A stretch of 64,000 nucleotides of DNA, taken from NCBI GenBank assembly GCA_963402885.1, contig OY727094.1:6822501-6886500 (forward strand), written 5' to 3'. This document shows, one piece after another, positions 1-64,000 of the stretch. Origin of the DNA: Antedon bifida (taxonomy: Eukaryota; Echinodermata; Crinoidea; Comatulida; Antedonidae). The position numbers and the translations under genes are program-made. Within the stretch, counting starts at the first letter, position 1. Every line of letters starts with the position of its first letter. The notes under the pieces are model-generated. The model was not told the DNA's origin and did no database searches. It saw nothing but the letters and a program-made list of their open reading frames with translations.

Positions 1-464
1 TTATATTGAAGGTAGTGTAAATTTCATTTTATTTATTTGCATACAAAATATCTTACCTTTAGTAAATGCAAAAAATAACGATATCACAGTGACCGAGAGT
101 AACACATTCCACGTATTTTCCAGATAAACTAAACTTGTTCTCGATAACATTTCTTGTTGATGGTAGGTCTAAAAAATGTTGTAATGATTGCGTTAGAATA
201 TAATTGGCTAGTTCTATATCGTTACCAGGAAGGTTACTATTTGTAATCGATCACAGGAGAGTATGTACTCAGTTTGCTCGTTACATCACACTTTTTTAAA
301 TCCCGCTATCCCACTATTTAGATCTCCCAATTCTGATTCGTTATTCTTCATCGTTAACGATATATTGTCCCCCCGCCAACCACCCCCCCTCCAAAAAATA
401 TGGAAAATGAAGATTAATGAAATCAGACATTGAATAGGTTATTTTTTAGTTTTAATAAAGTTAA
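1..464. other. No gene seen
   Basis: AT-rich sequence. I find no coding exon, RNA gene or clear repeat here. Confidence 0.5.
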
Positions 465-725
465 TAACTTCCATAGAACAAAAAAACCGAAACAAAAATA
501 CTGTTTTCACTTACAATGACGAAATCAATGGTTAAATTAAACAAAAACCTATATTGACTGGCAGATGTTTTTATGCTTTAGATTACAGTTTCTTCAGGTA
601 AATACATTTTTTTTTTCGATCTAATTTTTGGTCAAAGTGGATAAGTATTATGTGACATTAAAATGGCATATTGAAATGTAAATGCTTTTTCAATACGACA
701 ATACAATATATCTTTAAGTTAACAG
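465..725 (+). repeat. Dispersed repeat, copy 1
   Basis: This stretch is clearly related to 26395-26655. Both share runs such as CAATTTTTGGTCAAAGTGGA or close variants, and both end near a variant of ACAATATATCTTTAAG. The two copies are about 25.9 kb apart in the same orientation. The family is not identified and no coding potential is seen. Confidence 0.6.
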
Positions 726-1060
726 CAAATTTTGTTTCTGCAACTACAAAAATGGTTTAATAATTGAAGTCTTACGTCTAATGTTTAAGTTCTCATCTTA
801 TTATTTATTGAATGGCAGCCAAAATCTAGAACTTTTTACTATTATATTTTTTTTTGTAACCTTACGTTTTTTAAATTTTGTAGGAAGTAACAATATTGTT
901 ATTCTTAGTTTGTGGAGGAGGGCATTTGACTGGTTAGCCGGTAAAACTTTCGCAGAACTTGAATCTCATTGACGATTTTAAAACAGATGTTTAAAACGCG
1001 CCTTTGAACACAATTAAAAACATCATTTCTTTCAATGCGTTGCTGTTTATCATTACATCA
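726..1060. other. No gene seen
   Basis: A 63-codon open frame starts at 781, but it has no recognisable domain, no splice context and an AT-driven composition. I do not call it a gene. Confidence 0.5.
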
Positions 1061-1255
1061 GCTTGGTTCCAACGTAACGCAACCTGCGCAACTTAAGAAA
1101 ATGCCCTTCGAGTAATCGTGCTTGCCCTCGTCTTCGTAAAATCAAAACCGCGATGTTTACAGCATTTTTGCGTCGTCGGTTCCCACTATTACGCAATATA
1201 GCACTTTTCGTCAATACGTCGCTGCGTTGCGTCGCTAGTGGGAACCACGCTTTAC
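1061..1255 (+). mobile_element. MITE family 1, long form
   Basis: The ends are GCTTGGTTCC and GTGGGAACCACGC, which are inverted relative to each other. The interior is rich in ACGCAACG/CGTTGCGT words. Related copies lie at 1428-1624 (inverted) and 4202-4548 (interrupted). No coding potential, so this is a non-autonomous DNA element. Confidence 0.6.
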
Positions 1256-1427
1256 ATACGTAGATATCATAAACAAAATACCAACACTTACCTTAGCAAG
1301 GCATGCATTTTCCAACTGATAAAATGAACGTAATGCACTCTAAATTCAAGTTCCTATGATACGCCCTCATCGTCACTTTTTTCAATGAATATCGATTTTT
1401 GTATTAGCATTGATTTGTTTACCACTA

Positions 1428-1624
1428 GAACGCAACGCATCGAACATCGAAGTATCGACGCAAAGTGCTGTATTGCATATTCACAAGTGGGAACCGACGA
1501 CGCAATAGTGCTGCAAACATCGCAGGTTTGATTTCACGCAGGCGGGGGCAAACACAATGATTGGAAGGACATTTTCTTACGCTGCGTAGGTTGCGTTACG
1601 TTACGTCGCTAGTGGGAATCAAGC
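1428..1624 (-). mobile_element. MITE family 1, long form, inverted copy
   Basis: This is the reverse-complement relative of 1061-1255. It shares the block around GCGTCGTCGG and the terminal GTCGCTAGTGGGAA. The 1061 and 1428 copies face each other across about 170 bp, so the region could fold back as a hairpin. Confidence 0.55.
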
Positions 1625-2331
1625 TAAAGGCTGGTTTCCTGTCGACGTAAGAGGCAGTTTTTCTAACGTCAGTTACGATTGTTACGTCGATTTTACGTAA
1701 GAAACCAACATTTGACAGGAAACCGCTTACGACAATATTTTGGTGAAATCGACGTAAACGCAAGAAAAATAGACGATCGACAGGAAACCGGGGTATCGAA
1801 TCTCCGTCTGATACGTCGATTTATCGCGAATTAACAGGAAACCGGGATTTTATTGCTTGCGATCACTTGCGTTGCGTTATTAACGATTCTTACGTAAAGT
1901 TGACTCCAAGTCAACTTTACGTAAGCGTAAGAGTCGTAAGCGCAAGATATACAATGGAAAAGGATAGGCCTATTTTTAATAGATACGAAAATACGAATTT
2001 CATTAATAAAAGCAGCTTTTTTACAACACCTCTTTACCAAAAAAGGATAAAAATTAGCCCTATATTAAAAACGTACAATTATATTAAAGTTCTTTCTATT
2101 CACACTTTTCTTTATTTTATTGACACATTCTCATTCCGGTAATTAAGTTCATTAACTATTCTTTTATTAGGAGAAATGATTCGATGTTTTTAAACAATTT
2201 AAACCGGCACTATTTTCTCCATCTGAGTTTTTCTAATCAATGTTTTTGTTGTTTGTGTTGTTATAAGAAGCATGCTATTAGACTCTGATGCAGTAGATGT
2301 AATATTAAATATACAGAAGGTAAGATATTTA

Positions 2332-2372
2332 ATAACAATTAATAATAATAATAGTAATAATAATAATAATAA
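2332..2372 (+). repeat. (TAA)n microsatellite
   Basis: Imperfect run of AATAATAAT units. It accounts for the poly-leucine open frame on the opposite strand. Confidence 0.8.
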
Positions 2373-3529
2373 AGTTATTAAATAATATTTCCATTCAATA
2401 TCCCTCCACACTTAATAATAAGAAGCATACAGTAAATACTTGTTAAATAAATTTATTACAAATACATTCTGCACAATACTATTTTATGGATTAGGCCATT
2501 TATATAAATTCTCAAAAATAATAGATGCATACACCATGGCATACAGAATATACAATACCGAAAATCAAACCTTTAACTAAATACTAATTACTTACTTATT
2601 AACTAAATACATTTTTAAAAAGCAAACACAAACACTTTTACTGATTACCTTAAGTGATATAGGCCCTACAGTAACTTTCTTTGCATACACTGTGTCACAC
2701 AATATATATGATACAGGAAATTAAACCTTTAAATAAATCTAAAAAGTTGAAATACTAAAACTATAAACATATTTTTAAACTCTGAAACTGTGGTACACTG
2801 TACTGTAATTTCTCTCTTTCAGATGGGGCTGAATTAAGGACACAAGTTGATTCAATCTTTCTGGTGTCATTCTTGTATATCTATTTAATAAAGCAAAACA
2901 ATTTGTAAATGCAACACATACACTTTTAATGTTGATACATTATCAATGTTAATATCAATGTTTTGTTTAATTTTCAGTGGTACTAGAAGCAGACTTTCTG
3001 TTCACATGTAAAAATGTTAATAATAAATAAGTGTGATATTTCCTATGTACTGGGCAGTATTTACTTTGGAATCATTATAGGCCTCATTTTGTGTTTAAAA
3101 TTTGCTCTGTAAAAATATATAACCTTATAAAACTAGTGTGTTGAAGCTTTTCAATAATTATTTTAAATCAAAGAAAAATAATTAAACATATTTAAAGTGT
3201 TTTTCACTTGTTTTTCTTAAGTTAATGACTACAAATTTTAATTTTATAGAATTTTCCTGTTAAGCAGCTGACCTACTGTTATAGTTATGTGTACAGTATA
3301 GATAACATTTTTAGTTACAAAGATTTAGTTTTTAAACACATTCCAACCAAAGGGCATGTAAAAGAGAAGTTTCACTGTAGATCATTTTTGTTGCAGTTTA
3401 GAAGTTGGAATTATTGTGTAGAGTGTGTAGATCCAATACATTAAAATTTTAAAATGTTTTTTTTTTAATTTGGCCTATCATATAAAATAAAGTCACACTA
3501 AAAAAAATGAGAGATTTATGCCTAATTTC

Positions 3530-3910
3530 AAAGCTAGCCTAGGCCTACAGATGGTGGTCCACTTAATTGGCCTAGGCCTAGTACTTGTAGGGCCTAACCT
3601 AGTAGGCTAGTATAGGAGGCCTACTACTACTAAGTACTAGGGGCCTAGGCTATAGTAGGTAGGCCTAAAAAAAGGCTTTTAGTAGTAGGCTAGCCTAGGC
3701 CTAGGCCTAGTATTACTAAAGTAGGCCTAGGCTAGGCCTACAAGAAGGCTACGGTCTAGGACATTTTTAGTACAGGCCTCTTGCCTATATTACAGTAAAA
3801 TAGTAGTGGTTATGATGTAGGCCTAGGCCTAGGCATGTTTTATGTAGCTAGTAGGCCTATGTACAGTATATGCCACACAGCATGTATGCCTTTCTAAGCC
3901 TAGGCCTAGG
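3530..3910. repeat. GGCCTA/TAGGCC-rich block
   Basis: Dense, irregular overlapping GGCCTAGGCCTAG words in palindromic runs. Shorter patches recur near 24000, 25920, 33180-33260, 36440-36500, 41030 and 47170-47240. It looks like degenerate low-complexity sequence common to this genome rather than a single array. Confidence 0.7.
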
Positions 3911-4201
3911 CTGCCTACCTGAAAAACAATTGCCTGACATGGGCAACCATCGATCGAGCAAACACGGAAGCGTAAGAAAAAAATTTCAACTTTACGTAAC
4001 GATCATAAGACGACCGTAAGCGCTTGAAGTTAAAAAAGTCAACTTTACGTAAGGGTCGTTATCGGCTCGTGAGCCTGCGGTTCAGAACGATCAAAACGAC
4101 GTTCATTTTTGTTCAACTTAACGGAAGAGACGTAACAAACGCAACAATCGTAACAAACGTTAGCATTTCCAAATCTTACGTCGACAGGAAACCAGGCTTT
4201 A

Positions 4202-4548
4202 GTTCCCACTAGCGACGCAACGTAACGCAACCTACAAAACATAATGCTTGGTTTCCACTAGAGACGCAACGCAAGGACGTAACGAAACGTAAGTTAGTTG
4301 ACCAATCACAAGCGATAGATTATTCGAACTCTCGCTTGTCATTTGTCAACACGATTGCGTTGCGTTTACGTCCTTGCGTTGCGTCCTAGTGGGAACCAAG
4401 CTTAAGGAAATGCCTTTCTAATAATATAATAATCACTCCTGCGTGAAATAAAACCTGCGATGTTTGCAGCACTATTGCGTCGTCGGTACAGCACTTTGCG
4501 TCGATACGTCGCTGCGTTGCGTTCTAGTGGGAACCACGCTTTACGTTA
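4202..4548 (+). mobile_element. MITE family 1 long form, split by a nested MITE
   Basis: Opens with GTTCCCACTAGCGACGCAAC and ends near GTGGGAACCACGC, matching 1061-1255 in order. The match is interrupted at 4246-4403 by a complete short-form element, which shows that the short form moved after the long form was already in place. Confidence 0.55.
4246..4403. mobile_element. MITE family 1, short form (nested)
   Basis: About 158 bp, almost a perfect palindrome at the ends: GCTTGGTTTCCACTAGAGAC on the left and GTCCTAGTGGGAACCAAGC on the right. The centre carries GACCAATCACAAGCGAT and its near inverse. Other short-form copies are at 29053, 32009, 35167, 45019 (partial) and 61814. Confidence 0.75.
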
Positions 4549-4727
4549 CGCTTACGTTGCGTCCTAGTGAGAAACCCGAGCTTTAACGAAAGAAGCATTT
4601 TAAAGGTAAAGGCTGTCATTTATGCCCCCAAAGCTTTGAAGCGCTTCACATTATTCTTCATTTTTCGTTTATCAAACACGTATGGCAGCATACTCCCATA
4701 ATGTGGGTAATCAGTTTTGTTTGTGTC

Positions 4728-4882
4728 TTGTGTACCCATTTTTCTTCCCCATGGGTGGAGAGAGAGGCAAATGCAAGTAAAGTTTTTTGCCTAAAGTACA
4801 CATGCAATGCGATGAGCATTGGACTCGAACCCACAATCTCGCCATCAGTCCAACGTTCAACACACTGCATAACCGCTCTCAG
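4728..4882 (-). repeat. tRNA-derived SINE arm, minus orientation
   Basis: On the minus strand this contains a tRNA-like head with a B-box-like GGGTTCGAGTCC, followed by a body with CTTTACTTGCATTTGC. The same body occurs in the SINE at 43878-44195. It forms the left arm of an inverted repeat whose right arm is 5041-5162. Confidence 0.6.
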
Positions 4883-5040
4883 TTAAGCTCAGTCTACACT
4901 ATCAAACTAGTTTAACAAAAAAGTGTGATGTGCCCATTGGTGGTAGTGGTATGCCCAAGTATGGTAGTGATGACATCATCATGTCCATTATGGGCACTCA
5001 CATGTTTTTAATAAAGTTTGATTGTGTAGATAGAACTTAA
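4883..5040. mobile_element. MITE family 2 at the centre of a foldback
   Basis: Begins TTAAGCTCAGTCTACACTAT and ends with the inverted form GTGTAGATAGAACTTAA. Relatives are at 37375-37525, 40045-40132 (half) and 42656-42815. All share TCTACACTATCAAAC ends and inner GATGTGCCCAAATATGG-like words. The outer TTAA could be the target site. It sits exactly between two inverted SINE arms. Confidence 0.7.
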
Positions 5041-5162
5041 CTGAGAGCGGTTATGCAGTGTGTGTCGAACGTTGGACTGATGGTGAGATTGTGGGTTCGA
5101 GTTCAATGCTCATCGCATTTCACGTGTACTTTAGACAAGAAACTTTACTTGCATTTGCAGGG
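5041..5162 (+). repeat. tRNA-derived SINE arm, plus orientation
   Basis: Starts CTGAGAGCGGTTATGCAGTG and contains GGGTTCGAGTTC (B-box-like), then the SINE body. It is the inverted partner of 4728-4882, so a fold of about 120 bp per arm around the 158-bp MITE is possible. Confidence 0.6.
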
Positions 5163-5675
5163 AGTGATAGGAAAATAACATCAAAGAGAGAACAAACATT
5201 AATTTACCTAAATCTACTTACTTGGATTCGGCAATAAAGATGTATTGAAAAATCTGCATCAACTGCTTTTCGTCTTGGCGCAATAGCGTTTAAAGTGGAA
5301 ATGACTAAAATCGTAGTTTGTTGTAAATCAACTCCACTTTTTAATTAAAAACACGAAACATCAATGTAACCAATATCAAACGGATATAAGGCTGAACATT
5401 TCCCGGGGCGTCAATAATGTAGAGTTAAGTGACACGATTTTTTTTCATTATCAGACCCTTGAGTTTAAAAGAAGGATCTAACGTTGTTTAGTCTATTTTC
5501 ATTAGGCGAATTTTTTCGCACGAATCGAAAACATCAGCTTATGCGCATTTAGGGCTTCTTTTCTAAGTTATTCTTGCAAACTAAAAAGAGGAACTTCCTT
5601 TCAAAATGAATGCTGTAAATTTTGTGAATTGCTACTATAATAATATTGACACAATAATAGGATTTTTTAGACAAA

Positions 5676-6191
5676 AGAGAGATTTCGCAACCTTACGAAT
5701 ACAATAACGAAAACGGATACGTCACACATTTGTGAAACTTTTAAGCTGATCCCCATTTCATATTCGTAAAGCGTTTTCGTGTTGACGAATATCACCAGTC
5801 ATATTCGTAACTACAAAACAAGTATAGTTTTTGCCCGAGTTTTTGATCTATTTTGCACATTTTGCATTTGAATCAGGAATGATTCATGGTTATAATATAA
5901 TTATAGATTTATTGAAAGTAATTTACTAAAGTAATTTACTAAAATGCCAGGTCAATTTTGATAAATAGCAGTTTTTAAAGTCTTTACTCGCTTTGATGTT
6001 ATACGCTAGGCCTAGGCAGCCAAGCAACACGTACCTGCGCTTCGCTCAAATTTACCGCAGTCATATTTTGGACGGCGCCCTCAATATTTCGTTGCCATGC
6101 GAAACAGATTTTTACTGGCTTACGAAAACGAATACGTGTGCGTGACGTATCCGTTTTCGTTATCGTATTCGTAAGATTGTGAAACCTCTCT
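5676..6191. mobile_element. 516-bp TIR element (MITE-like)
   Basis: Terminal inverted repeats of about 50 bp. The left begins AGAGAGATTTCGCAACCTTA and the right end is the inverse of AGAGAGGTTTCACAATCTTA. Both continue into ACGAAAACGGATACGTCAC. The interior has no reading frame of note, so the element is non-autonomous. Further TATTCGTAA words lie inside. No target duplication was recognised. Confidence 0.7.
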
Positions 6192-6620
6192 ATTATCTGT
6201 GATCAAAATACCATTTTAAACTGTAAAATAAATGTATAATATAAACTTGATCATACCTTATATCTGCATCACAAGTTATCTGACATTAAATTACCTTGTT
6301 TATTTTATATTCAATTGGTCTATCTTGAAAAAAAGCCCAGTGGGCTTGATTCGAGGTTGTAAGGTATTATATATTATAATTTTCTTTATGAAATATATTT
6401 AATCCAACTGACTTAATCGGGCAAGAGTATGTTGCCCTCTATCATTCATTGTTTATTTTTACGACTATCTGTAATTAATAGACGTGTTTTAAAGTGTATG
6501 GTATGGTAATAACACAAATGGGCATTCATCATTGCACTTAGGTCACGTGTTGTAAATCATGACTACACTTTTCATCGGAAACTGACGTAGGAGAGTTTTA
6601 ACAATGATACTGGAGTACTT

Positions 6621-6685
6621 AGAGGGCGACATACATTTACCGATACTGGAGTACTTCCAGTATCGGTAAATGTATGTCGCCCTCT
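6621..6685. repeat. Near-perfect 30-bp hairpin
   Basis: The arms at 6621-6650 and 6656-6685 are exact inverses (AGAGGGCGACATACATTTAC begins the left arm) around the 5-base spacer GTACT. The word TATGTCGCCCTC also occurs singly at 8608 and 15893, and a variant (TATGTTGCCCTC) occurs near 6428, so the hairpin may be two inverted copies of a short repeat end. Confidence 0.8.
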
Positions 6686-6691
6686 ATCATC

Positions 6692-7169
6692 CATTGTTTT
6701 TTGTTTATCCAAAAACGAGGTCTGTTGAATATAGAATAACATAAAGAATACATAAAATGATGGAAAAAAAAAGCGAGATTTTCCCAAGAACCAGTAGGAA
6801 TGTTAAAATTAGTAGGCTTACAATCTTCAAAATTCAATCTTGGTTGTTATTTAAACGTATAAGCCTGCACCAAACTGAAGTTGTAGATATCTTGATGTTT
6901 ATTATATAATGTGACTATTTATGTAATCGTCGTTTATTTAAGTAAAGTATCTACCTAGTATGCTATTTATTATTAGCTACACTATACTGTTGCTTGTTTT
7001 CTCAAAATACAAGCAATTGTTTGTTTGTTTGGTTAGATCAGTTTATCCAAATTACCCCCTCTATCTGTAGGTTGGCACACTAAGTGTTTTATCGGCTACT
7101 TTATTTATAGCAAAGGTTTTTATCCAAACGTCAGCAAAGAGCACCTTGTCAATAAAGTAAATCAACACG
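6692..7169 (+). other. No coding sequence; related to the 5' flank of FREP-A
   Basis: No exon is seen. Words such as ATATAGCAAA, CCCTCTATNTGTAG and the GTC-AGCAAA block resemble 8990-9125 just upstream of the FREP-A signal exon. The flank was probably duplicated together with the signal-peptide exon. Confidence 0.4.
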
Positions 7170-7228
7170 ATGTGTTTTTTATCGGACGTTGTTTCTCGTT
7201 ATGATGGTTACATTTGTGTCATCTAAAG
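7170..7228 (+). pseudogene. Stranded signal-peptide exon of a fibrinogen-related gene, frameshifted
   Basis: This aligns with the FREP-A signal exon at 9132-9195 (ATGTGT then ATCGGACGTTGTTTCTC versus ATCAGACGTTCTTTCTT). It ends at a good donor, AAAG|GTAAGT, in the same place as FREP-A and FREP-B. A run of six or more T near 7174-7180 carries one extra base relative to FREP-A. As written, translation from ATG 7170 hits a stop before the donor, and only a frame without a useful ATG reads into the hydrophobic stretch. No PAN or fibrinogen exons follow before FREP-A begins. It is either a pseudogene remnant or a homopolymer error in the assembly. Confidence 0.55.
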
Positions 7229-7436
7229 GTAAGTTACCTTAAGTTAAATACCATTTTAGAACCATGGGTCATTAGGTTAAAAAAAAAGAAAAAAAAATCA
7301 TTTTTTGGTTTCTAATTATCTTAACTGAAGACTATAATGTATATCTCAACTCGCGCAAAATCTGCTGCTAAGCACGCGCGCGAGACCCTGTTTCCTGAAT
7401 CCAGTTTGCTGACTGTAATTGAATAATAATACTAGT

Positions 7437-7535
7437 AATAACAAGAGCAATCAAAGAGCTGCAACCTCCGCCAGGAGTAAGAAGAGGAAAAGGATCAAGA
7501 ATCGTGATAAAGATCCATCTTTTTTGACATTATTC
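7437..7535 (-). repeat. Dispersed repeat with a CCTCCGCCAGG core, copy 1
   Basis: Shares AAGAGCAAT, CTGCAACCTCCGCCAGG and AATTCGTGAT-like words with 16990-17085. Mobile repeats with a GGCGGAGGT-type core are widespread in marine genomes, so this is probably a degenerate copy of such an element. Its class is not determined. Confidence 0.4.
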
Positions 7536-7824
7536 CAGTCATTTTTTTCTTATAACATTACAAAAAGTCCCGTCGCACCACTTTAAAAAGTAGTCTTAGA
7601 TTCGTTTTTTATTTTTCATCCATTTTCCCCCTTTTTCTCTTTCTATTTTTCTTTTCTCGTTATTTATTTATTTTTTTTTATTATCCGCACTTGACGGATA
7701 ACCAATTTGTTATACAAGATCAATAATTAGTCGAGCAAACCATTGTCAAACAAAGGACCATCTTTCGAAAGAAATTTATCTTCGCTGCCCTGTCATATTT
7801 GAACAAGGCCATATACATGGCTGC

Positions 7825-7912
7825 AGTCACGTGCTCAAATTTGAGTTACCGACCGACCGACCAACTGACCGACATAGTGAGCTGTAGAGTCGCGTGCAAA
7901 AATGAGCACAGA
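7825..7912 (+). repeat. GACC-type repeat element, copy 1
   Basis: An AAGGCCATATACATGGCTGC head, then ACCGACCGACCGACC units, then GACATAGTGAGCTGTAGAGT and a CGCGTGC tail. The same modular element occurs at 11861, 18611, 18746 and 30663, each lying in or near the intron before a PAN exon. This copy follows the stranded signal exon, so it may be inherited with the duplicated intron 1. Confidence 0.65.
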
Positions 7913-9131
7913 AAATAAAGCATAAAACAATATAAATGGTACGACAGGAATATTGTTATTCAAGTTATTGCCACAGATTTACATTTTGCATTATTTAAAT
8001 ATTTTGATCAATAGTTGTTTTTTCTTGCACCTGAGTTTTTGAGAAATGTGTCTTTTTCAATCATAAGCCATAATTTGCTGGTTTTGTAATCTTGTTACGA
8101 GTAGGAATGAATAAATTAATAATTCTGTATAATATCAATGCTCTTAGAATTAAGTAAATTCTGGTCACGTAATAGTATATAAATAATGAATGTTTATGGC
8201 AATGGTACAAATAATGTACCGAACACTTTATTATAATATTGTCTGAAATTACTCACAGACGAGTTGTGCGGTTGACACTCTATTGTCTGTGAATACCTTT
8301 TGATATTTTAAAATAATTCTATAGTCAATACATTAGAATACATAAAGTAGTCGTAGAAAAATCTTTCAATCTTTTATCAACCATAGCCGAAGTTTAGTCA
8401 TGTCTTCTTTGTTTAGGAAATGGGGATGAAATATGTTTAGGTAAAATGTTATTTTTTAAACGATAAAAGTAAAGGTTTGTAATTTATTTAGATCAAAGGC
8501 TAGATAATACGTGTGAATAATGTAATATAAATTGCAGTTATAATATCTTACACAAATAGTAAATATCGCTGCTAAGTTCTTGAAATTCCGTTAGCTATTA
8601 CCGAATGTGGTATGTCGCCCTCAATTATTCATTTGTACATTTTATTTAGTTCTGGTGATACAAGGATTTATCTGTGGCTGCGACACGATCAGTCACATGC
8701 TCCGTAACAGAAACTGCGCGCCGCGGAGAACATGTGCATAATACAGTACTGTTGGTATTTGTCGCAGCCAGACATAAGATCAAAGGACTGTTACAAGTTT
8801 TTAAGGTGAACTCAGTGTCCTGTTGATACATTGCCTTGCTACTACCAACCGAAAAACAAATTTTTAGTTAGTTTTAAAATAGCTTTTTAAAACAATAGAC
8901 CTATATTTAGATTTGAAGAAATTGTCACTTGGAAGTAACTAGTGACCACGTAATTTCGATGTGTAAAATGTCTGATTTATGTACAATTTTTCAAAATATC
9001 TCCCTCTATGTGTAGATACTACTGAGTTTTAGCTCTTATTATGTAAAAGTATAGCAAATGTTTATTCTACCCGTCCTCACTGAGCAACTAAACGCAGACA
9101 AAATTTTAAAGTTGTTAATATTGAAGTTAGA
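7913..9131. other. No gene seen; 5' flank of FREP-A
   Basis: AT-rich. Half of a palindromic element (ATAAATAATGAATGTTTATG with GGTACAAATAATG, about 8175-8220) resembles the elements at 32815-33000 and 36030-36190. The word TATGTCGCCCTC at 8608 recurs upstream of other cluster members. No core promoter was identified with confidence. Confidence 0.4.
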
Positions 9132-12100
9132 ATGTGTATTTATCAGACGTTCTTTCTTTGCCTAATTGTTTTAAAGGCTACACTTGTATTATCAGGTATG
9201 TTTTTTTTTTCAATTAAATACAAAGGTATGCCATGGGGTTGTTAACTGAGGAGGCTAGCTTCCTGTTAGATAACTCTCGCGATGAGATGCATTTGAAATC
9301 GAATGTTCATCTGTTAAAGTTTAGTTCTAACTTGTTGTTGAATAGATGTGGAGGGAGGCATCACATGTGTATAAATACAATATAAACCATGGTTATCGTA
9401 AAATGGGGTACTTTGACATTTTTATTAATTCCAATTCCAATTTCTTTTCGCACACATCGTATTTCTTTTCTTACTCGTCGCATTTCTTTTCTTACTCGTC
9501 GTATTTCTTTTCTTACTCGTCGTATTTCTTTTCGCACTCGTCATATTTCTTTTCGTACTCGTCGCATTTCTTTTCGCACTCGTCGTATTTCTTTTCGTAA
9601 TCGTCGTATTTCTTTTCGCACTCGTCGTATTTCTTTTCGTAATCGTCGAATTTCTTTTCGTACTCGTCGTATATCTTTTAATACTCGTCGTATTTCTTTT
9701 CGCACTCGTCGTATTTCTTTTCGTAATCGTCGAATTTCTTTTCGTACTCGTCGTATTTCTCTTCTTACTCGTCGCATTTCTTTTCGTACTCGTCGTATTT
9801 CTTTTCGTAGTCGTCGTATATCTTTTAATACTCGTCGTATTTCTTTTCGCACTCGTCGCATTTCTTTTCGCACACATCGTATTTCTTTTCGTACTCGTCG
9901 TATTTCTTTTCGCACTCGTCGCATTTCTTTTCGCACTCATCGTATTTCTTTTCGCACTCGTCGTATTTCTTTTCTTACTCGTCGCATTTCTTTTCGTACT
10001 CGTCGTATTTCTTTTCGTACTCGTCGTATATCTTTTAATACTCGTCGTATTTCTTTTCGCACTCGTCGTATTTCTTTTCGCACTCGTCGTATTTCTTTTC
10101 GTACTCGTCGTATTTCTTTTCGTACTCGTCGTATTTCTTTTCGCACTCGTCGTATTTCTTTTCGCACACATCGTATTTCTTTTTGTACTCGTCGTATTTC
10201 TTTTCTTACTCGTCGTATTTATTTTCGTACTCGTCACATTTCTTTTCGCACTAATCATCGTATTTCTTTTCGCACTGATCATCGTATTTCTTTTCGCACT
10301 CGTCGTATTTATTTTCGTACTCGTCACATTTCTTTTCGTACTCGTCGTATTTCTTTTCGTACTCGTCGTATTTCTTTTCGTACTCGTCGTATTTCTTTTC
10401 GTACTCGTCGTATTTCTTTTCGTACTCGTCGTATTTCTTTTCTTACTCGTCGTATTTCTTTTCGTACTCGTCACATTTCTTTTCGTACTCGTCGTATTTC
10501 TTTTCTTTACTCGTCGTATTTCTTTTCGCACTCGTCGTATTTCTTTTCTTACTCGTCGTATTTCTTTTCGTATTCGTCGTATTTATTTTCGTACTCGTCA
10601 TATTTCTTTTCGCACACATCGTATTTTTTTTGTACTCGTCGTATTTCTTTTCTTACTCGTCGTATTTATTTTCGTACTCGTCACATTTCTTTTCGCACTG
10701 ATCATCGTATTTCTTTTCTTACTCGTCGTATTTATTTTCGTACTCGTCACATTTCTTTTCGCACTGATCATCGTATTTCTTTTCGCACTCATCGTATTTC
10801 TTTTCGCACTCATCGTATTTCTTTTCTTACTCGTCGTTCGTTTCAAACTAATATTTGTAATTATAGCATTACTTGTACTGGGCTTGGTCCTGCTTCATTC
10901 ATAGAATTACTAATGAAGCAAGTATATCAAGCGGTGATTATCGTTTGATTTAAATATTGTACATACCATACTATTTTCACTATGATGTTGAACGTATTCG
11001 TTTTCGTATCTTACATAACAGACACCAGATATGACTGAACTTTATCTTTAGTTGATAGAAGATTTTTTGTTAGAAATTAGAGACACAATGTTTAATCATT
11101 ACAATTGTAAATATCATGTATATGTATTGTGATGTGACGGATTTTATATTTTGTATGTGGCGTGCATTTCTCCAGTTAGACATTAACTCACCGGTTTGCT
11201 TCTATTTAAATAAATAAGTCAAATACAATTGTTATTAACCAATACAAAATCTAACCTAGTTTTGGTAAACATAAATCATTTGTTTTGTTCTCTCTCAATA
11301 TTATATTTTCTTACACTCGTTTACAATCTTATAATGACATTTTATGGGCTGCTGAATATGTATTGACATTTTCCTGCACTATTGAACAAAGCAGAATACA
11401 GGAAGTATAATATTAGTTTAAAAGCCTTATCTACAAATTGGACTCCATCACAATTGTGCTTTTATATTAACTTTGTTATAGCAATATCTTTATATTATAT
11501 AATAATAAGTAACTATATTATTTGACGTTATTGGTATATTTTCCCATAATCCTACCGATAAGTAAAATTGATTGTTCCATATTAATATTGTAACTGTTTC
11601 TTTTAAAAATGAATTTAGAATCTATTATGTGTACTATATATTGTATTGAGATATTGAGGTTTCAAGCTTATATTAAAAAGTGAAGGAGAATGTGCACAAT
11701 TGTCTTCAAAAGAAAGATATCGGTCATTGGGTACGAATAGGCATTATGAGAGTTAAAATTATATGTGGTTCATTAAAGGTATTAAAAAGTGTAACAGGTT
11801 ATTACAAAGTGTAACAACTTTATTACAGGTATAAAAATATGCGACAGCAGTTATTGAAAACAAGGCCATATACATGGCTGTAGTCGCGTGCTCAAGTTAG
11901 TGTTTACTGACCGACCGACCAACCGACCGACCGAACGACCAACTGACCGACATGGTGAGCTGTAGAGTCGCGTTGCACGCGACTAAAAATGTGAGGGTTT
12001 ATTACAAATTTACGAGAGGTTATTACAAAAAGCGACACCAGTTTTTACAAAAAGCATCAGGTTCTTACAAAGTGCGATTATTTATTACAAAATGCGACAC

Positions 12101-15100
12101 GTTAAAACAAAGTGTGAACAACTTTAATAAAAGTGCGAAAACTTTTGCATAAAGTGTGACAGCAGTTATTACCAAGTGCGAAAACCTTATCAAAAAGTAC
12201 GACAGGTTATCAAAAAGTGCGAACACTTTTTTTCCTTCAATAGCAAATTCTAAGCATTACATGGCCAGCCCATTGATTATTGAACTTGTGGTATTCGGGT
12301 TTATTCTATTTTCGTAGATTTTCGACATTCTAACACATATGTACCCAGTCAGTCAACACTGTAAATTTTCAATGAATTACATTTTATAAATTCACAGGGC
12401 GGCCCTCATGTTTGCGATATCTGCAAACATCATCTACAGAGCTTGACATAGACTTGTCTGAATCCGTATTGGAGTGGTCTTATGTAAAGACGAGGATTGC
12501 CTGTGTAAAACGATGTCACAGCTTTGCCACAATTTGTAGTCACGTGGTGTATGATGCAACAAGTCGCACCTGCAGACTATACGCAGATGATGTGAAGTAC
12601 AAACGCCCGGAAGGATATTGTCCAATGACAGTCACCTTTTCTGTCATCCACGTTAGTATAGTAATAATGAATAATAATAATATACTGCACTGTAGTAAAC
12701 GACTACTAGAAGGTGCCACAGTACTGTAGTAAACGACTACTAGAAGGTGCCACAAGCGACTTCGATAATTAACTAACGATTGACCTTGCAAATATGGCCC
12801 CCTCTGGAGTCGAAGTCGCCTACTAGAGTATAACATTTGCTGAATTTTTTGTAAGCATGCGCAGAATGATTTCTAGACTCGAACTAAGTCATCGCGTGAC
12901 ACGTCATGCAAAATGAAAAGGTAACTATAAAATAATATCATAAGACCACACCGCCCGAACGATTAAATGGGAACTCGAGGGAAATGTTTACATGTTTTAG
13001 TTTAGTATCGAAATATTAAATTACTGGCTCTTTGTTAGTCTTGTCAAAAAGATCTTTGATTTTGCGAAATAGTTCTCTGAAATCTTAATCCCTTATTAAT
13101 CTATTTAGGAAATATCGTTGCAGAAACACATGCGTGCAAATGAAGATTCCTCGTCTGTAAGATGTATATAGCAGTGGTTATTCTAGTCATATTTATGTTG
13201 ATTTGACATTCTCATTTTGGTTTGTCTCTATAGTATCGCGATTGTACAGAAGTTAAGAATGTGTTACCAACAGCACAAAGCGGCGTCTATGTGATCAAGG
13301 TGTGTGAATCGTGCGAAATCAAAGAAGTGTTTTGTGATATGGAGACTGATGGTGGCGGATGGATGGTAAGTATAGCTACATTGCTCAGACGGTTATATAT
13401 TAAAAGTCTATACAGTACCTCAGTGCTTATAATAAGGGTAGGTCTACGGTATACGGAAACATACGTAATAGTGCAGAATGTAGCCTACGTAACAAACAAA
13501 TGGCAAAAATAATATAAAATAATTGTGCTTTAGGTTGTTATATACTAATAAGTGTGCTGTCATTTACAATTCGAAAAGAAAAGCAGGGAAGAGTGAAAGA
13601 ATGTAATTTCACTCTTCTCTGGAAAAAGTAACAAAAATAACTTAAATTCACCCGTACTTTACGGTGGCATGTATTATTATTATTTCTTTATTTCATATAA
13701 AACATTCAAAACACTAAAAACCACCATGCCACAAGTTACCACTAGTGGCCAAAGACCAGATTGTGGGTAACTTTTACATGCATGTACCTTACCTTAAAAA
13801 TATACAAAATTTGAAACATACAAAACAATAAATTATACAAAGATGAGTGTAGATCAGGCATTAAGCAGGCGGATAAAATAAGGGATTGGACTGTTACTGA
13901 AACGGGCGGTTCTGGATGTTTATTGTGAAATGTAGTGTTAATTGCATAAGTTTACATACACTGGTCTAACGGTATCCGAAATTGTACTGTGTGTACCCAT
14001 CTTTCTATATCTATACCTTTTATGCTAGTCTGAGTTCCAGATGGAGTTTTGACTTAATATTAGTAAAAATATAAAGATTTTGGCACATATGGCGTTTCAT
14101 ACGTATACTACTTGAGCTTGTATTTTCAGACAAAACGTCGGCTGGTGGACTAACATAAAAAAGACAATAAATACAGACTTGGGGAAGTCTACTTTTAAGT
14201 TTTACGCATACGTCATTCTATTGATTAATCAGGCATAACGGCGAGTAACTAGCGCCATCACATAGATATACTAGTCGCATAATTCTTGAGTTAATTTATT
14301 TTAATTTAAAATTGAGGTGGTTATGATTTTAGCAAATGTTTTGTAGGTCATCCAGAATCGGAAAGATGGATCCGTTGATTTTCATCGTAAGTGGGAAGAT
14401 TATAAAAATGGTTTTGGTGAAGTTTGCGGTGAATACTGGTTGGGAAACGAATACCTCCATCAACTGACGTCATCGGCTACGTATGATCTGCGAATTGATA
14501 TTGGGGACGAGGGAGGGTTTGCTGTGTACTCCAAGTTTACAATTGGATCCGAGGATGAAAAATACGTGATGGACTTTTCATCCTATATAGCTGGTAACAA
14601 AGGTATGTATGAACCAGTTAAATGGGTTAGAAAGTAAATAAAGCTTATTATTGTGCAACTATCTAGTATTATTACGTTCTTTGTATGATTGTTTGTTTCT
14701 TTCTGAGTTGACAAAATAATAGATTTCAACTCAGGAAAATATTCTCCCTATCAATAAATAAACATTTTATAACACACCTACTAGTGTACTGTTCTAGAAT
14801 AAATTACATCAGCCACTTCCATCATCCATCAGCAATTCAGCGTGGGATTAGCAATGTCAATACACTATGCGCTCTACTGTAACAGTAGTGACGGGTTTCC
14901 TTTAAAGTTATTCAGGCCTACTGCTCTGCCCAATTTCAAATGTTGTACTAAAAGGCGAACGTGCAATAGGCATGTCTTTAGATGAAACGGGATAAAACAT
15001 TGCACGGCACGTGATGTTAAATCAACCAATGGAATGGCAAGGATACACTTTAGATACTTTGTTCTGTTATAAACGTCTACATCCAGCACAGATAAGACAC

Positions 15101-15417
15101 TTAATTAAATAGAATTCCATGTATTTTTAAATACCATAGGCTAACGTTGCTAAGATAACGTTTAACTGTCTATTATAGGCGACTCTTTTACAAACCACAA
15201 AGGAGTGAATTTTTCAACAACAGATCAAGACAATGACAACTGGGCTGGTGGTGAATGTGCTGAAAAATATTCGGGCGGCTGGTGGTTCAACAATTGCCTC
15301 TATTCAAACCTAAACGGTAAATTTTATGTAACACCATTTTATAGAGGCATCATGTGGACGGACATCGAGTCTAGCAAGCAATATTATCGGGCAAGTATGA
15401 AACTGAGAAGAATATAA
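9132..15417 (+). CDS. FREP-A: secreted PAN plus fibrinogen-domain protein
   Basis: Five exons: 9132-9195, 12398-12651, 13234-13365, 14347-14602, 15179-15417. All introns are GT/AG, phases 1,0,0,1, giving 314 aa. Residues 1-22 are a hydrophobic signal peptide (MCIYQTFFLCLIVL...). Residues 22-106 form a cysteine-rich PAN/apple-like domain (RIACVKRC, RTCRLY, GYCP). Residues 107-314 are a fibrinogen C-terminal domain with CDMETDGGGW, EYWLGNE, the calcium-site-like STTDQDND (D251-D255) and GGWWFNNC with SNLNGKF. Such proteins are usually secreted lectin-like recognition molecules; that role is inferred from the family. Odd features are an extra cysteine in FGEVCGEYW and a 3.2-kb first intron holding a minisatellite. 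FREP-B is its close tandem paralogue. An AATAAA signal lies at 15557. Confidence 0.85.
9432..10846 (+). repeat. 21-bp minisatellite in intron 1 of FREP-A
   Basis: About 1.4 kb of a 21-bp unit (core CGTATTTCTTTTCGTACTCG plus T), roughly 67 copies by length. The unit is a multiple of three and has no stop in several frames, so both strands read open over hundreds of codons (RRISFRT on plus, KRNTTST and KEIRRVR on minus). Variants are not random. A unit with TCTTTTAATACTCG recurs near 9670, 9830 and 10030. A multi-unit block with ACTGATCATCG (24 bp) recurs near 10270, 10690 and 10760, which shows higher-order duplication. It lies within an intron, and no splice signals or start context support a protein. 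Confidence 0.9.
10949..11780. other. No gene seen (FREP-A intron 1)
   Basis: AT-rich unique-looking intronic sequence between the minisatellite and the next repeat field. I see no exon or structured element. Confidence 0.5.
11781..12228 (+). repeat. Degenerate ~20-bp repeat field
   Basis: Irregular reiteration of a unit like GTTATTACAAAAAGTGCGAC over about 450 bp. It is interrupted at 11861-11987 by a GACC-type element, so the element appears to have inserted into an existing array. Confidence 0.65.
11861..11987 (+). repeat. GACC-type repeat element, copy 2
   Basis: The complete form has a head AAGGCCATATACATGGCTGT, a (CCGA)n tract with AACGACC variants, CATGGTGAGCTGTAGAGTCG, and an end palindrome GCGTTGCACGCGAC. 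It lies in FREP-A intron 1, within the degenerate array. Confidence 0.65.
12688..12755 (+). repeat. 34-bp tandem duplication
   Basis: Two near-identical adjacent units beginning ACTGTAGTAAACGACTACTA, in the intron just after the FREP-A PAN exon. Confidence 0.8.
13587..13622. repeat. Short hairpin in FREP-A intron
   Basis: GAAGAGTGAAA and TTTCACTCTTC arms around an 8-10 base loop. It may be the remnant end of an inverted-repeat element. Confidence 0.6.
14120..14205 (+). repeat. Dispersed repeat shared with 17760-17850
   Basis: Contains CTGGTGGACTAACATAAAAA then GACAATAAATACA, matching CTGGACTAACATGAAAAAGA at 17793 onward. One copy is in FREP-A intron 3 and the other lies just upstream of FREP-B. 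Too short to classify. Confidence 0.45.
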
Positions 15418-16989
15418 GTTTGGAAGTCACTAGGCATACCTGCATGTCACATATCTGGCACGTTTGCCATAAAACATAATTAGTTATAATGTTATGTAGA
15501 TGCAGTATAGCTTCTATTTTAAAGCTTCTATTTTTAGCCTGTATTTAAAATAATATAATAAAATTTAAAAAAAGAAGTTTGTATGCTCAGTTTGAATTAT
15601 CTATTCATTATTTGAAATACAGCGCCACCATTGTAAGGCGCGTATTATCAATTTGTCAGGGGCTGATTTATAATATTTGTTTCGGAAACAAATATTATTT
15701 GTTACGTTCGGGAACTGATTGTTCATATTTTGATACATATATACACCGGCAACTTATACAGGGTCAAAATTAGTTTAAGTTTAAGGAGATATTTTAGTAA
15801 GCGTTATATACCATTCTATGTTGATCACAAACAATGCCACTGCGGCCCATGGTAATGTTAGCTCATTCGTTGACTTAAAGGGCGTCACCTGTTGTATGTC
15901 GCCCTCTATAAATTTTATTATTTTATATTGTGTTTTCCAGCACATATTTAACTTAATATTTGACTGAATGCAGTAATAAATAGAGTGAATTATGTAAAGA
16001 ATGATAATGTATTCAACTCCTCACCACTGAGCCATTAAAGTTGTTTATAATGTTTTGTTAATCAGTCATCACCAATAGATAAGTTATATTATAAGGAGTC
16101 AAAGGGGTTTTACCTTTGGTATTAAAGATATATTGTTTCCCAGAAATAATAATGACATAAACTTTCTGAATAGGCTATTTTAATTATTATATAATTCGAC
16201 GATAAATTGGCTCAAAAAGAAATTATTTACCTGATCATTTTTACTTAAATGAATTTTAAAATGTTCTAATTTATTTTTAACTTTTTAAAATCTGTTTCAG
16301 AATTTTAACTTTTTTAATTGAATCCTCTTCGATCCTTATGTTTGTATGTCGTCTGTATATTTTTGTATTGTTTTAAGAGGGTCTCTTCAAGTCTGTACTG
16401 CCGCAGTGCAGCTGTTAGAGCTACTCTTGTAAAACAAAGTTGAATAAATAAAAATAGAATAAACTGTAATTTAAAGGGAAAATATGGAAGCCCATTGTCT
16501 GGAGGATAGTTATGTATGTTTGAGAATCCACCTTTTTGGATACATTATGTGTCTAAAGTATTATAAGCAAATTATGTGATACAGGGTTACATAAGTATCA
16601 AATGTGACGCCTATCATAGGCCATAAAGACCAACCAACATAAAATAGAGGCACCACAACCACACTATACTGTATGTGAGACTTTATTACAGAAGTTGTTT
16701 TTTTCCTAATTGCATATGTATTATATTTTAATTTTTATCTAATAATAATAATAATAATATTATTATTTCGTTAAATCTTATCACATTTAGATCACTTTTG
16801 AAATAAAATAAGCATAAGCACAATAAAAAATGTCTTTCAATTCCTTTTTTCGTTCGTAACATAATGCCATTTGTATTATCGTTAATTTATTATCTAAGCC
16901 TATATTTAAATTATAAACATATATATACTTATGTGTTAAAAATATGTAAAAAAGAGTACATTCGAATATGGAGTATTCTTTAAATTTGG

Positions 16990-17085
16990 TAATAGTAAGA
17001 GCAATGAGAATGCTGCGACCTCCGCCAGGGGTAAAAGAAGTCAATAAACGCAACCAAATTCGTGATCCGAATCCGAATTTAAATG
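16990..17085 (-). repeat. Dispersed repeat with a CCTCCGCCAGG core, copy 2
   Basis: Matches 7437-7535: AAGAGCAATGAGAATGCTGC, then GACCTCCGCCAGG and AATTCGTGATCCGAATC. Same orientation as copy 1. Confidence 0.4.
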
Positions 17086-17384
17086 AGGTCTACATAGCTG
17101 TTATTGCATTTTGATTTAGTATGGTCTAGATTAAGGTTTATCTATGGTGGCTATTGGTTATAGCTCCAAGCTTAAAGATGCATGCCATATAATAAGCCTA
17201 TTCTAACTCTAAAACTCAACGGAACAAAAAAAGTTGTATCAGCCGATTGGCATTGTTATGCAAATTGCTATCTTCGACTATTATAATTCTTCCACGTTAG
17301 ACATTCCACAGATTTGCACCATACCAAAACAACGACGACGATGGTATCTTCAGTTTTGAATTATTCAAAGTAGTAATACTATTA

Positions 17385-17625
17385 TATCTGGACTCAGATT
17401 GATGTACTGTGGCCTATAGGCCTACGTTTTGTAGATTTGGACATACCTTACCCAAATAGGTCAAGGGACAATGATGGCTGTTCATGTCCCTAGGAATATT
17501 ATGTCTGGATTCATAAGATTGATTGAAGAGTTCAACTACATGTATTGGGGCCTATACGTTTTCTAGACTTGGACATACCGTACCCAGTGAGGTCTAGGCA
17601 CAATGATGGCTGTTCAGGTCCCTAT
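17385..17625 (+). repeat. ~125-bp tandem duplication
   Basis: Two diverged adjacent copies. Each runs from a GGNCCTATA-TACGTTTT start through GACTTGGACATACC-like sequence to CAATGATGGCTGTTCA-GTCCCTA. Confidence 0.65.
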
Positions 17626-17972
17626 CTAGGGAATGACTATAGCCTAGGCCCTATCCTTAGGCCTATATTGTTTTATTGACGTTTGCGTACCACGATAATT
17701 TTAATAATACAGTTGATTAGTGATTCCAAATACCCGTTTGATCATTGGTTGATTCGAAATTCATATTTACACACCGCCCGCAACATCGAATGCTGGACTA
17801 ACATGAAAAAGACAATAAATACAATTTTTGAGCAAGTCTATACAAGTACTAATACAAATACCATTATGTAAACCAAAACAGTCGATAACATCTGCAGGTA
17901 AAGACACAACGACGGAATACTGGAAGATATCACTCATTTGAAGTAAAATTTAAAGTTGACATAGGCCAGACA

Positions 17973-20900
17973 ATGTTTTCGTTGTGTTTTCTTTTTATGG
18001 TTACGTTAGTATCATCACTCAAAGGTAAGTAACCGTAAATTGATATATTTAACTGTGTCTATATTTTTACAGTTTGTTTATATTTATTAAGACGAAACTC
18101 TTAATTGTTTTCCATAACATAACCGATGAAGGGCATGAGTGTTGCCAGATTTAACTTTTTGCTTTGTTTTATTTTGTATCTCCATTGAGATCAAGCCAGT
18201 GATACATACAGCATTGTTACTTTATCATGTGTGTGTTACACACATACTTATACATATTTTCGAAAGCAACATTGTGAGTGGCCGAGCGTCGAGTAGAGTG
18301 GTTACGACAAGAGCACAAATAAAGCCATAGCATCGGCATTGGTCCATGTCTCTCCGGGAGTTTTTTATTCTAAATTGTCTAAATTGAATTAAAGTTATGG
18401 AAACCCCTCACGAGAGATGCAATTAAATATTGTACAATTGTTATGGTTTTATTACTTAAAAATAAATTCTATAATTGCTATACCTAAATTTAAATGCTAT
18501 TATACACAAGAAAAACTATATATATATTTTAACTAAAAACTATATAATAATAAATATTATTATTTTTTTTTATTTCATCATACAAGACATTAAAAAGGAA
18601 AATCAAAATTAACAAGGCCAACAGCCATTAAGTCGCGTGCTACAATGCATAGTGATACCGGACCGACCGACAGACAGACCGACAGACAGACAGACCGACC
18701 AACCGACCGACATAGTGAACTATAGAGTCGCGTCCAAGCGACTAACAAGGCCAACAGCCATAAGTCGCGTTCTAAAACGCATAGTGATACCGGACAGACA
18801 GACTGACAGACCGACATAGTGAACTATAGAACCACGCGACTAAAAACAAACAAAAACAACATAGATATCCATCTTCTTATAAATGCAATAAGAGTTCATA
18901 AAAGTTATTCATCTGTAACAAATTCATATTTTATTTATAAATGTTTCTAATAGTATTGTCCTTAAAATTCTGATAATACATTTTTCCGTTTCATAAATGT
19001 TTTCAACTCGTTCATAACCATTTTGATAGTTGGCTTACATTTAACTAGTTTAAATGTGTAAATACATGACTTTACTATTAGAATAATTGCATTATTGGCT
19101 TTTAAATTAAAATACTGATGCGCATCTTGGTATCCTAAAATATGCTGACCGATGATACATTCGTCCATCTATCTCATAAATTATGTGCGCAAGCGCAACC
19201 TAAATAGGTGCCCTGACGACTGAGATACTAAAAATAAATTGCAATCAATTTTTTTTATGAAATTTTTTCCTGGAGGAGGTTCCATATCCTTTTTACTATT
19301 GGGCAATTACAAAACAATGGTTTCGGTTTGACCATCTCCAAATGAGCACATTTATCTTCATTTTAAATAATTGTTCATTTGTTGCAATTATTTTATTTAA
19401 AATTTTATATTGAAAATATATTAAAACAATATTCATTGCACACATATGTGGAGCTAGGTAGATTGTTGTCCACTGGTCATTATGAATACAAATTTATTCT
19501 CTGCCCATTTCTTTTGTGCTTTCCATGATTTAAACATTGAGTTGTTTAGAACGTCATAAAAAATGCGACTACCTTTTCTTTGTTAAAAAGAGTACTTTTA
19601 TATAAAATGGAATACCTGACAAAACTGTATTTTAAAACTTTACATGTCATAACATAACAAAATTTTTCCATCAGAAGTTTTTTTAATCCTATTAACTGTA
19701 TATAATTTATCTTGATACCATGGGTAACTTCGACTTCTCGTTTATTCGTAAATTGCCCATTAACAAACAAAATATCTGCTTTTCTCCGAGCGACGCAACC
19801 GAGGTTTCCATCCTTTGAAAATTCCATAGTTGGTGATAAATTTGTTTTCCTCGTTCAGTTTTGATTTCCAGTATAAACTGGTTTACATTTATGAAGGAGT
19901 AGGCCCTATTTGATGTGCCGTTTGTGGGGAAGTAACTCATTTATTCTATGGGGTGGATGTTTTCATTTTATAAAGTAATTCTCGCAAATTCGGTTGCGGC
20001 GCTCGGAGAGTTCGGGTAAACCAGTAAGTATCTTGGTCTAAACCAAGGGAGGATAATACGCAGCGCCCTACGCTGAATGTTCAAGGGTTCTAGATTGTTT
20101 ACCTGTGAATACAAGTGCTCCACACCGCGAGGAGCATACTAAATAACAGAGCGGATAACACTCACATAATACAGAGTCAGTTGATAAATAGCTACGACAT
20201 TGAATACAAAATACTGATTTATTTATTATTATTCTGATATCTCTCTGTTTTAAACAGATATACTGAAGTAGTCTTCATTAATATGTCATTGAAAACTATT
20301 AATCGAATTGTTGTAGACCCCACTCAATGTATATGAGAGACACGAAACAATTATCGATTACTTATTACTATGTTATAGACATAATAAAAACGTAATTTAA
20401 CCTATACTTCGAAATACCCATAAATTAAAACTAATTGCAATATAATATAAAAATACTGTAATAATAATAATAGTAATTTACAACTGCAGAAATTGACAAT
20501 ATATTTAGGTTAGGCCACTGTTTAGTTCACTGTATCTATTATTTAACAATAATAATAATAATAACAGTTAAATATTGTATAGCGCATAATAAAGCAGGCT
20601 ATACGCTGTATTCAGGCATGTATGTAAAACAGGAAATGGCTAAAAGCTTGTTGGAAAGAGATACAACTTGTACACTGACAAATTAATATTGGTAATGAAA
20701 TTCTGCACCACGTTGGACTGCCATGTTGGCGCAGATTGTTTAAAGTAAAGAATTTTGTATAAATACTACACCGCGGTGCACCGGTCAGAGTTAAACATTG
20801 ACCCGGGTAAAGTGGTGATTCATAAACCAAATTAGGCCTAGCTCTGTAAAATAACTAAGCCTGGATGAACCTTGCTTGTCTTCTTATTACACTTGTCTCT

Positions 20901-23900
20901 TACTACAATCAAGTGAAAGGTTTCTAAACTTTGACCTTAGATCTTCGAAATGTCACCTTAGATCTTCGAAATGTCAGACTGGCCTCTATTCTTTTGCGTA
21001 GTTTCCAATGAATTATTGTTTAGCTGTTTATGTCCACAGGGCCTACATGTTTGCGATATCTACAAACGTCATCTACAGAACTTGACATAGAATCGTCTGA
21101 ATCTGTATTGGAGTGGTCTAACGTTAAGACGAGGATTGCATGTGTAAAACGATGTCACAGTTTTGCTACAACTTGTAGTCACGTGGTGTATGATGCAACT
21201 AGTCGCACCTGTAGACTATATGCAGATGATGTGAAGTACAAACGCCCAGAAGGATATTGTCCAATGACAGTTGCCTTATCTGTTATCCATGTAAGTAAAA
21301 ACTTGGGAGGGAGAAAAGGAATGAGTCTTTGGGTACTGTGGATCCTCGGGGGAGATGAAAGATGTTTTAAGTGTTGTCCACACCTATTTGCGCTATTCAT
21401 CACAGGCTGCGAGAAGTTATAATACCCAAGATTTGTATCTCCATCATTTATAATTCGGAAAACAGCGACCTTTCGTTTCACGAAACGCCCCTCGAGTACG
21501 CACCAATTGGGTTTAATAGTTATTATGCACATGCTTATTTGGCTATGAACGACTTTTCAACTCGACAGCTAAATTTCGAATGTTGCATCGTGAAAACAAT
21601 ACGAAGCCAGCAAGACAACATAATTACGGTTATTGTTGAATACTACTCTTGCAAGGAAAAGCAGTTTAGAAGCATTGGCTAACATTTTGTTTTATTATAG
21701 ACCTAACCGTGTAATTATTTTCCTTTAGTATCGTGATTGTACAGAAGTTAAGAGTATGTTACCAACAGCACAAAGCGGTGTCTATGTGATCAAGGCGTGT
21801 GAATCGTGCGAATTCAAAGAAGTGTTTTGTGATATGGAGACTGATGGCGGTGGATGGACGGTAAGATAAAAACCTACTTCAGTTAAATTAGAAATTCATA
21901 TCAATTGCCGGTTTAATTCGTATTTAAGGGCGGGAAGTTCGTAAAATCGTAAAGGCCTAAAACCTAATTTACAAACCTTGACGCCCAACTTCTTTACTGG
22001 TGTTTTCTACAAGACAATATTATCTAAATTAAAAGAAACAACAAATAAGCGCCATGATGCAGGAGTGGAGTTTAATTTCATTTTGTTTCAATCATACTTT
22101 AATATAGTTGTAATACTTATAACCAAATCAATAACAGGTTTTCCAGAATCGAAAAGACGGGTCCGTTGATTTCTATCGTAATTGGGAAGATTATAAAAAT
22201 GGTTTTGGTGAAGTTTGCTGTGAATACTGGTTGGGGAACGAATACCTCCATCAACTGACGTCATCGGCTGCCTATGATCTGCGGATTGATATTGGGGACG
22301 AGGGAGGGTTTGCTGTGTACTCTAACTTTAGAATTGGACCTGAAGATGAAAAATACATTATGGACCTTACCTCCTATATAGACGGCAACAAAGGTAGGCC
22401 TATGCACAGATCAAGCAAAATTTGAACTTTGAAAAAGAAAAGCTTATTTATGTTTAAAACCCTTAATGACTTTCTTTAAAAACATTTTTTTGGCTTATTT
22501 TGCTTTAATTTGTATTTCTATCTGATTGATTGAAAACATGATTGTCACAAGAAAACCAAAACAATAAAAATAAGTGTAAACGTGTAATTTGGCAAATTGT
22601 TTGCATATTTCCTACTTTTTTAATGTACTTGAATCTACCGACTTTTTTTATACAACTAAACAACCCATATATGTATTACTAATCTTGTAGGCTTAGTATA
22701 TTATAAAAAAGTGTGATCATTGCCAATTGTATATAATAACATAATGTAGTTGTGTCTTTGTATCTAGATATCAACATACCTTAGAATAGATGTACTGTAC
22801 CATGTATAAAAACACTCTTGTTCCGTGTAAATAAATAGTGGTAGTTGTGCCGTGTATCTAGATATCAACATACCTTAGAATAGATGTACTGTACCATGTA
22901 TAAAAACACTCTTGTTCCGTGTAAATAAATAGTAGTAGTTGTGCCGTGTATCTAGACATCAACATACCTTAGAATAGATGTCTCTACCATGTATAAAAAC
23001 ACTCTTGTTCCGTGTAAATAACTAGTAGTAGGTTGTTCCGTGTATCTAGACATAAACATAACTTAGAATAGATGTATTGTACCATGTATAAAAACACTCT
23101 TGTTCCGTGTAAATAAATAGTAGTAGTTGTGCCGTGTATCTAGATATCAACATACCTTAGAATAGACGTATTGTGCCATGTATGAACTCTAGTTTCGTAT
23201 TAATAAATAGTAGTTGTACCGCGTATCTAGACCAGCGTTCCGCAACCTTTTTGACTGCGACCCTATGTTCCTATTTTGGAAATTTTTTCGCGACCCAACA
23301 TTGCGTATTTGATCTTACAGACCCCTCCCCTATGGTCGTGGGGCCTTTTGCAAAGCGAATTTTGTTAAACGACACCCCTAGATGGCTGCCAATGGTGCAC
23401 TCTCGCACGTAAAAATCAAGATAAATAGCACCTCACCGGAAATGACACTCTAATAATAGCGCACTCGCAATTGGCAAACATCGTTTCCTACTTTTTTCCG
23501 TCGGTAAACACATTTGCGTTCAATGCTAACGTCAAGGGGTTCTCCCGAACCATAAAGATTTCCCCTGGCTAGGGCCTAAACAACATCGCTATGAGTGTAA
23601 TTTGGGATGGACATGTTTGTATTGTTCTTTCTATTATTCTGTTCATTGTAAAAGTTCCCACTACAGAAAAATAGCGTCGTAGAACTAGGGTTATTAAATC
23701 CACATCCTAAAAGGGGGTGTCTAAAACTCAGATCTAGAAAATTCAGATCTCAGATATATCTGAGTTTTCTAGACCTAGAAAACTCAGATCTGAGTTTTCT
23801 AGTTGCAAAATGGAACTAGAAAACCCAGATCATCAAATGGATCGTTCCATTATTAATAGAGGGTAGCTTGTTTGAAATACTACAGTATTATACATTTTCT

Positions 23901-26900
23901 TACTAATAATAATAATTCTTGTAACTTGTAGTAGCAGCCTACGACTTAAATCATAAAGAAATACAGTATACACCTTTTAAAATGTAGGCTTAGCATTTAG
24001 GCCTAGCCTAGCTAAGCAAACTCAATTCAAGGCTCAACGTGTGGGCGCTATCGCCATGTATCGCGAAGAGTAGGCCTGGCCCTACTAGGCTAGAAGTGGT
24101 CAACTCGTACCCAAAATAACTCGTACCTATTCCCAACTTGGCTAACTCGTATCCACAACAACTCGTACATAACTTATTTTTAAGCCTACATTTTAACGGT
24201 AACGTGCACTGTATTTTCTTTATGATTTAAGCCGTAGGCCGCTTCTACATGTTACAATATTAGTACACAGTAATCAGTTTTAATAATACTCTAGTATTTC
24301 AAATGACCTACCTTCTGATTAATAATGGAATGATCCAAATGACCTACCAACCAATCATATGATGATCTTAGTTTTCTAGTTCCATTCTGGAACTAGAAAA
24401 CTCAGATATTGATATCTGAGTTTTCTAGATCTAGAAAAGTCAGATATCTGAGTTTCCTAGATCTAGAAAAGTCAGATATCTGAGTTTTCTAGATCTAGAA
24501 AACTCAGATATATCTTCTAGACACCCCCTAAAAGGGGATTCCCTAATTGGATCAACGAACTATGCGTCAAAAGCGTCCATTGACCCGTCGTCGATTCTCA
24601 ATTGTGTGTACGCTACTTTTCCACTTCTTTTACACTCCATTCGCACTACAGAAAAGGGATACTCCCGAAATCAGATAGAAAGAATATATTATACAAATAT
24701 TCTATCATGAGCTGATAAGTGACTCGTCAGTTGAACAGGCATGCGTAGTCAATAATTATTGCCCAGTTACTGATACAAGGAACTAATAGTTGTAGTTGAC
24801 ATTTTACTATTGCACAGTCGCTGATATACAAAGAACTAATAATGTTATTTTATATTGTTACTATTGCACAGTTTATGATACAAAAAACTAATTGTAGTTA
24901 ATATTTTTACTATTGCACAGTTGCTGATACAATTAACTAATAATGTTAGTTGATATTTTTAATATTGCAGTCAATAAATAATAGAAATAACTAATGCTTT
25001 TATATTATTTAACTATTGCAGTTTCTGAAAAAAAATCCAGACCAACATTTCAGAAAATGCTTCTTGTTTTATATTTTAGTTTACAAAGACCTTTGTCAGA
25101 GAAAATTAGAATATTTAGCCTTGTTATTGATAGTATACACAGTATTGTTGTACCATTCATTAATGTAATAATCAACCAACCACTAATGTAATATTACTAA
25201 CCAATAATACAAGTATTGAGTTCTAACAAGGAGGAATATATAAGTCCAGATATTATGATAAAATGATAATGTACACGAAAAAATAACTATTGAACGACCG
25301 TTCAATAGTGCGTACTATTGCACGCCATGTGACCTACAATCGTCTAATCAAATGAAAGGAATTTATATAGGTGTTATATAATACTATCAGTGTGATTAAT
25401 TAATAGTTATGACTTGTGCGCCATCGACATATCATAGAATATGTGTATCATGTATATTATAATTAAGTATTATTCTACAATTTCTACCAAATAGCTGTTA
25501 TATAAAGGTTACGTTTAAATTAAGAATAAATTGTGTGGTACAGTATTATAAACATCTTTTAATATAGCTATATATACCTATTAAATAGTTGCATTGTGTA
25601 TATTAACATCTACCAGAGTATTACATTGAAATGATTGTGTCTTGTATATTATTAACATCTACTATGGTGTTGTGTGGTAAGCTTTGGGCAATATCAACGC
25701 GGTAGCAGCCCAGAATATGGAAGAAGGAAAGCCCCACACGTAGAATGTACCGTCTAAAAAAATGCCATGATGATCCAATCATATCACTAAATGTTTGCAA
25801 TTCATTCAAAACTGAAGCAGCTGATTAATAAATAACATTTTACTTTAGAACAGTGTTATAAAACAAAAAATGCTTTGTATTTGCTGAATGGGAAAAACAA
25901 TACTAAGTCTAGCTAGGCTAAAGCGCCTAGGCTTAGCCTAATACTAAAAATCCAAGCTAGGCTATAGAAACGCAGCGATACCATTACGAAACTTTGACAG
26001 GCATCTGGAATTCACTCATCTGTGTTTTCCAACGAGATATTCATTAATCAAAATCATACAAACGATCTAAAGCTAATTTAAATGCTTTTTTTGGTCTAAA
26101 TTAGTACAATAATATCTCTTCAAAAATGTCGCGATACCAGTCACCACATTGAATCTATTCTTCGCGGCGACGCTGTTGTATTTCAAAAGCAATATATAAT
26201 AGTAGAACAAATATTTTTATATAGGACTTTTTGTTTTCATTTTGTTGAAAGCACCTGACTGTTCTATTCAACTTGACTTTGACTCGTTAATTAGAACAAT
26301 TTAATTATTTGTATACTATGAAATATTTGTGCTGTTCAGAGTTTTCTAATTTCTAATGGTATTTTTTTAACATTTCAAAATAAAAAATATACTACCGTAC
26401 AATCCATAGAAAAACAATGAAAAAAAATAATGTTTTCACTTATGAAATGACAAAATAAATGGTTAAATTCACACCAAAAATCCATTGGCTGGCAGCCAAT
26501 TTGACCATTTTTGGCTTTAAATTACAGTTTTTTTCATCTATTTTTAATCCAATTTTTGGTCAAAGTGGATAACTATTATGTTACATTAAAATGACATATT
26601 CAACAAAATTGTTGATTTAATTTTTTTCCAGGGGGACAATACATCTTTAAGGAATTTCTTTATAATTGATTTGCCTAAATATCCCTCAGTGTATTGTTAT
26701 CCAGACAACGTACACCCGTATATTCGCTTCACTTATAAACAAACACAGACCTTTCAATTCTCCTGATAAGTCTCCCATTAGTTCGATTCATCTCCCAATC
26801 TAACAATATTTTGGATAAATTCTAACAAAATCTCCCGATATGTATACACATTATATTTATAAATTCTACTAGGTTTACTCTAAATATTGATAGCGTAATA

Positions 26901-27503
26901 AAAAAAAAACTAATGTCGGTCCATAAGATGTTTATAATCAATCATGCCAGTAATAAGTGAAATAATGAGTTGGCAAGTCTGAAACACCCATGTTTACCAT
27001 TATAATAGATGGCAATATTATTTAGGTTTTTATAGCGCCCGCTACAGTTTATTGTAGAAATTATAGTGCCCTCTACAGTTCCATAAAACCTGCCGATATC
27101 TAACTTAATTTGAAACATTATTTCTGGATACGATCGAATAGGTTAATTTTCACAGATGAATTTGTTAATCAGACCCATGCGGGGTGTTCATATGTAGACA
27201 ATCGTATGTTGTGTAACAAGTTAATTGACGTAAAAAAGTGCATAAAACATTTCTTCTGTAGATGACCCTTTGACCTATCACAAGGAAATGACGTTTTCAA
27301 CCAAAGATCAAGACAACGACGGAGTAACCTACAATTGTGCTGTTAAGTATACTGGTGCATGGTGGTATAATACGTGCTTTGAGGTTCACCTAAATGGTAA
27401 ATTCGATGACGTCAACGAAGTAGCGTTCGGCATTGTTTGGATGGAACAACGTCAATTTACACGATTTTATCGGGCAAGTATGAAACTGCGAAGAACAAGA
27501 TAG
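17973..27503 (+). CDS. FREP-B: secreted PAN plus fibrinogen-domain protein
   Basis: Five exons: 17973-18024, 21040-21290, 21729-21860, 22138-22393, 27262-27503. All borders are GT/AG and the phases match FREP-A, giving 310 aa. A signal peptide (MFSLCFLFMVTLVSS) precedes the PAN/apple-like domain (residues 18-101) and the fibrinogen domain (102-310) with [25 protein letters not shown] (D245-D249) and GAWWYNTC. By manual alignment the PAN and first two fibrinogen exons are roughly 86-91% identical to FREP-A, but the last exon is only about half identical. That exon instead resembles the broken exons at 32200 and 35358. The last intron is 4.9 kb and full of repeats, so assignment of the last exon rests on phase and frame. 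FGEVCCEYW has two adjacent cysteines. An AATAAA lies at 27536. Confidence 0.82.
18611..18845 (+). repeat. GACC-type repeat elements, two tandem copies
   Basis: Two adjacent copies (about 18611-18745 and 18746-18845). Each begins AACAAGGCCAACAGCCAT-like, continues AAGTCGCGT and CATAGTGATACCGGAC, then GACA/GACC tetramers and CATAGTGAACTATAGA. Located in FREP-B intron 1, matching the placement in FREP-A. Confidence 0.65.
19240..19500 (-). pseudogene. Degenerate LINE fragment (L1/Tx1-like C-terminus)
   Basis: Reading the minus strand gives a decayed frame with WTTIYLAPHMCAMN, then FQYKILNKIIATNEQLF, and later a W-rich segment. This matches the general pattern (FQYRILHRIL.TN..L) of the C-terminal part of L1/Tx1-type ORF2 proteins. 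In-frame stops are present. Upstream minus-strand sequence to about 19830 may be part of the same copy, but I could not recognise it. Confidence 0.4.
19985..20140 (-). pseudogene. LINE reverse-transcriptase tail fragment
   Basis: The minus strand reads LEPLNIQRRALRIIL, the signature 'L..IQRRALRII' stretch found after the reverse-transcriptase core in CR1-like and related non-LTR elements. The frame is open for about 55 codons and then ends. It is probably a different insertion from 19240-19500. Confidence 0.45.
20300..21039. other. No gene seen (FREP-B intron 1)
   Basis: AT-rich with short (AAT)n runs near 20455 and 20550. The repeated CTTAGATCTTCGAAATGTCA near 20937-20977 is an adjacent ~22-bp duplication. 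No exon is seen before the PAN exon. Confidence 0.5.
22745..23232 (+). repeat. 94-bp tandem repeat, just over five copies
   Basis: GTATCTAGATATCAACATAC recurs (with small variants) at 22760, 22854, 22948, 23042 and 23136, a strict 94-bp period, with a truncated sixth start near 23223. Located in the FREP-B last intron. Confidence 0.9.
23233..23420. mobile_element. Possible hAT-type terminus at the satellite edge
   Basis: CAGCGTTCCGCAACCTTTTT followed by GACTGCGACCC resembles the terminal inverted repeats of hAT-superfamily elements (CAG.GGTTCTCAACC type). It starts directly after the last 94-bp repeat unit. I did not find the opposite end, so it may be truncated. Confidence 0.35.
23713..24528. 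mobile_element. 816-bp foldback element with TAAAA target duplication
   Basis: Outer ends are GGGGGTGTCTA and its inverse TAGACACCCCC. TAAAA directly flanks both (23708-23712 and 24529-24533). Behind the ends lie long inverted arrays of CTCAGATATCTGAGTTTTCT and AGATCTAGAAAACTCAGAT-type palindromes. A further inverted pair is TTCCATTATTAATA versus TATTAATAATGGAA-like sequence. The interior has no coding frame. It is a non-autonomous foldback or MITE-like element inserted in the FREP-B last intron. Confidence 0.75.
24755..25022 (+). repeat. ~62-bp degenerate tandem repeat
   Basis: Four to five diverged copies of a unit containing TTACTATTGCACAGTTGCTG, then ATACAA-GAACTAATA. Confidence 0.65.
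25275..25395 (+). repeat. Dispersed element E1, copy 1
   Basis: Closely matches 33575-33690. Both carry a GAACGATCGTTCAATAG-like palindrome, then GTGCGTACTATTGCACGCCA, and finish near GTGTTATATAAT. It lies in the FREP-B last intron and in the 31.5-37.2 kb duplication. Confidence 0.65.
25905..26220 (+). repeat. Dispersed element E2, copy 1
   Basis: Related to 33178-33545: a GGCTA-rich start, TTCGACAG-type block, ATGGTTTTTCCAAC-like block, ACGATCTAAAGCTAA, and a shared end GCGCTGTTGTATTTCAAAAG. Here E2 follows E1, while at 33 kb it precedes E1, so they are either independent elements or rearranged parts of one. Confidence 0.6.
26395..26655 (+). repeat. Dispersed repeat, copy 2
   Basis: Same family and orientation as 465-725, in the last intron of FREP-B. 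Confidence 0.6.
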
Positions 27504-28171
27504 ACTCACTAACAGGTATAGAATATCGGGCACTGAATAAAACTGCGAAGGACAGGCAGTCAATACGCTCAATTACTGTAATCTTTATCCAGTGTAAACA
27601 TATTTAAGCTTTCCATCCCACAGATGGTTCTCGAATACATAGTAATTTCAGCGTAAAAAAACTGGCGATTTCAAATGTACGTACCGCAGGACTAATACAT
27701 CGTCGTTTACAGAAACGAATAAATAGACACAATGATTTATGCATATGTATGTCAACCAAAATTAGCACTCTAGGGGAATTACTTTTGAAAGAGAAACTTG
27801 TCACAAAATGAGTCCAATTTTTTTATTTTGACTCATTTAAACAAACCCAATTTGTGTTTTGTATCTAACATTAGGATTGGGGATGAGGATAGGTACAAAG
27901 AGGAACACTTTTTTAATATATTCTTTATCCACTTAGTTATGAAATATTTTTTGATGTTTTATAGGCCTATAAATAATATACCACTAAATAGAGTAAAACG
28001 TTTGCGATTTAATACTTTGTTAAAACTCTCACTGTCATAGTCGATTGAAATAGTAAAGTACATGTAACGATACACCACTACGATATTTATATTTTTGTAA
28101 TTATTAATTAATACAAACGTTGAGAAGCAACTGTCAGTAATAAAGTATTATATTACTATGTGTTTTCTAAT
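27504..28171. other. FREP-B 3' flank; no further gene seen
   Basis: AATAAA at 27536-27541 is the likely polyadenylation signal. The rest is AT-rich with no recognisable exon. Confidence 0.5.
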
Positions 28172-28985
28172 CTAAAATACGCACTTTAAAAAATACTGTT
28201 ATTTTACGATAATATTGTTATATTTGCGCTTATATTGCGTTATCATCATCTTATAGACGTATAGGCCTAGTAACCATTTATGTAAAAAAAATAAAAAGGT
28301 CGAAATTTGGCAATTTTCCGAAAAAATCCCTGTACAAATTTTTTTTTCAAAAAATGGCCAAAATACGCACTTTACTGTTATTATGCAATAATATTGCTAT
28401 ATATGCGCATATTTGGCGTTATAATCATCTTCTAGACGTATAGTAACCATTCATGTCAAAAAAATAAAAGTCTAAATTTGGCCACTTTTCGAAAAATGGC
28501 CAAAATACGCATGTTTTAAAATACTGTGATTATGCAATAATATTGCTATATATGCGCATATATGGCGTTATCATCATCTTATAGACGTATAGTAACAATT
28601 ATGTGAAAAAATAAAAAGGTCGATATTTACTTATTTTAAAAAAAAATCCTGTACTATAGTACAGAGAATTTTTCAAAAAATGGCCAAAATAAGCACAAAT
28701 ACTGTTATTATGCAATAATATTGCTATATATGGGCATATATGGCGTTATAATCGTCTTTTATTTAGACGTATAGAAAAATTTTTAAAAAATTGCAAAAAT
28801 ACGCACTTTTTAAAAACTATTTGTTATGCAATAATATTGTTATATAATTATGCGCATATATGGCGTTATAATCATCTTATAAACGTATAGTAAATTTTTT
28901 TCGAAAAAATCCGTGAGATTTTTTTCCAAAAATTGCCAAAATACGCACTTTTTAAAAACTATTATTATGCAATAATCTGAATTGC
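28172..28985 (+). repeat. Degenerate tandem repeat of ~110-185 bp units
   Basis: About six copies. Each has CCAAAATACGCAC, then TTATGCAATAATATTGCTAT, GCGCATATATGGCGTTAT and ATCATCTTATAGACGTATAG. The units vary in length through A-rich spacer differences. Confidence 0.8.
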
Positions 28986-29052
28986 TTAGCTCTGGCATGG
29001 ATTATGGAATAGAAGGATATGCATCAGTTTGCGATCAAAGCTTCCATGACTC

Positions 29053-29221
29053 TAAAGCGTGGTTCCCACTTGCGACGTAACGCAAGGACGTAAACGCAAC
29101 GCAAGCGTTTTAACCAATGACAAGCGAAGTTATAGACAGTTAGCAATCACAAGCGAATAAGTCAATTCACTTGCGTTGCGTTACGTCCTTGCGTTGCGTC
29201 GCTAGTGGGAACCACGCTTTA
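29053..29221. mobile_element. MITE family 1, short form
   Basis: TAAAGCGTGGTTCCCACT at the left and the exact inverse AGTGGGAACCACGCTTTA at the right, about 169 bp. Inside are CAAGGACGTAAACGCAACGC and its near inverse, and a CCAATGACAAGCGAA core. Confidence 0.8.
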
Positions 29222-30662
29222 CCGACAGAGCGCGGACCGCCCACATTGTTACAAAATAACGAAACGGTCGCGTGTCTAATATTATTGTTTACTGAACATA
29301 TTCAACAACCTTAACATCGATAATTTAGGAGATTTATGAAGAAACCACTGCTTAGCCATATTAAAAACACGTTTGTTGTACTTGAGACCACAAGACACGG
29401 TAACAACATATAATATGGTCAAATGCATAATTTAATATTCTATAGATTAACGAAATTTGTAATGACAGGAGGTGGCAGGCCAATATGCTAATCCAAATAT
29501 AAAAAATGCATATTTTATTAATATTACCAACTATTTAAAATTACCGGTCGTAAGAAAGTGAACTTTTCGTAGTCCGATTGTGATGAAATTAAAACAAAAT
29601 TGTTCAGCAATATATTGTTGTTGTCAATTAATCATCGACAAAGACATGACAATAGAATCAGACTGCGCATACGATTTCTACATGGCTACGTTTTGTTCTG
29701 AAAAAATGTAACAGTTGATTCGCAGCGTTCTATAGAGGGCCGCGGTTAGAGACACGGAGTTCAATGAGCGTGTTTCTTTGATTGGCAGCAGTGCTTTAGT
29801 ACAGGCAAGCGCGTTGGGAAATCGTTTGACGTCACCGTGGATGCGTTTCCTTCTATTCCTTAATCCATGGCTCTGGTGATACAGAGGGGCGCCTAGCCTT
29901 CCTAGCTTGGAATGTACAATATTACAAATAATCAATTAATATTGAAGAAATTGTATCACGGAATGTGCTTATAATACAAATATGCGCTGTAGACAATATG
30001 CAAATGTATGCTGTATAGTCATTTTTATCGTTAGCGTTTTGTGTATGTATATTATTATTATAATCTTTAAAATATTAAAGTAATCCATTTTCATGATTTA
30101 GTATCATATTTATTTATTGATTCAAAAAGTAACTTGGTACGCTTGTAGCCTGTAATTTATTCAAGATAAATAATAAAAAAATATTATTTAATATTTATTC
30201 ATCATATTTAGGTTAATGGATTAATAAAATAAACTATTATTTAATGTGTATTCATAATAATTCATGTTAGTTCCATGGTTTACCTGAATTCGTAGGCCTA
30301 TGTGTATTTATCTACATCTACAAAGGCAGTTTAGTAGTACTACACTATCTACTATTTTGTTTACTTAAAATTGAATTCGATTTTCAAGAAATTCACACAT
30401 GTTATTTGAATCTATCAAATTAACATAATTCGATACAAATAAAAACAAAATGTATGGTATTTTAAGAAAAAAAAATCCGTTTCAGGTCCATTTTAAAAGA
30501 ATTTAACGCTTTCACAACAAAACGTAATCTTCAAGAGTGTACATAAAGTATTAAATCTTCATCATTAAAAAAGATTAAGAATGACATATGAATTGCAGCG
30601 TTAGTATAATAAAACACAATTTCATCTTCCACTGGTAGAACAGCCTATATTGTCATATTATA
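29222..30662. other. Intergenic; includes a GC-rich island at 29690-29910
   Basis: No gene is supported. The island at 29690-29910 is notably less AT-rich than its surroundings and gives an 85-codon minus-strand frame. Its minus-strand words (CCATGGATTAAGGAATAGAA) have an inverted relative near 28990-29020. That suggests a repeat or an old regulatory region rather than a protein. Confidence 0.4.
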
Positions 30663-30745
30663 CAAGGCCATTACCATGGCTGCAGTCGCGTGATCAAGTT
30701 AGTATTTACCGATCAACCGACAGACCAACCGACCCACCGAGCTGT
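30663..30745 (+). repeat. GACC-type repeat element, copy near PAN exon C
   Basis: ACAAGGCCATTACCATGGCT, then GCAGTCGCGTGATCAAGTTA, and CCGACAGACCAACCGACC units. It ends about 35 bp before the acceptor of the PAN exon at 30781. Confidence 0.65.
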
Positions 30746-30780
30746 AATAGATTTATTTATCTTGTTTATCATATCTTCAG

Positions 30781-31031
30781 GACCTATATGTTTACGATAT
30801 CTGCAGACATATTCTACAGAGCTTGACATAGATTCGTCTCATTCCGTATTGGAGTGGTCTTACGTAAAGACGAGGATTGCATGTGTAAAACGATGTCACA
30901 GCTTTGCAAAAACTTGTAGTCACGTGGCGTATGATGCAACAAGTCGCACCTGCAGACTATACGCAGATGATGTGAAGTACAAACGCCCGGAAGGATATTG
31001 TCCAATGACAGTCGCCTTATCTGTTATCCAT
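30781..31031 (+). CDS. PAN/apple-like exon of a third, incomplete fibrinogen-related gene (FREP-C)
   Basis: A 251-bp exon with acceptor CTTCAG and donor CAT|GTAAGT. It is in the same phase and has the same length as the FREP-B PAN exon, with no stop. It encodes RIACVKRCHSFAKTCSH and RTCRLYADDVKYK, nearly identical to FREP-A and FREP-B. I find no signal-peptide exon upstream. No first or second fibrinogen exon exists between here and the broken last exons at 32200 and 35358. It is a gene fragment left by duplication or deletion, or an exon kept available for splicing to a neighbour. The intact frame suggests recent origin or gene conversion. Confidence 0.65.
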
Positions 31032-31264
31032 GTAAGTTGAAGCGTGTAGGAAGGGAAGGAAAGGGAAGGAGGAGTTATAATACCGATAAGTTTTTTAAAC
31101 TATCAAGCAGCGTAGAGATGGCAATCAGAATATTGGACGATAAAAACTGACAATGATCGGACAATATTCTATTCGTTCTTGTATACAGCAAGATAAAAAA
31201 TAATATTTAATAGACCTCTCAACTTGGAAAAATGAAATAGCAAAAGGCGAGTTATTTTGAAACT

Positions 31265-31509
31265 ATTTTTGTTGGATATGTCACGTAATTTACTTCATTA
31301 AAGTATTCCTAAATAACATGCATGTTATTTTCTATATTTGGCTCTATCCACAATATCTACATATAAAATGATTTTTTTTCATTGCTTTATTGTCAATGCA
31401 TGATATTCTCTGTAAAAGAATAAGTAAATAAAATAATGCCACACAACCAAATACTGTAGAGCTAGCAAAACAGATTTAGAGGAGCAGTCTTCACATTCGA
31501 AGAAGAAGT
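31265..31509 (-). repeat. 245-bp block inverted relative to 34067-34310
   Basis: This sequence is a near-exact reverse complement of 34067-34310 and of 36720-36988 (more diverged). It contains TTGTTGGATATGTCACGTAA and ends in GAAGAAGAAG. It lies immediately before the tandem duplication that starts at about 31514. Confidence 0.8.
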
Positions 31510-31807
31510 ATGAAGTATATATACGCAAATGTTTGCGGACAAAATTCACAAAACTGTGTAAAGATATATCAATATAATATAAATATATAATCTGAAACCA
31601 TTTTTATTACACCTGAAACTTAAAAAAGGCCTCTTTTTACCACCACTAACTTGAGTAAATTAAACATATCTAGACCATTTTGAAAATTTACCTTGTGTTT
31701 GGAATGATAAAATACGGCCGGCAGAACATTTTGCAATATAATAATTTATTTCTGTGTAGATATTTTTATGTTGTGTATGGAGCAGTTTGTTTCGAATTTG
31801 GGTCGAC

Positions 31808-32010
31808 TAAAGGCCAACACAGACAGCGTCGTACAAAGAGGCCCGACGAGTCGTATATGTTTCAAGTTCTCCAGAGACGACCTAAAAACTACACCCTGAC
31901 GCCATCTTTAAGGCGACTCGTCTCGTCAGGATTCATTTCAGACCGCCGAGTCAAGACGTTTCATCGGTCCTCATCGTCGTCGCGTACGATGCTGTCTGAG
32001 TTGGCCTTAA
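31808..32010. mobile_element. MITE family 3, copy 1
   Basis: The left end TAAAGGCCAACACAGACAGC-GTCGTAC and right end GTACGATGCTGTCTGAGTTGGCCTTAA are inverted. About 200 bp, GC-rich interior (GACGAGTCGTATATG, GGCGACTCGTCTCGTC), no coding content. Copies at 34966-35168 and 39529-39713. Confidence 0.75.
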
Positions 32011-32171
32011 TGCGTGGTTCCCACTAGAGACGCAACACAACGACGTAACGCAACGCAAGGGATTTTACCAATCACAAGCGATTAATTATTCCAACTGTCG
32101 CTTGTCATTGGTCAACTAGCTTGCGTTGCGTCTACGTCCTTGCGGTGCATCCTAGTGGGAACCAAGCTTTA
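32009..32171. mobile_element. MITE family 1, short form, abutting family 3
   Basis: ATGCGTGGTTCCCACTAGAG on the left and TAGTGGGAACCAAGCTTTA on the right, with a CCAATCACAAGCGAT core. It lies directly against the family 3 element and 28 bp before the splice acceptor of the broken exon at 32200, close enough to displace a branch point. Confidence 0.75.
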
Positions 32172-32199
32172 GTAAGTACGTCAAATATTACTTCTGTAG

Positions 32200-32421
32200 G
32201 CGATTGTCTGACCTTTCACAAGGGAATGAAGTTTTCAACCAAAGACCAAGACAACGATGGAGTAACCTACAATTGTGCCGTTAAGTATACTGGTGCATGG
32301 TGGTTTAAGTAACCTAAATGGTAAATTTGATGACGTCGACAAAGTTGCTTTTGGCATCATATGGATGGGACAAGTAGACCGTCTCTTTACACGATATTAT
32401 CGGGCAAGTATGAAACTGTGA
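32200..32421 (+). pseudogene. Broken fibrinogen last exon, unit I
   Basis: The acceptor TTCTGTAG matches FREP-B. The frame encodes [19 protein letters not shown] and GAWWFK, then stops at once because about 17 bp present in unit II are missing at the position of the conserved cysteine. Past the deletion the sequence still aligns to RASMKL and then reads a stop in place of the FREP-B RRTR tail. It is a pseudo-exon. Confidence 0.8.
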
Positions 32422-32814
32422 AGAACAAGCACTGGATAGACGGAGGGAGTGAATTGTCATGAGTTTCTTTCTTTCTTATCGTCTCACATTTAATATTTGT
32501 AGATTAATTATTGTAGCTAAAACTAAAACAAAATAGGAATGTTTGAAGAAAAAAAAAATGTTTGTGTTGGGTTTTAACTTTCCTTTAAACGTGACGCAAG
32601 CGGGTTTCCTGACGCTTACTCGTCCTTGTGGGAACCAATGTTGTTTCCCACTTGGATACTACGTAAGCCAACCTTTAGCAATTTGACCAATCACGAAGTG
32701 ATATGTCATCGGAACTGTCGCTGCTTTACGTCTTTAAGTGGAAACCAAACCTTACAAGAAATTTCCTTTTTATCAATGTAAATTTTAAATGTAGACGCGG
32801 TGATAGTAGTTCTA

Positions 32815-33000
32815 TAGTAGGCCTATACAAATAATGAATGTTATGAGTGTAATGGTACAAATAGGCCTAATGGCATGAGGTGAATGAGGCAACGCCGAGT
32901 TGATATTTAACCTTTCATCATTCACCAATTAATGCCATTATTTGTACCATTACACGAATATAATACATTCATTATTTGTTTTATATAACATCTAAATAGA
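32815..33000. mobile_element. Palindromic AT-rich element, unit I
   Basis: Imperfect inverted repeat with CAAATAATGAATGTT at the left, its inverse near 32965, GTAATGGTACAAATA arms and a GAATGATGAAAGG-type core. The partner in unit II is 36030-36190. A half copy lies near 8175-8220. Confidence 0.6.
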
Positions 33001-33177
33001 TTCCTGTCATTTGAATCAAATAAAAGGTAGCCCTAGCCAAGGTCTACATTTCATTCACATTAATTAAAACATTTGATTTTGAATAATATCATATTAAATG
33101 TTATATTTATATGGATTTTATAAACACACCTACTTTAGTGTTAATTATGCCAACAGACGACCAAACAATCCTAGGCA

Positions 33178-33545
33178 TAGCGAGGCTAAAACCCCTACTA
33201 GGCTAGGCCTAGCCTAATACTAACAGGCCTAGGCCTAGCTAGGAGGCTAGGCCTTGACCTAGGCCTAGTACTAGCTTTGCTGAAAGGCAAAACTTCGACA
33301 GACAATTGGAACTTATCTAGGCTAATTATGGTTTTTCCAACCAGAGATGTTCCCATTAATTAATCAAAATCCTACACACGATCTAAAGCTAAATGCCTTT
33401 TTGATCTAAACTAGTACATATATCTCTCCAGAAATGTACACACATGACGAAAATACAGTCATCATAACATTCAAATCGCCGCGAAAGTACAAAATAGGTG
33501 GCGCTGTTGTATTTCAAAAGCAATAGTATAAAACAAAATATTTTC
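33178..33545 (+). repeat. Dispersed element E2, copy 2
   Basis: See 25905-26220 for shared words. It ends with GCGCTGTTGTATTTCAAAAG. Unit II retains only the first part (to about 36565), because a deletion removed the rest together with E1. Confidence 0.6.
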
Positions 33546-33574
33546 CAAACGCGAAAAGATTTTTTTTTCGTACA

Positions 33575-33690
33575 CGAAAAAAATTACTATTGAACGATCG
33601 TTTAATAGTGCGTACTATTGCACGCCATGTGACCCACATTCGTCCAATCAAATGAGAGAAATGTATTTAGGTGTTATATAATAAACCATA
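33575..33690 (+). repeat. Dispersed element E1, copy 2
   Basis: Matches 25275-25395, with ATTGAACGATCGTTTAATAG and GTACTATTGCACGCCATGTG. Missing from unit II. Confidence 0.65.
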
Positions 33691-34965
33691 CACGGCATTG
33701 AATAAGTAGTCCGGCTAACTGGCTACCGACGCTATTTTTATAGTGGGGACACATTTTGCGGAAGCTTGCATTATATAAATTGATTTTGTTTTTTCTCTCT
33801 GATACAATTGATCTAGCGTTACAAAGCTATATAATCTTGACTAATAAATAACATACTGACTGCGGCTGAGCGCGAAATTTATGAGCGCGTATTCGAGTGG
33901 CAATGGCATGAAGCGCTTTATATATATAGAGATTATCTAGCGGGCTAGGTTATGTAGGGCGGCTTTTTTTAATTCTTCCACACAGAAAATAATGAATATT
34001 TCATGATACATACGAGAAAAAAAAATCCCATCCAATCCATGTCAATTTATCTCCTAAATGTTCTTCTTCTTCTTCGAATGTGAAGACTGCTCCTCTAAAT
34101 CTGTTTTGCTAGCTCTACAGTATTTGGTTGTGTGGCATTATTTTATTTACTTATTCTTTTACAGAGAATATCATGCATTGACAATAAAGCAATGAAAAAA
34201 AATCATTTTATATGTAGATATTGTGGATAGAGCCAAATATAGAAAATAACATGCATGTTATTTAGGAATACTTTAATGAAGTAAATTACGTGACATATCC
34301 AACAAAATTGATGCTGTTAAGTGACATTAGTAGTTGACTTTTGTTAATAAAACCTTAAAAAATCAATAATGTAGATATTGTGGATAGAGGCAAGTAATAA
34401 TAATAAGAAAATATAATAATAGGAAAATAACATGCACATTACTTAGGAATACAGTACTTTATTACCTAAGTATATATACGCAAATGTTTGCGGACAAAAT
34501 TCGAACGTCATGCGATAAAGGACCGCCGACGACATTCAACAACCGCCACACGGCACTGAGTATAGTACAATTGTGGTGGTATAATAATTGGAACAATTGT
34601 ATACAATAAAAAGAAATGCTTAACCGCAAAGACGGGTAAGTTGGGTACAAATTGTAAACTGTTATTGTTATATACGCGGTAGAGTTAAAACATTGATTCA
34701 CAAAAACTGTGTAAAGATATATCAATATAATATAAATATATAATCTGAAACCATTTTTATTACACCTGAAACTTAAAAAAGGCCTCTTTTTACCACCACT
34801 AACTTGAGTAAATTAAACATATCTAGACCATTTTGAAAATTTACCTTGTGTTTGGAATGATAAAATACGGCCGGCAGAACATTTTGCAATATAATAATTT
34901 ATTTCAATTCTGTGTAGATATTTTTATGTTGTGTATGGAGCAGTTTGTTTCGAATTTGGGTCGAC

Positions 34966-35168
34966 TAAAGGCCAACACAGACAGCGTCGTACAAAGAGGC
35001 CCGACGAGTCGTATATGTTTCAAGTTCTCCAGAGACGACCTAAAAACTACACCCTGACGCCATCTTTAAGGCGACTCGTCTCGTCAGGATTCATTTCAGA
35101 CCGCCGAGTCAAGACGTTTCATCGGTCCTCATCGTCGTCGCGTACGATGCTGTCTGAGTTGGCCTTAA
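34966..35168. mobile_element. MITE family 3, copy 2
   Basis: Same element and ends as 31808-32010, duplicated as part of unit II. Confidence 0.75.
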
Positions 35169-35329
35169 TGCGTGGTTCCCACTAGAGACGCAACACAACG
35201 ACGTAACGCAACGCAAGGGATTTTACCAATCACAAGCGATTAATTATTCCAACTGTCGCTTGTCATTGGTCAACTAGCTTGCGTTGCGTCTACGTCCTTG
35301 CGGTGCATCCTAGTGGGAACCAAGCTTTA
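35167..35329. mobile_element. MITE family 1, short form (unit II)
   Basis: Duplicate of 32009-32171 with the same adjacency to family 3 and the same distance (28 bp) to the next splice acceptor. Confidence 0.75.
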
Positions 35330-35357
35330 GTAAGTACGTCAAATATTCCTTCTGTAG

Positions 35358-35594
35358 GCGATTGTCTGACCTTTCACAAGGGAATGAAGTTTTCAACCAA
35401 AGACCAAGACAACGATGGAGTAACCTACAATTGTGCCGTTAAGTATACTGGTGCATGGTGGTTTAAGACGTGCTTTTTTGATTCACCTAAATGGTAAATT
35501 TGATGACGTCGACAAAGTTGCTTTTGGCATCATATGGATGGGACAAGTAGACCGTCTCTTTACACGATATTATCGGGCAAGTATGAAACTGTGA
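35358..35594 (+). pseudogene. Broken fibrinogen last exon, unit II
   Basis: It keeps the conserved cysteine region lost from unit I (FKTCF). One extra base in the T run after TGC (TTTTTTGATTC, versus TTTGAGGTTC in FREP-B) shifts the frame into a stop about eight codons later. The 3' part again ends AAACTGTGA. Both duplicates are broken by different lesions after a shared change at the C-terminus. Confidence 0.8.
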
Positions 35595-36029
35595 AGAACA
35601 AGCACTGGATAGACGGAGGGAGTGAATTGTCATGAGTTTCTTTCTTTCTTATCGTCTCACATTTAATATTTGTAGATTAATTATTGTAGCTAAAACTAAA
35701 ACAAAATAGGAATGTTTAAAGAAAAAAAAATGTTTGTGTTGGGTTTTAACTTTTCTTTAAACGTGGTTCCCACTAGCGACGCAAGCGAGTTTACCTGACG
35801 CTTGTGAATGATAAACTCGCTTACTCGTCCTAGTGGGAACCAATGTTGTTTCCCACTTGGATACTACGTAAGCCCGCCTTTAGCAATTTAACCAACGAAG
35901 TAATATGTCATCGGAACTGTCGCTGCATTATGTCTAAGTGGGGAACCAAGCCTTACAAGAAATTTCCTTTTTATCAATGTAAATTTAAAATTAATGTAGA
36001 CGCGGTGATAGTAGTTCTATAGTACACAA

Positions 36030-36190
36030 ATAATGAATGTTTTATATTCGTGTAATGGTACAAATAATCGGCATGAGGTGAATGATGAAAGGTTATATAT
36101 CAACGAGATATCTAACTTTTCATCATTCACCAAATGCCATTATTTGTACCAATTACACGAATATAATACATTCATTATTTGTTTTATATA
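36030..36190. mobile_element. Palindromic AT-rich element, unit II
   Basis: Cleaner version of 32815-33000. Arms AATAATGAATGTTTTATATT and its inverse, GTAATGGTACAAATAAT, and GGTGAATGATGAAAGGTTA facing its inverse around ATATCAACGAGATAT. Confidence 0.65.
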
Positions 36191-37173
36191 ACATCTAAAT
36201 AGATTCCTGTCATTTGAATCATAGAGATATTATAGTGAACTATAATATCTCTATGTTGGAATCAAATAAAAGGTAGCTCTATCCAAGGCCTACAATTCAT
36301 TCACATTAATTAAAACAGTAACATTTGGTTTTTAATAATATTATATTAAATGTTATATTTATATGGATTTTATAAACACACCTACTTTTGTTTTATACCT
36401 CCATGATTATGCCAACAGACGACCAAACAATTCTAGGTCTAGCAAGGCTAAAATTCCTAGCCTTTAGGCTAGGCCTTGACCTAGGCTAGGCCTAGTACTA
36501 GCTTGGCTGAAAGGCAAAACTTCGACAGCCAATTGGAACTTATCTAGGCTAATTATGGTTTTTCCAACTCCTTTTTAATTTATATATATAGAGATTATCT
36601 AGAGGGCTAGGTTATGTAGGGCGGCTTTATTTAATTCGACACAGAAAATAATGAATATTTCATGATACACAAAAAAATCCCATCCAATCCATGTCAATTT
36701 ATCTCCTAAATGTTGTTGTTCTTCTTCTTCTTCGTATTTGGAGCCAACTTCAAATGTGAAGACTCTGCTCCTCTAACTCTGTTTTGCTAGCTCTACAGTA
36801 TTTGGTTGTGTTGCATTATTTTATTTACTTATTCTTTTACAGAGAATATCATGCATTGACAATAAAGCAATGAAAAAAAAAAAAATTTATATGTAGATAT
36901 TGCGGATAGAGCCAAATATAGAAAATAACATGCATATTATTTAGGAATACTTTAATGAAGTAAATTACGTGACATATCTAACAAAATTGTTAAAATTTAA
37001 AACAATAAAATGCTGTTAAGTGACATTAGTAGTTGACTTTTGTTAATAAAATCTTAAAAAATCAATTATGTAGATATTGTGGATAGAGGCAGGTAATAAT
37101 AATAAGAAAATATAATAATAGGAAAATAACATGCACATTACTTAGGAATACAGTACTTTATTACCTAAGTATA

Positions 37174-38022
37174 TTACGTGAAATATATTACCAAGATTTT
37201 AAAATTGAATGACCTTTAAAACAATAAAATGCTGTTCAGTCACGTTAGTAGTTGACTTTTGTTAAAAAAAACCCCGCTAATAATTATATCAGGTACATAA
37301 ACTTACATATTTACACAGACGAGCAGTAACGGTATGCGCAAACCCACATGCTTGTCCCACGTAGAATCTGTATCTATCAGCCGGTTTTCACTCAACCACG
37401 TTTTGTGTAAATATGATGTGCCCAAATATGGTAGAGATATGGCGTCATTGTGTCCATATGCGTCATTGTGTCCATATGGGCACAGCACATTTTTCACAAG
37501 TTTGATAGTGTAGACAGAGCTTAAAATGGACACAACATAGATTCTATATTTTCTGCTTACCGTTACGGCTCGTCTATGTAAATTGGCCTTTGAGCAAGGT
37601 TAGCAACAAGTAACACGTAAGGATGGAATCTGAAGCTTTTTTTTTTCTATGCACAGTGACTCAAATTCTACAATACAGAGCTTTCCATTTCTATTTATTA
37701 GTAGGAACACTCGTACTGTATTAAGGGGAAACATTTTTTTTTGGTCCAGAAGATGTCCCCTTAATAGAGGTTTTACTGCAGTGGTTACCATGTGTTTGTA
37801 TAAGAACGAAAATAATTAAGTTGTGCAAGAATTCTATTATGTAAACAGAGAGAGCCTGATTTTGGCTTCTCAGAACACGCATCTTCTTGCTATTAAACAA
37901 GTAGAGAATAATCTTGATTTTTTTTCTTCATATTATTTTTTCTCATTAAAAAGGGCACTTTAAGTATGACATAATTTTGTCATGGTTTTAAAGGCTTTGT
38001 AATTTTTCCCTCTAAATATAAT
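37174..38022. other. Between the duplication and NOP2; repeats only
   Basis: Contains a MITE family 2 copy (37375-37525, CACTCAACCACGTTTTGTGT to TTTGATAGTGTAGACAGAGC) with an internal 18-bp duplication of CATTGTGTCCATATG. It also contains a TTAAGGGGA-type element (37655-37785). No gene is seen. The NOP2 3' UTR must enter this region from the right. Confidence 0.5.
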
Positions 38023-47387
<9,365 letters not shown>

Positions 47388-47625
47388 TTAAAATTTAAAA
47401 GGAGGCAACTGACTTTAAAACGTGGTATCTCGTGTGTCGCAAGTGTACTCAACTAAGTCTATATAACCGACAACCGGATGCTTAGAATATTTAATCTGGA
47501 TAAGTTATCTAATAGAAACAATTAAAAGTATAGATACTGCAGTCGTGTAAATATCCAATAATAATTATAAACATTGCGTTTTTTTTTGCTAGGTTAAGCA
47601 CTCTCTGAGGTGATTTTTTGGAACC
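47388..47625. promoter_or_regulatory. Shared bidirectional promoter region of NOP2 and SCLY
   Basis: The start codons of NOP2 (minus) and SCLY (plus) are separated by only 238 bp, so both 5' UTRs and the core promoters must lie here unless an unseen 5' exon exists. No TATA box is placed convincingly. A stretch with TATATAACC at about 47460 is the nearest candidate. The pairing is probably an arrangement for co-expression of housekeeping genes; that is inference. Confidence 0.6.
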
Positions 47626-50600
47626 ATGTCCAATTTACGACGGTAGGCTTACGTTATTTCACATATATTTTCTGGAAATTGTAAATAGTATAGCCAAGGC
47701 GGGGCCTGGTACTAAAATAAGGCCAATAAATAACGTATTCTGGAGGATATGGATATTAATATTATTATTCATGCTAATTTTTGGTTTACTGGGTATGGAA
47801 CGTCAATGTATGGCGCGCCAAAGGTGTCACAATTTATCTTTTCTTAATTTACTGTTTCAGGGCGTTCCAGGATGTAATGGAAATCTGAGATGAACAAACA
47901 AACTTTTTTTTTTCACCTTTCAAAAGTGGAGCTGAAGATCAGAAAGAACTCGCTCGACCCTCTAATCTAAATCTGTCTATACTTTTTTTCAGAGTGTATC
48001 TTGACTGCAATGCAACAACTTTTCTTGAGGCAGATGTCTTGCAAGAAATCCACAGTGCCTTGGAAACAGCCTGGGGAAACCCAAGTAGTTCATATAAAGC
48101 AGGTTGGTTGTGAATGTACATATTTCTCAAATAATTTATAGGCCTAACTTGGTGCAAATTTGATTGATTAAATGTTGACACAACTGACCCTTCCCAAAAA
48201 TTGTTTTTTTTTTTTTGTAGAAATTGCAGCATGCATTAGTGCAATTTCTATTTAAAAAAAAAAATTGTATTGTCCTTTATCTTAAATATGTATTTTTTTT
48301 TGGACTAGGGAAAGATGCAAAAAAAATTATAAACGCTGCAAGATCACATGTTGCAGAAATGGTTGGCGGTCAGAGTGATGACATCATTTTCACATCAGGA
48401 GGAACAGAAGTATGAAACATTTGAAAATATGTTTAGGCCCAGCCTACAAACGAAAAACAAGAAGAGTTACTAAAATTGCAAACCATAGCCCATTGTACCA
48501 AATCGAGAACTAAAAATACCTATACTCATATCCAGAAATAATTGAGAAGGGTGAAAATTGTAATTATACACCATTTTTACTCATATCAACCCTTTTTTTC
48601 AGGCGAATAACATGGTTTTCCATTCAGTACTGAAATACTTTAAAGACGTTTTCCCTTCAGTTGATAATGGAACAGTCCAATCAAGACCGCATATCATCAC
48701 CTCGAATATGGAACATGATTCTGTGAAGCTACCACTTGAGCATTTCGTCAAAGAAGGCATAATTGGTAGGAAGTTGTGTCATGAATAATTAATGCATATC
48801 ATAATTTATACATACTGTATTTTTGCATATCATAATTATTTATTCACAGCATAATAATTTATGCATATCATAATAATTTATGCAAATCACAATCATTTAT
48901 GCAAATCACAATCATTTATGCATACAACAATTTATGGAAATCACAATAATTTATGCATAATTATAAATAATAATTTATGCATATCATAATAATTTATGCA
49001 TATAATAATTCATGCACATAATAATTCATGCATAATAATTTATGCATATCACAATAATTTATACATATGATAATTTGTGCAGCATAATAATTCATGCAAA
49101 TTAAAATTTTTAATTTATTATGATAATGAAAAGTTATGTCTTAATGTTTCTTTTTTGTTCATTCCAGATGTGACATATATTCCAGCATCCAAACTCACAG
49201 GCATGGTAAATGTCGATGATGTCATAGCAGCTATTCGCCCAACAACTTGTTTAATCACAATAATGATGGCTAACAACGAAACTGGAATAATACAAGTACC
49301 TATCCAATTCCTTGTATAGTATAATGTTTCTTAATTACTTAAGACTGGCATTTATCTTTTTGCTTCAGTCAAAATAGTTAAGTGCTTAAATAAAAAAATG
49401 AGGCTATAATATTTATCAAACCATTTATTTTTATTCAAAAATTGATTTCCTCATCTAAGATTAAAAAAAAAATTGCTTAAGGTTATTTGAAAATCATTTA
49501 CTTGAAAACAAAGTTTTATATGATTTTTTATGATGTAATCCGAATGAGGTGTTTATGGGTTCTAATTGATCACTTATTGACAGCTTATTTAAGATAGTCA
49601 AATATTAATTTGTTCCAAATATTTGTTAAGCCAATTTCAGAAATCAGCAAGCGTGTGAAATCCGTAAAAAGAAATGTGAAAGCTGAAGTTAAACAGATAC
49701 TACTGCATACTGACGCAGCTCAGGCTATTGGAAAAATCCCAGTTGACGTGCAAGAACTCGAGGTTGACTATCTTACTATTGTAGGCCATAAAGTAAGTAA
49801 ATTAACATGTTAGAGATATTAATTAATAAGAATAATGTATAACATCTTGGTTACTTTAAAGCCTCGTCGCTGAAAGGTTCATGATCTTCTCCATCTGGGC
49901 TGCCTTGGAAATTCATCTCACAAGTTTTCTCCATTCGTTTCTTTTCTGTGCAATTGCTTGGTTACAAAAGAAAGTAAGTGTTTTGAGTATAAAAAACCCA
50001 AATTAATGCATCATTAATTTTTATTACAATTAAAAGCTGCTTTTTTCTTTTGAATTGTCCAAATAAATCTAAACAAACAAATGGCATTTTGCACCATGTT
50101 GTCATAATAATCATTTTCTTTATTCTAATAGTTTTATGGGCCAAGAATTGGGGCTTTATATGTACGAGGTCCTGGTAAAGACACTCCGTTGCATCCGATG
50201 CTTTTTGGTGGTGGGCAAGAGAGAAACTTCAGACCAGGGTAAGTATATCATTGCCAGTGGAAACTGAGAATTAGTATCTGTTTCAAGAAATATTACTTGC
50301 AAATTGTTTACCCCACTATTATTAGTAATACCATAAAACCTTGAAAAGAAGCCCATGGGCTTCTTCTTCTTTTAGTACTCTTGGGTGCGCTTCATTTCGA
50401 GATAAGCTTGTTTTCAAGATTACTTTTTCAGATCGAAAAGCCCTTACTTCATACAGACATATGTGTGTAACGATTCAAAAATATTTATTGGTGTAAGGGT
50501 ACAGAGAAGTGTAAAATTAAAAGTAATTAAAATTCAAGGTGATCAATCAATCAATCAACCAAAATCAATTTATTCCATAAAACTAAGGATATGTACAAAT

Positions 50601-53036
50601 ATGTCATCAACAAGTTCTGGAAAAGGGAATTCAAAATAAGTACAGTACAGCTTTTAAGCCGAGACCCTTAAAAAATAATATGGTAATAAGACTAGTTTTA
50701 TATCAATAACAATAACAAAAAAGTTATTTGCTTTTACTTTTATAGAACTGAAAATACAGGGATGATTGCAGGACTGGGCAAGGTAAATTAAAACTAAATA
50801 CATTCAATAATAATTTTAACCCGCAAAATCCACATCTTCCGCGCATTGTCGTAGGGGAGTCCTTATTTTCAACACTGAATTCCAATGCTAAAATATTTTA
50901 TTGTACAATATCTAAAAAAATCTAAAAATGTTTTACTCTTTGCAGGCTGCAGAACTTGTTGTTAAACACCTACTATCATACCAAACTCATATGAGAGAAA
51001 TTAGAGATTATTTAGAATCAAGGCTACAGGTAAGTGATACATTTATTGTTAAAAATTAAATAATATCCTTAATCCTTCTTAACTTAATAACAAAAGAAAA
51101 CAAACAATAGAAACATTTCATATTTTCATAATATTATCTTAATATAATTGTAGCAGTCATGGCTAATCCACAAATCTTCCAATTTGTGTTTAAATATCTG
51201 AAAAGTGTGTCTTGTGGGACTTGAACATGTGTCCTCTAGCATGCAGGATGTGTATCAAACCCGGCCAGTAGACCACAGAGCATATAATTTGTACAGATTA
51301 TATGACAGAAGATCCCGGTGTGTTTATGACACTATTTCTATATTATTTCTTTCTTATTAGTCAATTGTATTAGTTAAAACATGTCACTAAAGATAAATAA
51401 AGTAAAGAGTTCAAGTATGCTAATTAATGTGTTTGTTTTTCAAAAGGATGTGTTTGACGATCGAATACATTTTAATGGGCGATTTACTGGAAGTCACAGA
51501 ATACCAAATACATGTAATGTGTCAATAAAAGGACCTAAGTTAAAAGGTACAATGAACTGAGCCTGTCGTCTGCCCGACAACCTTTCAACAAGCTTACAGT
51601 TTATATGTTGAATTAAAAGCCCCCTTAACTCCCTTAACTTAAAACGTATGGCCTAAGCACCTTTACTTCTGCTGCCTCTCGCTTATGGAATGACCTACTC
51701 GCCTCTTTTAGGTGATGTTCTTCTACTATCGCCTTTAAATCTGCCTTGAAAACTCATCTTTTTCTTTTAAATTGAGCTCTCTCATACACTGTGCCTTTGA
51801 TCACTTACTGCTGGAATTGGCGCATTACAAATTCGTATTATTATTATTAGTATTAACTCATTCTTTAGTTTAGTAAAGGCCTTCCAACCGGCCTAATTTT
51901 GAGGCCCTTTAACTTGCCTATAGTTGAATTAACATCCTTTCAATTGGCCTAAATTTGAATTATTACAATTCATACAGCCTAATGTTTCATAAAAAAACCT
52001 TAAAGTAAAAGCCTAAAATAAGTTAATTTTGAACAAAACCTGCAGTCTACATGTTATTTTAAATTTATTTAGGCCTAAAATAATAATTTTTTTTATCCAT
52101 CTAGGCTACAAGATTTTAGAATGTGTAAAACACTTGGAAGCTAGTGTTGGTGCAGCCTGCCACTCAGAAAACCGTTGCCAGTAAGCTAAACTAACCTCTA
52201 CATAAACTATATGGCAAACAAATAAAGAGAATCAGAATTTGCAACCCAAAACCCTTACAAAACGTTCACGTGGCTATATTCAAAATCACGGTGCAATTTT
52301 CAAATCCAGAAAAAAATATTCTGATCTTGGGCTACTAGTATCTGTACTGTATAAAAAAAATCACAAAATAAAATAAATTGTTCCACCAATGGTACTTGTT
52401 CCCCCTAAAAATAAAGTCAACCAAGCACTTTCGTTCAAAATAACTTTTCTTTGTATTCCTTTTTTCATTTTGTTGTATCTCAGATTCTTCTCAAACCACC
52501 ATTATTTCTGTGTTATAGACCATCACACATTCTGTTATCTATTAGCATACCATGGGACATAGCGTCAAATGCATTGAGACTCAGTACTGGTCGTCATACA
52601 TCTAAAGAAGATATTGATATTGTTATTGAAGATCTAAAACAAGCTGTTTCTCTACTAGAAGGTATTATTGTTAGTTATTGATATATATATATTGAAAATA
52701 TTTAGACTATATAAATAAATAACAAAATATAAATAAAATATTTAGACATAAACACATGGTAAAAACAACTGATCATAAAATCAATTCTTTCTATAAACTA
52801 TAAGACAGAAAGAAAGTTTCATTTTTATAATTGTTAATTACTGGGTTTGAACCTTTGATTTTACTATTGATGATTTGAGTTTCTTATTTGCCCTTTTGTA
52901 TTTGTTTTTTGAATCACTAACTTTAAGAGCGATATAGTCCAATAATGTATTTGAACTATTGTAATAAAACAGCAAAATTCACTCCATATTTTTATAACAG
53001 TGTTACTCTTTTTTTTTCTTCGCAGAATCAACTTAA
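47626..53036 (+). CDS. SCLY: SCLY: selenocysteine lyase, 13 exons
   Basis: Exons: 47626-47642, 47993-48102, 48309-48409, 48603-48765, 49168-49295, 49631-49792, 50132-50238, 50746-50782, 50946-51029, 51447-51546, 52105-52180, 52519-52661, 53026-53036. All are GT/AG and in phase, giving 412 aa. This PLP-dependent class V aminotransferase-fold enzyme turns L-selenocysteine into alanine and selenide for selenoprotein synthesis. Visible marks are [12 protein letters not shown] at the N-terminus, [46 protein letters not shown], the PLP lysine in TIVGHK (K227), [15 protein letters not shown] and the active-site cysteine in SVGAACHS (C355). The overall pattern fits SCLY better than the mitochondrial desulfurase NFS1, and no mitochondrial leader is seen. 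The first exon (six codons) and last exon (11 bp) are very short. AATAAA is at 53080. Confidence 0.93.
48783..49100 (+). repeat. AT-rich ~20-bp minisatellite in SCLY intron 4
   Basis: Repeated ATAATAATTTATGCATATCA units and CAAATCACAATCATT variants, about 15 copies. Confidence 0.8.
50530..50690 (-). repeat. Possible retroelement 3' tail, minus strand
   Basis: On the minus strand the sequence ends GGAATAAATTGATTTTGGTT then GATTGATTGATT, the form of a non-LTR element 3' end with a short repeated tail. No coding part is recognised. SCLY intron 7. Confidence 0.35.
51180..51305 (-). repeat. tRNA-derived SINE head, minus strand
   Basis: The minus strand reads TGTGGTCTACTGGCCGGG (A-box-like) and ATGTTCAAGTCCC (B-box-like). 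SCLY intron 9. Confidence 0.45.
51640..51852 (+). pseudogene. LINE 3'-end fragment in SCLY intron 10
   Basis: One plus-strand frame reads [18 protein letters not shown], a stop, then [13 protein letters not shown]. This follows the C-terminal pattern (SFAAPRLWNSLP...FK..LKTHLF) of CR1/L2/Rex-type LINE proteins. It is followed by ACAAATTCGTATTATTATTA. A reverse-complement relative is at 41632-41820. Confidence 0.65.
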
Positions 53037-53235
53037 TACAGCCAGACTAAAATGAAACAAAGATAAGAACTTTTGATAAAATAAATAAATGAACTTTGGT
53101 TTTAATACATTATTTATAATGTGTCTCATTGTCTTGATGTAAGAGTAGGATATGTCTGGAATGAATTGGAGTAGGCCTACAATTCAACCGAGTGTATTGG
53201 ATACATAAAAGTAGTCGAAAATTAGTTGTTACTAT

Positions 53236-54205
53236 TTGTTATTCAATTCAATTCAATTCACTTTTATTTCAGAACAAATTCCATCATAACAAATAAAAAA
53301 ATCTATACCACATGTCGCACATAATAATGCCGTCGGAAAACCGTCGGTTTTCAACTAGGAGTGAAAAAAAACCAAAAACATTATTATGGCTATACTGATA
53401 CAAATTAACATACGTACAAGTATACATGAAATTATGTATACAGAAGTTCAATCCATTTTCTATGCAACTTTGAATCTTTTAGAATTCGAGAAAAAACATT
53501 ATTAAAACAGTATTACAGCTTTTTTCAATTTTTGTTTTGAAACAAAAAATTGATTTCCGAATGTACTCATAGAAGGAGGGAACATGGTTATCAACAAACA
53601 TTGCACTAGCACTACAGCTCCTTGAGCGTTTTAAAATCTTTCTAAATGCGTTATTATAACAGACCTGTAATGACTTCATAGTTTTTACATTAAAATCGCA
53701 CCATAAGGCCGCACAATACATACTAATACAGTATGACTTAAACAAAGTAATCTTAACATCCGTTGAGCATTTACTAAATTTTCTACAAAGAGAGTTACCT
53801 CTAATACATAATGATCGATATTGCCTTTTAATATCCAGTTCGTCCCTAGTATCATTACTAATAACACAACCAAGGTAGGTAGTGGATTGAACGTAATTTA
53901 GTTCTTTACCACATAGAACAGTAACATAATTACCATTCAGTTTTCTTTTCCTAGGGCAAAAGCACATGCAAATTGATTTTTTTGAATTATATAATACATC
54001 AAAGTAATTAGCAAAATCCCCACATATGTTGACCATCTTTTGGAGGGCATCTAAAGAGGGCGCAAGTAACACCATGTCGTCTGCATAACTTAAGTTGTTG
54101 AACTTTGTATTATTGAGCTCACAACCAAAATTACAATCACTAAGCATACTGTTTAAATTGTCAATGTAAACATTATATAACAGAGGAGACATAACACCAC
54201 CCTGT
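53236..54205 (-). pseudogene. 5'-truncated LINE with reverse-transcriptase domain
   Basis: A minus-strand frame of 237 codons (54192-53479), extended upstream to a QGGV start, encodes the C-terminal half of a non-LTR reverse transcriptase: GGVMSPLLYNVYID, the catalytic SYADDMVLLAPS, TTYLGCVI, then R.NSLCRKFSKC and the trailing 'thumb' region. A stop precedes QGGV, so the endonuclease and first RT blocks are missing, as expected of 5' truncation during target-primed insertion. The 3' UTR ends in (AATTG)n at 53240-53260. The pattern suits the CR1/L2/Rex1 group. The long open frame suggests a fairly recent insertion. It lies between SCLY and the DED gene. Confidence 0.8.
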
Positions 54206-55004
54206 TATATTTTTGTTTATGTTAATACCATGTTTATTGTTTATTTTTGGTAAAGACGAAAGAAAATTTAATTTTACAACCATGCCACCAAACGTTCACC
54301 TGTTTCAGATCCTTTAATTCAAACAAAATGTCGATGTTGCCAAATGATTGGAAATTAAAAAAAGAATAGATGGAAATACCAGAACTATATTTAGGATGAC
54401 GTTATTGCTCATAAAGTATGCATCATTTATTGTATTGTTGTATAATGAATTTACTGACGATTTTGACGCTACTGAGTAGAATAAACCTTGAATACGCCAT
54501 CTTGACAAAAGGTATACTGTATGTTACTAGGTATACTAGTCTGGGTTTAAATCGACGCCTATCGTGAGTATGCCTGAATTATGTACTTTTACTTATATAA
54601 TATATTAAACCTACTTTAGGCTTTATAAGTATTGTGACATCTGTGTGAAAATTAATGAAATAGTACAAAAAAATACGAAACAAATTTCATGTAACTAAGT
54701 TGAAATCAAATTAACAATCATCTATTTTTATTATACCTCCATGAATCAACAACAAAATCTAAAGCATTGCGGTCAGGTAAATCCTAAGGAACGAAAGTAG
54801 CAGTGTTTCGTGACGGTAGACGAAGACCGAACGTTAAATCAACTAACAATTCCAATATAATATAATAATAAAAGACACGGTTTTTGACTTATGTATTATA
54901 CGCAGGCGCAGATTAATTTGTATAAATTATCGTCTTTTTCGTCTCCGTCCCGAAGCGGAAGCACAATTAACGGCTTTTATTTATCTCAGCAAACTTTCCC
55001 AGGT
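54206..55004. other. No gene seen
   Basis: AT-rich sequence between the LINE and the 61-bp repeat. A 79-codon frame at 54891 runs into the repeat and has no domain. Confidence 0.5.
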
Positions 55005-55930
55005 AGCAAGCCCATATGGGACGACCCATGTCTCACGTATCTGGGCATAACCATATGGGCTTTTTACATGTTATTTCTATGGGACCCATGTGGGGAAAAC
55101 CATGGGCCAGCCCACATTAAACCCATATGAATACCATCTGGGCAATTTCATGGGTTTGCCCACATAAAACCTACATGGGACCCATACTCTAAATATCTGG
55201 GCAGGTACAATGGAGTCGCCCATATTAAACCTCCATGGGGCCCATTATGCCAAATATCTGGGGAGCATCATATAGGCTTGCCCACTTATAAAGTACATGG
55301 GCCCATACGAAAAAAATATGGGCAGATACAAATAGGCTTGGCCACATCAAATCTCCATGAGACACCTATATGCCAAATATCTGGGCGGATACATATGGGC
55401 CTGTCTACTTAAAACCTACATGGGGCCCATATGCCAAATATCTTGGCGGATACATATGGGCCTGTCTACTTAAAACCTACATGAGGCCCATATGCTAAAT
55501 TTCTGGGCAGGTACATATGGGGTTGCCCATATTAAATCTTTATGAAGCCCATATGCCAAATATCTGGGCAGATACATTATGGGGTTTTCTACATCAAGCC
55601 TCTATGGGGCCCATATACCAAATATATGGGCAGGTACATATGGGCCCCTCACACTAAACTTCCATGGGATCCATATGCCAAATAACAGGGCATATTCATA
55701 TGTGCATGTCTATTTATAACCTACATGGGACCCATATATGCTAAAAATATTGCCACATACATGATCTTGCCCACATCAAAACAACTCCATGGGGCCCATA
55801 TGCAAATATCTGGGCAGATACATAAAAGTTTGTCCTCATTCATGGGCCCCATATACCAAATGTCTATGCATATATGGCATTTGGCAAGATCTGGGCAAGA
55901 TTATGTGGGCTTCCTATATCAAACCCATAT
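55005..55930 (+). repeat. 61-bp tandem repeat with CATATGGG palindromes
   Basis: About 15 diverged copies of a unit like CCAAATATCTGGGCAGATAC, ATATGGGCCTGCCCAC, then AACCTACATGGGGCCCATAT. Period is close to 61 bp (for example 55373, 55435, 55497, 55558). It lies about 190 bp upstream of the DED coding start, so it is in that gene's 5' intron or flank. Confidence 0.85.
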
Positions 55931-56117
55931 GTAAAATATTTCAGTGTTCCGCTGTCTAGTCCACGTCAAACATATACACGAGTCGGGCTCATTTTCAAAA
56001 GGATATTTTTATGATTTTTAAAAAATGAATTACTTTGAATTGAAAACTCATACAGCAATTTAGCCAAATTTTTTTTTGTTAAAAGTCTAAAAGTATTATT
56101 TTATTTACAGAATAAAA

Positions 56118-59100
56118 ATGGATATCAATTTCCAAACGTTTCTAAAGGAACTTAGCAAAGTCTATAATGGTGAAACGGTCAAACTGCTGAGAATGCTTCT
56201 ATTTGGTATTCTACCTATTGGAGAGCTAGATGGTGAGGAAGGAAAATCAGCTTTTGACTTATTTAATAAACTTACTAGTCATGGATATATTTCTGAAAAT
56301 AATGTGACTCTGCTACTGGACATTGCTGAAGTAACTAACCAGGCATCAGCGATAGATCGTATAAACAAGTACAAGAATACTATTCAAAGCACTGACGCTT
56401 CAGGTGCTACACTAACAGCGTATCGCAAAGCACTATTTCAAGCGCTCACTAACGTCGGAAAAGACGACTTAAATGCTGTGATTAGTTTCTACCAACTGAG
56501 TAAATTTAGATTTGACAACATATGGGATGTTGTGTATCACATTGAGAAAGAAGGAATCTTGGACTCACAAGAAAACTATGAAACATTTGCAAAACATCTA
56601 AATAATGTGGCACAAAGTTGTTTAAAAGGTATGTTTACCACATAGGCCTGCTATATCCATTGTTAGTCTGACTACAGAGCAGGAACTTGAAATACATCTT
56701 AGCACTAGCCGCTATACTCCCTAAAATGATAGTTTTGCTCAGGGTAGAAATAAAATGAACAAATAAAATATTGATGTTTTTAAACAATACTTTTACTATT
56801 TGATGCTGCACCTCAGTATTCTATCATTAGCCTACCCCTTTTATTCCACATCTCTGAACTCCCGAGAGTTGTGGATTGATTGGGAATCAGAGATGAAAAT
56901 ACGACAAGTTATTACCTTGTGTTTAATGATGATATGACACTTACATTAAGTCTATTTCGAGAGTCAAATAGATTCTATATTTTATCGATCTTGACTAAAT
57001 ATTTTTGAGGAAAAAATTGTTAGGTATAATAGTAATATGCCTACATAACATCAATTTATTAAACATGTTTTCTCTGTCCTTAAATAATAATATGGTACTT
57101 ATAAGGTGCCCTTCCCGAAAGATCAGAGCGCCGTACATGCATCAAATACATAACATGTTCAATCTTCAAATTACAAGAATTAAAGCTTACAATAAAAATA
57201 ATTAGGTTAAAATGTTGAAGTATACACAATCCTTAAATAAAACTAAAATAATTTCCAGAAAAAATACTTATTATTATTAATGAAATTACGGAAACTAATG
57301 AGTCTTAAAAAGACGTCTAAAAATTTCTGATTCACGTATGCAAGCAGGAAGACCATTTCATAACTTTATGTATTCAAATTGTTATGTTTATATAAAATTA
57401 CAGAAACACCTTATCAAACACCGTCACCAATACCGACTTCATCACTGGTACAAACATTATCCGAAGACTTTGCGCCATATGGTATGTGAAATATTGTAAT
57501 GTTTCTAGAATTTTTAGCAGTGAGAATCTTAAGATGATTTCACATGGTCAATATTTTTTTTCACAATTGCCTAATTAATGTGCCGTTCTATGCGATGGAT
57601 CAGTATAAGCAATAGCTGTATTATGTGTTGTTACACTGAATTTTATTTTAGTATTTTTTCTGTAAAACTTACTAAATTCATTTTTAGCTCTTACAGTAGA
57701 TGCACTAAAGCAGCTCAATGGTTTCTCAAAATGGGAAAGTAAGTTTTTTTTCTAGCCATGTCAATATCTGTCGGGGAAGATTGCCGTTGGGAGGGGGATG
57801 CTAGTGGGTTTTTAGGGTATATATTTTTTTCAATAGTTTTTAAAACCGTAGACCGTGCCTGAGTGTTCTATGTCAATTAAGTAATTGCTTCATTCGGATT
57901 TTATAAAATAAAAAAAACGGATGGAGGGAGCGAGATTTAGATGGATGGAAACGGGAAGAAACCTTTTTAGAAAGTATGAGAGACCATCGTAGAAAAAATC
58001 AAGGTATGTAGGCTAATATTTTATTTTCTAGCAATAGTCAAGCAGTGGAATGGATGTTGCTTCTGGGAGTGAGGCTATGTAACTTTGTCAATAGTTTGTT
58101 TTACAACAACGTAATTGAATGTTGCTGAATGATCAGAGTCATTTGTTAAGCAATGGCTGTATTTATTTTTTTATAAAAGTCTATAATAGGGTTTTCATTA
58201 AGGTTTAAAGAGATTGGGGTTTGTTCTAAAATTTACCAAACAAAACTCTTTTTTATAAATTATTTTTCACCCTTTTTAGATGAAGTATACTGGACTAATT
58301 TGTCACAGTATGTATCAAATCAAGTGTTCTTGTTCTGTTCCCAACCACATCTGTAATTAACCATTTTTCTTCTGTACCAATGTGCCGTTTAATTAATTTA
58401 CCGTTTTTAGATTTTTTAATTCTATTTTATCTCTATGATAATTAACTTAATAACTGCCAAAATAAGCAATCTTCAATTCACCAGTCTGACATAATATACT
58501 TTACATTAATAAAAAGTTCTATGTATACAACCGTGTTGTGCTAACGTACTCCAAATACAGCTTGTGGCTGCTGCTATAATCGCTATTGTATATTCATAGG
58601 AATAGTAGCAATGAATTTGTCTGTTTCAATTTTAATTTATTTACCTTTTTTTAGATTCTCTAATTCGGTTTTTCCAGTATGATGATAACTTAAAAACTGC
58701 CATATTATGCATATCACTGGCAAAATATAATTTACATACATATGAAATGTATCCTCTTTAAATTCCTCAAGTTGTAAAAAATAAAGCGTTCCATACAATC
58801 GTGTTTGGCTTTAAATACACCTTGCGGCTGCTGATACTTGGTATGTTGTAGGAATAGTAACAATGAGAATTGTGAATAGTTTTTTTATAACAACCTAATC
58901 GAATGTTTTGAGTCATGATAAGTTTTGGCTTAATTTGGTATTATAGAAAGTCTACATTGGGGCGAGATTGTCATTATTTTTAATGTAAAACTTACTGAAC
59001 ATTTTTGTAAAATTATTGTTCTCCTTTTTAGAAATAATAGAAGAAGCTAAAGGTATGTAGGCTATTGTTTTATTTTCTAGCAATAGTCAAGCAGTGGAAT

Positions 59101-61763
59101 GGATGTTGCTTCTGGGAGTGAGGCTATATAACTTTGTCAATAGTTTTTTTTTTACAACAACATAATTGAATGTTACTGAATGATCAAAGTCATTTGTTAA
59201 GCAATGGCTGTATTTATTTTTTTTTTTTATAAAAAGTTTATTATAGGGTTTTCATTAAGGTGTAAAAAGAGTGGGGTTTGTTCTAAAATTTACCAAACAA
59301 AACTCATTGTTATAAAATATTTTTAACCCTTCTTAGATGAAGTATCAAAATTACATGGAAGTATACTAGACTAAATTTGTCACAGTAAAATCAGTCAATA
59401 TCAATGAAGTTAGAAGTTGCCACTGGGAGGGCACATGTCGATGTTGTTTAGAGTATTATAAACTATTATATTGTTATCTAGTTATACTGTTATATAGTTT
59501 CTTTGAAAGTGGCTGAATACTTTTGGTTCATTTGAATTATAAGAAAATCTGTTTGACGTATAAACATTTAAACCTTCTTTGCAGAGAACCAAAAAAATAA
59601 AGATTGGTTACATATCTGAGTGGCTAGGATGGTTGGGTAGTCATTTCAATGACAGAAAACAATTGTTTATAAAAATATATATTATATACGATTAGTAGCA
59701 ATGTGATTTAATATATTTCTTTAATAACAAACCTAACCAAATGTTCCCGATGTTATCAGTCATGTAAAGTAATGGCCTCATTTGATTTCTACAATTCAAT
59801 TGGGGTTACTGAGAATGTGAAATAATGTATCAAATCAAGTGTTCTTGTTCTGTTCCCAACCACATCTGTAATTAACCATTTTTCTTCTGTACCAATGTGC
59901 CGATTAATTAATTTACCGTTTTTATATTTTTTAATTCGATTTTTTCCCTATGATAATAAATTAATAACTGTCAAAATATGCAATCTTCAATTCACCAGTC
60001 TGACATAAAATACTTTACATTAATAAAAAGTTTCATACAACCGTGTTGTGCTGAATCTTACACCTCGCGACTGCTGCTATAATCGGTATTGTATATTCCT
60101 AGGAATACTGTAGTAGCAATGAGAATTGAGAACTGAATTTGTCTGTTTCGATTTTAAATTATTTACGTTTTTTTATAGATTTTCTAATTCGATTTTTTCT
60201 GTATGATAATAACCTAAAAACTGCCATATTATGCTTATCACCGGTCCAATATAAAATACATCGGTATGTGAGCTATTTTCATATACATAGAAGCAATAAG
60301 AATTGATTTTTATAACAACCCGATCGAATTTTTGAGTCATAATAAGTAATGGCTTCATTTGGTTTTATATAAAGTCTACATTAGGGTGAGATGGTGGTTG
60401 TTTTTATTGTAAAACGTACTGAACATACTCAGGTTTGTAAAATTATTTTTCCTCTTTTTACAATTATTCGAAAAAAACCGTAGATCACATGAAGGTATGT
60501 AGGCTATGCTTTATTTTTCTAGGACTAATCAATATCTTTAGGATACACACAACTTTGTCAATAGTTTTTTTTAAACCAAATTAAATGTTCCTGAATAATT
60601 TGTATTGAGTCACTTGTTAAACAATGGCTGTGGTTTTTTTAAAGTCTAAACTACTGGGGTTTTAATTATGGAGTCAAAAGAGGAGTTTTGTCTGTAAAAC
60701 ATACAAAATAAAACTCATTTTTATAGAATATTTGTTAGCCCAAAAGAATTTAGAATTTGATGTAATGTATCAACAACATAAAGTGTCTTTGTTCCTGCTG
60801 TATTTAAAACTGATTTTGTTTTTACAATCACACTTACAAATAAACATTTTCATTCTGTAACAATGTGCAGATTAATTAGATATGAATTTATTTACTATTT
60901 TCAAATTTTCTAATTCGATTTTCCTCTATGATGATAACTTATTAACTAGCAAATTATGCAATCTTAAATTAATCAGTCCAATATAAAATACGTGTTAAAT
61001 ATCCCCTCTTTAAATTTACTAAGCTAAACATAAAGGATTTCATACAACCGTTTTCTAGGATACAATATACTCCAAATACCCGCCCGAAATGACCAATCAT
61101 TGATTCTTCGCCCTTAATAACTGGTACCACACAACACATTATGAACCTTCCAATTAGCAACTTAAATGATAGACGGATACTGTTTATAGATACATAATAT
61201 TGAATAAAAATGTTCTTTTTGCAGAGTTTTTTTTGAAATTTTTGAGTCCTTTGTCGAATTGGTTTGATGAAAGAAATTATACTGATCAGTTGAGGGTGTT
61301 GTACAAAGACAAAATACCATCTGTCAGCGCTCTACGAGAAGCTAAAAGCACAATGGATCTGTTCAAACAACTGGAAAACGAGGGCCATCTTTCTGCTACC
61401 AACACAAAAATTCTTGTCGACACGATTAATGTCACTGGTACTAAAGGTGTTTTGGGGGTCAGCAAACACTTGCAAGACATATATGATAAAGCAGACCATC
61501 GTGTAACATCTTTCTCGTCGTATCGTCAATTGCTGATGCAGTTCGGTAATTCACTTTCTGAAAGTGATGTAACAAAGCTCTCTGCTCTACTAAATGGAAG
61601 TAGAAATGAGTGGACTGTGATATTAGATCTTGAAGAAAGTGGTATCCTAAATGAAGATGAGTTGCAACAATTTATCAAACATCTGAAGGAGAACGGGATA
61701 CTTGGTGGTGCCAAAACGTTGGAACGGAAACGGAGGAAGACAAACCACCCAACGAAATGCTGA
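56118..61763 (+). CDS. Four-DED protein: two tandem death-effector-domain pairs, no caspase domain
   Basis: Exons: 56118-56628, 57404-57481, 57688-57738, 59032-59052, 61225-61763. All introns are GT/AG in phase 1, giving 399 aa. An acceptor (TTTACAG, 56110) just before ATG implies an upstream 5' UTR exon. Residues 1-170 resemble the N-terminal DED pair of caspase-8 and c-FLIP (FQTFLKELSKVY, LFNKLTSHGYISE, LLLDIAEV, LTAYRKALFQ, HIEKEGIL). A Pro/Ser/Thr-rich linker spans about 171-220. Residues 221-385 repeat the same pair (LFKQLENEGHLSATN, FSSYRQLLMQFG, LEESGILNEDEL). A basic tail, ERKRRK, ends at a stop. Such domains build death-receptor and NF-kB signalling assemblies. With no protease or death domain it could be an adaptor or decoy (inference). 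The 21-bp exon is optional without changing phase. It could instead be two adjacent genes. Confidence 0.72.
57985..61050 (+). repeat. Duplicated intronic units with microexon-like sites (DED gene)
   Basis: Three diverged units begin at the shared GTATGTAGGCTA donor word (58004, 59053, 60494). Units 1 and 2 share GCAATAGTCAAGCAGTGGAA, GATGTTGCTTCTGGGAGTGA, ACCCTT-TTAGATGAAGTAT and GTTCTGTTCCCAACCACATC. Each start is preceded by a short acceptor-to-donor segment. The one at 59032-59052 is open in the required phase. Those at about 57970-58003 and 60465-60493 contain stops or lack an AG acceptor. This looks like tandem duplication of a small-exon unit with decay of two copies. Confidence 0.65.
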
Positions 61764-61813
61764 AATGAATGAGATACCAGGTCGAAATGCTCTATGGCTT
61801 ATATGACTGTCAT

Positions 61814-61957
61814 GCTTGGTTTCTACTAAGTCACAACGCAAGAATGTATGTGCATGAATGTAATTCAACCAATCACAGGCGGAAGGTTATTCGAATTGTC
61901 GCGTGTCATTGCCCAACTGGCTTGCGTTGCCGCATTGCGTCCTAGAAACCAAGCTTT
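61814..61957. mobile_element. MITE family 1 in the DED gene 3' UTR
   Basis: GCTTGGTTTCTACTAAGTCA to GTCCTAGAAACCAAGC, with a CCAATCACAGGCGGA core. It begins about 50 bp after the stop codon and so is probably transcribed as a hairpin in the mRNA. Confidence 0.7.
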
Positions 61958-62951
61958 ATTGAAAAAACGCATTTTAGTCAGTGACAGACATCATAGTGTC
62001 TCATTTTTACCATAATTTGTCTCGTACTTTAAGTTCAACAAACCAATCTCTATCTTTCCACGTCTGTAAATAACTTTAACAAATAATTCATGATCTATTG
62101 ATTCTAATTTATTTTGTCTGTCGAAGAATTATTCTTGTTTTAACTCTCATTTCAAAACTTTTAAATAAATATATTAAAATTACATATTTAATTGTAGTTT
62201 TACTTATTAATTAATTATCATTTATGTTAGTATTTTCATATGTATATTATTTGATAGAAATAAAACGATCAGTGGCAGAATACTAAATAAGACTGAATAT
62301 GTTTTAATAATCATTTACCCGTTATCTATATTTTAGTTATACTGTAGAGGTGTATTCAAAACGTTGATGATTAAGTAAGTTCTCTTTTTCTTGCTGAAAA
62401 ATAATTGTATTTAACATTGTTACTTATCACAAGCAAATATGGTTATTCTTATTATAATTAATAAAATTATTATCAGTACATTTGTCATGCTTTGATAATG
62501 GTTAATATAATACAATCAGTACAGCAGTATTTTGATCATAATACATTGATAATAATGTTTGTTTGTAAATTACAACAGTTGTTTTATCGTTTGGTTTGTA
62601 TTTGACTAGTAGGCCTATAAATAGAAGTGTATTATTATCATAGAATTTTAGTTATGGATGATAGTTTCTTGTTTGAACAAGCTATAATATAAAATGGAGT
62701 ACTTATATTACTCGAACGTTTTGATATCCATCTTTATCAACTGACTGCTTGTTTTGACAAGCAGCCTGGTCGTGACGTGTCATCACAACAAATAGATGAC
62801 GTAACATTTAGTTTAAGATATTGACTACAATAGTCTGTATACAATGACATAATTTCAGAATTGATTGAGAAAAACATTTAATTAGTAAATTAGTCTAAAG
62901 TTGTATAATATTATTATAACAAAATAGATTTTAAAAGACATGGGGTTTAAT
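61958..62951. other. DED gene 3' flank; no further gene seen
   Basis: AT-rich. AATAAA-type signals occur (for example near 62165 and 62259). A small hairpin CTGCTTGT/ACAAGCAG lies near 62745-62764. No exon is recognised. Confidence 0.45.
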
Positions 62952-63050
62952 TTATTTTTGTTTGTAACCATGACCTTGTAAATACATATCACCTCCACCA
63001 CACAATCCGGCTGAATAGAGACCCACAATACCCGCAGCGTAGATTGACAT
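62952..63050 (-). CDS. Small open frame in the duplicated unit, copy 1 (unrecognised)
   Basis: A minus-strand frame of 32 codons starts MSIYAAGIVGLYSAG and continues LCGGGDMYLQ. Its composition is hydrophobic and glycine-rich, and its base content differs from the AT-rich flanks. It may be part of an exon of a gene on the minus strand, a microprotein, or chance. I do not recognise the family, and no splice context is certain. Confidence 0.25.
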   Translation of the reverse strand: MSIYAAGIVGLYSAGLCGGGDMYLQGHGYKQK

Positions 63051-63416
63051 ATTTATGAAAATTTGTACTAAATTGTACAATATGCCTACTATACAATATG
63101 ATTTGGAATTTGATTAAAGATGATAAAACATTTGTTTGTGTAAGTTTTATAACGTTACCATTTAACTATTTTAGTTTTTACGGTAATTAATTATGACTTT
63201 GTAAATACATATCACCTCCACCACACAATCCGGCTGAATAGAGACCCACAATACCCGCAGCGTAGATTGACATATTTATGAAAATTTGTACTAAATTGTA
63301 CAATATGCCTACTATACAATATGATTTGGAATTTGATTAAAGATGATAAAACATTTGTTTGTGTAAGTTTTATAACGTTACCATTTAACTATTTTAGTTT
63401 TTACGGTAATTAATTA
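62970..63416 (+). repeat. Recent 223-bp tandem duplication
   Basis: Units 62970-63192 and 63193-63416 are almost identical (ATGAC-TTGTAAATACATA start, TTTTTACGGTAATTAATTAT end). The central ~75 bp (CACCTCCACCACACAATCCG onward) is much richer in GC than its surroundings. Confidence 0.9.
63187..63273 (-). CDS. Small open frame in the duplicated unit, copy 2 (unrecognised)
   Basis: Same first 25 codons as copy 1, then SHN and a stop instead of GHGYKQK, because the unit edge differs. The coding-like core is unchanged between the two copies, but the duplication is too recent for this to show selection. Confidence 0.22.
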   Translation of the reverse strand: MSIYAAGIVGLYSAGLCGGGDMYLQSHN

Positions 63417-63554
63417 TTATTAATTATAATTAATAATTTTATAACGTTACCATTTTAATATTTTATTAGTTTCACTGCTATTTAACAAATAAAATACTAT
63501 AAAAGGTTGTTTAAAATGTGTTGTTTGATTTTTCTTTCTGTGATATAATTATAT

Positions 63555-64000
63555 TATAGGGTTCTAGGACACCTACCCCCTAGACAGTTACCCCCCGGAT
63601 GTTTACCACCCGGACAACTACCCGCTTAGGACAACTACCCCCCGGACAACTACTCCCCGGACAACCACCCCCTTAGGACAACTACCCCCTTAGGACAACT
63701 ACCCCCTTAGGACAACTACCCCCTTAGGACAACTACCCCCTTAGGACAACTACCCCCTTAAGACAACTACCCCCTTAGGACAACTACCCCCTTAGGATAA
63801 CTACCCCCGGTCAACTACACTGTTGCAGAGTCAGGTTGTTCCTAGGGGGTAATTGTCCGGGGGGTAGTTGTCCTAAGGGGGTTGTTGTCCTAAGGGGGTA
63901 GTTGTCCTAAGGGGGTAGTTGTCCGGGGGGTATTTGTCCGGGGGGTAGTTGTCCTAAAGGGGTAGTTGTCCTAAGGGGGTAGTTGTCCAGGTGGTGGTTG
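63555..64000. repeat. GC-rich inverted minisatellite running off the window
   Basis: The left arm (63575-63815) repeats the 17-bp unit ACAACTACCCCCTTAGG and a 15-bp variant ACAACTACCCCCCGG. After a short centre (GTTGCAGAGTCAGGTTGTTC) the right arm repeats the inverse, GGGGGTAGTTGTCCTAAG, up to the last base. The right arm is G-rich on the plus strand and could form hairpins or G-quadruplexes. It is probably a foldback element whose right end lies beyond the window. Confidence 0.85.

Follow-up and report, generated by a model that had tools for sequence, protein, structure and literature searches.

We conclude, with a probability of roughly 0.6, that one gene on the forward strand of the window (the whole 64,000-nucleotide stretch of Antedon bifida DNA analyzed here) encodes a protein built only of death effector domains (DEDs), with an N-type DED pair, a short linker that is flexible and varies in length, and a C-type DED pair, and that no fewer than five genes of this genome, this one included, make up a family whose products would link or restrain two DED assemblies.

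Exon chain and domain content

The exons, their phases, and the domains that they encode can be read directly in the window, all on the forward strand. A 3′ splice site (tttacag|aataaaa) opens a short untranslated lead (56111..56117), placed from the sequence, the acceptor listing, and inference; this splice site before 56111 implies an upstream 5′ exon. The first coding exon (56118..56628) has its ATG at 56118, carries the N-type pair (DED1 and DED2), and ends in phase 1 at the donor AAAAG|gtatgt. It is followed by two linker exons of phase 1-1, one in-phase, rich in Pro, Ser, and Thr, and with a G+C content of 0.42 versus 0.30 in the intron (57404..57481), and one for which an alternative acceptor would move the start to 57697 (57688..57738). 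Two candidate microexons, also of phase 1-1 and of putative usage, lie at 57971..58003 (33 nt, in phase) and 59032..59052 (21 nt). The last exon (61225..61763) carries the C-type pair (DED3 and DED4), a basic tail (RKRRK), and a TGA stop at 61761-61763. Every intron between the exons of 56118-61763 is in phase 1, and five exons, including 59032-59052, join to exactly 399 amino acids; the splice signals, phases, and length bear out the exon positions proposed in an earlier sequence-only reading, whose 399 amino acids take in the putative 21-nt microexon. Microexon choice would give a predicted protein of 392 amino acids (no microexon), 399 (21 nt), or 410 (21 nt plus 33 nt).

The DED pairs are open across 170 and 178 codons, and frames as long as those of the two DED-pair exons would each arise by chance with a probability below 1e-6 at the local composition. 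On the coding strand, a strict splice scan of the intron returned two candidates that are open and in phase, versus one in the reverse control, and it failed to catch either the 78-nt exon or the 33-nt microexon; with two against one, that scan alone is no proof. The intron region also holds an array of diverged direct repeats on the forward strand (57541..61054), with a copy spacing of about 1 to 1.5 kb. The donor context AAGGTATGTAGGCTA survives in three copies, and in the copy near 60470-60494 the matching acceptor has been lost (TTTTTAG to TTTTTAC). An Rfam search of the window returned nothing at gathering score. This array, the microexon candidate at 57971-58003, and the relatives in the same genome are features beyond those of the sequence-only reading.

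Both long exons matched the Pfam DED profile (PF01335), a check that the sequence-only reading had proposed: the last exon scored 39.1 bits (8.7e-10), above the cut-off of 35.9, and exon 1 scored 35.2 bits (1.5e-8), slightly below it. In single-domain Pfam searches, D1 (2.7e-6) and D3 (9.5e-7) matched DED, D4 gave a weak DED match (0.024) beside four other families (0.036 to 0.19), and D2 gave no DED match. We assign D2 and D4 to the DED class because the pairs align as wholes, both to caspase-8 and to each other. A profile of both window pairs found the caspase-8 tandem DEDs (5H31 and others) as its best PDB matches (E = 6.3e-7), in an alignment that spans positions 4-154 and both domains, and the exon-1 pair matches the last-exon pair at E = 7e-14. 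In phmmer searches of PDB, exon 1 found caspase-8 at 0.0018 and the last exon alone gave 13 weak matches, none of them a DED; a calbindin match of exon 1 (phmmer, 0.004) was taken as chance. No caspase domain matched in the 10 ORFs covered of the 11 plus-strand ORFs of at least 40 amino acids that lie downstream of the stop within the window, and no NACHT domain matched in the tested ORFs around the gene.

Two old pair types and a four-DED family

The two pairs of the window gene correspond domain by domain. In shuffle tests, D1-D3 (z = 10.6) and D2-D4 (z = 11.0) stand out, with none of 2,000 shuffles reaching either, and the remaining four domain comparisons gave z values of 2.3, 1.1, −0.2, and 1.2. 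DED-pair subfamilies in the genome include an N-type, like exon 1, and a C-type, like the last exon, and both are old. In a tree of 28 rows (of 30; L010 and L028 were removed as repeats), a branch supported at 97/100 sets the C-type rows apart. Because the N and C profiles score the very exons that they were built from, the bit gap between them is in part circular, which does not hold for the tree or the pairwise identities. Duplication of the whole pair, as the sequence-only reading had claimed, is therefore real, but it was not the local event that made the window gene: since the C-type rows separate and both types occur apart at other loci, we regard the duplication as old.

A profile search of the genome (315.6 Mb) found at least 118 DED matches, many of them clustered, a lower bound in that 150 of 548 candidates were scored and the window's own two exons lie outside those rows. 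The family and the cassettes neighboring its relatives are likewise directly visible. Four more loci, all on another contig, have an N-type pair followed by a C-type pair with phase-1 borders. Two of the four were modeled in full, and their end-to-end alignments to the window protein show 34% identity over 396 columns for L019 (E = 2e-62) and 30% identity over 401 columns for L020 (E = 5e-46); the other two, L031 and L030/L032, each offer a donor and an acceptor in phase 1, together with an in-phase candidate for the linker and a stop. The layout of N-type pair, phase-1 linker, C-type pair, and stop is thus common to five loci. Given this recurrence, with two loci aligned end to end, the window locus is very probably one four-DED kind of gene, and the four further loci support the proposal of the sequence-only reading that four DEDs and no caspase domain would belong to a single gene. 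No relatives were confirmed in bacterial and archaeal genomes or in viral contigs (45 and 54 pattern stretches, tblastn).

Elsewhere in the genome, DED-pair cassettes precede NACHT exons or have kinase and MAM exons as neighbors. Each pair type is found before a same-strand NACHT exon with phase-1 borders available, and NACHT matches adjoin the relatives L013/L029 and L015. The window gene could be a truncated NOD-like receptor, formed from a DED-pair receptor gene by loss of the NACHT part and gain of a second DED cassette, and now drifting or a pseudogene. Of the loci fetched, L013 is its nearest N-type relative (about 60%); L013 lies 3.7 kb upstream of a same-strand NACHT exon and fits such an origin; the donor of that relative, AAAAG|GTAGAT, was read by eye, and none there fit the donor pattern. 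We nevertheless regard a truncated receptor as unlikely, because the open frames of the window gene and the five four-DED loci look like a maintained form, not a relic.

Still less probable, in our judgment, are two neighboring two-DED genes or isoforms, of which the first would end after exon 1 or after 57738 and the second would start in the intron. Translation that runs on past exon 1 reaches a stop at 56643-56645, the microexon candidate at 57971-58003 contains an in-phase ATG, and C-type exons on contigs C15 and C16 (L009, L010, L012, and L026), whose domain border carries an ATG and for which no donor matched, look like two-DED-only ORFs. However, the last exon of the window gene lacks a usable start, with no in-frame ATG upstream of mid-DED3, and the N-then-C order with phase-1 borders is repeated at four other loci.

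Interface residues and the basic tail

In a review (PMC4558505), the RxDL motif and a hydrophobic patch are described as conserved across DED proteins. The Arg of RxDL is present at the aligned site in none of 21 aligned pairs, the 399-amino-acid window protein has no RxDL and lacks the E/D-RxDL charge triad, and RDDL occurs away from the aligned site in 3 of the 21. Phe at the caspase-8 Phe122 position was found in 0 of 21 pairs, and Tyr at the Tyr8 position in none of them (one has a gap there). A DED pair of the same genome (L001/L028), beside a Death domain, has kept RxDL (NRLDL). By profile, the window pairs are still DEDs despite the absent RxDL. With the RxDL Arg and Phe122 missing from all 21 pairs, caspase-8-like behavior cannot be assumed, and a canonical relative of c-FLIP or of a caspase-8 short form, one that engages FADD by the customary DED surfaces, is improbable, given also the lack of Tyr at the Tyr8 position and the RxDL-keeping pair elsewhere in the genome and even though caspase-8 tandem DEDs are the profile's top PDB matches and, in the same review, short c-FLIP forms are DED-only (PMC4558505). 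The suggestion that RKRRK targets the protein to the nucleus fared poorly: the tail is missing from all seven other C-type ends compared, which leaves the nuclear idea weak.

Proposed function and known systems

In the model that we favor, the four-DED family was built by joining two DED-pair cassettes, both old and bordered in phase 1; the genome also sets these cassettes before NACHT (NOD-like receptor) exons. Each pair may bind its own kind among the animal's DED-bearing sensors and effectors, so that a single molecule could join two sorts of DED assembly or hold them in check. The window protein most likely works without enzymatic activity, and the four-DED proteins probably serve a greatly expanded network of cell-death and immune signaling as adaptors or brakes. 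Expression, splice choice, binding partners, and an activating as against an inhibiting effect are parts of this model that we infer. More tentatively, the four-DED proteins may form a natural class with two non-interchangeable pair types that couples N-type and C-type assembly codes; each molecule would bridge receptor filaments as a cross-connector or cap them with its two heads, and microexons would tune the reach of its linker. The coupling would then occur in an animal in which a given DED-NACHT receptor relies on either the N-type or the C-type.

Among known systems, caspase-8 likewise has two consecutive DEDs, both covered by the window profile; the window protein differs in having two pairs rather than one, no caspase domain found, and neither RxDL nor the Phe of Phe122. 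Viral FLIPs are without a caspase part. They and the short forms of c-FLIP, the latter described in PMC4558505 as DED-only and without protease activity, resemble the window protein in both respects, but theirs is a single pair, and the window protein has two and has not kept RxDL or the hydrophobic patch. The DED proteins that the review lists have one or two DEDs each (PMC4558505). DED-NACHT receptors are reported, in PMC2575513, from amphioxus, sea urchin, and Nematostella; the genome of the window similarly puts DED-pair exons before NACHT exons, whereas in the window gene a second DED pair and a stop occupy the place expected of the NACHT exon. In cells, extra DED copies in an engineered tandem-DED FADD (2DED) altered assembly and caspase-8 activation, according to PMC3614778; unlike that artificial construct from FADD's DED, the window protein has four diverged natural DEDs. 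No four-DED protein was found in the literature (open-licence papers, few of them opened). The four-DED family, together with both pair types before NACHT exons, offers a natural test of partner choice in DED assembly and points to an independent origin of domain-only regulators within the DED class. In mammals, CARD-only and pyrin-only proteins are domain-only regulators of receptor and adaptor assemblies, and it is on these that the proposed regulator role is modeled; the idea of a domain-only regulator is shared and the domain classes are different.

Exon structure of the predicted four-DED gene

The sequence-only reading proposed a 399-aa protein with four death effector domains (DEDs) and no caspase domain, and its exon chain was borne out: five plus-strand exons join in phase 1 at every joint, from exon 1 (56118, the ATG, to 56628) through linker exons at 57404-57481 and 57688-57738 and a candidate microexon at 59032-59052 to the last exon at 61225-61763. 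The predicted protein has 392 aa without this microexon and 410 aa once a further in-phase candidate of 33 nt (57971-58003) is added. These candidate microexons lie within an intron array of diverged direct repeats (57541-61054, spaced like a tandem array), and linker length may therefore differ among transcripts; three repeat copies retain the donor context AAGGTATGTAGGCTA, and the matching acceptor has been lost from the third. A 3′ splice site lies seven bases upstream of the ATG at 56118, making an upstream untranslated exon likely, and the last exon contains no in-frame ATG ahead of mid-DED3.

The surrounding DNA has further features. By eye, a unit 'catatgggcc...atctgggca' is repeated at 55000-55960, immediately 5′ of exon 1, and likely lies in the promoter or a 5′ intron; a reverse-transcriptase fragment occupies 53479-54204 on the minus strand, 5′ of the gene (3e-10). 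The window also holds a fibrinogen-related gene cluster at 14347-27500, with fibrinogen-like exons at 14347 and 27246 and a PAN exon at 21024 (Pfam); similar ORFs recur, by eye, to about 35 kb.

A probable four-DED family within a DED expansion

The window lies at C7:6822501-6886500 of a 315.6-Mb, 27-contig assembly. DED matches with an E value of 1e-3 or lower number at least 118 in this assembly, a lower bound because 150 of 548 candidates were scored. Among the matches listed, clusters occur on contigs C15 (2.86-3.30 Mb, at least 13), C7 (33.1-35.7 Mb, at least 13), C14 (17.59-17.63 Mb, at least 7), and C13 (13.18-13.26 Mb, at least 6).

On the minus strand of C13, four loci carry a DED-pair exon like exon 1 (N-type) followed by one like the last exon (C-type), which with the window gene makes five. 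Two of these gave models (L019, 396 aa; L020, 371 aa) in which a single short exon with phase 1-1 borders serves as the linker and the last exon ends in a stop, matching the window protein end to end at 34% and 30% identity, respectively; the same layout with an in-phase linker candidate was found at L031 and L030/L032. The C13 splice sites were selected by phase and context. The window locus very probably represents a genuine gene, one member of a small four-DED family within a large DED expansion. The proposal that its basic tail RKRRK directs the protein to the nucleus fared less well and is given little weight, as the tail is missing from all seven other C-type ends examined (0/7); it may be a local feature.

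Other arrangements were also seen. Two successive C-type exons on one strand (L014:2667-5020, C7:28.65 Mb) are possibly a C-then-C four-DED gene, and the C-type exons of L009, L010, L012, and L026 (C15 and C16) resemble ORFs that encode two DEDs alone: an ATG sits at the domain border, and no donor was matched.

Two cassette types and their neighbors

The 21 aligned pair exons comprise 13 N-type and 8 C-type. A 28-row tree (14 N, 10 C, and 4 other) has a branch with support of 97/100 that places all 10 C-type rows on one side, and the N/C split therefore predates most copies. Among fetched loci, exon 1 most resembles an N-type exon at C7:33.12 Mb (about 60%), and the last exon most resembles C-type exons on C15 (47-53%). 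A C-type exon follows in 5 of the 16 N-type exons in the window and fetched loci, a proportion that is not a genome rate, since these loci were chosen from DED clusters. The remaining 11 include one ahead of a NACHT exon (L013/L029), seven that share an array with exons for kinase and MAM domains (L016-L018), two with other DED exons after them, recognized by Pfam and unscored by the pair profiles (L023, L024), and one with no partner in the sequence read (L020:2685-3272). One of the 16 (L018:4313-4813) has an early stop, and a further N-type fragment, truncated at the edge of L032, falls outside the count.

Same-strand NACHT exons follow both an N-type exon (L013 + L029, C7:33.12 Mb, 6e-21) and a C-type exon (L015, C7:34.15 Mb, 7e-21), apparent NOD-like receptors with N-type and C-type cassettes, respectively. 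L015 has a phase-1 donor (AAG/GTATGT) and a phase-1 acceptor at its borders; for L013/L029 the acceptor is in the splice-site listing and the donor (AAAAG/GTAGAT) was identified by eye. Because DED pairs of both types precede NACHT exons, the four-DED gene looks like a receptor front end in which another DED pair, ending in a stop, would take the place of NACHT.

DED exons also adjoin other domains. In the L016-L018 array (C14:17593000-17622900), N-type exons lie about 200 nt or less after tyrosine-kinase-like exons (L016:3-851, 9137-9901), with MAM-domain exons in the same array, perhaps representing receptor kinases bearing a DED-pair tail. On C10, AAA/NB-ARC matches occur in the DED exon's ORF or the next (L004, L021) and TPR repeats in adjoining ORFs (L021, L027); L006 and L022 resemble these loci in ORF layout. 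A DED exon at L008 (C9:25.497 Mb) adjoins an ORF matching DEAD helicase and RIG-I C-terminal domains and may mark a DED-bearing RIG-I-like receptor. The DED pair at L028:4566-5962 (C11:9.355 Mb; 105.5 bits) keeps RxDL, has a Death-domain exon downstream, and may belong to a canonical adaptor or caspase-8-like gene.

Predicted function and comparison with known DED proteins

Sequence, phases, domains, paralogues, and the adjoining of DED-pair and NACHT exons are established by this analysis. Functionally, the window protein would be a nonenzymatic, DED-only adaptor or brake, each DED pair binding its own type, with an effect either activating or restraining. DED-NACHT proteins, DED enrichment, and novel DED combinations are described for amphioxus and other animals (PMC2575513, PMC2246300, PMC12373286, PMC3196919, PMC8195603). 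In bivalves, caspase-8 forms carry a single DED or a pair, and two of these forms also have a Death domain (PMC7836458). We found no mention of a four-DED protein in searches of open-licence papers by wording or title; in the subset searched for "three DEDs" that wording was likewise absent, and "4 DEDs" occurred once, in a paper that by its title concerns snoRNA host genes. A report elsewhere is possible.

A review calls RxDL and the hydrophobic patch conserved across DED proteins (PMC4558505), and caspase-8 F122A is reported to dimerize and form filaments still, yet to show a severe defect in the rescue of Fas-induced death (PMC6233201). We transferred caspase-8 positions by alignment, counting Arg71, Asp73, and Leu25 from the alignment and numbering Tyr8 and Phe122 as named in papers. 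None of the 21 pairs has Arg at the aligned RxDL Arg71 site, Phe at the Phe122 site, or Tyr at the Tyr8 site (a gap in the L019 C-type pair). The first N-type pair of L020 (7541-8065) has Asp at the Asp73 site without the Arg, and RDDL occurs away from the aligned site in 3 of the 21. The Leu25 position is Leu in 21/21. The pairs thus share the DED scaffold with caspase-8 but do not keep its RxDL, Phe122, and Tyr8 residues, which suggests binding surfaces of another kind on a common DED scaffold.
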